Shown here: positions 1 to 42,725 of the stretch, one piece after another | Layout of the letters: each line of letters begins with the position of its first letter | How positions within the stretch are numbered: the first letter of the stretch is position 1 | Assembly: GCA_945890715.1 (NCBI GenBank) | Contig: CAMDCX010000014.1 | Span: 1-42,725 of the forward strand | Source of the DNA: PVC group bacterium | GTDB lineage: Bacteria > Verrucomicrobiota > Kiritimatiellia > CAIKKV01 > CAITUY01 | DNA length: 42,725 nucleotides | Direction of reading: 5' to 3' | Notes under the pieces: generated by a model | What the model was told of the DNA's origin: nothing | Seen by the model: the letters and a program-made list of their open reading frames with translations, nothing else | The model's database searches: none | Position numbers and translations under genes: made by a program

Positions 1-2
1 TC

Positions 3-164
3 CTCAGCGGCACGTTCTATTCCACTCAGAATCCCGTGGCGATCATCAATGGATCGTCCCTGAAGGAAGGGGAGACTGTGGGGCCCTACCAGGTGATCAA
101 AATCCTGCCCCGTAGTGTGATTCTGAAGTCCAGCAGCGGTGAAATTGAACTCAGGCTGCAATAA
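3..164 (+). CDS. C-terminal end of a GspB-like (type II secretion associated) protein, partial
   Basis: An open frame runs in from the left edge and stops with TAA at 162-164, giving 53 codons. The readable tail contains INGSSLKEGETVGPYQV followed by a short beta-rich stretch ending IELRLQ. The pattern 'I-N-G, then hydrophobic-K-x-G-x-x-V, then a repeated beta hairpin' is what the C-terminal domain of GspB/PulB-type secretion proteins looks like, a small periplasmic domain that helps the type II secretion system assemble. The N-terminus lies outside the window, so a signal anchor cannot be checked. Other periplasmic beta-domain proteins could end the same way, so the family call is only moderate. 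The reading frame itself is secure. Confidence 0.5.
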   Translation, partial: LSGTFYSTQNPVAIINGSSLKEGETVGPYQVIKILPRSVILKSSSGEIELRLQ

Positions 165-194
165 GACTGGATTTTTTGTAAGGAATGCCTCCTC

Positions 195-229
195 TTGAGT
201 AATACGGAAGAGAGGCGTATAAACGCCTC
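195..229 (+). promoter_or_regulatory. Sigma70-like promoter with a palindrome over the -10, upstream of the macroglobulin gene
   Basis: TTGAGT (195-200) and TATAAA (218-223) are separated by exactly 17 bases, a good housekeeping promoter. A perfect inverted repeat, GAGGCGT (212-218) and ACGCCTC (223-229) with a 4-base spacer, straddles the -10 box and could be an operator. A third copy of GAGGCGT lies at 241-247, inside the ribosome-binding region of the next gene. Start position and regulation are inferred. Confidence 0.5.
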
Positions 230-248
230 GGTTCAATGAGGAGGCGTT

Positions 249-3200
249 ATGAAGACTCTGGGTATTGTGGCGTTTGTCTCGATTCTCTCCCTGGCTCCAC
301 CCATGCTGGCTCAATTCAGTCAGCCTGCCCCGGATCGAGAACTCCTCCGGAAACAGGCCCAGAAGCATCAGCAGCAGGGCAACTTCAAGGAGGCTCTGGA
401 GGCCTATACGACGCTTGCGACCGACTCGCAGGAGAATCCCGCGCTTGTGGGAAATGACCTGCAGGGTGCCGTATCCTGTATGCAGTCCCTCAACCGGATC
501 GGTGAGGCGGATGCCTTTCGCGAGAAGGTGGTGGAGCTTCATGCGGAGAATTGGCGGGCTCTTGCGGCCGCGGCGAACAGTCTGTTCCAGGGCGATCACA
601 ACGGAACCCTTGTGGCGGGCGTGTTTGAACGGGGGCCGCATCGCGGGCAGGGACGGTTTGTAAATGCCGAGGAGCGCGACCGGATTCGTGCCCTGCAGTG
701 GATGGTCAAAGCCATGACCCTTCTAGAGGTCCTTCCCCAGTCCCCGGGTTGGGAGGCGGGCTCCTTTTACGAGGAGTTTGCCCGTATGCTGATGGGGTTC
801 CGTTCTTATCACGACGCTTGGCGATTACAGGTTCTGAGCGACCTGGCGGTTTTACCTGATTACGAGGATGGGAATCTCTACTGGCGAGCCCGGGGACAAA
901 CCCGGGGTGCTCCGGTCGATGAAAAAGGGAATCCAATTTTCTACAGTGTGCCAGCCCGCTATGAAGCCACCACGAACGATGGCGAACGCTGGCGCTGGAT
1001 GTTGAAGCGGGCGGTGGATCATGACCGATCCCGGGCACAATCCATTCAGCATACCTTTGTCGGGTTCCTGAGCCAGCAGTTCGGGGTGGAGACCCTCGCG
1101 TGGGGCGGGTGGCAGGTTCCGCGAATGGATGAGGATGACCCCAAGGCCGCTACAGCCACCCTGGCGCTCCACACACTTGGCGATAACGAGACGGTCGCCC
1201 GACTCGCCACGGGAATCAAGCGGTTCACTCTGCCTGATGAGTTTGATTTCATCCGGCTCTACAGGGATCTGGCTGGTGATGTGAAATCCGGTTATGCGGA
1301 ATCGGCTCTGAACTCACTTGCCGAAATCTTTACGAACCGTCGCCAATATGAGCAGGCGGCTGGATACTGGCGCGCGAGCATCAAGACCCATGGCCCTGGA
1401 TCGGATAACTGGAAACAAAAGAAACTCGATCAGATCGTCGGGAATTGGGGCCGGTTCGAGCCGTCCATGACCCATCCGGCCGGGCCGGGCGCCTCCTTGG
1501 AATACCGGTTTAGAAACGGTGAGAAGGTGGTTTTCGATGCCCGTGAAATCAAGGTTCATGAATTGCTGGCCGACCTCAAGGATTACCTCAAGTCCAATCC
1601 CCGCGAATTGGATTGGAATCGGATGTCGCTGGACAACATCGGAATGATGCTGGTCGAGAAGAACCAGGCGAAGTATCTTGGCCGGGAAGCGGCCCGATGG
1701 GAGTTGCCCCTCACCCCGAAGCCGCATCATTTCGACAAGGTCGTGACCGTGAAGACCGGGCTCAAGGCGGCGGGCGCCTATCTACTGACCGCCACAATGG
1801 CCAACGGCAATGTGAGCAAGATCGTGGTCTGGGTGAATGATACGGTGATTGCCCGCAAACAAACCGACAAAGCCTCGCTGTATTATGTGGCTGATGCGGT
1901 TACCGGAAAGCCGCTCGGGGGCGTGAATGTCGAGTGCTTCGGCTACCGGCAGGAGTATATCCAGGGATGGAAGTCGATTGGGCGGCAATTCAACGTCCTC
2001 ACCACCGCATTTGCTGAAACCACCGATCCGGACGGCCTGGTGAGCCCAGCCAAAAAGGATCTGGATCAGCACTACCAGTGGTTGGTGATTGCGACAACGG
2101 CCAACGGGCGGCTCGCCGTTCTCGGATTTTCATCGGTCTGGTACGGGACGTATTACGACCAGGAATACAACCAGCAGAAAGTGTTTGGCATCACGGATCG
2201 CCCGGTCTATCGGCCGGATCAGAAGGTGAATTTCAAATTCTGGATCCGGCATGCCCGCTACGATGAGGACAATACCTCGGATTACGCGAATAAGGAATTC
2301 ACCGTGGTTGTCACGAATCCAAAGGGCGACAAGGTGTTCGAGAAAGCCTTCAAGACCGATGCCGTGGCCGGACTTCAGGGGGAGATGGCGCTCCCGAAGG
2401 ATGCGGCGCTGGGCCAGTATTATGCCTCGATCAAAGGATCCGGCTGGGGTGGGGGTGGAGTCAATTTCCGGGTTGAAGAATACAAGAAACCCGAGTTCGA
2501 AGTGACCGTTGACGCGCCAAAAGAACCGGTAATGTTGGGCGAGTCGATTACGGCGACGATCAAGGCAAAGTATTATTTCGGCACCGCCGTCACCAAGGCC
2601 AAGGTCAAAGTCAAGGTCACCCGTTCCAGTTATAGCGCCACCTGGTATCCGCCGATGCCGTGGGACTGGTTCTACGGGCCCGGCTACTGGTGGTTCGCGT
2701 CCGACTCTGCCTGGTTCCCGGGCTGGCGGGACTGGGGCTGTTTCTGTCCGCGAGGCTGGTGGTGGCCTGCTCCGCAAACTCCGCCCGAGCTGGTGGCCGA
2801 GGTGGAGGTTCCCATCGGGGCGGACGGCGTCGTGAAACTTCCGATCGACACCGCGCTGGCAAAGGAATTACACGGTGACACGGATCACAAGTTCGAGATT
2901 ACCGCCGAGGTGACGGACGAGTCCCGCCGCACGATTGTCGGGCAGGGGACGGTGCTGGTAGCGCGCAAGCCCTTCAAGGTCACCGCCTGGGTTGACCGGG
3001 GTCATTATCGTCCCGGCGATGTCGTCAGGGCTGATTTTGCCGCAAGGACGCTCGATGGCAAGCCAGTAAAAGGACGAGGCGAACTGGTGTTGTACAGGAT
3101 TCACTATAAGGATGATGCTCCAGTCGAGAAAGTGGTTCGGAAGTGGGATCTCGATACGAATGAGGAAGGCCTGGCCACGCAACAGATCCAGGCCTCGGCG

Positions 3201-6200
3201 GCGGGCCAGTATCGCCTGTCCTACACCCTGAAGGACGCCAAGCGCCATTCCATCGAGGGTGGGTATGTGTTTGTGGTGCGGGGTGAGGGATTTGACGGGC
3301 GGGACTTCAAGTTCAGCGAAATTGAGTTGATCCCCGAAAACCGGGAATACCGGCCTGGCGAAAAGGTGCGCCTGATGATCAATACCGATCACCCCGGCGC
3401 CACGATCCTGCTTTTTGTTCGTCCGGCAAACGGGGTTTACCTGAAGCCGAAACTACTGCGCCTGGTCGGCAAGAGCACGATGGAAGAAATCGAAGTCATG
3501 AAGAAGGACATGCCGAACTTCTTTGTCGAGGCGATGACCGTGTTTGACGGCAGGGTATACAGTCAGACCCGTGAAATCATTGTCCCGCCTGAAAAGCGGG
3601 TTCTGAATGTCGAGGTGCTGCCTTCCGCTGAAAAAGTCAAACCGGGCGAGACGGCCAAGATCAAGGTTCGCGTGACCGACTTTTTTGGAAACCCCTTGGC
3701 CGGTTCCACGGTGATGAGCGTCTATGACAAGTCGGTAGAGTATATTTCCGGTGGTTCCAATGTGGCCGGGATTCGCGATTTCTTCTGGAAATGGCGGAGA
3801 CATCACACTCCTCGTACGGAGAGCAATACCGATCGGTGGTTTCCAAACCTGACACCCAACCGCATGCTGGCCATGGCTAACCTGGGGTTGTTCGGGGAGA
3901 CTGTTGTGGATGAGGTGGGGTTTGACAGGGACAGAGGCATGGTGATGAGCGGCGGTTTTGGCACTGGCGGGTCGCGACGGGCGGGGCGCTTAATGAAGAT
4001 GTCTGAGGGGCGGGCGGATGGTATGACGATGTCGTTCGCCGCAGCGGCTTCCCCCGTCTCCGGGGCGATGGATTTAATGATGGAGAGCGAAAACAAGAAA
4101 GAAGATCGTCAGGCTGGTGGCGAAGCCGGTGCAGTTGCCGAGCCGACGGTGCGCTCTGAATTCGCCGATACGGCCTACTGGAATCCTTCGCTAACCGCTG
4201 ACTCCAACGGCATGGCAGAGGTTAGTTTCAAGATGCCGGAGAACCTGACCGGGTGGAAGATCAAAACCTGGGCGATGGGGCAGGGGACGAAGGTGGGGGA
4301 GGGCGTTGCCGAGGTGGTGACGGCTAAAAATGTGATGCTCAGATTGCAGGCGCCCCGGTTCTTTGTGGAGAAGGATGAAGTGGTGCTGTCGGCCAATATT
4401 CATAACGCCCTGAAATCGGACAAGTCGGTTCAGGCGGTGCTGGAGGTCGAGGGGGGGTGTCTGGAAATCATGGGCAAGGCCCGGCAGACGCTGAAAATTA
4501 AAGCGAGCGATGAACAGCGCGTGGATTGGCGCGTCAAGGTGGTGAAGGAGGGTCAGGCGGTTGTCCGCATGAAGGCCCTGACGGACGAGGAATCCGACGC
4601 CATGGAGATGAAGTTCCCGGTTTATGTCCACGGGATGCTCAAGACTGAATCCTGGTCCGGTGTGTTGCGACCGGATCGCGATCGCCAGGATTTTACGATC
4701 ACGGTTCCCGAAGCGCGACGCCCTGAACAATCGCGGCTGGAGATCCGGTATTCGCCAACCCTGGCCGGCGCCCTGGTGGATGCGCTTCCCTATCTGGTGG
4801 ATTATCCTTACGGCTGCACCGAGCAGACCCTCAACCGGTTCCTGCCCACGGTGCTCGTTCAGAAATCGCTCAAGGATATGGGATTGGATCTCAAAGCGAT
4901 CCAGGCGAAACGGACGAATCTGAATGCGCAGGAAATCGGAGACGACCAAGAGCGGGCGGCCCAGTGGAAGCGGAACAATCCCCCCAATCCGGGCGAGGAT
5001 CGTAATCCGGTGTTTGACGAGGCCGTGGTGACCGATATGGTCAAACAGGGGCTCAAGGCGCTGACGGCCATGCAATGTGACGATGGTGGCTGGGGCTGGT
5101 TTTCCGGCTGGGGCGAGCGGTCCTGGCCGCACACTACGGCAACTGTTGTTCATGGCCTCCAGATCGCGAAACAAAATGGCGTGGCCCTGGTGCCCGGAGT
5201 TCTGGAGCGCGGTGTGGACTGGCTTGGAAAAGCCCAGGCCGAGGAGTTGCGGAAGTTGAGGAATGCCTCGCTGCACCTGACATTGTTGGACTGCAAATAC
5301 CATGCCGACGATATGGATGCGTTTACCTACATGGTTTTGGTGGACGCGGGTCGGGACAATTCCTCCATGCGCGATTACCTATACAACGGCCGGACAAACC
5401 TGTCGGTGTACGCCAAGGCGATGTTCGGGTTGGCGCTGCACAAGAGCGGGCAGGTTGAGAAGCGCGACATGATCCTTCGCAATATCGAGCAGTATCTGGT
5501 TCGGGACCCGGAGAACCAGACGGCGCACCTTAATCTTGGCAATTCCGGGTTTTGGTGGTGCTGGTATGGCAGCGAGAACGAGGCGCATGCCTATTATTTG
5601 AAATTGCTTGCGGCGACAGCGCCCAAGAGCGAGGTGGCGTCTGAACTGGTCAAATACCTGCTAAACAACCGCAAGCACGCCAGTTATTGGAATTCCACAC
5701 GCGACACCGCGCTGTGTATTGAGGCGATGGCGGACTATCTCAAGGCGAGCGGAGAGGACAAGCCAGATATGACGGTGGAGATTTATGTGGATGGCGCCAA
5801 GGTTAAGGAAAGTCGGATTACGGCCGAAACTCTATTCTCCTTTGACAATAAACTCGTGCTTGAAGGGGCGGCGGTGACGACCGGAACGCATCAGGTTGAG
5901 GTGCGTCGGCGCGGGACTGGCCCGGTGTATTTCAATGCCTATCTGACGAACTTCACCCTGGAAGATCCGATCAAGCGGGCGGGCTTGGAGATCAAGGTGA
6001 ATCGGTCTGTTTACAAACTGATTCCGGCCAACAAGACCATCAAGGCGGCGGGCTCGCGCGGTCAGGCGCTGGATCAGAAGGTGGAGAAATATGAGCGAAA
6101 ACGGCTGACGGATGGCGACACGCTCAAGAGCGGCGACTTGGTTGAGGTGGAGCTCGAGATTGCCAGCAAGAATGACTACGAATATATCATTTTTGAGGAC

Positions 6201-6458
6201 ATGAAAGCGGCCGGCTTTGAGGCCGTCGAAGTGCGGAGCGGGTTCAACGGGAATGATATGGGCGCCTTTGTAGAGTTTCGTGACGAGCGGGTTTGTTTCT
6301 TTGTCCGTCAGTTGGCTCGCGGCCAGAACAGTGTGAGCTATCGGCTGCGGGCCGAGATCCCCGGCATATTCAGCGCCCTTCCAACAAAAGCCAGCGCCAT
6401 GTATGCCCCGGAACTCAAGGCCAATTCCGACGAGATCAAGTTGCGGATTGAGGATTGA
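249..6458 (+). CDS. Bacterial alpha-2-macroglobulin family protein with intact thioester
   Basis: This is a 2069-residue exported protein. An N-terminal signal peptide (cleavage probably after PMLA) is followed by a TPR-like helical region (about residues 30-190), then a long array of macroglobulin beta domains. The thioester motif GCTEQ is present, with Cys1523 and Gln1526, so it can covalently trap attacking proteases in the periplasm or at the surface. Residues about 798-845 form a very Trp-, Pro- and Gly-rich insert that I recall from planctomycete relatives. Residues about 1230-1300 are Gly/Ala/Met/Glu-rich and probably form the flexible bait-like segment. There is no lipobox, unlike E. 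coli YfhM, and no pbpC neighbour. The ATG at 249 follows a strong GAGGAGG ribosome site. Family assignment is very secure; role in defence against host or competitor proteases is inferred from the family. Confidence 0.93.
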   Translation: MKTLGIVAFVSILSLAPPMLAQFSQPAPDRELLRKQAQKHQQQGNFKEALEAYTTLATDSQENPALVGNDLQGAVSCMQSLNRIGEADAFREKVVELHAENWRALAAAANSLFQGDHNGTLVAGVFERGPHRGQGRFVNAEERDRIRALQWMVKAMTLLEVLPQSPGWEAGSFYEEFARMLMGFRSYHDAWRLQVLSDLAVLPDYEDGNLYWRARGQTRGAPVDEKGNPIFYSVPARYEATTNDGERWRWMLKRAVDHDRSRAQSIQHTFVGFLSQQFGVETLAWGGWQVPRMDEDDPKAATATLALHTLGDNETVARLATGIKRFTLPDEFDFIRLYRDLAGDVKSGYAESALNSLAEIFTNRRQYEQAAGYWRASIKTHGPGSDNWKQKKLDQIVGNWGRFEPSMTHPAGPGASLEYRFRNGEKVVFDAREIKVHELLADLKDYLKSNPRELDWNRMSLDNIGMMLVEKNQAKYLGREAARWELPLTPKPHHFDKVVTVKTGLKAAGAYLLTATMANGNVSKIVVWVNDTVIARKQTDKASLYYVADAVTGKPLGGVNVECFGYRQEYIQGWKSIGRQFNVLTTAFAETTDPDGLVSPAKKDLDQHYQWLVIATTANGRLAVLGFSSVWYGTYYDQEYNQQKVFGITDRPVYRPDQKVNFKFWIRHARYDEDNTSDYANKEFTVVVTNPKGDKVFEKAFKTDAVAGLQGEMALPKDAALGQYYASIKGSGWGGGGVNFRVEEYKKPEFEVTVDAPKEPVMLGESITATIKAKYYFGTAVTKAKVKVKVTRSSYSATWYPPMPWDWFYGPGYWWFASDSAWFPGWRDWGCFCPRGWWWPAPQTPPELVAEVEVPIGADGVVKLPIDTALAKELHGDTDHKFEITAEVTDESRRTIVGQGTVLVARKPFKVTAWVDRGHYRPGDVVRADFAARTLDGKPVKGRGELVLYRIHYKDDAPVEKVVRKWDLDTNEEGLATQQIQASAAGQYRLSYTLKDAKRHSIEGGYVFVVRGEGFDGRDFKFSEIELIPENREYRPGEKVRLMINTDHPGATILLFVRPANGVYLKPKLLRLVGKSTMEEIEVMKKDMPNFFVEAMTVFDGRVYSQTREIIVPPEKRVLNVEVLPSAEKVKPGETAKIKVRVTDFFGNPLAGSTVMSVYDKSVEYISGGSNVAGIRDFFWKWRRHHTPRTESNTDRWFPNLTPNRMLAMANLGLFGETVVDEVGFDRDRGMVMSGGFGTGGSRRAGRLMKMSEGRADGMTMSFAAAASPVSGAMDLMMESENKKEDRQAGGEAGAVAEPTVRSEFADTAYWNPSLTADSNGMAEVSFKMPENLTGWKIKTWAMGQGTKVGEGVAEVVTAKNVMLRLQAPRFFVEKDEVVLSANIHNALKSDKSVQAVLEVEGGCLEIMGKARQTLKIKASDEQRVDWRVKVVKEGQAVVRMKALTDEESDAMEMKFPVYVHGMLKTESWSGVLRPDRDRQDFTITVPEARRPEQSRLEIRYSPTLAGALVDALPYLVDYPYGCTEQTLNRFLPTVLVQKSLKDMGLDLKAIQAKRTNLNAQEIGDDQERAAQWKRNNPPNPGEDRNPVFDEAVVTDMVKQGLKALTAMQCDDGGWGWFSGWGERSWPHTTATVVHGLQIAKQNGVALVPGVLERGVDWLGKAQAEELRKLRNASLHLTLLDCKYHADDMDAFTYMVLVDAGRDNSSMRDYLYNGRTNLSVYAKAMFGLALHKSGQVEKRDMILRNIEQYLVRDPENQTAHLNLGNSGFWWCWYGSENEAHAYYLKLLAATAPKSEVASELVKYLLNNRKHASYWNSTRDTALCIEAMADYLKASGEDKPDMTVEIYVDGAKVKESRITAETLFSFDNKLVLEGAAVTTGTHQVEVRRRGTGPVYFNAYLTNFTLEDPIKRAGLEIKVNRSVYKLIPANKTIKAAGSRGQALDQKVEKYERKRLTDGDTLKSGDLVEVELEIASKNDYEYIIFEDMKAAGFEAVEVRSGFNGNDMGAFVEFRDERVCFFVRQLARGQNSVSYRLRAEIPGIFSALPTKASAMYAPELKANSDEIKLRIED

Positions 6459-6464
6459 TAAGGA

Positions 6465-6499
6465 GGCTTTTTGACGAACATCAGATCTTCAAAAAAGCC
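6465..6499. terminator. Weak inverted repeat after the macroglobulin gene
   Basis: GGCTTTTTG (6465-6473) can pair with AAAAAAGCC (6491-6499) across a 17-base loop. It sits seven bases after the stop codon. The stem is mostly A-T and no classic GC stem plus T-run follows, so it is only a candidate terminator. The rest of 6500-6605 shows nothing I can name. Confidence 0.25.
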
Positions 6500-6606
6500 A
6501 ATGCTAAACAGGTTATGCAAGAGGTCGTCACCCTTCCGGACAGCCCTGGCTCCTTTGTATCAGGACGGATCTTAAGCGGCTGATAGCCTGAACCAGAATA
6601 TCAGAA

Positions 6607-6635
6607 TTGAATACGACAAGATCAAACGATACAAT
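6607..6635 (+). promoter_or_regulatory. Promoter of the toxin-antitoxin pair
   Basis: TTGAAT (6607-6612) and TACAAT (6630-6635) with a 17-base spacer form a convincing sigma70-type promoter. Transcription would begin near 6642, which leaves room for the GGAGGA site at 6647-6652 and supports translation from the ATG at 6660 rather than 6645. Confidence 0.5.
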
Positions 6636-6659
6636 AAGGCTAAGATGGAGGAAGATCTT

Positions 6660-6878
6660 ATGGAAATTGCATTACCCCTTAATAAAATGACTGTTTCTGA
6701 CAAATTCAAGATTCTGGAAGAAATATGGGACAGTCTTAAAAGTACTCCAAAAGATGTTCCTATTCCGGCTTGGCATGCTGATGTATTAAAGGCACGAGAA
6801 TTAAGGGTTCAGGAAGGAACCTCAATGTACGGGGATTGGGGTGATGCCAAACGGCGTATTCGAGAACGAACCCGGTGA
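6660..6878 (+). CDS. Addiction-module antitoxin (TIGR02574/PF09720-like)
   Basis: This 72-residue acidic/basic helical protein has the family hallmarks: an N-terminal helix ending in KFKILEEIWDSL, then PIPAWH, then a C-terminal DAKRRIRERTR. It is the antitoxin of RelE/ParE-type plasmid-stabilisation modules, binding and neutralising the toxin and normally repressing the shared promoter. ATG 6660 is preferred because GGAGGA sits seven bases upstream; the earlier ATG at 6645 overlaps that site. It overlaps the downstream toxin gene by 4 bases (ATGAAA inside the stop), typical of coupled pairs. The local base composition is more AT-rich than the flanking genes, a sign of horizontal acquisition. 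The partner toxin is broken, so the antitoxin may now be an orphan. Confidence 0.82.
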   Translation: MEIALPLNKMTVSDKFKILEEIWDSLKSTPKDVPIPAWHADVLKARELRVQEGTSMYGDWGDAKRRIRERTR

Positions 6879-7069
6879 AAATCAGGATTCTTGATGAAGC
6901 TGAACAGGATCTGGTCGATGGAACCTTGTTTTATGAAGCCCAAGACCGGGGTCTTGGCGACTATTTTTTCGATTCGCTATCTGCCGATATTGACTCACTT
7001 CAGCTTTTTGGCGGGATTCATCCAATTCGCTCGGGGAGTCACTGTTTACTTGCATCGCGCTTCCCTTAG
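6875..7069 (+). pseudogene. Truncated ParE/RelE-family toxin
   Basis: The first 64 residues match the usual start of RelE/ParE-type toxins: MKIRILDEAEQDL, then FYEAQDRGLGDYF, then GIHPIRSG and LLASRFP. Full-length members are about 95-100 residues and continue with the beta strands that carry the arginine and the hydrophobic C-terminus. Here a TAG stop follows RFP, and no frame downstream (7070-7145) restores the missing third. The most likely reading is a toxin inactivated by deletion of its 3' end. An unusual short but functional toxin cannot be ruled out from sequence alone. Confidence 0.75.
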
Positions 7070-7105
7070 CGACCAGATAATGAGACTAAAAACTTCGTAA
7101 AAACG

Positions 7106-7146
7106 GGTGACACTTCTGGCGGGAAACCGAGTGAAGGAGTGTTACC
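7106..7146. terminator. Imperfect inverted repeat between the toxin remnant and the minus-strand genes
   Basis: GGTGACACT (7106-7114) and AGTGTTACC (7138-7146) are complementary at 8 of 9 positions. The structure lies between two convergent units and touches the stop codon of the minus-strand gene, so it may act as a two-way terminator. It could instead be a scar of the element that removed the toxin's end. Confidence 0.3.
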
Positions 7147-7325
7147 TATGGCTTGACCGTCTGGTTTTTCAATCTCTGCTCATAAAGGCAGCGCTCGCGA
7201 GTATTCCGGCGCACCGTAGCTTGGGCGTCTCCCCAGGTGATCATGTCCTGGATCAGGCGCCAACGGGTGCGGGGATCCAGATGACGATCCCGCTTGAGTT
7301 CTTCCTGAAGCTTAAGGGTGTTCAT
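7146..7325 (-). CDS. Small basic helical protein, partner of the upstream nucleotidyltransferase
   Basis: The 59-residue product starts MNTLKLQEELKRDRHL and is rich in Arg and Lys, predicted to be mainly helical. I do not recognise a family. Its ATG lies 14 bases inside the end of the nucleotidyltransferase gene and follows a GTGGGG purine stretch, so the two are translationally coupled. A longer open frame extends upstream to 7565 but that part is antisense-frame shadow of the nucleotidyltransferase. The overlap suggests a functional pair, perhaps a toxin-antitoxin type arrangement; this is inference only. Confidence 0.55.
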   Translation of the reverse strand: MNTLKLQEELKRDRHLDPRTRWRLIQDMITWGDAQATVRRNTRERCLYEQRLKNQTVKP

Positions 7326-7803
7326 GTTGCCCCACAACTTTTTGCAATTCACGGATCCGGTCCATTTTCCGGGATTCCGGCTCAAGACATAACTGGCATG
7401 TGAGCATGTCCGCATCCGACAGCCCTTGATACGCCGTTCCATCCGCAGTATGTCCCGTGATCGAGGTTTTATATGAGTCACTCCAACTGACCAGGCCGCG
7501 AACATTCCGGAAGATGTCGATCGCGCCGGACGGACTTGCCATGCAATAGACGGCCTGCCGGTCAAGCCATCCCGGGGACATCAACGACACGGCGCCCCAC
7601 TCCTCCTCCGTGGCGCCCCACTCGGCCTTCAATTCCGAAAGGGCTATTTCGCAGGCCCGCCGGTTGGGCTCGGTATCATCAATCCAGAAATCCACATCGT
7701 AGGTCATGACGGGCTTATGCCGGAGCAGAAAGTTCATTCCGCCGATCAGAAGATAGCGGACTTCATAGTGATTCATCACGGACAGGATGTGGTCAACATT
7801 CAT
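7312..7803 (-). CDS. Nucleotidyltransferase-fold protein (AbiEii/MNT-like)
   Basis: This 163-residue protein has the nucleotidyltransferase core: YLLIGGMNFLL places the paired glycines at residues 21-22, and TYDVDFWID carries the metal-binding aspartates Asp36 and Asp38. Family members transfer a nucleotide to RNA or protein targets, and many are halves of toxin-antitoxin or phage-defence modules. It overlaps the 59-residue downstream gene by 14 bases. There is no HEPN partner in sight. Substrate and role cannot be told from sequence. The fold call rests on the GG and DxD signatures, which are clear. Confidence 0.7.
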   Translation of the reverse strand: MNVDHILSVMNHYEVRYLLIGGMNFLLRHKPVMTYDVDFWIDDTEPNRRACEIALSELKAEWGATEEEWGAVSLMSPGWLDRQAVYCMASPSGAIDIFRNVRGLVSWSDSYKTSITGHTADGTAYQGLSDADMLTCQLCLEPESRKMDRIRELQKVVGQHEHP

Positions 7804-7849
7804 ATTTTCAAACTAGCACAGAACACCATCCCCGTCATGGGGGAAATTA

Positions 7850-8314
7850 TCAAGGGGCGTGAAGCTGGCGGAAGGCCTCATAGGCCGTGATCGACACGGC
7901 GTTGGCGAGGTTGATGCTGCGTGCGTGTTCGCCCGGCATCGGAATCTGGAAGAGGCGGTCGGTGTAGCGGGCATAGAAGTCCTTTGGCAGGCCGCTTCCT
8001 TCGCTGCCGAAGACCAGCGCATCGTTTGGCTGGAAGGAGCAGTGGTAGAGTGAGGTTTCGCCGTGTGTGCTCAGGAAGAAAAGCCGAGGCGGGTGGACGG
8101 TCTCAAGAAACTGGTTCCACGAGTCATGAACCGTCAGGAGGAGATGTTCCCAATAGTCCAGGCCTGAGCGCCGGAGATGGGATTCCGTCAGGCGGAATCC
8201 GAGGGGTTTGATCAGGTGAAGGGGGCAGTCGAGGCCGACGCAAACCCGCCCGATCGCTCCGGTGTTATGGGGGATTTCAGGGTGAATGAGGACAATATGT
8301 ATCGGCGTTGGCAT
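7850..8314 (-). CDS. trmL: tRNA (cytidine(34)-2'-O)-methyltransferase TrmL
   Basis: The 154-residue SPOUT-class enzyme methylates the 2'-OH of the wobble base (C34/U34) in tRNA-Leu isoacceptors using S-adenosylmethionine. The three SPOUT motifs that form the trefoil knot are all readable: NTGAIGRVC near the N-terminus, VFGSEGSGLP in the middle, and IPMPGEHARSINLANAV near the C-terminus. Length equals the usual 150-160 residues. The protein is cytoplasmic and acts as a dimer. It sits alone between two nucleotidyltransferase genes, which suggests a conserved housekeeping gene bracketed by accessory insertions. Confidence 0.92.
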   Translation of the reverse strand: MPTPIHIVLIHPEIPHNTGAIGRVCVGLDCPLHLIKPLGFRLTESHLRRSGLDYWEHLLLTVHDSWNQFLETVHPPRLFFLSTHGETSLYHCSFQPNDALVFGSEGSGLPKDFYARYTDRLFQIPMPGEHARSINLANAVSITAYEAFRQLHAP

Positions 8315-8355
8315 GGGGTTAAGCGAACTTTTTCAAGCTAGCACAGAAGACCTTT

Positions 8356-8994
8356 CTATATTTTCATGGCATCACGGGAAAGCTGAAGAATGAGTTTCGG
8401 GAGAAACGTCTTTGCCGCCTTGGGAATTGTTATCTTAATCCGTTGCATTTGACCTGCCAGATAGGGGAGGTCTAAGTCGGGATGTGATGAGAAGATGGAT
8501 TGGAGGTCGTCAAGATCCTTGGCTCGCAAGGGAGTTGCCATGAGGCAATAGAGTTTGGCCAGGATGATGTCTTCCAGCGTAAGGGCGGGTACAGGGCCGA
8601 AGCCGAAATCTACCTGGTTGCATTGTCCCCGCTCCACCGCAGACTTGGCCCAGGGGATGGATGGTAGGAGGATATCTACCCCTTCCTGGGAGGCTTTGCC
8701 GGGCGTTCGCCCGACGATTATGCGAGGCTCGGTATTGCGGCGGCGGATGGCAAAGAGGGGGCCTCCCGCCAAGTCTGCGGCACGTGCAATTCCCGCATGG
8801 AGTTCGAGCGCCTCGATTACGGAAATGGCGGTTTCGGTACCGCTTCCCTCGGTCAGAATGACAAGATCGACATCCATCGTCAGTCGCGGTTCGCTCCGGT
8901 ACAAATCTGCGGCGAGGCCACCGGCCACGGCGAAGAGAACTCGACGTTCCCTTAATTCCCGCACGGCGGACTTGAATAACTGCTCAAGCGACAT
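8356..8994 (-). CDS. Nucleotidyltransferase, likely effector half of a two-gene module
   Basis: The 212-residue protein carries VAGGLAADLY (Gly25-Gly26) and LTMDVDLVI (Asp41, Asp43), the signatures of the DNA-polymerase-beta-like nucleotidyltransferase fold. A downstream helical region around LEDIILAKLYCLM resembles the segment seen in AbiEii/AbiGii-type and related proteins. Its start overlaps the end of the winged-helix gene upstream by 11 bases, and the order regulator-then-nucleotidyltransferase equals AbiE systems, where the first gene is the antitoxin and autorepressor and the second is the toxin. Sequence differs from the nucleotidyltransferase at 7312-7803, so the two are not a recent duplication. 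Confidence 0.72.
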   Translation of the reverse strand: MSLEQLFKSAVRELRERRVLFAVAGGLAADLYRSEPRLTMDVDLVILTEGSGTETAISVIEALELHAGIARAADLAGGPLFAIRRRNTEPRIIVGRTPGKASQEGVDILLPSIPWAKSAVERGQCNQVDFGFGPVPALTLEDIILAKLYCLMATPLRAKDLDDLQSIFSSHPDLDLPYLAGQMQRIKITIPKAAKTFLPKLILQLSRDAMKI

Positions 8995-9364
8995 GATGGC
9001 TCTCCCGTGCCCGGGCGATCATGGTGACGGCCTGCTTGATAAAGGGCAGAAGCTGTCTGGCCCGCTCATCAAGAGTTCTTCGCTGAGCGGCAATAAAACA
9101 GTTTGTTGCAGCCTGGAAGACGGCCTCCAGCACGGCGACATCCTCGTGATTTCTAACCAGTTCATAACGGGCGCGATGGGGGGATCGGCGATATTTGACC
9201 AGTCCTGCGCCTACTAATGCCGAGAGGGCTACCTCTGCAGAGTGTGGATGGATCCTGGCGAGTCGGGCTGCCTGTCGCAACCCAACGGGTTCCGATTGAT
9301 ATACCAATACCCTCAGGATTTCAGTTTTCCCTTCAGAGGTTAAAAGTTTCCCCAGCGTTTTCAT
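8984..9364 (-). CDS. Winged-helix DNA-binding protein, probable antitoxin/autorepressor
   Basis: This 126-residue protein begins MKTLGKLLTSEGKTEILRVL and continues with a helix-turn-helix (about 25-55: VGLRQAARLARIHPHSAEVALSAL in outline) and a wing (YRRSPHRARYELV). The helical C-terminus (residues 75-126) may bind the partner. The family is typically paired with a nucleotidyltransferase, as here. A longer frame reaches 9865 but the part before 9364 overlaps rfbA and its promoter, so the ATG at 9364 is chosen. Just upstream, 9373-9390 is an imperfect palindrome (TGTACA ... TAGACA) near a TACACT -10-like box, a plausible autoregulatory operator. Confidence 0.68.
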   Translation of the reverse strand: MKTLGKLLTSEGKTEILRVLVYQSEPVGLRQAARLARIHPHSAEVALSALVGAGLVKYRRSPHRARYELVRNHEDVAVLEAVFQAATNCFIAAQRRTLDERARQLLPFIKQAVTMIARARESHHVA

Positions 9365-9466
9365 GCAATAAGTGTACAAAAAATTAGACATAAATGGAAT
9401 GGAAATATTCGGTTGTTTCAGGTGGCTTCTCTGCCCGAATGAATTCACGCCAGCGCGGGTGCAAGG

Positions 9467-9495
9467 TGGACGGTCTGCTGAGGCTGTGTTATAAA
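9467..9495 (+). promoter_or_regulatory. Promoter of rfbA-rfbC
   Basis: TGGACG (9467-9472), a 17-base spacer and TATAAA (9490-9495) fit a sigma70-type promoter with a good -10 and a fair -35. The same TGGACG/17-base layout recurs before the glutathione peroxidase gene. The AGGAAAGG ribosome site of rfbA follows. Confidence 0.45.
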
Positions 9496-9523
9496 TCCGG
9501 TTCATTCTTAGGAAAGGAATACG

Positions 9524-10393
9524 ATGAAGGGAATCATTTTGGCAGGCGGTTCCGGAACGCGGTTGTTTCCGCTGACCAAGGCGGTGAGCAAACAATTGCT
9601 GCCCATTTATGACAAGCCGATGATCTATTATCCGCTGTCGGTGCTCATGCTGGCCGGAATCCGCGAGATTCTGATCATCAGTACTCCCCATGATCTGCCC
9701 CTGTTCCGGCAATTGCTGGGCGATGGGGCGCAGTTGGGGATCACGCTCGTCTATGCCGAGCAGCCGAAACCCGAAGGGTTGGCCCAGGCCTTCATCATCG
9801 GACGCGAGTTTGTCGGGGAAAGCCCGGTTGCGCTGATTCTGGGCGATAACATTTTCTACGGGCACAATTTCTCAGCCGTCCTCAAAGACGCCAGCGCGCT
9901 GACCCAGGGCGCGTTGATCTTCGCCTATCCTGTGGCCGATCCCGAGCGCTATGGCGTGATTGAGTTCGATGCTTCAGGAAAGGCGCTATCCTTGGAAGAG
10001 AAGCCGGATCATCCGAAATCCAAGTATGCTATTCCCGGTCTGTATTTTTACGACAATCAGGTGATTGAGATTGCGGCGAATCTCAAGCCCTCCCCGCGCG
10101 GCGAGTTGGAAATCACGGATATCAACCTGGCCTATCTGAAGGCCGGAACCATGAAGGTTCATTCACTCGGGCGTGGGTTCGCGTGGCTGGATACCGGGAC
10201 GCACGATTCGATGTATCATGCCGCCAGTTTTGTCCAGACGGTTCAGGTCCGGCAGGGCTTCAAGATGGCCTGTATCGAAGAGATTGCCTATTCGCTCGGG
10301 TATATCACCCGGGATCAACTGAAGGCGCTTGGGCAGGAAATGGCCAAGAATGAGTACGGCCAGTACCTGATGCGCATGGCGGAGGAGTCCTGA
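9524..10393 (+). CDS. rfbA: Glucose-1-phosphate thymidylyltransferase
   Basis: This 289-residue cytoplasmic enzyme joins dTTP and glucose-1-phosphate to make dTDP-glucose, the first step to dTDP-L-rhamnose. The nucleotide-binding loop is clear at the N-terminus: [19 protein letters not shown], followed by [18 protein letters not shown]. Later motifs include [19 protein letters not shown] and the [14 protein letters not shown] loop. Length is exactly that of RfbA/RmlA. It is followed after two bases by rfbC, so the two are co-transcribed. The dehydratase (rfbB) and reductase (rfbD) of the pathway are not in this window and must lie elsewhere if rhamnose is made. Confidence 0.95.
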
Positions 10394-10395
10394 CC

Positions 10396-10950
10396 ATGGC
10401 CTTGCAGGTGATTCCACAATCGATTCCAGAGGTTAAATTGGTGATTCCCGATGTGTTCGGTGATTCCCGGGGGTTCTTTCAGGAGACTTACAAGGCGGAA
10501 ACCTACCGGGCGGCCGGGATTGGGGTGACCTTTATCCAGGATAACTGGTCCCGGTCGGTTAAAGGCACATTGCGCGGCTTACATTACCAGTTACCGAATC
10601 CACAGGACAAGCTGGTGTGGGTCGTGAAGGGCGAAATCTATGATGTGGCCGTGGATGTCCGGCTCGGGTCGCCGACCTTCGGGAAATGGGTGGCGGCTAT
10701 TCTTTCTGAAACGAACCATCACCAGTTTTTTGTTCCCGCCGGCTTTGCGCACGGATTCTGTGTGCTGAGCGATGAGGTGGATTTTATGTACAAGTGCAGT
10801 GCGGCCTATTCCCCGAAGGATGAAAAGGGGATTCTGTGGTCCGATCCCGATCTGGCCATTCCGTGGCCGGTGTCGGCGCCGATTCTGTCGAAGCGGGATA
10901 CCGGGATGAAGCCGCTGGCCGCTATGTTATCTGATGAATTGCCGCGATAA
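10396..10950 (+). CDS. rfbC: dTDP-4-dehydrorhamnose 3,5-epimerase
   Basis: The 184-residue protein has the cupin-like RmlC fold and epimerises C3 and C5 of dTDP-4-keto-6-deoxyglucose. Visible signatures are DSRGFFQETYK-like GDSRGFFQE, the catalytic-histidine segment GTLRGLHYQ, KLVWVVKGEIYDVAVDVR, and the closing FMYKCSAAYSP with its conserved tyrosine. GGAGGAGT lies twelve bases before the ATG, within the end of rfbA. It acts as a cytoplasmic dimer. Presence directly after rfbA points to O-antigen or other rhamnose-containing surface sugar synthesis. Confidence 0.95.
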   Translation: MALQVIPQSIPEVKLVIPDVFGDSRGFFQETYKAETYRAAGIGVTFIQDNWSRSVKGTLRGLHYQLPNPQDKLVWVVKGEIYDVAVDVRLGSPTFGKWVAAILSETNHHQFFVPAGFAHGFCVLSDEVDFMYKCSAAYSPKDEKGILWSDPDLAIPWPVSAPILSKRDTGMKPLAAMLSDELPR

Positions 10951-10955
10951 TCGAC

Positions 10956-11915
10956 ATGGATTCTGAAGCCCTTTATCGAGCGTTGGAGCAGCGTGTAGGG
11001 CGGGCACACCTGGCGCACCGGCTCCATATGCAGTCCCATTGGGTGGCGCGTGTCATGGGGCACGGACTGACCTATTTTCACATTGAGAACATGCTTTGGC
11101 TACATTGGCTGATCCGGCTTGGCCTGAAGCTGACGGGACTGTACCGGCGGGGCCGCCGCAATGCGCTGCATGCGGAAGTTCGCCGGAATCCGGTGGCACT
11201 TCCCGGTTTGGGATCCGACTTTAACGAATTTACCATTCTTCAGATTTCCGACATGCACCTGGACATCAACTCCGGCATGGCCGATGCTATTGCGGCGGTG
11301 ATCGAGCCGCTTCAGTATGATGTGTGTGTGTTGACCGGCGACTTCCGGTCACGGACGCATGGCTCGACGAATCCGGTTCTGGAAGCCATGGCGCGCCTCC
11401 GTAAGACGTTGAGAGGGGAGGTTTATGCGGTGCTGGGGAATCATGATTTTATAGAAATGGTTCCACCGCTCGAGGACATGGGCATCCGTCTCCTCATGAA
11501 CGAATCCGTTCTGTTGAAGCGGGGGGACTCGACGCTGTGTCTGGCCGGAGTGGATGATCCGCATTTTTACGAGTCCGACAATGTGCAGAAGGCGGCGGCC
11601 CATCTGGAGCGTGGCGTCCCTTCCGTATTGTTGGCACATTCCCCGGAGATCTACCGGAAAGCGGCCGCGTGCGGGTTTGATCTGGTGCTTTGCGGTCACA
11701 CCCATGGCGGCCAGATTTGTCTGCCCGGCGGCATTCCGCTCTTCATTAATGCCCGTGTTCCGCTTCGGATGGTCCGGCGTTCCTGGCATTACCGGGGCAT
11801 GCAGGGCTACACCTCGGTGGGCACCGGCTGTTCAGGCGTGGATGTCCGCTTCTGGTGCCGCCCCGAGGTGACGCTTCACACGCTGGTCTCTACTCCAGAT
11901 CCGTCCGTGTCTTGA
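10956..11915 (+). CDS. Calcineurin-like metallophosphoesterase (YkuE/LpxG-like)
   Basis: The 319-residue protein shows the complete two-metal site: SDMHLD, TGDF, GNHD, AHSPE and GHTHGGQ in order. The N-terminal 65 residues contain a hydrophobic stretch (IENMLWLHWLIRLGLKL) that probably anchors it to the membrane, as in YkuE and in chlamydial LpxG, the enzyme that cleaves UDP-2,3-diacylglucosamine in lipid A synthesis. Co-location with dTDP-sugar genes fits an envelope role, but general phosphoesterase activity is all that the motifs prove. No clear ribosome site precedes the ATG; it starts five bases after rfbC and may rely on coupling. Its 3' end overlaps the convergent RND gene by 26 bases. 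Confidence 0.82.
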   Translation: MDSEALYRALEQRVGRAHLAHRLHMQSHWVARVMGHGLTYFHIENMLWLHWLIRLGLKLTGLYRRGRRNALHAEVRRNPVALPGLGSDFNEFTILQISDMHLDINSGMADAIAAVIEPLQYDVCVLTGDFRSRTHGSTNPVLEAMARLRKTLRGEVYAVLGNHDFIEMVPPLEDMGIRLLMNESVLLKRGDSTLCLAGVDDPHFYESDNVQKAAAHLERGVPSVLLAHSPEIYRKAAACGFDLVLCGHTHGGQICLPGGIPLFINARVPLRMVRRSWHYRGMQGYTSVGTGCSGVDVRFWCRPEVTLHTLVSTPDPSVS

Positions 11916-14900
11916 AGAACCGATCCTGGATCTTCTCCATGTAGAGATAAATACCCGGGGTCACAAAAAGGGTGATGACCTGGGCGAAGATCATGCCGCC
12001 GACCACCACCAAACCGAGTGGTTTGCGGCTGGCGGCATCGGCGCCGTAGCCCAGTGCGATCGGGAGGGCGCCGAGAATGGCGCAGAGTCCTGTCATGAGA
12101 ATGGGGCGGAACCGGATCACGCAGGCGCTGTGGATGGCGTCATAACTGTTCATGCCCTCCGCTTTCCGTTGCAGGGCGAAGTCCACCATCAGAATGCCGT
12201 TTTTGGTGATGAGACCCAGCAGCACGAACACCCCGATGTAGGCATAGAGCGAGAGCTGGCTGCCGAACACGAAGAGCGTCAGGAATCCGCCAAACACGGC
12301 CACGGGAAGCGTCGTGAGAATGGTGAAGGGATGAATGTAGCTTTCGTACAGGATTCCGAGGACGATGTACTTGAGGAAGATGGCGATCAGCAGCAGGAGG
12401 CCAAGGCTACTGATCGACTTCTGAAATTCAAGCGCATCGCCAACAAACCGGCCATGCACGCCGCTGGGCATCATTTGATTGGCTTTCGCCTCCACGGCGG
12501 AGGTGACCAGCCCGAGCGGGACGCCCGGCCAGGCACTGAAGGAAATCACCGCCGCCTCGTGCTGCTGCGCATGGGGCACATTCTGGGGGCCTGCTTCCTC
12601 GGTCCATTTGATGATGGATTTCAGCGGAACGAGCGAGCCGGTAGTGCCCGAACGAAGGTAGAGCAAGGACAGGTTATCGGGAAGGCGCTGGTTGGATTTC
12701 TGGATTTCCGTGATGACCTGATACTGATCCTGATCGGTTGTGAACTGGGCCACATAGCCCCCGGCAAAGGAGAGAGCCAGCGCCTGTTCGATCGAAGTGG
12801 CGGTGATGCCCAGCGCCGATGCCCGGTCACGATCCAGCGAGACATTCAGTTTGGGCATGGTGAGCTTGACGCTGTTCTGGAAGGCAAACGGGATCAGGAA
12901 GCCGATCTTGCGCATCTCCCGTTCAAGCTCAAGGCCAGCCTTGTAAACGGACTCGCGATCCAGACCGGTAAGCATATAGCTATATTCTGCACCCACGGCT
13001 GTGGGATCGCCGCCGGAGCTGATCTTGAGAACCGGCATGGCGCGAAGGCCGACGATTCCGTCGGGGATCATCGCCAGTTGCATCATGAATTTCTGCGCGA
13101 TCTGATCGATGGGGGGGCGTTCCGACGGCGGCTTCAGGCGGATAAAGACAAATCCCATGCTCTGGTCGGCGCCGGGCATGAAGCCCGTGACGCTGCCGAG
13201 CTTGAGGACATGGGGATCCTTTTTGATCACGGAGGCGACCTTGGCCTGGTAGGCCTGCATTTGCTCCGTTGAGGCACCCTGAGGCATGATCATGGCGCCG
13301 AAGATAAAGCTACTGTCACCCGGCGGCAGGAAGGTTTTGGGAATCAGGCCGGGAATGAAATAGAGCGCTGCCGCGCCGAAAATACACGCAGCCCAGGCGA
13401 CGACAGCCAGCCATTTGTGCCGGAGCTGGAAATGCAGGGCCCGGCTGTATTGGCGGATGAGGGCGGCAATCGTTCCCGTGATCCACTGTTGAACCCGGTT
13501 CGGCGCCTTCTCATGGTGGAGGATCCGGGCGCACATCATGGGAGAGAGTGTCAGGGCAAGGACGGTCGAGACGATAATGGCAAAAATGACGGTCAACGCG
13601 AACTCGCGCAGGTTTCGCCCGACGGCCCCGGTCATGAACACCAAGGGCAGGAACACGATGATCAGGGCCGCACTGGTGGAGATGACGGTGAAGGAGATTT
13701 CCTTCATGCTTTGAAGGGCCGCCGGGATGGGTTTCATGCCCGCTTCGAGATGGCGAACCGTATTTTCCAGCACGACAATGGCGTCATCTACCAGGAAGCC
13801 GACTGCCAGGATGATGCCCATCAATGACAAGGTGTCGAGGTTGAAGCCGCAGGGCAGCATGAGGGCGAAGGTGCCCAGCAACGAGATGGGCAGGACAATG
13901 CTGGGAATGACCGTTTCCCGGATGCGGCCGAGAAAGAAAAAAATCACCATCACGACCATGACCAGGGCGATGACGACCGTGACCTGGACATCGTGGAGCG
14001 ATTCCCGGATCGGGCCTGCCCCGTTGAACATGGTTTCGAGATTGATGGTGGACGGGAGTTCCCGCTTGGCCTCCTCAAGAGCCACGGAGACTTTGTCGGC
14101 CACGGCCACGGTATTGGCCCCGCTGACACGGGACAGGCGCATGACCACGCATTTTTCGTGGTCGGGTTGGCCGGGCGGACTGTACCGGATGTTCACGAGG
14201 TCATTGGCGATGCTGTCCACGCAGCGGGCGATATCCTTCAGCCGGATCGGGTTTCCCTGACGGGTGGCGATGATCAGTTCGTCATAATCACGGGCGGCAC
14301 GCAATTGCCCCTGCGGCTCGATGGTGTAGGTGCGCGAGGCGCCATTCAGGCTGCCGCCGGGGATGTTGACCGTGCCCGCCTTCAGGGCAAGGGCCAGTTC
14401 ATCCACTCCGATCTGGTAGGCGGCGAGCTTGGCGGGATCGAACTGGATGCGAACCGCCCGCTTGGAGCCGAAAGCCTCCACCTTCGAAACGCCGTCAATC
14501 ATGCTGAGCTTACGGGCGACGATGTGATTGGCGTAATCATACAGTTCCCCGTGGGGTAACGTGTCGGAGTACATCATCAGATAGTAAATAGGGGAGTCTG
14601 AAGGATTGAATTTCTGGTAGGTGGGTGGGCTCGGCAGATCCTTGGGGAGGTTGTTCTGCGCCCGCGTGATGGCGGCCTGGACGTCCGGAGCCACCAGATC
14701 CACATTGCGGTTCAGGTTGAATGTCAGGGTGATGGTACTAAATCCCTGCTTGTTGTCGGAATACATGAATTCCAGGCCGGGCACCTGGGTGAATTCATTT
14801 TCCAGCGGGGTGGCGACGGCGGAAGCCATGGTCGCGGGGCTGGCGCCGGGATAGGCGACGCTGACCTGGATCACGGGGTAGTCCACCGTGGGCAGGCTGT

Positions 14901-15003
14901 TGACGGGAAGTTGAAGATAAGCCCATACCCCGCCGACCACCAGCAGAACGGTCATCAGAATGGTCATGACCGGACGCCGGACAAACAGTTCAGAAAATGT
15001 CAT
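11890..15003 (-). CDS. RND multidrug efflux permease (HAE-1/AcrB family)
   Basis: The 1037-residue inner-membrane pump exports lipophilic compounds using the proton gradient. It starts MTFSELFVRRPVMTILMTVLL (first helix) and has the two large periplasmic loops and twelve membrane helices of the family. The fourth-helix region GIILAVGFLVDDAIVVLEN carries the paired aspartates of the proton relay. ATG 15003 follows a GAGGGAAG ribosome site; the longer frame from 15051 overlaps nothing useful and is rejected. It is the last gene of a four-gene operon tetR-tolC-adaptor-pump, 19 bases after the adaptor. Substrate is unknown. Confidence 0.94.
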   Translation of the reverse strand: MTFSELFVRRPVMTILMTVLLVVGGVWAYLQLPVNSLPTVDYPVIQVSVAYPGASPATMASAVATPLENEFTQVPGLEFMYSDNKQGFSTITLTFNLNRNVDLVAPDVQAAITRAQNNLPKDLPSPPTYQKFNPSDSPIYYLMMYSDTLPHGELYDYANHIVARKLSMIDGVSKVEAFGSKRAVRIQFDPAKLAAYQIGVDELALALKAGTVNIPGGSLNGASRTYTIEPQGQLRAARDYDELIIATRQGNPIRLKDIARCVDSIANDLVNIRYSPPGQPDHEKCVVMRLSRVSGANTVAVADKVSVALEEAKRELPSTINLETMFNGAGPIRESLHDVQVTVVIALVMVVMVIFFFLGRIRETVIPSIVLPISLLGTFALMLPCGFNLDTLSLMGIILAVGFLVDDAIVVLENTVRHLEAGMKPIPAALQSMKEISFTVISTSAALIIVFLPLVFMTGAVGRNLREFALTVIFAIIVSTVLALTLSPMMCARILHHEKAPNRVQQWITGTIAALIRQYSRALHFQLRHKWLAVVAWAACIFGAAALYFIPGLIPKTFLPPGDSSFIFGAMIMPQGASTEQMQAYQAKVASVIKKDPHVLKLGSVTGFMPGADQSMGFVFIRLKPPSERPPIDQIAQKFMMQLAMIPDGIVGLRAMPVLKISSGGDPTAVGAEYSYMLTGLDRESVYKAGLELEREMRKIGFLIPFAFQNSVKLTMPKLNVSLDRDRASALGITATSIEQALALSFAGGYVAQFTTDQDQYQVITEIQKSNQRLPDNLSLLYLRSGTTGSLVPLKSIIKWTEEAGPQNVPHAQQHEAAVISFSAWPGVPLGLVTSAVEAKANQMMPSGVHGRFVGDALEFQKSISSLGLLLLIAIFLKYIVLGILYESYIHPFTILTTLPVAVFGGFLTLFVFGSQLSLYAYIGVFVLLGLITKNGILMVDFALQRKAEGMNSYDAIHSACVIRFRPILMTGLCAILGALPIALGYGADAASRKPLGLVVVGGMIFAQVITLFVTPGIYLYMEKIQDRFFKTRTDLE

Positions 15004-15022
15004 AATGCTTCCCTCGTTATCG

Positions 15023-16138
15023 TCAATTTTTCTGGGGTATCTTCGCCGCATCCATCACCATGGCGCCCGGGGTCAGCATGAGCTGGCCCAGCGCAATCAC
15101 CGCTTCGCCCTCGGCGACTCCGGAAACGATCTGAATCTGGTCATCCTGCCGGATCCCCGTTGTGACGGAACGCAAGTCGGCCAGATTGTTGGTTCCGGCC
15201 ACATACAGATACGGGCCTCTTTTTCCGAACTGAACCGCGCTCTCAGGCACCAGGATGGCGTCGGGAATCGACGCCACGATAATCCGGATGGTCACGAACT
15301 GGTTGGCCCAGAGTTTCAGGTCCGGGTTGGGGACTTCCCCGCGTAGAAGCAGGGTGCCGGTGGTCGGGTTTACCGCGTTATCCATGAACGACAGTGTTCC
15401 TGTAAAGGTATTCGTGTCGCCCCGCGGGGTGATTTCAACCGGAATGACGCCCCGGGCCATGGCGCTTCGGATGACCGGAAGATGTTGTTCGGAAACGGAA
15501 CATTCCAAGCGCAGCGGATTGTAGGAGCGGATATTGATCAGACGGGTCATACCCGCTGTCGCAAGGTTTCCCGCATCCACGGTGCGCTTGGAGCAGACGC
15601 CTGCCAGTGGGGAGACGATGGTGCATCGTGCGAGATTGAGCCGGGCCTGATCCAGAACGGCTTCATCCATTTTGAGTTGGGCTTCCAGGGAGGCCACCTT
15701 GGTTTTAATGGTGTCAAAGGTGTCGAGGGAAATCAGGTGTTTCTCCAACAGCGGCTGATTCCGTTTCAGGGTGGAGCGTGCCAGTTCCACGGTTGAGCGG
15801 TCGACGGCGACCATGCCCTCCGCCTGCTGAACCCGTGACGCATAATCGCGGGCGTCAATTTGGAAGAGGGGTTGGCCATTGGTCACCACGGCGCCTTCCT
15901 GAACCAGGATAGTCAGCAGAATCCCGGAAACCTGGGGAACCACATCCACATTTTCCCGGTCCTGGGTTGTGCCGTAGGCCGAGATCACCACCGGCAGGGT
16001 GGTCTTGACGGCGGGTGCCATTTTGACGATGACAGGGGGACGCTGAGGCGGCCCTCCCTTTTTCCCGCAGGCGCTGACGCCGAGAGCCAGCATACTGATC
16101 ATCAAAAGTCGTCCCGAAAGTTGAAGTGTCATAGTCAT
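15023..16138 (-). CDS. RND efflux periplasmic adaptor (membrane fusion protein), lipoprotein
   Basis: The 371-residue product bridges pump and outer-membrane channel. The lipobox LGVSAC puts the lipidated cysteine at residue 24. Next come a beta-barrel/lipoyl half (VVPQVSGILLTILVQEGAVVTNGQPLFQID), a helical hairpin rich in Ala/Leu/Lys, and the returning lipoyl half (ARCTIVSPLAGVCSKRTVDAG), then the barrel and membrane-proximal domain. ATG 16138 is chosen because GGGAG sits just upstream; a second ATG lies at 16132. One base separates it from the TolC gene. The upstream extension of the frame is shadow. Confidence 0.92.
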   Translation of the reverse strand: MTMTLQLSGRLLMISMLALGVSACGKKGGPPQRPPVIVKMAPAVKTTLPVVISAYGTTQDRENVDVVPQVSGILLTILVQEGAVVTNGQPLFQIDARDYASRVQQAEGMVAVDRSTVELARSTLKRNQPLLEKHLISLDTFDTIKTKVASLEAQLKMDEAVLDQARLNLARCTIVSPLAGVCSKRTVDAGNLATAGMTRLINIRSYNPLRLECSVSEQHLPVIRSAMARGVIPVEITPRGDTNTFTGTLSFMDNAVNPTTGTLLLRGEVPNPDLKLWANQFVTIRIIVASIPDAILVPESAVQFGKRGPYLYVAGTNNLADLRSVTTGIRQDDQIQIVSGVAEGEAVIALGQLMLTPGAMVMDAAKIPQKN

Positions 16139-16139
16139 G

Positions 16140-17603
16140 TTACCGATTCTCCCTTGCGTCCTTGTTATCCTTGCTATCCTTGAATGGGGTTCCGCCCTTT
16201 TCAATGAGTCCTGTGGCATGCGCCAGGGTTGCCAGGGCGGTGAAGACCTCCTGCCGGGCGGCGATCTGCTGGTTGCGTGCCTGTGACAATTGGTTTTCCG
16301 CGTTCAACAGGTCGAGAATGGTTTTGACGCCCGACTGGTAACTTTCAAAGGCCAGCTCCAGGGAAGCGCTGGCGCTTTTCATGGCCTGGGAGCTGAATTG
16401 GTATTTTTGCAGGGCGGTTTCATAATTCTGGAACCGGGCCCAGATTTCGGCGCTGGCAGCCAGTTCAGCCTGCTTGAGTTGGGCGCGAAGGGCCTCAGTC
16501 TGGGCTTCCGCGATGCGGACAGAGCTCAGGGTTTGGAATCCATCAAACAGGTTCCACTTCAAACTCAAGCCGCCCGTATAGGCCCAGTCGTCCGACTGGG
16601 ATGCGCGGTTGTTCAGTCCGTACAGTTCGTAATAATCGCGGGTGGCGGAGGCGGTGCCGTAGAGGGAGGGCCAGCGTGAAGCGCGGGCCACCCCGATGGA
16701 GGCCTGTCGTGAGGCAAGAGAGGCTCGGAGTGCCGAAAGATCCGGACGGCGGGCTAGAGCCTCATCGATCAGGCGGCGCACATCCTGTCCGCTGAGCGAG
16801 GAGGGAAGCGGCGCATCCGGCGGGGTGAGGGATATCCGGTTATCGGCGGGAAGACCCATCGCCTGAGCCAGCAGGCCTTGTGCAATCTGCAATTGGCCCC
16901 GGGCGCCGGTCAGAGCGTAGAGCGACTGATCATGCGTGGTCTGAGCCTGGAGCACATCTAGGTCCACTCCGAGCCCCGCATCCCGCCGCGTTGTGGCGGC
17001 ATCAAGAATGGTCTTGGCGTCCAGGGCGTTGGTGCTGGCGGCCGTCAGGCCAGCCTGTGCGCTGATGACGGTATAGTAGGCGATTTCCGCATTCAGCAGG
17101 GTGTCCTGGATGGCGCGGTTGAAGGCGAAATTCGCGGCATAAACGGTTTGAAGCGCCTGTTCCACCGCCGCACTGCGTCCGCCTCCGAAATTGCAGATCA
17201 GGTAGCTGAGTTGCAGACCGGGTCCATAAGACATGTTGTTCTGATCAAAACTTTCCGGACGCGCGACGGTGGTGACGCGGTTCAAGCCGACACCGGCCGT
17301 CAGGCTGGGCATGAAATACCCCTGGGCATAGCGGATCTGCTCGGAGGCCGCCTTGGCGTCATTCCAGGCTTTTCGCGTTGCAGGATTGTTCTGAAGGGCA
17401 ATATCCGCGATCGTCGACAGGGATTGAGGCTGGGTCAGATCGGGTGATTGGGCGCGGAGTTCCTGCCACACGGTATCGGTTTTCTGGCTATCCCGGGGAG
17501 GAACCCAGCTTTCAGTGAGGGAGGCCGGAGGCGGTGCCTGCACGCAGCCGGATAGCAATAGACCCCAGACCACAGACCCTAGACCATAGACTTTCAGATT
17601 CAT
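16140..17603 (-). CDS. TolC/OprM-type outer-membrane efflux channel, lipoprotein
   Basis: This 487-residue protein forms the trimeric outer-membrane duct of the efflux system. The signal sequence ends in LLLSGC, so Cys20 is probably lipidated as in OprM. Two repeats of the outer-membrane efflux fold are visible, each with a coiled-coil pair (for example AEIAYYTVISAQAGLTAAS and RIAEAQTEALRAQLKQAEL). ATG 17603 shares four bases with the stop of the regulator gene (ATGA). The signal peptide is encoded by a tandem heptamer repeat (see 17560-17594), which is unusual. Confidence 0.92.
   Translation of the reverse strand: MNLKVYGLGSVVWGLLLSGCVQAPPPASLTESWVPPRDSQKTDTVWQELRAQSPDLTQPQSLSTIADIALQNNPATRKAWNDAKAASEQIRYAQGYFMPSLTAGVGLNRVTTVARPESFDQNNMSYGPGLQLSYLICNFGGGRSAAVEQALQTVYAANFAFNRAIQDTLLNAEIAYYTVISAQAGLTAASTNALDAKTILDAATTRRDAGLGVDLDVLQAQTTHDQSLYALTGARGQLQIAQGLLAQAMGLPADNRISLTPPDAPLPSSLSGQDVRRLIDEALARRPDLSALRASLASRQASIGVARASRWPSLYGTASATRDYYELYGLNNRASQSDDWAYTGGLSLKWNLFDGFQTLSSVRIAEAQTEALRAQLKQAELAASAEIWARFQNYETALQKYQFSSQAMKSASASLELAFESYQSGVKTILDLLNAENQLSQARNQQIAARQEVFTALATLAHATGLIEKGGTPFKDSKDNKDARENR
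17560..17594 (-). repeat. Heptamer tandem repeat encoding the TolC-like signal peptide
   Basis: On the plus strand five consecutive heptamers begin at 17560, 17567, 17574, 17581 and 17588: AGACCCC, AGACCAC, AGACCCT, AGACCAT and AGACTTT. On the coding strand the unit is NNGGTCT. Because 7 is not a multiple of 3 the peptide repeats every seven residues, giving VYGLGSV then VWGLLLS. Confidence 0.75.
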
Positions 17604-18208
17604 TTTGGCGCCTCTCGTTTTTTTAAAGTTACCGCCGCCCTGAGGAGGGTATCCACCAGGGTTTTCACATAAACCGCCGGGGTCGCCGAACGGTAGCCGA
17701 ACAGGGTTTCGCACCAGGCGTAGTGGGCAAGCGCCCCGAGAAACAGGTGAGCCTGGATCCGCGGGGAGGCCATGGCCAGCCGGCCCGCGCGGGTTTCCGC
17801 TGTGAAATATCGGGAAAGGACCTCCATCTTCTGAATGGGGTGGGGGATTTCGCCGGGGAGATCGTGATTGGGAATCGTAACGCCGCTGGCGTTAACCATC
17901 ATCAGTCGCGGGAGCGTCAGGCGAAGTTGTTCCAGAAGATGTATGCCGGCGGATTCAAGCGCTTTGCGGGGATCACCCTTGCCGACTCCCGCCATCAGGC
18001 GTTCTTCCCAGGCGGTTCCTCCGGCTTCCACTTCCATGGCGGCCAGAAACAGGTTCGCCTTGCTTTTGAAATGCTTGAAGAGCGAGCCTTCCGAAACGCC
18101 GGCCTCCCGGGCGATGCGCGCGGTGCAGGCCTGGTAGCCGTCCCGCATAAAGACCTTGCGGGCGGCCTCGAGGATCGTTCCGGTCTGGATGGATTTAGGG
18201 CGCGCCAT
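17600..18208 (-). CDS. TetR-family transcriptional repressor of the efflux operon
   Basis: The 202-residue protein starts MARPKSIQTGTILEAARKVF and contains the TetR helix-turn-helix TARIAREAGVSEGSLFKHFKSK (residues about 30-52, given in part), followed by a helical ligand-binding domain. It is the first gene of the efflux operon and its stop overlaps the TolC start by four bases, so it most likely represses its own operon and is released by an efflux substrate. ATG 18208 is chosen over 18244: the upstream extension would run through the operator palindrome at 18228-18249. Inducer is unknown. Confidence 0.9.
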   Translation of the reverse strand: MARPKSIQTGTILEAARKVFMRDGYQACTARIAREAGVSEGSLFKHFKSKANLFLAAMEVEAGGTAWEERLMAGVGKGDPRKALESAGIHLLEQLRLTLPRLMMVNASGVTIPNHDLPGEIPHPIQKMEVLSRYFTAETRAGRLAMASPRIQAHLFLGALAHYAWCETLFGYRSATPAVYVKTLVDTLLRAAVTLKKREAPK

Positions 18209-18227
18209 GGTTAAACTCTTTTTTCTT

Positions 18228-18249
18228 AATAAGTAAGCGCTCACTCATT
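18228..18249. promoter_or_regulatory. Palindromic operator for the TetR regulator
   Basis: The 22-base sequence reads AATAAGTAAGC then GCTCACTCATT. The two 11-base halves are inverted copies with two differences (A/G at two positions), centred between 18238 and 18239. It lies 20-41 bases before the regulator's ATG and overlaps the proposed -10, a standard place for TetR-family repression. Confidence 0.65.
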
Positions 18250-18273
18250 AATCGATTCCGGGCGATAAGTCAA
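18245..18273 (-). promoter_or_regulatory. Candidate promoter of the efflux operon
   Basis: On the minus strand TTGACT (18268-18273) is followed after 17 bases by TAATGA (18245-18250). The -35 is good; the -10 is weak. Its overlap with the palindrome fits repression by the operon's own regulator. Confidence 0.4.
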
Positions 18274-18306
18274 GGCTCACGAATTCAGGATTCATCAGCG
18301 GTGGCT

Positions 18307-19536
18307 TCAGGTCTGAACCGGTGGGTCGATTTTGGGTGGGCGGGTGGTCAAAGCAAGGGTTGCGGCCGCCAGAAGCATTACGGCGGAAATCGTGTAGGAT
18401 AAGGCGTAGGATCCGGTGCTGTCGCAAATCTTTCCGCCCAGAACCGGGCCCGTAACCGCCGCCACGCCGAAGGCGGTGAAGACGAGGCCGTAGTTTACCC
18501 CCAGGTTGCGTATTCCGTAGAAATCGGCCGTTGCCGCAGGCATCAGGGTGAAGATGGTGCCATAGCACAACCCGGTGAAGGCCGAGCCGAACACCAGCAG
18601 GGTCGGCGTGGTGTAGTATGAAAAGGCCAGCATATTGACGGCCTGTAACATGAACGCGAGCACCATGGTCTGGGTGCGCCCCATGCGGTCTGAAATCGAC
18701 CCGCTGATCAGACGGCCCATCGTGTTGAAGATGGCCAGTGTCGCCACGGGCACGAACCCCCAGCTCCAGCTTGCCTGCTTCTGGGCGATGATGGCGACAT
18801 GGGCGATGATCATCAACCCCGCCGAGGCGGCCAGAACAAACATGACCCAGAGCCGGCAGAAAACCAGGCTCCGAATCATCTCAGGCCAATCCACGTCACG
18901 CCGCGCCGCCGCCGCTTTCATGGGCGTATTTCCTTTGGCGGCGACATTCGGCGGCACATACCCCGGGGGCGGATTGGTGAGGAATTGCGCGAGGATCGTG
19001 ATCAGTACGATGGCACAGCCTCCGAGCACCATGAAGGTCGTGGAAATGCTCGTCGTCTTGAGCAGGAACTGGGTCAGCGGCGAGATGTAGACCGCCGCGA
19101 GTCCAACCCCGCTCACGACAATTCCCGTGATGAGTCCCTTTCGCGCTGGCGAGAACCATTTGATCGCAGGGGGTGTGGTCGCCGAATAGCACAAGCCGAT
19201 GCCGATCCCCCCGACGAGGCCAAAGGTGACCAGCATCCCCGTTGGAGTCGTGACAAAAGCGGAACTGAAAAGTCCCAACCCGAACAGAATCCCTCCTGCC
19301 CGAGCCACCACGCGTGGCCCCATCTTATCCTGCCACCGCCCGGCGAAGATCATCATGATCGCAAACGCGGCCGCAGACACGGTGAACGGCAAGGCCGCCT
19401 GGGTCTTGGTCCAATGCCACTGCATGACCAAGGCTTTCCCGATAACGCCCCACGCATAGAGCGCTCCCAGGATGAGATTGATTCCAACGGCGGCCAAGGC
19501 CACGATCAAACCACGATTCGATGAGGTTGTTGTCAT
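18307..19536 (-). CDS. MFS transporter, oxalate/formate antiporter-like (OFA) family
   Basis: The 409-residue product has twelve predicted membrane helices in two halves. N-terminal features are LILGALYAWGVIGKAL and GRWQDKMGPR, the latter the MFS loop 2-3 signature; the second half has SGSISDRMGRTQTM at the equivalent place. These match the OFA subfamily of small-carboxylate carriers, but substrate cannot be fixed. ATG 19536 follows AAAGGA. A longer frame extends to 20169, but that part lies over the SDR gene in another frame and is rejected. It follows the SDR gene by 11 bases and is co-transcribed with it. Confidence 0.88.
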   Translation of the reverse strand: MTTTSSNRGLIVALAAVGINLILGALYAWGVIGKALVMQWHWTKTQAALPFTVSAAAFAIMMIFAGRWQDKMGPRVVARAGGILFGLGLFSSAFVTTPTGMLVTFGLVGGIGIGLCYSATTPPAIKWFSPARKGLITGIVVSGVGLAAVYISPLTQFLLKTTSISTTFMVLGGCAIVLITILAQFLTNPPPGYVPPNVAAKGNTPMKAAAARRDVDWPEMIRSLVFCRLWVMFVLAASAGLMIIAHVAIIAQKQASWSWGFVPVATLAIFNTMGRLISGSISDRMGRTQTMVLAFMLQAVNMLAFSYYTTPTLLVFGSAFTGLCYGTIFTLMPAATADFYGIRNLGVNYGLVFTAFGVAAVTGPVLGGKICDSTGSYALSYTISAVMLLAAATLALTTRPPKIDPPVQT

Positions 19537-19547
19537 AAAATCCTTTC

Positions 19548-20234
19548 TTAAAAATTGGTTTCGACGAAGGGGCGGAAGGTGAGTTGGTGGACGTTGACGT
19601 CGGCGGGGGCGAAGAGGGTGTCGACGATCATGCGGGCCGCGCTTTCGGGCTTCATGTAGTCGGGGCGGTCGATGGCGCGAAAGGCGGTGTCGGTCCCGCC
19701 GGGATAGACGCCCGTAACCTTGATCCCGTGCGGCCGGGCTTCCTTGATGAGGGCGACGGTGAAGCCGTGCAGCGCGCATTTGACGGCGCAGTAAATGCTG
19801 CTGTTTTCCACCTGTTGCCAGACCACCGTGCTGGCAACATTGATGATGTGGCCGGACTTCCTCGGGATCATGTCGCGCATGGCTTCCCGGCTGAGCAGCG
19901 CGGCGGCTCGGACCGTGACGGCATAAGCTTCGTCCAGTTCCGCCGTGGTGATGTCGGTGACCGGAGCCTTGCGCCGGTTGAATCCTGCATTGTTGATCAC
20001 GACATCCGGCGCGGTGCCGAAGGCCGCCTTGGCGGCGGCGTAGAGGGCGACCGGTGTTTCGGGAAGCGCGAGATCGAACGGTTCGGCAAAACAACCGGTT
20101 TCCTGGCGGAGGGAACTCAGTCGCCCGGCATTCCGGCCGGTGGCGAAGACCCGCAGTCCCCGCCCGCACAACTGACGAACGATTTCAAGGCCAATGCCGC
20201 TTGAGGCGCCGGTGACTAAGGCTGTCTGATTCAT
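19548..20234 (-). CDS. Short-chain dehydrogenase/reductase
   Basis: The 228-residue enzyme has the classical SDR layout: cofactor loop TGASSGIG near residue 8, NNAG at 81-84, catalytic Ser135 in NVASTVV, and Tyr148/Lys152 in YCAVK. ATGRN after the second strand carries an arginine, which fits NADP(H) preference. Start ATG 20234 follows GGAGCT; an upstream ATG at 20246 is less well placed. Its gene is upstream of the OFA-like transporter, so it may act on the compound carried in. Substrate is not predictable. Confidence 0.85.
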   Translation of the reverse strand: MNQTALVTGASSGIGLEIVRQLCGRGLRVFATGRNAGRLSSLRQETGCFAEPFDLALPETPVALYAAAKAAFGTAPDVVINNAGFNRRKAPVTDITTAELDEAYAVTVRAAALLSREAMRDMIPRKSGHIINVASTVVWQQVENSSIYCAVKCALHGFTVALIKEARPHGIKVTGVYPGGTDTAFRAIDRPDYMKPESAARMIVDTLFAPADVNVHQLTFRPFVETNF

Positions 20235-20257
20235 GGGTAGCTCCATGAAAGGGTATT

Positions 20258-20338
20258 ATCATAATCGTAATCGTAATCCTAATCGTAATCCTTTTCGGGG
20301 TAGGAGATTACGATTAGGATTACGATTATGATTATGAT
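20258..20338. repeat. Hexamer-built intergenic hairpin, copy 1
   Basis: The left arm (20258-20290) is ATC plus five hexamers of the form NTAATC. The right arm (20306-20338) is five GATTAN hexamers plus GAT. The two 33-base arms are complementary with a single mismatch. The loop (20291-20305) contains TTTTCGGGGTAGG. It lies between the divergent SDR and parE genes. Copies 2 and 3 are at 24358 and 34606. Confidence 0.9.
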
Positions 20339-20443
20339 GGGTATTTACTCTCTCTTGAGCTCACAGGCGCTTACGAAGAAGAGAAAGCGTATTTTTTTGC
20401 TTCCTTCCTTCCTTAAATGAGTACAATGCGCGCCCTTTGACTC

Positions 20444-22261
20444 ATGAGCGTTGCCAAGAAACATAATTACGACGAGAGCAAGATCAAGACGCTCTCCTCG
20501 CTGGAGCATATCCGCAAGCGGACCGGGATGTATATCGGTCGTGTCGGAGACGGCACCCATTACGACGACGGCATCTATGTCCTGGTGAAGGAAGTGGTGG
20601 ATAACGCCATTGATGAGTTCATCATGGGGTACGGGAGCCGGGTGGTCGTGGCGGTGGAGGGGGCCCGGGTCACGGTACGGGACTTCGGGCGTGGCATTCC
20701 GCTGGGCAAGGTTGTGGAATGCGTCTCCCGCATCAACACCGGCGCCAAGTACAACGATGAGGTCTTCCAGTTCAGCGTCGGCCTCAATGGCGTGGGAACC
20801 AAGGCGGTGAATGCACTCTCTCTGGCCTTCCGGGTGTGTAGTCACCGGAATGGGGAATTTGCCGCCGCTGAATTCAAGCGCGGCAAGCTCACGCATGAGT
20901 CGAAGGGGAAGACCGAGGAGCCTGATGGCACACTGGTCGTGTTCGAGCCGGATCCGACGATTTTTGGTGCGGTTACGTACGTGGCCGATCATCTCAAGCG
21001 ACGGATTCAACTGTACACCTTCCTCAATGCCGGCCTGAAAATCGAACTGAACGGAACTACTTATTTTTCCAAGGATGGCCTGAAGGATCTGGTGGAGGAT
21101 GAGGTGGGTGACGAGGCGCTGTATCCGGTTCTGCACCATCGATCCAAGACTCTGGAATTGGCCTTCACCCATACCAACCGGTTTGAGGAAACGTTTCTGT
21201 CCTTTGTGAACGGCCAGTATACCAGTGATGGCGGAATTCACCTGAGTGCCTTCCGGGAAGGCATCGTCAAGGCTTTCAATGAGTTCTCCAAGGGCAAGTT
21301 TGAGGGGGATGATGTCCGCGAAGGCATGGCCGGAACGATTGCCATCCGCCTGAAGGAGCCGGTTTTCGAGTCTCAGACCAAGAACAAGCTGGGCAATACC
21401 GAGATCCGGAGTGATCTGGTCCAGCAAGTCCGCGAAGCGGTGGTGGATCTGCTGCACCGGGTGCCCAAGTCCGCCGAGAGAGCCCTGCTCAAGATCGAGG
21501 AAACTGTTAAATTGCGCAAGGAGCTTCAGTCCATCAAGAAGATGGCCCGTGAGCGTTCCCGCGCCACCTCGATTCGGGTTCCGCAGCTCAAGGACTGCAA
21601 GATCCATTTCGACAAGAATGCCGGAACCGGCACGGAGTCGATGCTTTTCATTACCGAGGGCCAGTCGGCGGCGGGCTCGATCACCAGCACCCGCGATGTG
21701 GCGACCCAGGGGGTTTTTACCCTGCGCGGCAAGCCGCTCAACACCTGCGACTTGAACCGGGATGTGATGTACAAGAACGAGGAATTGTACAACCTCATGC
21801 GCAGCCTTGATGTCGAGGAATCGCCCGAGCGGCTCCGTTACAACAAGGTGATCCTGGCCACGGATGCCGATGTGGACGGGCTCCACATCCGGAACTTGTT
21901 GTTGACCTTTTTCCTGCGGTTTTTCGAGCCGATTGTCCACGGCGGGCATGTGTACATCCTGGAGACCCCGCTGTTCCGGGTTCGCAACGCGAAGCGAACT
22001 CTGTACTGCTATTCCGAAGCAGAGCGCGATACGGCGGTGAAGGATATCGGGCGCGGAGCCGAGGTGACCCGGTTCAAGGGGTTGGGCGAAATCTCGCCCG
22101 GTGAGTTCAAGCAGTTTATCGGGCCGGGCATGCGGCTGACGCCGGTGGAGGTTGAAAACCGGCACAGCATTCCCGCCATTCTGGGGTTCTACATGGGGCG
22201 TAATACGCCGGAACGTCGACAATACATTATGGACAATCTCGTGGTGGCCGCTGATGAGTGA
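20444..22261 (+). CDS. parE: DNA topoisomerase IV subunit B (ParE/GyrB family)
   Basis: The 605-residue ATPase subunit works with the ParC-like product downstream to relax and decatenate DNA. GHKL motifs are clear: KRTGMYIGR, VDNAIDEF, FGRGIPLGK and GLNGVGTKAVNALS. The TOPRIM part has TEGQSAAGSI (Glu405) and ATDADVDGLHIRNLLLTFF with its metal-binding aspartates. Most type IIA enzymes read EGDSA; here residue 407 is Gln. The short length and overall pattern fit ParE of Bacteroidetes and Chlamydia rather than GyrB. There is no Shine-Dalgarno site before the ATG. TACAAT at 20422-20427 is a possible -10. The end overlaps parC by eight bases. Confidence 0.9.
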   Translation: MSVAKKHNYDESKIKTLSSLEHIRKRTGMYIGRVGDGTHYDDGIYVLVKEVVDNAIDEFIMGYGSRVVVAVEGARVTVRDFGRGIPLGKVVECVSRINTGAKYNDEVFQFSVGLNGVGTKAVNALSLAFRVCSHRNGEFAAAEFKRGKLTHESKGKTEEPDGTLVVFEPDPTIFGAVTYVADHLKRRIQLYTFLNAGLKIELNGTTYFSKDGLKDLVEDEVGDEALYPVLHHRSKTLELAFTHTNRFEETFLSFVNGQYTSDGGIHLSAFREGIVKAFNEFSKGKFEGDDVREGMAGTIAIRLKEPVFESQTKNKLGNTEIRSDLVQQVREAVVDLLHRVPKSAERALLKIEETVKLRKELQSIKKMARERSRATSIRVPQLKDCKIHFDKNAGTGTESMLFITEGQSAAGSITSTRDVATQGVFTLRGKPLNTCDLNRDVMYKNEELYNLMRSLDVEESPERLRYNKVILATDADVDGLHIRNLLLTFFLRFFEPIVHGGHVYILETPLFRVRNAKRTLYCYSEAERDTAVKDIGRGAEVTRFKGLGEISPGEFKQFIGPGMRLTPVEVENRHSIPAILGFYMGRNTPERRQYIMDNLVVAADE

Positions 22262-24317
22262 GCAGACGGAACTTTTTCAAGGCGATGAGTTGCTCACCCC
22301 TGTGGCATCGGGCGATTCTTCTGGAGGGCGAGGCTTGCCGAGCCGCCTGGTCGTCCGCGATATCGCCGCCGTTGCCGAGGGACCGCTCAAGCATCTGGTC
22401 AACGATAACTTCCTGAAGTACGCCTCCTATGTCATTCGGGATCGGGCGATTCCGGATGTGGACGACGGCCTGAAGCCGGTTCAGCGCCGGATCCTTCATT
22501 CGCTGTTCGAGAATGATGATGGCAAGTTCATCAAGGTCGCCAACATCGTCGGCTATAGCATGCAGTTTCATCCCCACGGAGATGCCTCGATCGGGGATGC
22601 GTTGGTTACCCTCGCGAACAAGCAGTATCTCATTGAGGGACAAGGGAATTTCGGCAATCTGCTCACCGGGGATCCCGCCGCCGCCGCCCGGTATATTGAA
22701 TGCCGCCTGACTTCGCTGGCCCGGGACGAAATTTTTGATCCCGACCTGACTGACACGGTGCCCTCCTATGATGGGCGCAAGGAGGAGCCGGTGACGCTCC
22801 CGGCCCGGATTCCACTGTTGCTGTTGCTGGGCGCGGAGGGGATTGCCGTGGGATTATCCACCCGTATTCTGCCTCATAACTTCAATGAACTGCTTGAGGC
22901 GCAGGTGGCCATTCTCCAGAAGAAGTCCTTTGAAGTGTTTCCTGATTTTCAGCAGGGCGGGCTGATGGATGTGGCCGGGTATGAGAAGGGGAAGGGGTCG
23001 GTTCGCGTCAGGGCGCGCATTGAAATCCGCGACGCCCAGACCCTGGTGGTGCGTGAGGTTCCTTTCGGCGCCACCACCGATTCCCTGATCTCGTCCATTG
23101 AGGAGGCCGGGCGCAAGGGCAAGGTCAAGCTGCGGAGCATCAACGATTATACGGCGGAGCAGGTGGAGGTTGAAATACAACTCCAGGCGGAGGAGAGCGC
23201 CCCACGCGCGGTTGAGGCGCTGTATGCCTTTACCCAGTGCGAGTCGCAGGTCGCCAGCCGGATCATGGTCATCCGTGACGGGCGTCCTGCGGAAATGGAT
23301 GTCGAGGAGGTGCTTCGCCACAACACCGAGCGGTTGCTGAAGTTACTGACGCGACGGTTGAAGGTTCAGCAGAAGCGGCTGACGGAGGAGCTGCACCGGA
23401 AGACGCTGGTTCAGATTTTTGTGGAGAACCGGCTTTATAAGGCCATTGAGACCTGCCAATCCCTGGACGAAGTGGAACAAGCGGTGCGGGCGGGGTTGGA
23501 GCCCTTCCTGACGACCCTGCAGCGTGAGATGTCACGGGGCGATATGGAGATGCTGCTGGGGATCGCCATCCGGCGCATCTCCCAGTTTGACTTGGCGAAG
23601 AACCGGGAGGACATGGATTCGCTCCGGGTTGAACTGGCCGAATCCCGCGAGAATCTGGCCAACCTGACGGGGTATGCGGTGCGGTATCTCCGGCAACTCC
23701 AAAAGAAGTACGGCCCGGCCTTTCCGAGGCGCACGAAGATCGAGGCCTTCCAAGCGGTCGGCGTCCGGGAGCTCACGGCGTCCGAACTGAAGCTTAATCT
23801 CGACCGGGCGAAGGGTTATCTGGGCTACAAGATACCGGGCGAGCCCTTGTTTGAGTGCTCCTCGCTCGACAAGCTGTTGCTGGTGTGGAAGGACGGCCGG
23901 TACAAGGTGGTGCCGCCTCCCGAGAAGCTTTTCGTGGATTCCACGCTCATCCATTGCGCCAGGCTGGATCGCGAAAGGATCCTGACGGTGGTGTATAACG
24001 AGGACGGGTTCACCCAGATCCGGAAATTCACCAGCAATGCGATTACCAACCGGGAATACCGGTGCATTCCGCGGGGCGCACAGATTGTGTTTTTCTCGGA
24101 CGAAGAGGTGACGCAGCTCTATGTCCAATACGATGTACCGGAAACGGCCGCCATCCGGCAGCAGGAATTTGATACGACGACGATTCCCGTTCGCGAGCGT
24201 GACGGTAAGCCTTCCCTGATGTCCTCCAAGAAGATTGCCACCCTCGGCGCCGTGAAGCCTAAAAAGTGGGACGATGCCCTGACGGGTCCCAAAGGCACCT
24301 ATATGAACTTCGGGTAG
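22254..24317 (+). CDS. parC: DNA topoisomerase IV subunit A (ParC/GyrA family)
   Basis: The 687-residue DNA-cleaving subunit carries the catalytic tyrosine in AAAARYIE (Tyr147). The quinolone-region helix reads HPHGDASIGDAL, so the position equal to E. coli GyrA Ser83 is Ala and Asp87 is kept; this is natural for this subfamily as I recall it. After the coiled coil (residues about 350-490) comes a short C-terminal domain rather than the full GyrA pinwheel. ATG 22254 overlaps the parE stop by eight bases; the longer frame from 22152 is embedded in parE. parE and parC are clearly one operon. Confidence 0.9.
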   Translation: MSEQTELFQGDELLTPVASGDSSGGRGLPSRLVVRDIAAVAEGPLKHLVNDNFLKYASYVIRDRAIPDVDDGLKPVQRRILHSLFENDDGKFIKVANIVGYSMQFHPHGDASIGDALVTLANKQYLIEGQGNFGNLLTGDPAAAARYIECRLTSLARDEIFDPDLTDTVPSYDGRKEEPVTLPARIPLLLLLGAEGIAVGLSTRILPHNFNELLEAQVAILQKKSFEVFPDFQQGGLMDVAGYEKGKGSVRVRARIEIRDAQTLVVREVPFGATTDSLISSIEEAGRKGKVKLRSINDYTAEQVEVEIQLQAEESAPRAVEALYAFTQCESQVASRIMVIRDGRPAEMDVEEVLRHNTERLLKLLTRRLKVQQKRLTEELHRKTLVQIFVENRLYKAIETCQSLDEVEQAVRAGLEPFLTTLQREMSRGDMEMLLGIAIRRISQFDLAKNREDMDSLRVELAESRENLANLTGYAVRYLRQLQKKYGPAFPRRTKIEAFQAVGVRELTASELKLNLDRAKGYLGYKIPGEPLFECSSLDKLLLVWKDGRYKVVPPPEKLFVDSTLIHCARLDRERILTVVYNEDGFTQIRKFTSNAITNREYRCIPRGAQIVFFSDEEVTQLYVQYDVPETAAIRQQEFDTTTIPVRERDGKPSLMSSKKIATLGAVKPKKWDDALTGPKGTYMNFG

Positions 24318-24357
24318 GACGGAAAGCCTGAGCCTGTCGCTTTCATAGAAATCGGTC

Positions 24358-24423
24358 CTAATCATAATCGTGATCGTAATCGTAATCCTCTCTGGGGTAA
24401 TCGATTATGATTACGATTAGGAT
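24358..24423. repeat. Hexamer-built hairpin, copy 2, shortened, running into ispH
   Basis: The left arm has five hexamers (24358-24387: CTAATC, ATAATC, GTGATC, GTAATC, GTAATC). The loop (24388-24402) contains CTCTCTGGGGTAA. The right arm has only three (24403-24420: GATTAT, GATTAC, GATTAG) before it meets the ispH coding end. Eighteen base pairs form with two mismatches. The ispH stop codon lies inside the last hexamer. Confidence 0.85.
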
Positions 24424-25346
24424 TTTTTCAGTTCCCGAGGCAGCGGGAAGTGGATGTCTTCCTTGATCAGGGTCAGTTTCTCCAGGCTGGAGAATCCCTT
24501 ATTTTTCAGATGTGCGATGACGGCATCGACAAAATCCTCCGGGGTTGAGGCGCCCGCAGTGATTCCGAGTCGGTTGATTGTAGTGAGCGGAAGGGTGTCG
24601 AGTTGTTCAAGAGTGCTCACCAGGGTGGCGGGACACCCTTCGGCCTGGGCCACTTCGACGAGGCGGTTCGAGTTGGAACTATTTTCGGCGCCCAGCACAA
24701 TGATCTGATCGACCTTCCCGGCGCAGAGCCGGATCGCCTGCTGGCGGTTCCGCGTGGCATAGCAGATATCGCTCTCGGGGGGTGTTTTCAGGGCCGGGAA
24801 ACGCGTCTTCAGGATATCCAGCACCTGGGCCACCTCATCCATGCTGAGGGTGGTCTGTGTCAGAACGGCCACCTTGCCCGGATCGGAAATTTTGACAACG
24901 TGGGCGTCCGCGATCGTGGCAATCACCGTGACCTGATCGGGTGCTTCGCCTGCCACGCCGATGATTTCGTCATGCTGGTGGTGTCCGATCAGGAGAATGG
25001 AATATCCCTGCGCGGCAAACCGCTTCACTTCCTGGTGAACCTTGGTGACAAACGGGCAGGTGGCATCCACGGTATTCAGTCCGAGTTCCCGGGCGGTTTC
25101 CCGGGTGGCGGGAGCGATGCCGTGAGCGCTGAAGAGCACCGTGGCGCCCCGGGGAATCTCGTGGATATCCTGAACAAACACCATGCCCCTTGCCGTGAGA
25201 TCGTCAATGATCTGGCGGTTATGAACGATCTGTTTCAGACAATAGACGGGGTGCGGATAGCTCCGGAGCATGGCCTCGGCGATTTCGACAGCCCGTTCGA
25301 CGCCTGCGCAGAACCCGTGCGGGGAGATGAGGATCAATGAACCCAT
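24417..25346 (-). CDS. ispH: 4-hydroxy-3-methylbut-2-enyl diphosphate reductase
   Basis: The 309-residue iron-sulfur enzyme makes IPP and DMAPP in the last step of the MEP isoprenoid pathway. The three cluster ligands are Cys13 (HGFCAGV), Cys97 (DATCPFV) and Cys195 (ICYATRNRQ); substrate-binding histidines lie in IVHNR and SAHGIAP. Length is normal. ATG 25346 follows AGGTG and starts two bases after the stop of the sugar-isomerase gene; a GTG at 25355 is a poorer choice. It is thus the third gene of a unit otherwise devoted to sugar metabolism. Its last codons and stop are supplied by a repeat element. Confidence 0.93.
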   Translation of the reverse strand: MGSLILISPHGFCAGVERAVEIAEAMLRSYPHPVYCLKQIVHNRQIIDDLTARGMVFVQDIHEIPRGATVLFSAHGIAPATRETARELGLNTVDATCPFVTKVHQEVKRFAAQGYSILLIGHHQHDEIIGVAGEAPDQVTVIATIADAHVVKISDPGKVAVLTQTTLSMDEVAQVLDILKTRFPALKTPPESDICYATRNRQQAIRLCAGKVDQIIVLGAENSSNSNRLVEVAQAEGCPATLVSTLEQLDTLPLTTINRLGITAGASTPEDFVDAVIAHLKNKGFSSLEKLTLIKEDIHFPLPRELKKS

Positions 25347-25348
25347 AG

Positions 25349-26782
25349 TTAACACACCTGTTCCACGTCGATGCCGAGCAGAGCTGCAAACTTTTTAAGT
25401 TTTCCGGCCACATGTCCTACCCCGATGGCGCAATGATGGGCTGGACCGGCCTTGGACCAAGTGTTCATGAATCCCTTGGCGCCAATGGAGAACCGGTAGC
25501 GGCTGTTGGTATTTCCGATCTGGAGGACCGGGCCGGGAACAGATTCGCCCTCGGCCACCAGGAGGGAGATTTTCCCGCCAGCGCCCTGAACCACCGAGAG
25601 CAGGGTGACGGGGCCATGCTTGACGGTCATCTGGATAGAAAGGCCTTTTCCGGGTTTTCCGTGATAGACGGGAACGGGAACTAATCCCACCCGTCCCTCG
25701 GCGATGGCGAAATGGGCAGGGCCGTCATGACCCAGATAGACCACATCATCCTTGAAATCGGACAGGTAGAATTCGGAGAATGAGCCGCCCGCGCCGAGCA
25801 GGTCCATGATTTTCATGGCCTGTACGTTCTTGATTTCGCACTCGCCCGCCACGGGCACATGCTGGCCGGTCAGCAGGGTGTTGCCCGCGATCACGGAGGT
25901 GACGATATCCTGGTAGGGATTGCCCTCCCCGCTCTCGTAATAATAGGCGAGCGAGCCGAGATTGTGGCTGGCCACCAACGCATCCAGGGCGCAGGAGGTG
26001 CGTGCCGCACGCTCCACCTCGCCGGGCTCGCATTCCGGCGCCACGTCGAACTGGCTCCGGAACTGGGCGACCTTGTCGGTCATCTGTGTCGGTGTTACCG
26101 CCTGCCGCAAGGCGTGGAGCTCACACATTTCGACGATCTCGAAATGGTTTCCGAAGACCGAGGACTGCTGGGTCAGGTCGCTGTACACATCCAGCATGCC
26201 GCCGTAGTAATGGCCCAGGACCCCGGCGCGGTTGTTCCGCATGCCGACGGCGACCTTGACGGCGTCGGTCCATTCCCGGATTTCCTGCCAGGCTTCTGGC
26301 TCGTCGAGATATCCGGTCACCTGGTGATAGTGGATTCCGGCGCGATTGAAGACGCAGGCGATTTCCGGGGCGGAGCAGGACTGACAATGCTCCAGCCACA
26401 GGCCGGTCATCAAGCCCCGGTCGCCCAGGGCGTTGAATTTCTGGTAGTCGAGTTGCGGCACGGGTTGCAGATTTAAAACCACAACGGGGACCTTGGCCTG
26501 CTGGACCACCGGCAGGACGGTGGAGGAGAGGGCGTAGGTGGAGATGTAGAGGTAGATCAGATCAACCTGTTCCCGGCGGAACACTTCGGCGGCCTCGCGT
26601 GCCGCGACGGGATTATCCACCAGGCCGGCGTCCACAAGGGTGACGTCGAAGCCCCTGAGACGGTCGGCAATTCGGGCCTGGTATCCCATGAGATGATCCT
26701 TCAACCCCTTGAACTGGGCCCAATAGGTGTCCAAGCCGATTCCAAATAATCCAATCTTGACTGAATGTTCTTTTCGCTTCAT
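25349..26782 (-). CDS. L-fucose/L-arabinose isomerase-like protein
   Basis: The 477-residue protein belongs to the fucose/arabinose isomerase superfamily. The N-terminal Rossmann-like domain starts VKIGLFGIGLDTYWAQF and contains LIYLYISTYALSSTVLPV. The C-terminal half has GECEIKN, GAGGSFSEFY and GHDGPAHFAIAEG, the latter typical of the family's metal and substrate site. These enzymes interconvert aldoses and ketoses, but this subfamily is large and uncharacterised, so the sugar is unknown. ATG 26782 follows GGAG. It lies four bases after the URO-D-like gene and two before ispH. The AraC regulator upstream is its likely controller. Confidence 0.82.
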   Translation of the reverse strand: MKRKEHSVKIGLFGIGLDTYWAQFKGLKDHLMGYQARIADRLRGFDVTLVDAGLVDNPVAAREAAEVFRREQVDLIYLYISTYALSSTVLPVVQQAKVPVVVLNLQPVPQLDYQKFNALGDRGLMTGLWLEHCQSCSAPEIACVFNRAGIHYHQVTGYLDEPEAWQEIREWTDAVKVAVGMRNNRAGVLGHYYGGMLDVYSDLTQQSSVFGNHFEIVEMCELHALRQAVTPTQMTDKVAQFRSQFDVAPECEPGEVERAARTSCALDALVASHNLGSLAYYYESGEGNPYQDIVTSVIAGNTLLTGQHVPVAGECEIKNVQAMKIMDLLGAGGSFSEFYLSDFKDDVVYLGHDGPAHFAIAEGRVGLVPVPVYHGKPGKGLSIQMTVKHGPVTLLSVVQGAGGKISLLVAEGESVPGPVLQIGNTNSRYRFSIGAKGFMNTWSKAGPAHHCAIGVGHVAGKLKKFAALLGIDVEQVC

Positions 26783-26786
26783 TTCA

Positions 26787-27791
26787 TTAACTCCACAGTT
26801 TACCCGTGTATTCATCCAGTAATTTTCTAAACATCCGATAGTGACTGAGCGACACTCCCGGCGGGGTTTGATGATCCACGCTGGGGATGAAGCCTCCTGT
26901 CTTCATGAGGGGAAGCAGCCGTTCAAATTCCATCCGCATGGCGTCCTCGCCCTTGGGCATGATCATCTTGTCGTAATGCCCCACCATACGCAAGGTCGGG
27001 AATTGCTGGCGGAGGGCCATGCCATTCACGCCCGCCTGACGTTCCAGTGGGAGGACTCCCTCGACTCCGATGTCCTGCAGCCAGGGAACCAGCAGGGTCA
27101 CATCCCCGTCTGTATCCACGATGGTGAGTGCGTTCATGTCCTTGACTCGTTCCAGCATGGGGGCATAGTAGGGAGAGATGAATTCATCACAAATCTGCCG
27201 CGAAACCATAGGGCCGTTGTTATAGGACATATCCTCGGCGATCGTTGTGAAGGTGGGGATGCAGGTTTTTCCGATGCCGTCCAGGAGCTTCAGGTTGAAG
27301 TCCAGAAGATCCTGGTTCATCTGGTGGATCAGTTCCGGCTGGTCGTAATAGGCATACATCAATTTTTCGAAGCCCATCAGGGTGCGCGGGAACCAGAAGA
27401 ATCCCTCGAGGGTCGTCCATACCACGGCCTCGCCAGCCGCCTGGCGTTTAGCCCAGGGAGCCATATCCGCGATTGCCTGGCTGTGATCGGGAAACAGCGA
27501 GGGGCGGATCCGCAGATAGTCATCCATGTTTGACACAACGCCTTCGACATGATGCTGCACCGCCTCAATGGTCGGATCCGTGGTGCTGAACCAGAATTGC
27601 TTGTAGGGATCCAGATCAAAGTATTCCGAAATCTCGAAGATATCGGTCAGTGAGGCGGGTAGGCCCTCACCGTGCCAGCGTGCAATGGTTTCATCCCACC
27701 ACATGGCCCATTCCCAGCGGGGGAGCCGATCCACGGGTTGGAAATTCATCGCCGCGCGGAATCGTTCAACGTGATTCATGGACTTCGGCAT
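26787..27791 (-). CDS. Uroporphyrinogen decarboxylase (URO-D) family protein
   Basis: The 334-residue TIM-barrel protein starts MPKSMNHVERFRAAMNFQPVDRLPRWEW, the usual opening of the URO-D-like group that also includes corrinoid methyltransferases. It lacks the normal HemE N-terminus with its arginine-rich propionate site, so it is unlikely to act in haem synthesis. Mid-protein features are TFTTIAEDMSYNNGPMVS and the C-terminal GGFIPSVDHQTPPGVS. In Kiritimatiellota and Lentisphaerota such paralogues are numerous and lie beside carbohydrate genes, as here. GGAGG lies five bases before ATG 27791. It heads the unit that continues with the isomerase and ispH. Confidence 0.85.
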   Translation of the reverse strand: MPKSMNHVERFRAAMNFQPVDRLPRWEWAMWWDETIARWHGEGLPASLTDIFEISEYFDLDPYKQFWFSTTDPTIEAVQHHVEGVVSNMDDYLRIRPSLFPDHSQAIADMAPWAKRQAAGEAVVWTTLEGFFWFPRTLMGFEKLMYAYYDQPELIHQMNQDLLDFNLKLLDGIGKTCIPTFTTIAEDMSYNNGPMVSRQICDEFISPYYAPMLERVKDMNALTIVDTDGDVTLLVPWLQDIGVEGVLPLERQAGVNGMALRQQFPTLRMVGHYDKMIMPKGEDAMRMEFERLLPLMKTGGFIPSVDHQTPPGVSLSHYRMFRKLLDEYTGKLWS

Positions 27792-27868
27792 AGCATCCTC
27801 CGTTTAATTTTTCTGGCTGATTTCGATAACGACAATACTCCGATAGAAATTGACTGAACATGGAATAA

Positions 27869-28870
27869 ATGGTCAATTATTTGCACAAAGTGATCAGCAT
27901 GAAGACCCGTCCTGAAAATCATATTCACGGTGACCGGCGTAGTTATTTTCGGTATCTCCCCCCGAGTGAGGAAGTCCGGATGTGGGGGGCGTATGTGGTG
28001 AATGCCGGCTACACCCTGATTTCGCCGGGGGCGCCCTATCCGCCGCACCGGCATCCCCATGACCATCATTTCACCTGGCAGGATGGCCGGATTCTTTCCT
28101 CCCCGGTGATGGTCTACCTGACGCGCGGGCAGGGGGAATTTGAGACTCTGGCCAGCGGCCGGGTTCCGGTTACCGCCGGAGACGTGTTTGTGATTTTGCC
28201 GGGCGTGTGGCACCGGTACCGGCCTGATCCGGCCACCGGCTGGGACGAATATTGGGTGGAGTGTGATGGCGATCATCTCCGTTGTCTGCTCAGTCTCCGG
28301 CCGGTTCGCCCCGAGCATCCGGTCTTTCACGTGGGGCATGACGAGCATCTTCTGGGGCTCTATATGGAGATTGCCGATCTTCTCCGGCGGGAGCCGCCCG
28401 ATTACCCCTTTCTGCTTGGCGCGACCGTGGAGTTATTGTTTGCCCGTCTTTTTTCGGCGATGAAGCGGCACACGCATGAGGGGCGACCGACGGCGGATAT
28501 CATTCGTGAGGCGTGTGACCTGTTGACTCGCGAAGCCGGTCGGCGTCAGGAGTTGAAGCATCTGGCGGCCCAACTCAACCTGAGCTATTCCACCTTTCGC
28601 CGGATGTTTCGCGCACACACCGGGTTTTCGCCCCGCCAGTATGCCTTGGAGATCAGCCTCCGGCGCGCCTCGGAATTGCTGGCCCATACCCGTCTTCCCA
28701 TTACCCGGGTGGCCGACGAACTAGGATTTGACTCGATCTTCTATTTTTCCCGGTTTTTCAAGAACAAGACCGGATTCTCCCCCAATGAATACCGAAAACG
28801 CAGGCAGGCAGGATTCCAAAATCAGAAGGCTTGTGAGGGGGGGGGCGTTTTCCTGCCTCTGGATATCTGA
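27869..28870 (+). CDS. AraC-family transcriptional regulator with cupin sensor
   Basis: The 333-residue regulator has an N-terminal cupin-like sensor (PGAPYPPHRHPHDHHF, then VTAGDVFVILPGVWHRY) and a C-terminal pair of helix-turn-helix motifs. The latter include LKHLAAQLNLSYSTFRRMF and ITRVADELGFDSIFYFSRFF followed by KNKTGFSPNEYRKRR. It is divergent from the URO-D/isomerase/ispH unit, 77 bases away, and probably activates it when a sugar binds. An in-frame ATG at 27899 (MKTRPENH) is a real alternative start: homologues as I recall begin near there, and TTGACT at 27850-27855 could be a -35 for it. Neither start has a strong ribosome site. Confidence 0.88.
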   Translation: MVNYLHKVISMKTRPENHIHGDRRSYFRYLPPSEEVRMWGAYVVNAGYTLISPGAPYPPHRHPHDHHFTWQDGRILSSPVMVYLTRGQGEFETLASGRVPVTAGDVFVILPGVWHRYRPDPATGWDEYWVECDGDHLRCLLSLRPVRPEHPVFHVGHDEHLLGLYMEIADLLRREPPDYPFLLGATVELLFARLFSAMKRHTHEGRPTADIIREACDLLTREAGRRQELKHLAAQLNLSYSTFRRMFRAHTGFSPRQYALEISLRRASELLAHTRLPITRVADELGFDSIFYFSRFFKNKTGFSPNEYRKRRQAGFQNQKACEGGGVFLPLDI

Positions 28871-28936
28871 AATGATTTAGTTTATGATTCTGCCGGAAAA
28901 GAAGCCCTGTTTGGAAACGGGGATCAGGAGGATCGT

Positions 28937-29383
28937 GTGCTTCATAAACTGATTATAGCGCTCAACAATCGGCTGGTGCGGTGGCGGCGGATCAAGGTCC
29001 GGCCGGAGGAAATCCTGTTGCTCCTTCCCCATTGTCTGCACAAGCAGTCCTGTCCGAGAAATGTGATGCACAGTCTGGATGAATGCCGGCGGTGCGGGCA
29101 GTGTAGTATTGGGGCGCTGACTGCGATCCGGGATGATCTGGGGGTGGTGGCCTGTATTGCCGGCGGCGGACGCGAAGCGCTGGCCCAGACCCGGCGTCCG
29201 GAAATCAAGGCGGTGGTGGCGGTGGCCTGCGGCAAGGAATTGGTGCAGGGGATTTTTGCTGCATTCCCCAAACCCGTTCTGGCGGTTTCCAATCAGACGC
29301 CTGAAGGGCCCTGCCGGAATACGCTGGCGGATCCCGCAACCGTGATTGAGGCCATTGAGTCGTTGATGAGGGGTAAGGAGTAA
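28937..29383 (+). CDS. DUF116-family protein, cysteine-rich
   Basis: The 148-residue protein matches DUF116: a hydrophobic segment EEILLLLPHCL leads into a cysteine cluster Cys33, Cys39, Cys50, Cys53, Cys56 (pattern CX5C, then CX2CX2C in DECRRCGQC), then a Rossmann-like alpha/beta part ending MRGKE. The cysteines could bind an iron-sulfur cluster or zinc. No biochemical role is established. The start is GTG at 28937, five bases after AGGAGG. The last four codons and the stop lie in a heptamer repeat array. Confidence 0.8.
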   Translation: MLHKLIIALNNRLVRWRRIKVRPEEILLLLPHCLHKQSCPRNVMHSLDECRRCGQCSIGALTAIRDDLGVVACIAGGGREALAQTRRPEIKAVVAVACGKELVQGIFAAFPKPVLAVSNQTPEGPCRNTLADPATVIEAIESLMRGKE

Positions 29384-29397
29384 GGGGTCAGGGGCAA
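29370..29397 (+). repeat. GGGGTNA heptamer array over the DUF116 stop codon
   Basis: Four heptamers follow one another: GGGGTAA (29370), GGAGTAA (29377), GGGGTCA (29384), GGGGCAA (29391). The second supplies the TAA stop of the DUF116 gene. The third unit recurs after the ACP gene at 34588. Confidence 0.65.
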
Positions 29398-29409
29398 AGT
29401 TGGTAAGGT

Positions 29410-29521
29410 TTTGGAGTGCGGCGGCTTGACGCCGCTATTCTTAGGCGAGGCTTGACTCGCCGTACGAGCGGCCTGTCAAGCCAGGCCTTGAAAAAGCGGC
29501 GTCAAGCCGCCGCACTCCAAA
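29410..29521. repeat. 112-bp inverted-repeat element made of four GCTTGA-loop mini-hairpins
   Basis: The outer 27 bases (29410-29436 and 29495-29521) are a perfect inverted repeat beginning TTTGGAGTGCGG. Inside are four 18-base palindromic units, each a 6-bp stem around a 6-base loop: 29418-29435 and 29444-29461 with loop GCTTGA, and 29470-29487 and 29496-29513 with loop TCAAGC. Stems differ (GCGGCG, GGCGAG, GGCCTG, GCGGCG) but pair perfectly. Terminal sequence and structure resemble a REP/MITE-type element. No coding sequence is inside. The surrounding 29384-29607 has no gene. Confidence 0.88.
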
Positions 29522-29607
29522 TTGGCGTTGCCAAATCGAGCCAAAATGGCCAAAAATTCGAAATGAAATGCGTCTGCCCTGGGTTCAGGATTAGGAGGAG
29601 ATTATCT

Positions 29608-30837
29608 ATGAAGAAAATGCTGGTTGTGCTGGGTTTGGTGATTGCGTTGTCAGGTGTGGGGCAGGCGGCGCCCTTGACGAACCGGGTGTTTGATGCCTAT
29701 TTCCTTGGCTTTGAATCCGAGCCGGCCATGGATTATGGGGGACAGGATGTGGTCACGGTGCACAGTGCCATCAGTCGGGGCCTGAGCAAGGCCGTCAAGA
29801 CCTCCTATGTGGCGCCCGCCTACGAATTTTTCTTTGCCGCCGGGTTGAGCACCTTCCAGCACGAGGTGTTCGGGCACGGGTCACGGGCCCGGGAATACAG
29901 CCTGGATCCGGAGTATTCCTTCGGCTTTGATTTTTCGGGCGGGACAGGCTTGAACAAGGATCCCACGACGGTGGAGCAGACTATCATCATTGCCGCAGGC
30001 GGAACGGAGGGCGACTCGGTGATGGCGCACCGGATTTTGATGGATCTGTACACCGGCGACGGCACGGAAGGCTCCAAGATCCCGTTGATGGCCATCGCGA
30101 AGATTGATTTCAGCCTGTACTGCCTGATCACGCCGGATCCCTCCAGTTCACGGGGGGATTTCCAGGATGCCTACACCAATGGGAATGACATCGCCTACTA
30201 TGTTACGGCACGCCAGGCGCAACGGCGCCAGGCCAATCCAGCGGATGTGTGGAATAACAACTATGCCATCGATTTTCAGGATCCCCTGCTGAAGGATACT
30301 TATGATGAAGCCCGTGCGGCCGCCCTCTGGAACCTGGTCGATCCCTCCGCGCTGGCGGCTATGGTTGGATATGTGGCCGACCATGTCATCGGCGGGAAAA
30401 CGCAAGTCCGCCCGCCCGTCATTCCGCTGGGAGGCGGTTTTGGGATGACGGTTGGAACCCGGGCTTTTCTGGGGCCCGAGGAAGTGACGCGGTTCCTGGA
30501 TCTCTACTTGATCACGCCCGGACCATTGGTGATGCTGTATGCCCGCGACCTGCAGAGTTCGGTGGATCAGACGTACGGTTACGGCGCCGGGGTCTACAAG
30601 ATACCAGTTGGCCCGCGCGTGAAGCTTTCCCTGCTGGGCGATCTCTGGCAGACGCCGGAGTCGATTGAAAAGCTCTATGACGGTACCGGCTGGAATACCT
30701 GCGGCGAAGTCTCGACGATGTTCAGCGATCATGTTGGCCTGACCTGCAAGATCGGCGATAAATCCGACGGTTATTTTCCAGGCACCCCGATGGCAGCCGG
30801 GGTCTATGCCGGCGCCGGAGTCCTGGTGGCGTTTTAA
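29608..30837 (+). CDS. Secreted protein of unknown function with a HEVFGH motif
   Basis: The 409-residue product has a clear signal peptide (cleavage probably after GVGQA-A, residue 20-21). I do not recognise a named family. Residues 84-91 read QHEVFGHG, an HExxxH arrangement that resembles but is not the classical HExxH zinc-protease motif. It is embedded in a hydrophobic segment (EFFFAAGLSTFQ). The C-terminal third alternates short beta strands with glycine turns and ends in a hydrophobic residue pair plus Phe (LVAF), as in outer-membrane beta barrels. ATG 29608 follows GGAGGAG; the longer frame from 29416 runs through the repeat element and is rejected. It precedes the polyene-like cluster by 28 bases and may share transcription with it. 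Confidence 0.72.
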   Translation: MKKMLVVLGLVIALSGVGQAAPLTNRVFDAYFLGFESEPAMDYGGQDVVTVHSAISRGLSKAVKTSYVAPAYEFFFAAGLSTFQHEVFGHGSRAREYSLDPEYSFGFDFSGGTGLNKDPTTVEQTIIIAAGGTEGDSVMAHRILMDLYTGDGTEGSKIPLMAIAKIDFSLYCLITPDPSSSRGDFQDAYTNGNDIAYYVTARQAQRRQANPADVWNNNYAIDFQDPLLKDTYDEARAAALWNLVDPSALAAMVGYVADHVIGGKTQVRPPVIPLGGGFGMTVGTRAFLGPEEVTRFLDLYLITPGPLVMLYARDLQSSVDQTYGYGAGVYKIPVGPRVKLSLLGDLWQTPESIEKLYDGTGWNTCGEVSTMFSDHVGLTCKIGDKSDGYFPGTPMAAGVYAGAGVLVAF

Positions 30838-30865
30838 TGAGAAATGGTTTATCGTGGACGGCCTT

Positions 30866-31600
30866 ATGACGAATTCAACATCAAAAGTGGCACTGGTGGT
30901 GGGGGGAAGCCGGGGGATCGGTCGGGCCATTGCCCTTCGGCTCGCCCAGTCCGGATTTGATATCTGGCTCACCTATCACCAAAATCAGGCGGCGGCGGAT
31001 GAGGTCAAGGCGGCCATTGAGGCGATGGGGCGCGCTTGCGACCTCCTGAAATTCGATGTAGGTGACCACGATGCGGCGAAGGCCGCCCTATCCGCGAAAG
31101 CGGATCAGCGGGCACCGGATGCCGTGGTGTTCAACGCCGGAATTGCCCGCGACAACCTGTTTGTGTTTATGACCAAGGCTGAATGGGATGCCGTGATCAA
31201 TACCAACCTGAACGGGTTCTACAATGTCATTCATCCGATCATCTTTTCCATGTTGCGTGAGAAACGCGGACGGATTGTGGTGATTTCCTCGACGTCCGGC
31301 CAGATCGGCCAGGCGGGTCAGGTGAACTACTCGGCGTCGAAAGCCGGGTTGATCGGGGCTGTGAAAGCCTTGGCGCGGGAAGTGGGGAAGAAGAACATCT
31401 TCGTCAATGTCGTGGCGCCCGGGGTGGTGGAGACCGAGATGGTGGCGCATCTTCCCAAGGAGCAGATTCTTCCGCTCATTCCGTTGGGCAAATTCGGGAA
31501 AACCGAAGATGTGGCTTCGATTGTGAATTATCTGTGTGCCGACGAGCACATGTATATTCAGGGCCAGGTCATAGGCGTCAACGGGGGGTTGGCTATTTGA
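30866..31600 (+). CDS. 3-oxoacyl-ACP reductase (FabG-like) of the biosynthetic cluster
   Basis: The 244-residue SDR has GGSRGIGRA (residues 13-21), NAG at about 90-92, and the catalytic Tyr155 and Lys159 in NYSASKA. It ends GQVIGVNGGLAI, the FabG C-terminal signature. It would reduce the beta-keto group on an ACP-bound chain with NADPH. The cofactor loop is VVGGSRGIG rather than the usual VTGASRGIG, as in the ApeQ-type reductases of aryl-polyene clusters. ATG 30866 follows GGACGG. Its stop TGA shares the TTGA with the next gene's start. Confidence 0.9.
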   Translation: MTNSTSKVALVVGGSRGIGRAIALRLAQSGFDIWLTYHQNQAAADEVKAAIEAMGRACDLLKFDVGDHDAAKAALSAKADQRAPDAVVFNAGIARDNLFVFMTKAEWDAVINTNLNGFYNVIHPIIFSMLREKRGRIVVISSTSGQIGQAGQVNYSASKAGLIGAVKALAREVGKKNIFVNVVAPGVVETEMVAHLPKEQILPLIPLGKFGKTEDVASIVNYLCADEHMYIQGQVIGVNGGLAI

Positions 31601-33096
31601 CGAAGTATGATCATATCGTGGTCGGAGGCGGGATCAGCGGGTTGACGGCGGCGCTGTTGCTGGCGTTGAACGGCCGCAAGGTGTTGCTCCTGGAAAAGGC
31701 ACCGCATCTGGGCGGATCCCTGGCTCGCTTCCAGCGACAGGGGATTCCATTCGACACCGGTTTTCATTTCACCGGCGGACTGCTTCCGGACGCGCTGTTG
31801 CACCGGATGCTCTCCGTGCTGGGGCTTGTGGATGACGTGGAGCCGGAATTCATGGCTTCCGAACGGGCGCATCGGTTTGTATTTGAAGCCGACAACCGGG
31901 TGATTGAAATGCCCTGCGGCATCGTGCCGCTCCGGCAGAAACTGAAGGATGAATTTCCGGCCGAAATTCAAGCAGTTGATCGCTACTTTGATCGGGTGGA
32001 AAAGGTCTGTGCCCAAACGGCCTCGATGGATCTCACCCGGCTGACGGAATCGGCGCACCGGTTGGACGAGGAATCAATCAGTCTAAAGGATGTTCTGGAT
32101 GGGTTGACCTCGAACCCGCTTCTCAAGGGAATCCTGTGCGGACTGGGGATGTGCTATGGCGTCAAGCCATCGGAGGTCTCCTTTGCGTCCCATAGCCGGG
32201 TCTGTTATGACCTCTATCAATCGACGGCCCGATTCAAGGGGGGTGGGGATGCCTTGATCACCGCCTTCAAGACTGCCTTCAACCGGTTGGGTGTGGAGGT
32301 GCGGTGTAGTCGGTGGATCACAGAATGCCGGGTGGGTGCGGATGATCACGCCAAAAGCTTTCTCCTGAATACCGGAGAGGAAGTGGCGGCTGATTCGGCG
32401 GTGCTGACGATTCATCCCAGCCATATTCTCAAACTTCTTCCCCGCAACCATATCTCCAAGGCCTTTGTCAGCCGAGTGGAGTCGTTCGAGGCGTCCTCGG
32501 GATTTTTCACGGTCTACGGGGTTTGGGATGGGGCGATGGCGCCGGGGTTTGGAGCCTCGATTGTTTCCCTTTTTCCGAACGCGAACTTTGAGCAATTACT
32601 GGATCCGTCCTATCGGGGCGAGCAGGCGCTGGTGATATGCGAAAGCGTCGAGCCGGTTCGCGGGGCGCCCCGTGGGGTGGTGACCGCATTTGAGCCGTCC
32701 TTTTACGAGCACGTGGCGCAATGGGGCGAATCCACCATCGGGCATCGTCCGGCGGCTTATGGTGACTACAAGGCCGGTCGGGTGGAAGCGATCCGGGAGC
32801 GGCTTGCCAAGTTTAACCCGGAATACCGGAGTGGCTGTCGTATTCTCGACGCGGCTTCGATGCTGACCTATCGTGACTATCTGAATTCGCCGGACGGCTC
32901 GGCGTATGGGATCAAGCAGAAAGTCGGGCAGTATAACTTGATCGGGAAGCTTCCTGTCCGTAATCTCTTTGCCGCCGGCCAGAGTTCGTTGTTGCCGGGG
33001 ATTGCGGGGGCCATGATGTCGTCGTTCATTGTGACCCGGGCGGTATTGGGCAAGGATCATTTCAACCGGTTTGTGGGTGGAGCCTTATGCAACTAA
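31597..33096 (+). CDS. FAD-dependent oxidoreductase, phytoene-desaturase/retinol-saturase-like
   Basis: The 499-residue flavoenzyme has the FAD/NAD-binding loop IVVGGGISGLTAALLLALNG at its start and EKAPHLGGSLAR just after, plus the C-terminal FAD motif LFAAGQSSLLPGIAGAMMSS, all typical of the CrtI/CrtISO/retinol-saturase group. Such enzymes insert, remove or isomerise double bonds in long hydrocarbon chains. The chosen start is TTG 31597, which forms a TTGA overlap with the FabG stop and follows a GGGGGG stretch; no ATG lies nearby in frame. It overlaps the ketosynthase gene by ten bases. It is not part of the core aryl-polyene set, so it probably tailors the chain's double bonds. Confidence 0.85.
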   Translation: MTKYDHIVVGGGISGLTAALLLALNGRKVLLLEKAPHLGGSLARFQRQGIPFDTGFHFTGGLLPDALLHRMLSVLGLVDDVEPEFMASERAHRFVFEADNRVIEMPCGIVPLRQKLKDEFPAEIQAVDRYFDRVEKVCAQTASMDLTRLTESAHRLDEESISLKDVLDGLTSNPLLKGILCGLGMCYGVKPSEVSFASHSRVCYDLYQSTARFKGGGDALITAFKTAFNRLGVEVRCSRWITECRVGADDHAKSFLLNTGEEVAADSAVLTIHPSHILKLLPRNHISKAFVSRVESFEASSGFFTVYGVWDGAMAPGFGASIVSLFPNANFEQLLDPSYRGEQALVICESVEPVRGAPRGVVTAFEPSFYEHVAQWGESTIGHRPAAYGDYKAGRVEAIRERLAKFNPEYRSGCRILDAASMLTYRDYLNSPDGSAYGIKQKVGQYNLIGKLPVRNLFAAGQSSLLPGIAGAMMSSFIVTRAVLGKDHFNRFVGGALCN

Positions 33097-34316
33097 GACG
33101 GGTCGTGATTACGGGAATGGGCAGTGTGTCGCCGTTCGGGCGCGGTGTGGCGGCGTTGACGGACGGGATTGAGGCCGGGCGCAGCGCGGTTCGCAAGATG
33201 GAAGGCTGGGGCCAGTATCTCGGGCTGCGGAGTCTGGTGGGAGCGCCAGCCGAGTTGAAAGACGAGAAGCTGATTCCGCGCCTGAATCGCCGGTCCATGG
33301 GGCGGCTGAGTATTTTTGCCGTGCAGGCGGCGCAGGATGCCGTGGCGGATGCGGGGCTTGATCCGGCGCTCGCCACAACCGGGCGGATGGGGTGTGTGGT
33401 GGGGTCAACCACCGGCAGCGCCATCAGCATCAGTCAGGCGTTTGAAACCATGTTGCCCGACCATGATCTGACCAAGTTATCCTCCATGCAGTTTTTTCAC
33501 TGTATTTCCCACACGGCCACCATGAATGTGGCCCAGTGCCTGAAGCTCAACGGCTGGGTGATGGCGACCTCCGCCGCGTGCGCTTCGGCCATGCAGGCGA
33601 TCGGTGCCGGCTACGACCTGATCCGGCTCGGGCGGCAGGATGTGATGCTCTGCGGTGGCGCCGAGGAGCTTCATCCCACCGTGACGGGTTCGTTTGATGT
33701 GCTGTTCGCCACCTCGGTGAAATACAACGACACCCCGGACCAGACGCCGCGTCCATTTGACCGGGATCGGGACGGATTGGTTTGCGGGGAGGGCGGCGGA
33801 ATTCTGGTGCTCGAGGATTATGAACATGCCGTGAAGCGCGGGGCCCCGATTCTGGCTGAGATTCTGGGCTATCACACCTGCAGTAGCGGTGACCATGTCA
33901 GCGAGTCCAGTCGCCCTGCGATGGTGACCTGCATGCACGAGGCCTTGCGGGCGGCGCAACTGGAGCCCGGCCAGGTGGACTATGTGAATGCCCACGCCAC
34001 GGCGACGATGCAGGGGGACAAGGAGGAGGCCGAGGCCATCGCGGAGGTGTTCGGAGCGAAGGTGCCGGTGAGTAGCCTCAAGGGGTACATCGGCCACACA
34101 CTCGGCGCCTCAGCGGCCATTGAGCTGGCGGCATCGTTCGCGGGGATCCGGAAAGGATTGCTCTATCCGACGTTGAACCTGCAGAATGTCAGTCCCGAGT
34201 GCCAGGGAGTGGGGCATATCATGGGTGGCGCGCTGAAGCGCGAGGCCCGCGTGGTGGTGAAGAATAGTTTTGCGTTTGGCGGAATCAGCGCTGTTCTGGT
34301 ATGCAGGATGGGATAG
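33087..34316 (+). CDS. Beta-ketoacyl-ACP synthase (KAS II, FabF-like)
   Basis: The 409-residue thiolase-fold enzyme condenses malonyl-ACP with a growing acyl chain. The active-site cysteine is Cys165 in TSAACASAMQ; the two histidines are in NAHATAT (about residue 300) and GYIGHTLGAS (about 335). The closing NSFAFGGISAVL is the usual FabF end. The catalytic set is complete, so this is a true ketosynthase and not a chain-length-factor. No second ketosynthase or chain-length factor is present in the cluster. Start overlaps the preceding gene by ten bases. Confidence 0.93.
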   Translation: MQLRRVVITGMGSVSPFGRGVAALTDGIEAGRSAVRKMEGWGQYLGLRSLVGAPAELKDEKLIPRLNRRSMGRLSIFAVQAAQDAVADAGLDPALATTGRMGCVVGSTTGSAISISQAFETMLPDHDLTKLSSMQFFHCISHTATMNVAQCLKLNGWVMATSAACASAMQAIGAGYDLIRLGRQDVMLCGGAEELHPTVTGSFDVLFATSVKYNDTPDQTPRPFDRDRDGLVCGEGGGILVLEDYEHAVKRGAPILAEILGYHTCSSGDHVSESSRPAMVTCMHEALRAAQLEPGQVDYVNAHATATMQGDKEEAEAIAEVFGAKVPVSSLKGYIGHTLGASAAIELAASFAGIRKGLLYPTLNLQNVSPECQGVGHIMGGALKREARVVVKNSFAFGGISAVLVCRMG

Positions 34317-34327
34317 AGAGGACAAAC

Positions 34328-34588
34328 ATGACCAAAGAAGAAATTATCAAGCTGACCAACAAGGTATTTGAAGATGCGTTTGAAATCGATCCGGAGAAAC
34401 TGACGCCCCAGGCGAAGATTTTTGATGAGCTTGGGCTCGACAGCCTGGATATCGTCGATTTGATCGTGGCGCTTCAGAAGCAATTCAAGGTTCAGATCCG
34501 CGAGGACGAGCGTGTTCGGACCATTCGCACCCTGGAGGATGTCTACAATTTCATTCTGATTCTGAAGCAGGAAGAAGAGAAGAAATAG
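34328..34588 (+). CDS. Acyl carrier protein
   Basis: The 86-residue acidic protein has the phosphopantetheine site DELGLDSLDIVDL (Ser39) and the four-helix ACP pattern. The C-terminal RTLEDVYNFILIL and the Lys/Glu-rich tail are typical of ACPs serving specialised pathways. It shuttles the acyl chain between the ketosynthase, reductase and dehydratase of the cluster. ATG 34328 follows GAGAGGAC; the frame from 34301 starts inside the ketosynthase. After its stop come a heptamer pair and a hairpin element before the cluster resumes. Confidence 0.95.
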   Translation: MTKEEIIKLTNKVFEDAFEIDPEKLTPQAKIFDELGLDSLDIVDLIVALQKQFKVQIREDERVRTIRTLEDVYNFILILKQEEEKK

Positions 34589-34601
34589 GGGTCAGGGGTT
34601 T
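34588..34601 (+). repeat. GGGGTNN heptamer pair after the ACP gene
   Basis: GGGGTCA (34588-34594) and GGGGTTT (34595-34601) directly follow the TA of the ACP TAG stop, the first base of the pair being its G. The first unit is identical to one at 29384. The pair abuts hairpin copy 3. Confidence 0.45.
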
Positions 34602-34605
34602 ATTC

Positions 34606-34686
34606 ATAATCGTAATCGTAATCTTAATCGTAATCTCCTTTCTGGGGTAGGCGATTACGATTAAGATTAAGATTACGATTATGATT
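34606..34686. repeat. Hexamer-built intergenic hairpin, copy 3
   Basis: The left arm (34606-34635) is five NTAATC hexamers and the right arm (34653-34682) is five GATTAN hexamers; 29 of 30 positions pair. The loop (34636-34652) contains TTTCTGGGGTAGG, nearly the same as in copy 1. It splits the biosynthetic operon between the ACP and acyltransferase genes, so in RNA it could stabilise or attenuate the transcript. Confidence 0.9.
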
Positions 34687-34694
34687 TCTGTGGG

Positions 34695-35459
34695 ATGCTA
34701 ATGAACAACTTCCTCAAGCGACTGATCCTGAACCTCTCCTTCTATCCCCTGTTAATCCTTTATTCCCTACTGGCGGTTCCGGTGCTGGGGCTGTTCATTG
34801 CGGTTCAGGCTCCGTTTGTGGGTCATCGCCGCGCCATGCAATTGTTTCACATGGCCATCCGGTGGTACGGACGCGGGGTGATCTATGTGTTGCCATTCCC
34901 GTGGGTTCGGGTTCGGTTTGAGAATCATTCCGGTGGTGAGATTCCCCTGCCGTGTCTTGTGATCTGTAATCACCGGTCGTCCTCGGATCCTTTTCTAATG
35001 GGGGCGCTTCCGTTCTATAATGGGGTTCAGATTGTGAACAAATGGCCCTTTAAGTTACCCTTGTGGGGGCCCATGGCGCGGTGGGCGGGGTATCTGAGCA
35101 TTAACGAGATGTCGACGGAGGAATTCTTCCAGAGGGCCTCGGCGCTGTTGCGCGACGGGGTTTCCCTGTTGGCGTTTCCGGAAGGGACGCGGGCCCGTTC
35201 CGTGGAGATGGGGCCGTTCCATGGCTCGATGTTCCGACTGGCTTTGGAAACCCAGGCGCCGATTCTGCCCCTCTGTATTTCGGGCAATGAGACCATTCCG
35301 CCGAGGGGGGCGCTGATGTTGCGGCCCGGCCGGATTGTATTGCGGAGTCTGCCGCCGGTAATGTGGGATGAGTATAAGGATCTCACGGCCTTCCAATTGA
35401 AAAACAAAGTGCGTGACCTGATATCCCGTGAATTGGCGGTTATGGAGGGGCGACTATGA
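34695..35459 (+). CDS. PlsC-like 1-acylglycerol-3-phosphate/acyl-ACP acyltransferase
   Basis: The 254-residue membrane protein has one or two N-terminal hydrophobic helices (YPLLILYSLLAVPVLGLFI) and the acyltransferase motifs NHRSSSD (His93, Asp98; HX4D) and FPEGTRAR (161-168). It would move the finished acyl chain from ACP to a glycerophosphate or another membrane acceptor at the inner membrane. Aryl-polyene clusters contain such an enzyme. A second ATG at 34701 is possible; neither has a strong ribosome site, and hairpin copy 3 sits only nine bases upstream. Its stop shares ATGA with the ligase gene start. Confidence 0.88.
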   Translation: MLMNNFLKRLILNLSFYPLLILYSLLAVPVLGLFIAVQAPFVGHRRAMQLFHMAIRWYGRGVIYVLPFPWVRVRFENHSGGEIPLPCLVICNHRSSSDPFLMGALPFYNGVQIVNKWPFKLPLWGPMARWAGYLSINEMSTEEFFQRASALLRDGVSLLAFPEGTRARSVEMGPFHGSMFRLALETQAPILPLCISGNETIPPRGALMLRPGRIVLRSLPPVMWDEYKDLTAFQLKNKVRDLISRELAVMEGRL

Positions 35460-36760
35460 AGGAATTCAAGGGAGAGCCCTTGCTGGAATGTGCGTCGGAA
35501 GACGTTGTTCGTGCGGCACAGGCTAAACGGTTTCAGACACATCTGGTTCGGTGTGCCCGGCATTCGCCTTATTACCGGCGTCTGTTCAAAGAGGCCGGAA
35601 TCAGGCCTGCGGCAGTCGATCTGGAGCGTCTGAGCAGCCTTCCCATCACCGATAAGACGGATTTTTCACGGCACAACGAGGACTTTCTTGCGGTTTCCCG
35701 GGACAAGATTGTGGATATCGTGCTGTCGTCCGGCACCACCGGAAGGCCCACGCGAATCATGTACACCGAGCGGGATCTCCGGCGGCTTGCTTATAATGAG
35801 CAAATTTCCTTTTCCGGGTGCGGAATTACGGCGGCCGATACGGCGCTCCTGACTTGTACCATGGATCGGTGTTTTATTGCCGGGCTGGCCTATTTTCTGG
35901 GCATTCGCGAGTTGGGTGCGGCGGCGATCCGGAACGGGCACGGAACGCTGGCCAGCCATTTGGAGATCATCCGGATGATCAAGCCGACGGTTCTGGTGGG
36001 CGTTCCGTCGTTCCTTCGCAAGTTGGCGGTTTTCCTGAAAGAGCATGGCGAGGATCCCGCCGGGTCGTCGGTTCGAAAACTGGTGTGCATTGGCGAGCCA
36101 GTGCGTGGGGCGGACAGGGAATTGCTCAAGCTTGGGAACGACTTGCAGGCCCTTTGGCAGGCGGATGTGTATTCGACGTATGCCTCCTCTGAATGCATCT
36201 CAACCTTTTGTGAGTGCACGGCCCAGTGCGGCGGGCACCTGCATCCCGATCTTGCGATCGTGGAAATTCTGGATGAGGCGGGACATCCCGTGGCGGCCGG
36301 GCAGACTGGGGAGGTCGTTCTGACCCCGTTGGATATCGAGGGAATGCCACTGATCCGGTTCAGGACGGGGGATGTGAGTTTCCTGATGACGGAGCCCTGC
36401 GCCTGCGGGCGAACCTCGCCCCGGCTGGGTCCGATTCTGGGCCGAAAGCAGCAGATGATGAAGGTGCGGGGCACGACGCTTTATCCGCAGGCCGTTTTTG
36501 CCGCCCTCGATGAGATTCCGGATCTGGGCGATTATTACCTGGAGATCATTGGGAAAGAGAATTTATCCGATGACCTGGTGATTCATCTCGGGGCGCGGGC
36601 GGGACAGCCCTCGCCCGAGTGGTTGAAAGAGCGGTTGCAGGCCTGCCTCCGCGTGACCCCTGTCATCGTCATTGACCCCGAGGATAAAGTACGGCACCAT
36701 TTATATTCCCCCGAATCCAGGAAGCCGGTTCGGGTATGGGATCGGAGAAAGAGCCAGTGA
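35456..36760 (+). CDS. PaaK-like AMP-dependent acyl/aryl-CoA (or ACP) ligase
   Basis: The 434-residue adenylate-forming enzyme has the ATP loop SSGTTGRPT (91-99), YASSE (242-246) and RFRTGD (301-306). A cysteine/histidine-rich segment (Cys247 to Cys258, CISTFCECTAQCGGH) followed by CACG at 315-318 probably holds a structural metal, as in phenylacetate-CoA-ligase relatives. It would activate a starter acid, possibly aromatic, and load CoA or ACP. In aryl-polyene clusters an adenylating enzyme plays this part. No ammonia-lyase that would make hydroxycinnamate lies in the window, so the starter is unknown. Confidence 0.87.
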   Translation: MKEFKGEPLLECASEDVVRAAQAKRFQTHLVRCARHSPYYRRLFKEAGIRPAAVDLERLSSLPITDKTDFSRHNEDFLAVSRDKIVDIVLSSGTTGRPTRIMYTERDLRRLAYNEQISFSGCGITAADTALLTCTMDRCFIAGLAYFLGIRELGAAAIRNGHGTLASHLEIIRMIKPTVLVGVPSFLRKLAVFLKEHGEDPAGSSVRKLVCIGEPVRGADRELLKLGNDLQALWQADVYSTYASSECISTFCECTAQCGGHLHPDLAIVEILDEAGHPVAAGQTGEVVLTPLDIEGMPLIRFRTGDVSFLMTEPCACGRTSPRLGPILGRKQQMMKVRGTTLYPQAVFAALDEIPDLGDYYLEIIGKENLSDDLVIHLGARAGQPSPEWLKERLQACLRVTPVIVIDPEDKVRHHLYSPESRKPVRVWDRRKSQ

Positions 36761-38232
36761 GTTGCCACAACCTGATGATCGGGTCGGAATTTGACAAGGC
36801 CGATATCGACTATGCCGCCCGGAACGGACGGTTGCTCTCGATGGAGATCGAGTTCGGCCTGCAATGCAATTTTCAATGCCAGTACTGCTATGTGGGGCCC
36901 ACTGGCACCGTGGTCAAGGAGTTGACCCCTGACGAGATCAAGCGGGTGATTCTGGAGGCCAAGGGGCTTGGGGCGCGCAAAATCATTGTCCTGGGCGGCG
37001 AGCCCATGATTTATCCCGGTGTCCTGGAGATGCTCGAGTTCATCCGGGGCGAGGGGCTTTCCGTGGAAGTGTTTACCAACGGCACCAACATCACGGCCGA
37101 TGTGGCGCAACGGTTGTTTGGTCTGGGCGTGCAGGTGGTACTCAAGATGAACAGCTTCAAGGAGGCCGTGCAGGACCAGTTGGCGGGAACACAAGGTGCC
37201 TACCAGATCATTCAATCGGCGTTTCGGAATTTGACGGCGGCGGGCTTCCCGTCGGAGGGGCATCCCCTGGCGGTGAGTTCAATCATCTGCAACCAGAACC
37301 TGCCTGAGATCGTGACCATGTGGCAGTGGCTCCGGGATCGACAGATTATTCCGTATTTCGAGATCATGACCCCGCAGGGGAATGCCCAGGATAACAACCA
37401 TCTGGATGTCGAACTTCCGGCGCTGCAGACACTCTTTGCCGAGTTGGCCGAGCTGGATCATGCCCGCTATGGCTATAAGTGGGAGCCACAACCGCCGCTG
37501 GTGGGTGACCGGTGCCTGCGTCATCAGTTCTCCTGCCTCGTGAATGCCGCCGGTAATGTGATGCCCTGTGTGGGGGTGACGATTCCGGTAGGTAATGTCC
37601 GGGAACGGTCCTTGGCGGATATTCTCCGAGACAGCGAAGTGATCGGGGATTTGCGAAAGTACACCCGAACCATTCATGGTCCCTGCGCCGCCTGCGAGAA
37701 GGCGGAGACCTGCTATGGGTGCCGCGGAGCGGCCTACCAGATGACGGGCGACTACCTGGCCTCCGATCCGTTGTGCTGGCGGAATTCCGGGCGCGACGGG
37801 GAGATCATGAAGCTGCCAACGGAACTGGGGTGCATGATTCCCCAGCAGGCTCCGATGCGGGTGGTGGATCGGCTCATGTCTGTGGGTGAACGGGTGGCTG
37901 TGGTGGAAACCACGGTGCAGGCGGATAATCCCTTTGTCGGGGAGGATGGCACCTTGGATTCCGCAGCCCATCTGGAGCTCATTGCCCAGGCGGCTGCGGC
38001 CATGAACGGATTCCGGACCACGGTGCGTGACGGGCAGGAGCAGGAAGGCTATCTGCTTGGGGCGCGCCAGCTGGAGGTGTTCGCTCCCGCCCGTGTTGGT
38101 GATATTCTGGCCACCCGGGTATTCAAGGCGACCCGCTATGGTGATTTCGGGGTGATTGAGGGTCAGGTGACTCGCGGGGAGGATATTCTCGCCCGCGGCG
38201 AGATCAAGGTGTGGCACCGGAGTGAAGGATGA
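36757..38232 (+). CDS. Fusion of a radical SAM/SPASM enzyme and a hotdog dehydratase (ApeP/FabZ-like)
   Basis: The 491-residue protein joins two folds. Residues about 30-345 are a radical SAM domain with the cluster motif CNFQCQYC (Cys37, Cys41, Cys44), the LGGEP loop and a SPASM region with eight further cysteines (253, 260, 271, 310, 313, 319, 322, 340), enough for two auxiliary iron-sulfur clusters. Residues about 351-491 start MKLPTELGCMIPQQAPMRVVDR and form a hotdog fold like 3-hydroxyacyl-ACP dehydratases; the likely catalytic Glu407 sits in HLELIAQ, while the FabZ histidine is absent as in ApeP-type proteins. Start GTG 36757 is chosen (GGAG upstream, GTGA overlap); ATG 36736 is the alternative. 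The fusion is not known to me from standard aryl-polyene clusters. Confidence 0.85.
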   Translation: MSCHNLMIGSEFDKADIDYAARNGRLLSMEIEFGLQCNFQCQYCYVGPTGTVVKELTPDEIKRVILEAKGLGARKIIVLGGEPMIYPGVLEMLEFIRGEGLSVEVFTNGTNITADVAQRLFGLGVQVVLKMNSFKEAVQDQLAGTQGAYQIIQSAFRNLTAAGFPSEGHPLAVSSIICNQNLPEIVTMWQWLRDRQIIPYFEIMTPQGNAQDNNHLDVELPALQTLFAELAELDHARYGYKWEPQPPLVGDRCLRHQFSCLVNAAGNVMPCVGVTIPVGNVRERSLADILRDSEVIGDLRKYTRTIHGPCAACEKAETCYGCRGAAYQMTGDYLASDPLCWRNSGRDGEIMKLPTELGCMIPQQAPMRVVDRLMSVGERVAVVETTVQADNPFVGEDGTLDSAAHLELIAQAAAAMNGFRTTVRDGQEQEGYLLGARQLEVFAPARVGDILATRVFKATRYGDFGVIEGQVTRGEDILARGEIKVWHRSEG

Positions 38233-38882
38233 AAGCGGGAAAGCGTGTTCCCTGTCTTCTGACTTCTGTCTTCTGTCTTCTGACTCCTGTGTTCTCCGCT
38301 TCCGCCGCCGACACGTCGCTTCTCGCCGAGCTTCAGAAAAGCCTTGCCGGTACCACCAATGTCCAGAGTGAGTTCATTCAGGAAAAAACGCTCTCGTTAC
38401 TTCAGCAGACTGTGGTGATCAAGGGGCGGCTGGCTGTCGAGCAACCGGCCAGGCTGTCATGGCAGGTGTTGGAACCGATCCGCTATAACATGGTGCTCGA
38501 TGGCACGGTTCTGAAGCAGTGGGACGAGACTACCGGAAAGGTGCAGACGATGTCCCTGGCGGGTAATCCCGTGTTTAAGGTGGTGGTCAATCAACTTCGC
38601 GCCTGGTTTTCCGGGCAGTTCGATTTGTTGACCCAGGATTTTGATGCCCGGGCTGAGGCGTCCACTTCAACTCCGACCATTATCTTCACTCCGAAAGAGG
38701 GAAGCTTTGCCGTGAAGGTGATCCAGCGCGTGGTGTTGACGTTCAGGGAGGATCGCCGGTATATCCAGACCCTGCTGATTGAGGAACGGACGGGCGACCG
38801 AACCCTGATGACCTTCACCCAGTCGATCCTCAATGCCGCCATTCCCCCGGCGGCATGGGAGGTCAAGCCGCATGGACGGTAG
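38229..38882 (+). CDS. LolA-like outer-membrane lipoprotein carrier
   Basis: The 217-residue periplasmic protein has a signal peptide cleaved near SASA-AD (residues 26-27) and the LolA fold: QSEFIQEKTLSLLQQTVVIKG, then RLSWQVLEPIRYNMVLDG and later VLTFREDRRYIQTLLIEE. LolA carries lipids or lipoproteins across the periplasm; a copy with an MMPL pump is characteristic of aryl-polyene/flexirubin clusters and probably ferries the product. ATG 38229 overlaps the preceding stop (ATGA). The hydrophobic core of its signal peptide is CLLTSVF repeated with one change, encoded by six tandem heptamers. Confidence 0.85.
   Translation: MKAGKRVPCLLTSVFCLLTPVFSASAADTSLLAELQKSLAGTTNVQSEFIQEKTLSLLQQTVVIKGRLAVEQPARLSWQVLEPIRYNMVLDGTVLKQWDETTGKVQTMSLAGNPVFKVVVNQLRAWFSGQFDLLTQDFDARAEASTSTPTIIFTPKEGSFAVKVIQRVVLTFREDRRYIQTLLIEERTGDRTLMTFTQSILNAAIPPAAWEVKPHGR
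38253..38294 (+). repeat. TGNCTTC heptamer array encoding the LolA-like signal peptide
   Basis: Six heptamers run without interruption: TGTCTTC (38253), TGACTTC (38260), TGTCTTC (38267), TGTCTTC (38274), TGACTCC (38281), TGTGTTC (38288). Three heptamers make 21 bases, so the peptide repeats every seven residues: CLLTSVF then CLLTPVF, the complete hydrophobic core. Confidence 0.85.
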
Positions 38883-41250
38883 TGTTTTTCTTCGGATTTT
38901 CTCGCGACTGGAACGGCGACGGAATCTGGTCATTGGCCTGTTGCTCACCCTTTTGGCCCTGGCCGGGCTGAGTCTGGTGCGGATCCGGTTCGACAATACG
39001 CTCGACCTGATGCTCCCGACCGACAGTCCGGCCCAGCGGATGATGGCCTTCCTGAGAACCGCGAATTTCTCGAACAAGATCGTCATTTCCCTGGAGGCAA
39101 AGGACACGGCAGATGCCCGGGGCACATTAATGGAGGCCTCGGATAAACTGGCGGCCTCCCTTCAGTCGCCTCTGATTAGCAAGGTGATTTCCGGTTTTTC
39201 GGCCCCGGATCTGATGGCCGATGCCGGATTTTTCCTGCGCTATGCGCCGCAGATTCTGACGGCCAACGATCTGGCTTTGATGGATTCCGAAATGAACTCC
39301 GGCGGGATCAGCGGGGTGGTGCAGCGGTTGTATTATCAGCTCCTGAAACCCGAGGGCATGTTCATGGCTCGCGCGATCCGGTCCGATCCGTTGGCCATCA
39401 ACCAGATGATTCTGGGGCGGTTGGAAAAACTCTCCACGAGCATGGGCTATGACGTCACCATGGAGGGAGGGCATTTTATCAGTCGAGATGGCCGTCATAC
39501 CATGCTCCTTCTGGAGACGACGGTACCGCTCACCGATGCTTCCGGGGCCCGGAAAGTCTTGAGTTTTCTCAAGGAGCAGCTCAGTCGGCTTCCGGTCGGA
39601 ATTACGGGATCCCTGGTCTGCGGCCACACGCATGTGGTGAGCAACGAGGATACCATTCAGCGGGATCTGGGCGTGGTGCTCTCGCTGGCCTCGGTCGCCT
39701 TCATCATTCTCTATATTGGATTTTTCAGGGATAAGCGGGCGCTGCTGATATTTTTGGTTCCGGCCCTTGCCGCCGTGGTGGCGCTGGCCATCACCGCGCT
39801 TTTCTTTCCGCGCCTCTCCTATTTTGTGATTGCCTTCGGGCCTGTGATTGCCGGGATCGCCGACGATTACGGGATTGCCGTGTATGTGGCGATCCGGCAT
39901 GGGTCGAACCGGGCCGAGTCCGTTCGGCATATCGTTTCCCCCGTTACGGCCGGTGCTTTGACGACGACGGCTATCTTTTTTGCCTTTTTCTTTTCCCGCA
40001 TACCCGGCTATTACCAGTTGGCCTGGTTCTGCATACTCAGTCTTCTCCTGACGGTGGTGTTGGCCCTTTATGTCCTGCCCCTTTTCCTCAAACCCGGGAA
40101 AACTCCGGAGGAGCACGATGCCTCTCCGTCCTTTACTCCTCCTCGACAGTCTCGCCTGCTTCTGGCCGTCTTTGCCGTTCTTTTCATTCTTGCCACTGTC
40201 CTGGCCACCCGTGTGAAATTCGACAGCGATATCACGCGCCTCGATGGAACAGCTCCCGACATTCTCAAGGCGGAGGATGATTTCCGTGCGGTGTGGGGGA
40301 CGGGCGAGAGGAAAGAGGCGATTCTGGCGGTAATGGGGAACGGGTATGAGGAGGTTCGCGAAAAGACCGATGCGATTTATAAAGACGCGGTTGCCGCTGT
40401 GGGTGCCACGCAGTTCGTGAGCCTGGCCTCGGTCTGGCCTTCGGGGAAAACCCGGGCGGAGCGGGCCCGGGCGTGGACGGAGTTCTGGCGCGACGGGCGC
40501 GAGGTGAAGTTAAGGGGATTGCTGGCGGAGCAGGGAGCGGCTTGCGGGTTCGCCACCAATGCCTTCGAGCCTTTTTTTGAGCATCTCTATGACGGGACGA
40601 TTCTGACGGATGAACCGGTCTCGAATCAGGTGCTGGTTACTCTCAAGGATCGATTTATCCAGACGCCGAACGGGCGGTACCAGACGCTGTCATTCTTTCC
40701 CGACACGCCGGAAGTGGGGGTCGCGCTGGGCCGCGTGGTGAAGGATCGGACGGATGCGTTCATTGTTTCCCGGACGGCGATGGGCGCCATTCTTTCTGAT
40801 GCGTTTACCGGTGAGGTCGTCCGGACATCGCTGTTGGCGGGGCTGCTGATTATTGTCACGGCCTGGTTGTTCATTCGCAGCATTCCGCTGACGCTGATCG
40901 CCCTGTCGCCTGCATTTTCATCGGTGGTCGGGTTGTTGGCGATTATGGGGCTGATGGGGCGGCCTCTCACGGTGGCGAACCTGATTTCAGGCATTGTGGT
41001 GTTTGGACTCAGTATTGATTTCGGGATGCACATTCTGCATGCGTGCCGTCATCCTCAGGGATTGCATGCCCGGCTGGCCGTAACCTTTGCGGCGATCACG
41101 ACGGTGATGGGAGCGGCGGTGTTGTTGTTTGCGCGTCATCCGGCGCTGTATTCGATCGGGCTGACGCTGACGATCGGAGTGGCGCTGGGCTATATTGCCG
41201 CCATGTGGTTGGTGCCGGTATTGTATGGAGTATTCGGGGGGAGAAAATGA
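38872..41250 (+). CDS. MMPL/RND-superfamily exporter of the cluster
   Basis: The 792-residue inner-membrane transporter has the two-times-six-helix MMPL layout: a first helix (VIGLLLTLLALAGLSLV), a periplasmic domain, a five-helix block with FGPVIAGIADDYGIAVYV (paired Asp), a second periplasmic domain and a mirrored block ending VFGLSIDFGMHILH. Relatives in aryl-polyene and flexirubin clusters are thought to move the lipid product out of the inner membrane. ATG 38872 follows GGGAGG; it overlaps the LolA gene by eleven bases. The frame upstream of this ATG is rejected. Confidence 0.9.
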   Translation: MDGSVFLRIFSRLERRRNLVIGLLLTLLALAGLSLVRIRFDNTLDLMLPTDSPAQRMMAFLRTANFSNKIVISLEAKDTADARGTLMEASDKLAASLQSPLISKVISGFSAPDLMADAGFFLRYAPQILTANDLALMDSEMNSGGISGVVQRLYYQLLKPEGMFMARAIRSDPLAINQMILGRLEKLSTSMGYDVTMEGGHFISRDGRHTMLLLETTVPLTDASGARKVLSFLKEQLSRLPVGITGSLVCGHTHVVSNEDTIQRDLGVVLSLASVAFIILYIGFFRDKRALLIFLVPALAAVVALAITALFFPRLSYFVIAFGPVIAGIADDYGIAVYVAIRHGSNRAESVRHIVSPVTAGALTTTAIFFAFFFSRIPGYYQLAWFCILSLLLTVVLALYVLPLFLKPGKTPEEHDASPSFTPPRQSRLLLAVFAVLFILATVLATRVKFDSDITRLDGTAPDILKAEDDFRAVWGTGERKEAILAVMGNGYEEVREKTDAIYKDAVAAVGATQFVSLASVWPSGKTRAERARAWTEFWRDGREVKLRGLLAEQGAACGFATNAFEPFFEHLYDGTILTDEPVSNQVLVTLKDRFIQTPNGRYQTLSFFPDTPEVGVALGRVVKDRTDAFIVSRTAMGAILSDAFTGEVVRTSLLAGLLIIVTAWLFIRSIPLTLIALSPAFSSVVGLLAIMGLMGRPLTVANLISGIVVFGLSIDFGMHILHACRHPQGLHARLAVTFAAITTVMGAAVLLFARHPALYSIGLTLTIGVALGYIAAMWLVPVLYGVFGGRK

Positions 41251-41915
41251 ACAGGCGATGTTCAATTTTCGGAGTGCTTATTTTGTTCATGGTGTCCTGC
41301 CGTTCCCTGCCGCCACTTGCCCCTGAGGATGCGGGAAGGGTTCCCCTGGCGTATGAGCAAGCGCTTCCGGTTTCCTTCAAGGCGCAGCAAACCCTGGTGT
41401 TTGAATTCAAGCCACACTGGTGGTGGCCGACGGTTCGCCTGACGGCGCTGGGTTATGCCACGGTCAACCGCAAGACGGGAGATTACGCGGTGGTGTGTTT
41501 ATCGCCCTTGGGGGTGAAGTTGTTTGATGTGGCCTGTTCGAACGGGGTGACGGCTACGCGAATGATGATTCCGGCGGGTGGCGATCAGGGTGGCATGGGC
41601 AAGGCCATCAGTGACGATATCAGCAACCTTTTTTTCAATCTGGTTCCCGGTACGAACGCCACAGTCAAACAGAGCGGCGCCCGGCTTGTCTTTCGGAGTG
41701 AAGGGAGCGAGCACGAGTTCAGTCGCGTCACCCGCCAGCTTGTTCGGAAAAAGGGTTGGAATGCTGAATCCCGTAGTACCCTCATTTTCAGTGACTACAG
41801 GAGCGAGGAGGGGGTGTTGTATCCCGCAACCATGATGTTGCAAAACCACCGCTATCACTACCGCCTCACGATCCATACCTTAAAGATGGCCGCGACTTTC
41901 ACTCCGGCGTTTTGA
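41247..41915 (+). CDS. DUF3261-family outer-membrane-associated lipoprotein
   Basis: The 222-residue protein starts MNRRCSIFGVLILFMVSC; Cys18 is the probable lipidated residue. The beta-rich remainder (KAQQTLVFEFKPHWWWPTVRLTALG, then KTGDYAVVCLSPLGVKLFDV, given in part) matches DUF3261 proteins, which are LolB-like and regularly found next to the MMPL and LolA genes of aryl-polyene clusters. It may receive the lipid from the carrier at the outer membrane. It begins with an ATGA overlap and ends the cluster; its last 17 bases overlap the convergent peroxidase gene. Confidence 0.82.
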   Translation: MNRRCSIFGVLILFMVSCRSLPPLAPEDAGRVPLAYEQALPVSFKAQQTLVFEFKPHWWWPTVRLTALGYATVNRKTGDYAVVCLSPLGVKLFDVACSNGVTATRMMIPAGGDQGGMGKAISDDISNLFFNLVPGTNATVKQSGARLVFRSEGSEHEFSRVTRQLVRKKGWNAESRSTLIFSDYRSEEGVLYPATMMLQNHRYHYRLTIHTLKMAATFTPAF

Positions 41916-42501
41916 GTGCTGTCTCAATTGCGGCGATGAGATCCTTGTCCTCGGGAGCCGTCCGGCTGCCGAACCGGGCCAGGATGCGGCCGTCGCGGCT
42001 GATGAGGAACTTGTTGAAGTTCCAGGTGATTTTGCCGCTGAATTCCGGATTGGTGGTCTTCTCCGTCAGATATTTGTAGAGGGGATGGCCTTTTCCGCCT
42101 GTGACCGTGATTTTTTCAAACATTGGAAAGGTCACATGGTATTTCAGGGAGCAGAACTGGGCGATCTCCTTGTTTGTGCCGGGTTCCTGAAACAGGAAAT
42201 CGTTTGACGGGAACCCCATGATCACCAGTCCGCGATCCCGATAGGTCTCATACAGTTTCTGTAAGCCGGCATACTGGCCGGTGAACCCGCACTTGCTGGC
42301 GACATTGACGATCAGCAGGACTTTGCCCTTGTAGTCGGACAAGGGGGCGGTGGTTTCGTCGATCCGCTTCATGGTGAAGTCATAAATGCCGCTCATGGTG
42401 GGGGTCTCCTTTTGTTGAGCCTGTGCCGCGCCTGTCAGGCCCATTCCCAGGATCAGCAGTCGCGAGAGTGTTGTGAGCGCGTGTTGTTTAAAGGGTTTCA
42501 T
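41899..42501 (-). CDS. Glutathione peroxidase family protein, exported
   Basis: The 200-residue enzyme reduces hydroperoxides with thiols. A signal peptide (cleavage near AAQA-QQ, about residue 28) suggests a periplasmic form. The peroxidatic residue is Cys71 in VASKCGFTGQY; TWNFNKF near the C-terminus supplies the Trp and Asn of the active site. The usual NQF glutamine motif reads FPSNDF, so the catalytic Gln is replaced by Asp, a change I have seen in other bacterial members. Start ATG 42501 is chosen over 42657, whose extension would cover the promoter. A cytoplasmic start at MSGIYDF is possible but would discard the signal peptide. Confidence 0.9.
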   Translation of the reverse strand: MKPFKQHALTTLSRLLILGMGLTGAAQAQQKETPTMSGIYDFTMKRIDETTAPLSDYKGKVLLIVNVASKCGFTGQYAGLQKLYETYRDRGLVIMGFPSNDFLFQEPGTNKEIAQFCSLKYHVTFPMFEKITVTGGKGHPLYKYLTEKTTNPEFSGKITWNFNKFLISRDGRILARFGSRTAPEDKDLIAAIETALKTPE

Positions 42502-42529
42502 GGGTACACGAAAGTTTTCAATTTTTGGG

Positions 42530-42558
42530 ATTATACTGCGATTGCCTCTGGGCGTCCA
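42530..42558 (-). promoter_or_regulatory. Promoter of the glutathione peroxidase gene
   Basis: On the minus strand TGGACG (42553-42558) is followed after 17 bases by a perfect TATAAT (42530-42535), about 29 bases before the ATG. The rest of the divergent gap to 42655 shows nothing I can name. Confidence 0.55.
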
Positions 42559-42655
42559 TCGATCCTGAAGAAATGTGAAAGTTTCTCTGGCTTGCTTGAA
42601 TCGTCCTGATCTGGTTCGATGTACGGGTCTATAACCGGTTTCAAGGAGTGATGAC

Positions 42656-42725
42656 ATGCAGATGATGATAGATTCCCTGGGTGTGGCGAAGTTTTCCTCG
42701 CCGTTGCGCTGGGCGGTGAACGGGG
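42656..42725 (+). CDS. Start of an unidentified gene, running off the window
   Basis: ATG 42656 is preceded by AAGGAG with a seven-base gap, and the frame is open for 23 codons to the window edge (MQMMIDSLGVAKFSSPLRWAV in outline). Too little is present to name the product. The divergent ATG at 42651 meets a stop almost at once and is rejected. Confidence 0.5.
   Translation, partial: MQMMIDSLGVAKFSSPLRWAVNG

Follow-up and report, generated by a model that had tools for sequence, protein, structure and literature searches.

A single gene in a Verrucomicrobiota genome (class Kiritimatiellia) joins a radical SAM/SPASM enzyme to a hotdog domain that is strongly predicted to be one of the two parts of a split beta-hydroxyacyl-ACP dehydratase. 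Its operon has the gene content of aryl-polyene and flexirubin pathways. The gene occupies positions 36757 to 38232 on the forward strand of the 42,725-nucleotide stretch of DNA that was analyzed here (the window), and all genes of its operon are read from this same strand. We put the probability at roughly 0.55 that its product is a dehydratase subunit carrying an accessory radical enzyme, and that this enzyme most likely makes or finishes the aryl starter.

The gene is one uninterrupted open frame, and its Pfam and 6qsr_B matches confirm the pairing of a SPASM-type radical SAM enzyme with a hotdog domain that was proposed in an earlier note on this DNA. An in-frame ATG at 36736 would give a product of 498 amino acids, and the GTG at 36757 gives one of 491. 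The GTG is the better start because it overlaps the stop codon of the upstream ligase gene as GTGA, GGAG lies approximately 9 nucleotides before it, and the MSCH.. N-termini of some relatives match it. We therefore accept the 491-residue frame and, with it, the numbering of Glu407 used below. The radical SAM core (36850 to 37485; PF04055, 1.2e-20) contains the CX3CX2C motif as CNFQCQYC (36865 to 36888) and is followed by a SPASM region (37513 to 37776; PF13186, 3e-8) arranged as CX12GX4C ... CX2CX5CX2C ... C, with both Pfam matches above cut-off. Across 12 aligned proteins, the core cysteines (C44, C48, and C51 in the 498-residue numbering) are invariant, as are seven SPASM cysteines (260, 278, 317, 320, 326, 329, and 347 in the same numbering). 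Eight SPASM cysteines had been counted originally; seven of these hold, and C267 is not conserved. The N-terminal part has the intact set of residues predicted to bind the cofactors of a radical SAM/SPASM enzyme.

An AlphaFold model of the fusion protein was built from the 12 aligned proteins (mean pLDDT 80). In fold searches, its radical part resembles SkfB, SuiB, and PqqE, and its hotdog resembles 6qsr_B (fold E 4.7e-11), which belongs to the PDB entry “The Dehydratase Heterocomplex ApeI:P.” Profile and fold comparisons give AhbD/NirJ2, PqqE, SkfB, and SuiB as the best neighbors of the radical domain, which scores below the NCBIfam cut-offs for the AhbD, NirJ2, PqqE, MftC, and GeoRSP equivalogs (best score 130.7 bits versus 500).

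The C-terminal hotdog (37807 to 38229) most resembles ApeP. As a single sequence, it matches the ApeP-like family PF22817 at 6e-4 (19.9 bits, below the cut-off of 27) and recovers 6qsr_B from the PDB at 2.3e-8. As a profile, its best match is again 6qsr_B, the ApeP chain (1.4e-18), with FabZ-type chains next (2e-7). In FabZ, the His of one subunit opposes the Glu of the other. Among the aligned rows of fused hotdogs, Glu407 (37975 to 37977; residue 414 in the 498-residue numbering) is present in 22 of 22, and a His at the FabZ position is present in none of the 22. The ApeI-like partner, whose profile was searched independently and best matches the ApeI chain 6qsr_A (5.5e-16), has GHF in 15 of 15 rows, and the position 14 residues beyond its His is not conserved (Q in six, S in two, E in two, and others), with no conserved acid. 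These patterns argue strongly that the fused hotdog is of the ApeP type, the Glu-bearing part of a split beta-hydroxyacyl-ACP dehydratase. The alignments indicate that the complementary His is carried by the separate ApeI-like protein. ApeI and ApeP are described as pairing into a heterodimer that has one active site (PMC8041823). The original description of an ApeP/FabZ-like domain with Glu407 stands as regards the likeness to ApeP and the invariant Glu, but, as every row lacks the His, we reject a complete FabZ-like dehydratase with both His and Glu in one chain. One contig (L115, 9748 to 10551, forward strand) encodes a natural single-chain ApeP-ApeI hotdog fusion of 267 amino acids, a ready subject for structural work on the split enzyme.

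No ApeI-like gene was found in the window's own MAG (89.5% complete), and a candidate there was rejected as a housekeeping FabZ encoded beside lpxA. In sister genomes, which are 93 to 95% identical over the fusion protein, the ApeI-like gene lies beside genes for a thioesterase and a second ketosynthase (KS) on another contig. In genome G242, the contig with these three genes additionally encodes the short KS-like protein and the B12-radical SAM protein. We take the missing ApeI-like gene to reflect genome incompleteness.

The proposed setting among ACP-dependent enzymes is borne out by the gene content of the operon. Upstream of the fusion lie genes for a FabG/FlxB-like ketoreductase (30866 to 31600; Pfam and NCBIfam), a CrtD/phytoene-desaturase-like FAD enzyme (31534 to 33096, with a start probably near 31600; Pfam and NCBIfam), a FabF-like KS (33087 to 34316; nearest NCBIfam model PRK09116), an acyl carrier protein (34301 to 34588; PF00550, 4.4e-11), a lysophospholipid-type acyltransferase (34695 to 35459; PF01553), and a FlxY-like aryl-acid ligase (35456 to 36760; NF053551, 5e-137). 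Downstream lie genes for a LolA-like carrier (38229 to 38882; PF03548, 1.3e-11; NF053544 LolA2_flexi, 1.4e-24), an MMPL/RND-like exporter (38833 to 41250; HpnN/MMPL-type models), and a DUF3261 lipoprotein (41247 to 41915; PF11659, 1.1e-4). NF053551 is the nearest family of the ligase, whose score of 457 bits is below the NCBIfam cut-off of 520, and “coumarate” as its substrate is therefore an extrapolation.

Operon content and synteny are common to 20 or more relatives. Gene order in the cluster is conserved as FabG, FAD enzyme, KS, ACP, acyltransferase, FlxY-like ligase, fusion, LolA, and MMPL exporter, continuing with DUF3261 (in some), ApeI-like protein, 4HBT thioesterase, second KS, short KS-like protein, and B12-radical SAM protein; in the window and the sister genomes, the second half of this cluster is located elsewhere. 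With KS, KR, ACP, split DH, ligase, LolA, and exporter together, the flexirubin/aryl-polyene gene set is present, and we predict from it that the operon encodes a pathway for an aryl-polyene or flexirubin-like lipid. Aryl-polyene genes have been named as one possible cause of the yellow color of two Kiritimatiellae isolates (Pontiella) (PMC7356697).

Several other features of these loci were recorded. In fused clusters with coverage of the upstream part, those with a pseudo-radical-SAM domain among them, a gene for the CrtD-like FAD enzyme is present; the unfused clusters examined showed no such gene. Genes for B12-binding radical SAM proteins accompany the clusters, sometimes two in a row (L076, 217 to 1491, reverse strand; L045, 16597 to 17847 and 17884 to 19209, forward strand). 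A DUF116 protein is encoded just upstream of the operon (window positions 28937 to 29383) and is also retained in L031, a near-identical sister contig. The window also encodes an RND efflux set with an AcrB-type pump, an HlyD-type adaptor, and an outer membrane efflux protein (11890 to 17714, reverse strand), as well as an alpha-2-macroglobulin-like protein of 2,069 amino acids (249 to 6458).

A protein search found the fusion in 23 of 241 genomes of the phylum. A search with the hotdog profile found a fused frame, or one that is fused at a contig edge, in approximately 33 of 388 phylum genomes from 11 families, and for seven of these 33 (G328, G278, G290, G361, G267, G370, and G326) the fusion was read from open-frame length only. 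Relatives with an unfused ApeP exist, as might be expected if an error in sequencing or assembly had merged two adjacent genes. However, many independent assemblies, whose fusion proteins share approximately 40 to 56% identity, agree in joining the two parts in frame at the same place between SPASM and hotdog through a similarly short linker. Such an error is thus rejected as extremely improbable, and the junction, at which the earlier note had suspected a possible joining of two genes, is genuine.

Among the genomes sampled (those of the phylum and 299 from Pseudomonadota), the architecture was seen only in this phylum; two matches were obtained in the Pseudomonadota genomes, both to the radical part only. 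Plasmid and Gilliamella matches were likewise restricted to the radical part and were set aside, and the viral contigs searched yielded no relative. One contig (L124, 1468 to 3708, reverse strand) has an open frame of 746 amino acids that matches the radical SAM, ApeP, and LolA proteins and is a possible triple fusion.

The radical domain has a different history from that of the ApeP domain. One syntenic cluster (L107) has a bare ApeP of 138 amino acids and no radical domain, another that is equipped for chain building (L112) likewise lacks it, and genus g73 has neither the radical domain nor a nearby FlxY gene, its FlxY homologue being located elsewhere. In two further clusters (L059, 8799 to 10088, and L117, 9022 to 10284, both forward strand), a pseudo-radical-SAM protein has lost CX3CX2C and kept the SPASM cysteines and ApeP. 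On a tree of ApeP domains, the fused label requires seven changes, of which the starred branches force at least four, compared to a mean of 12.5 for shuffled labels; several rows sit on long branches, and the change count alone leaves gains possible. Repeated loss of the radical domain appears to be the simpler reading of this tree because unfused rows are nested within the fused clade at several places. The radical domain is an accessory that is dispensable for the core pathway, since L107 and g73 lack the domain and L059 and L117 lack CX3CX2C, with ApeP kept throughout. That the radical half is repeatedly lost, disabled, or replaced while the dehydratase half stays hints at a separate job for it.

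Such a job might be performed off the chain altogether, on a peptide, protein, or cofactor, with the fusion providing co-expression or scaffolding, and scaffolding only in the pseudo-radical-SAM relatives. The best neighbors AhbD/NirJ2, PqqE, SkfB, and SuiB are haem- and peptide-modifying enzymes, and the retention of SPASM cysteines beside a decayed core in two relatives also fits this explanation. However, the conserved position beside the starter ligase points elsewhere, and no precursor-peptide-like gene was noted in an unsystematic look at the conserved operon. We consider off-chain modification rather unlikely.

The role that we favor, if only tentatively, concerns the aryl starter, which the radical domain would supply or complete. 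In Chitinophaga pinensis, FlxA is a tyrosine ammonia-lyase and FlxY is a 4-coumarate-CoA ligase by assay, and together they initiate the polyene (PMC3992019). In L115, an aromatic ammonia-lyase (4.5e-170) is encoded between FlxY and ApeP-ApeI, which is the slot of the radical domain. Homologues of this FlxA-type lyase occur in 27 of 388 genomes. They are present in none of the 33 fused genomes versus 7 of 15 genomes with a close unfused ApeP (Fisher p = 9e-5), or 0 of 11 versus 4 of 6 when counted by family (p = 0.006), in a comparison that was made after the L115 pattern was noticed and that ignores phylogeny among related genomes from few families. The lyases of family f56 are on contigs other than that of ApeP. 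This mutual exclusivity of lyase and fused radical domain favors the starter role but is suggestive only. Genome G148 encodes an unfused radical SAM/SPASM protein whose gene forms a row with those for a FlxY homologue and a B12-radical SAM protein and lies away from ApeP. Counting against the starter role, G079, genus g73, and the pseudo-radical-SAM genomes have a FlxY homologue and neither a lyase nor an active radical domain. These lineages must have another source of starter, or else the exclusivity reflects lineage inheritance; no common substitute gene was found beside FlxY in the genomes that lack the radical domain.

In the mechanism that we propose, the ApeP domain and the ApeI-like protein would dehydrate each beta-hydroxyacyl-ACP to create the conjugated double bonds, as homology to ApeI:ApeP suggests. 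The radical domain would provide or finish the aryl starter that is activated by the FlxY-like ligase, the task that flexirubin clusters assign to FlxA. In a chemically plausible version, it would carry out a two-electron oxidation of an arylpropionyl thioester at the benzylic/beta carbon, with a cinnamoyl thioester as the product and the fused ApeP or ACP holding the molecule. Attachment of a radical oxidase to ApeP would make sense in this version because the normal product of ApeP is likewise a trans-2-enoyl-ACP. A more specific proposal, which is conceivable although we would not expect it, is that the radical domain offers a new, oxygen-independent route to the cinnamoyl-type starter of aryl polyenes, replacing the ammonia-lyase, and that its substrate is a small molecule bound to a carrier or to CoA and presented by the fused dehydratase subunit.

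The earlier note had instead suggested chemistry on an ACP-bound chain. The radical SAM/SPASM domain might cyclize, crosslink, desaturate, or otherwise tailor a growing or finished ACP-bound polyene that is presented by the fused ApeP. This idea gains from how closely the radical domain is tied to an acyl-ACP-binding domain, the two being fused in approximately 33 genomes, and clusters with a CrtD-like FAD enzyme and a B12-radical SAM protein recall the Kuenenia and Desulfotalea FASII clusters, in which SAM radical enzymes occur with phytoene-desaturase-like proteins (PMC2649909). We doubt it because the radical part is repeatedly absent while ApeP is kept, including in L107 and L112, which are otherwise equipped for chain building, and because an ammonia-lyase occupies its position in L115. 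The unfused radical domain of G148, with FlxY and away from ApeP, also speaks against it. The absences and the lyase substitution point to the aryl starter at least as much as to the growing chain, and we rank action on the chain, itself not probable, just after the starter role.

Each half of the fusion protein is of a known kind; what is apparently new, at least to us, is their pairing, along with its evolutionary history. As the earlier note had supposed, we found no described family with this fusion: no Pfam or NCBIfam model describes it, and a search of the open-access literature, with subscription papers mostly outside its scope, returned no paper that pairs radical SAM with a hotdog fusion, aryl polyenes, or flexirubin. 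With a variant of this kind, spread across a phylum and having a radical enzyme fused to the dehydratase subunit, the aryl-polyene pathway would gain a new chemical step. Because nature offers the radical part in fused, decayed, absent, and lyase-replaced forms, a comparison of products could test the question directly. The SPASM enzymes AhbD/NirJ2, PqqE, MftC, and SkfB share the CX3CX2C core and SPASM cysteines with the fusion protein, and to our knowledge none has a hotdog domain. Many characterized SPASM enzymes make peptide natural products (PMC9012708), and one acting on an acyl or aryl thioester, if true, would widen the class.

The closest parallels are as follows. Like the ApeI:ApeP system (PDB 6QSR; Acinetobacter ApeH-I/ApeP, in which ApeI is fused to the ligase ApeH [PMC8041823]), the clusters described here have an ApeP with Glu, an ApeI-like protein with His, and KS, KR, ACP, LolA, and exporter neighbors, but here ApeP bears an N-terminal radical SAM/SPASM domain. 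The flexirubin cluster of C. pinensis (FlxA/FlxY) likewise has the FlxY-like ligase, FlxB-like reductase, LolA2, acyltransferase, and exporter, whereas the fused genomes have the radical SAM-ApeP fusion and a CrtD-like FAD enzyme instead of a FlxA-type lyase. FASII clusters of anammox bacteria and Desulfotalea, for which ladderane and anaerobic PUFA synthesis has been proposed (PMC2649909), similarly encode radical SAM and phytoene-desaturase-like enzymes alongside FASII functions; the part of that source considered here describes no radical SAM-ApeP fusion for them, whereas the fusion reported here resides in an exporter operon of the flexirubin/aryl-polyene type.
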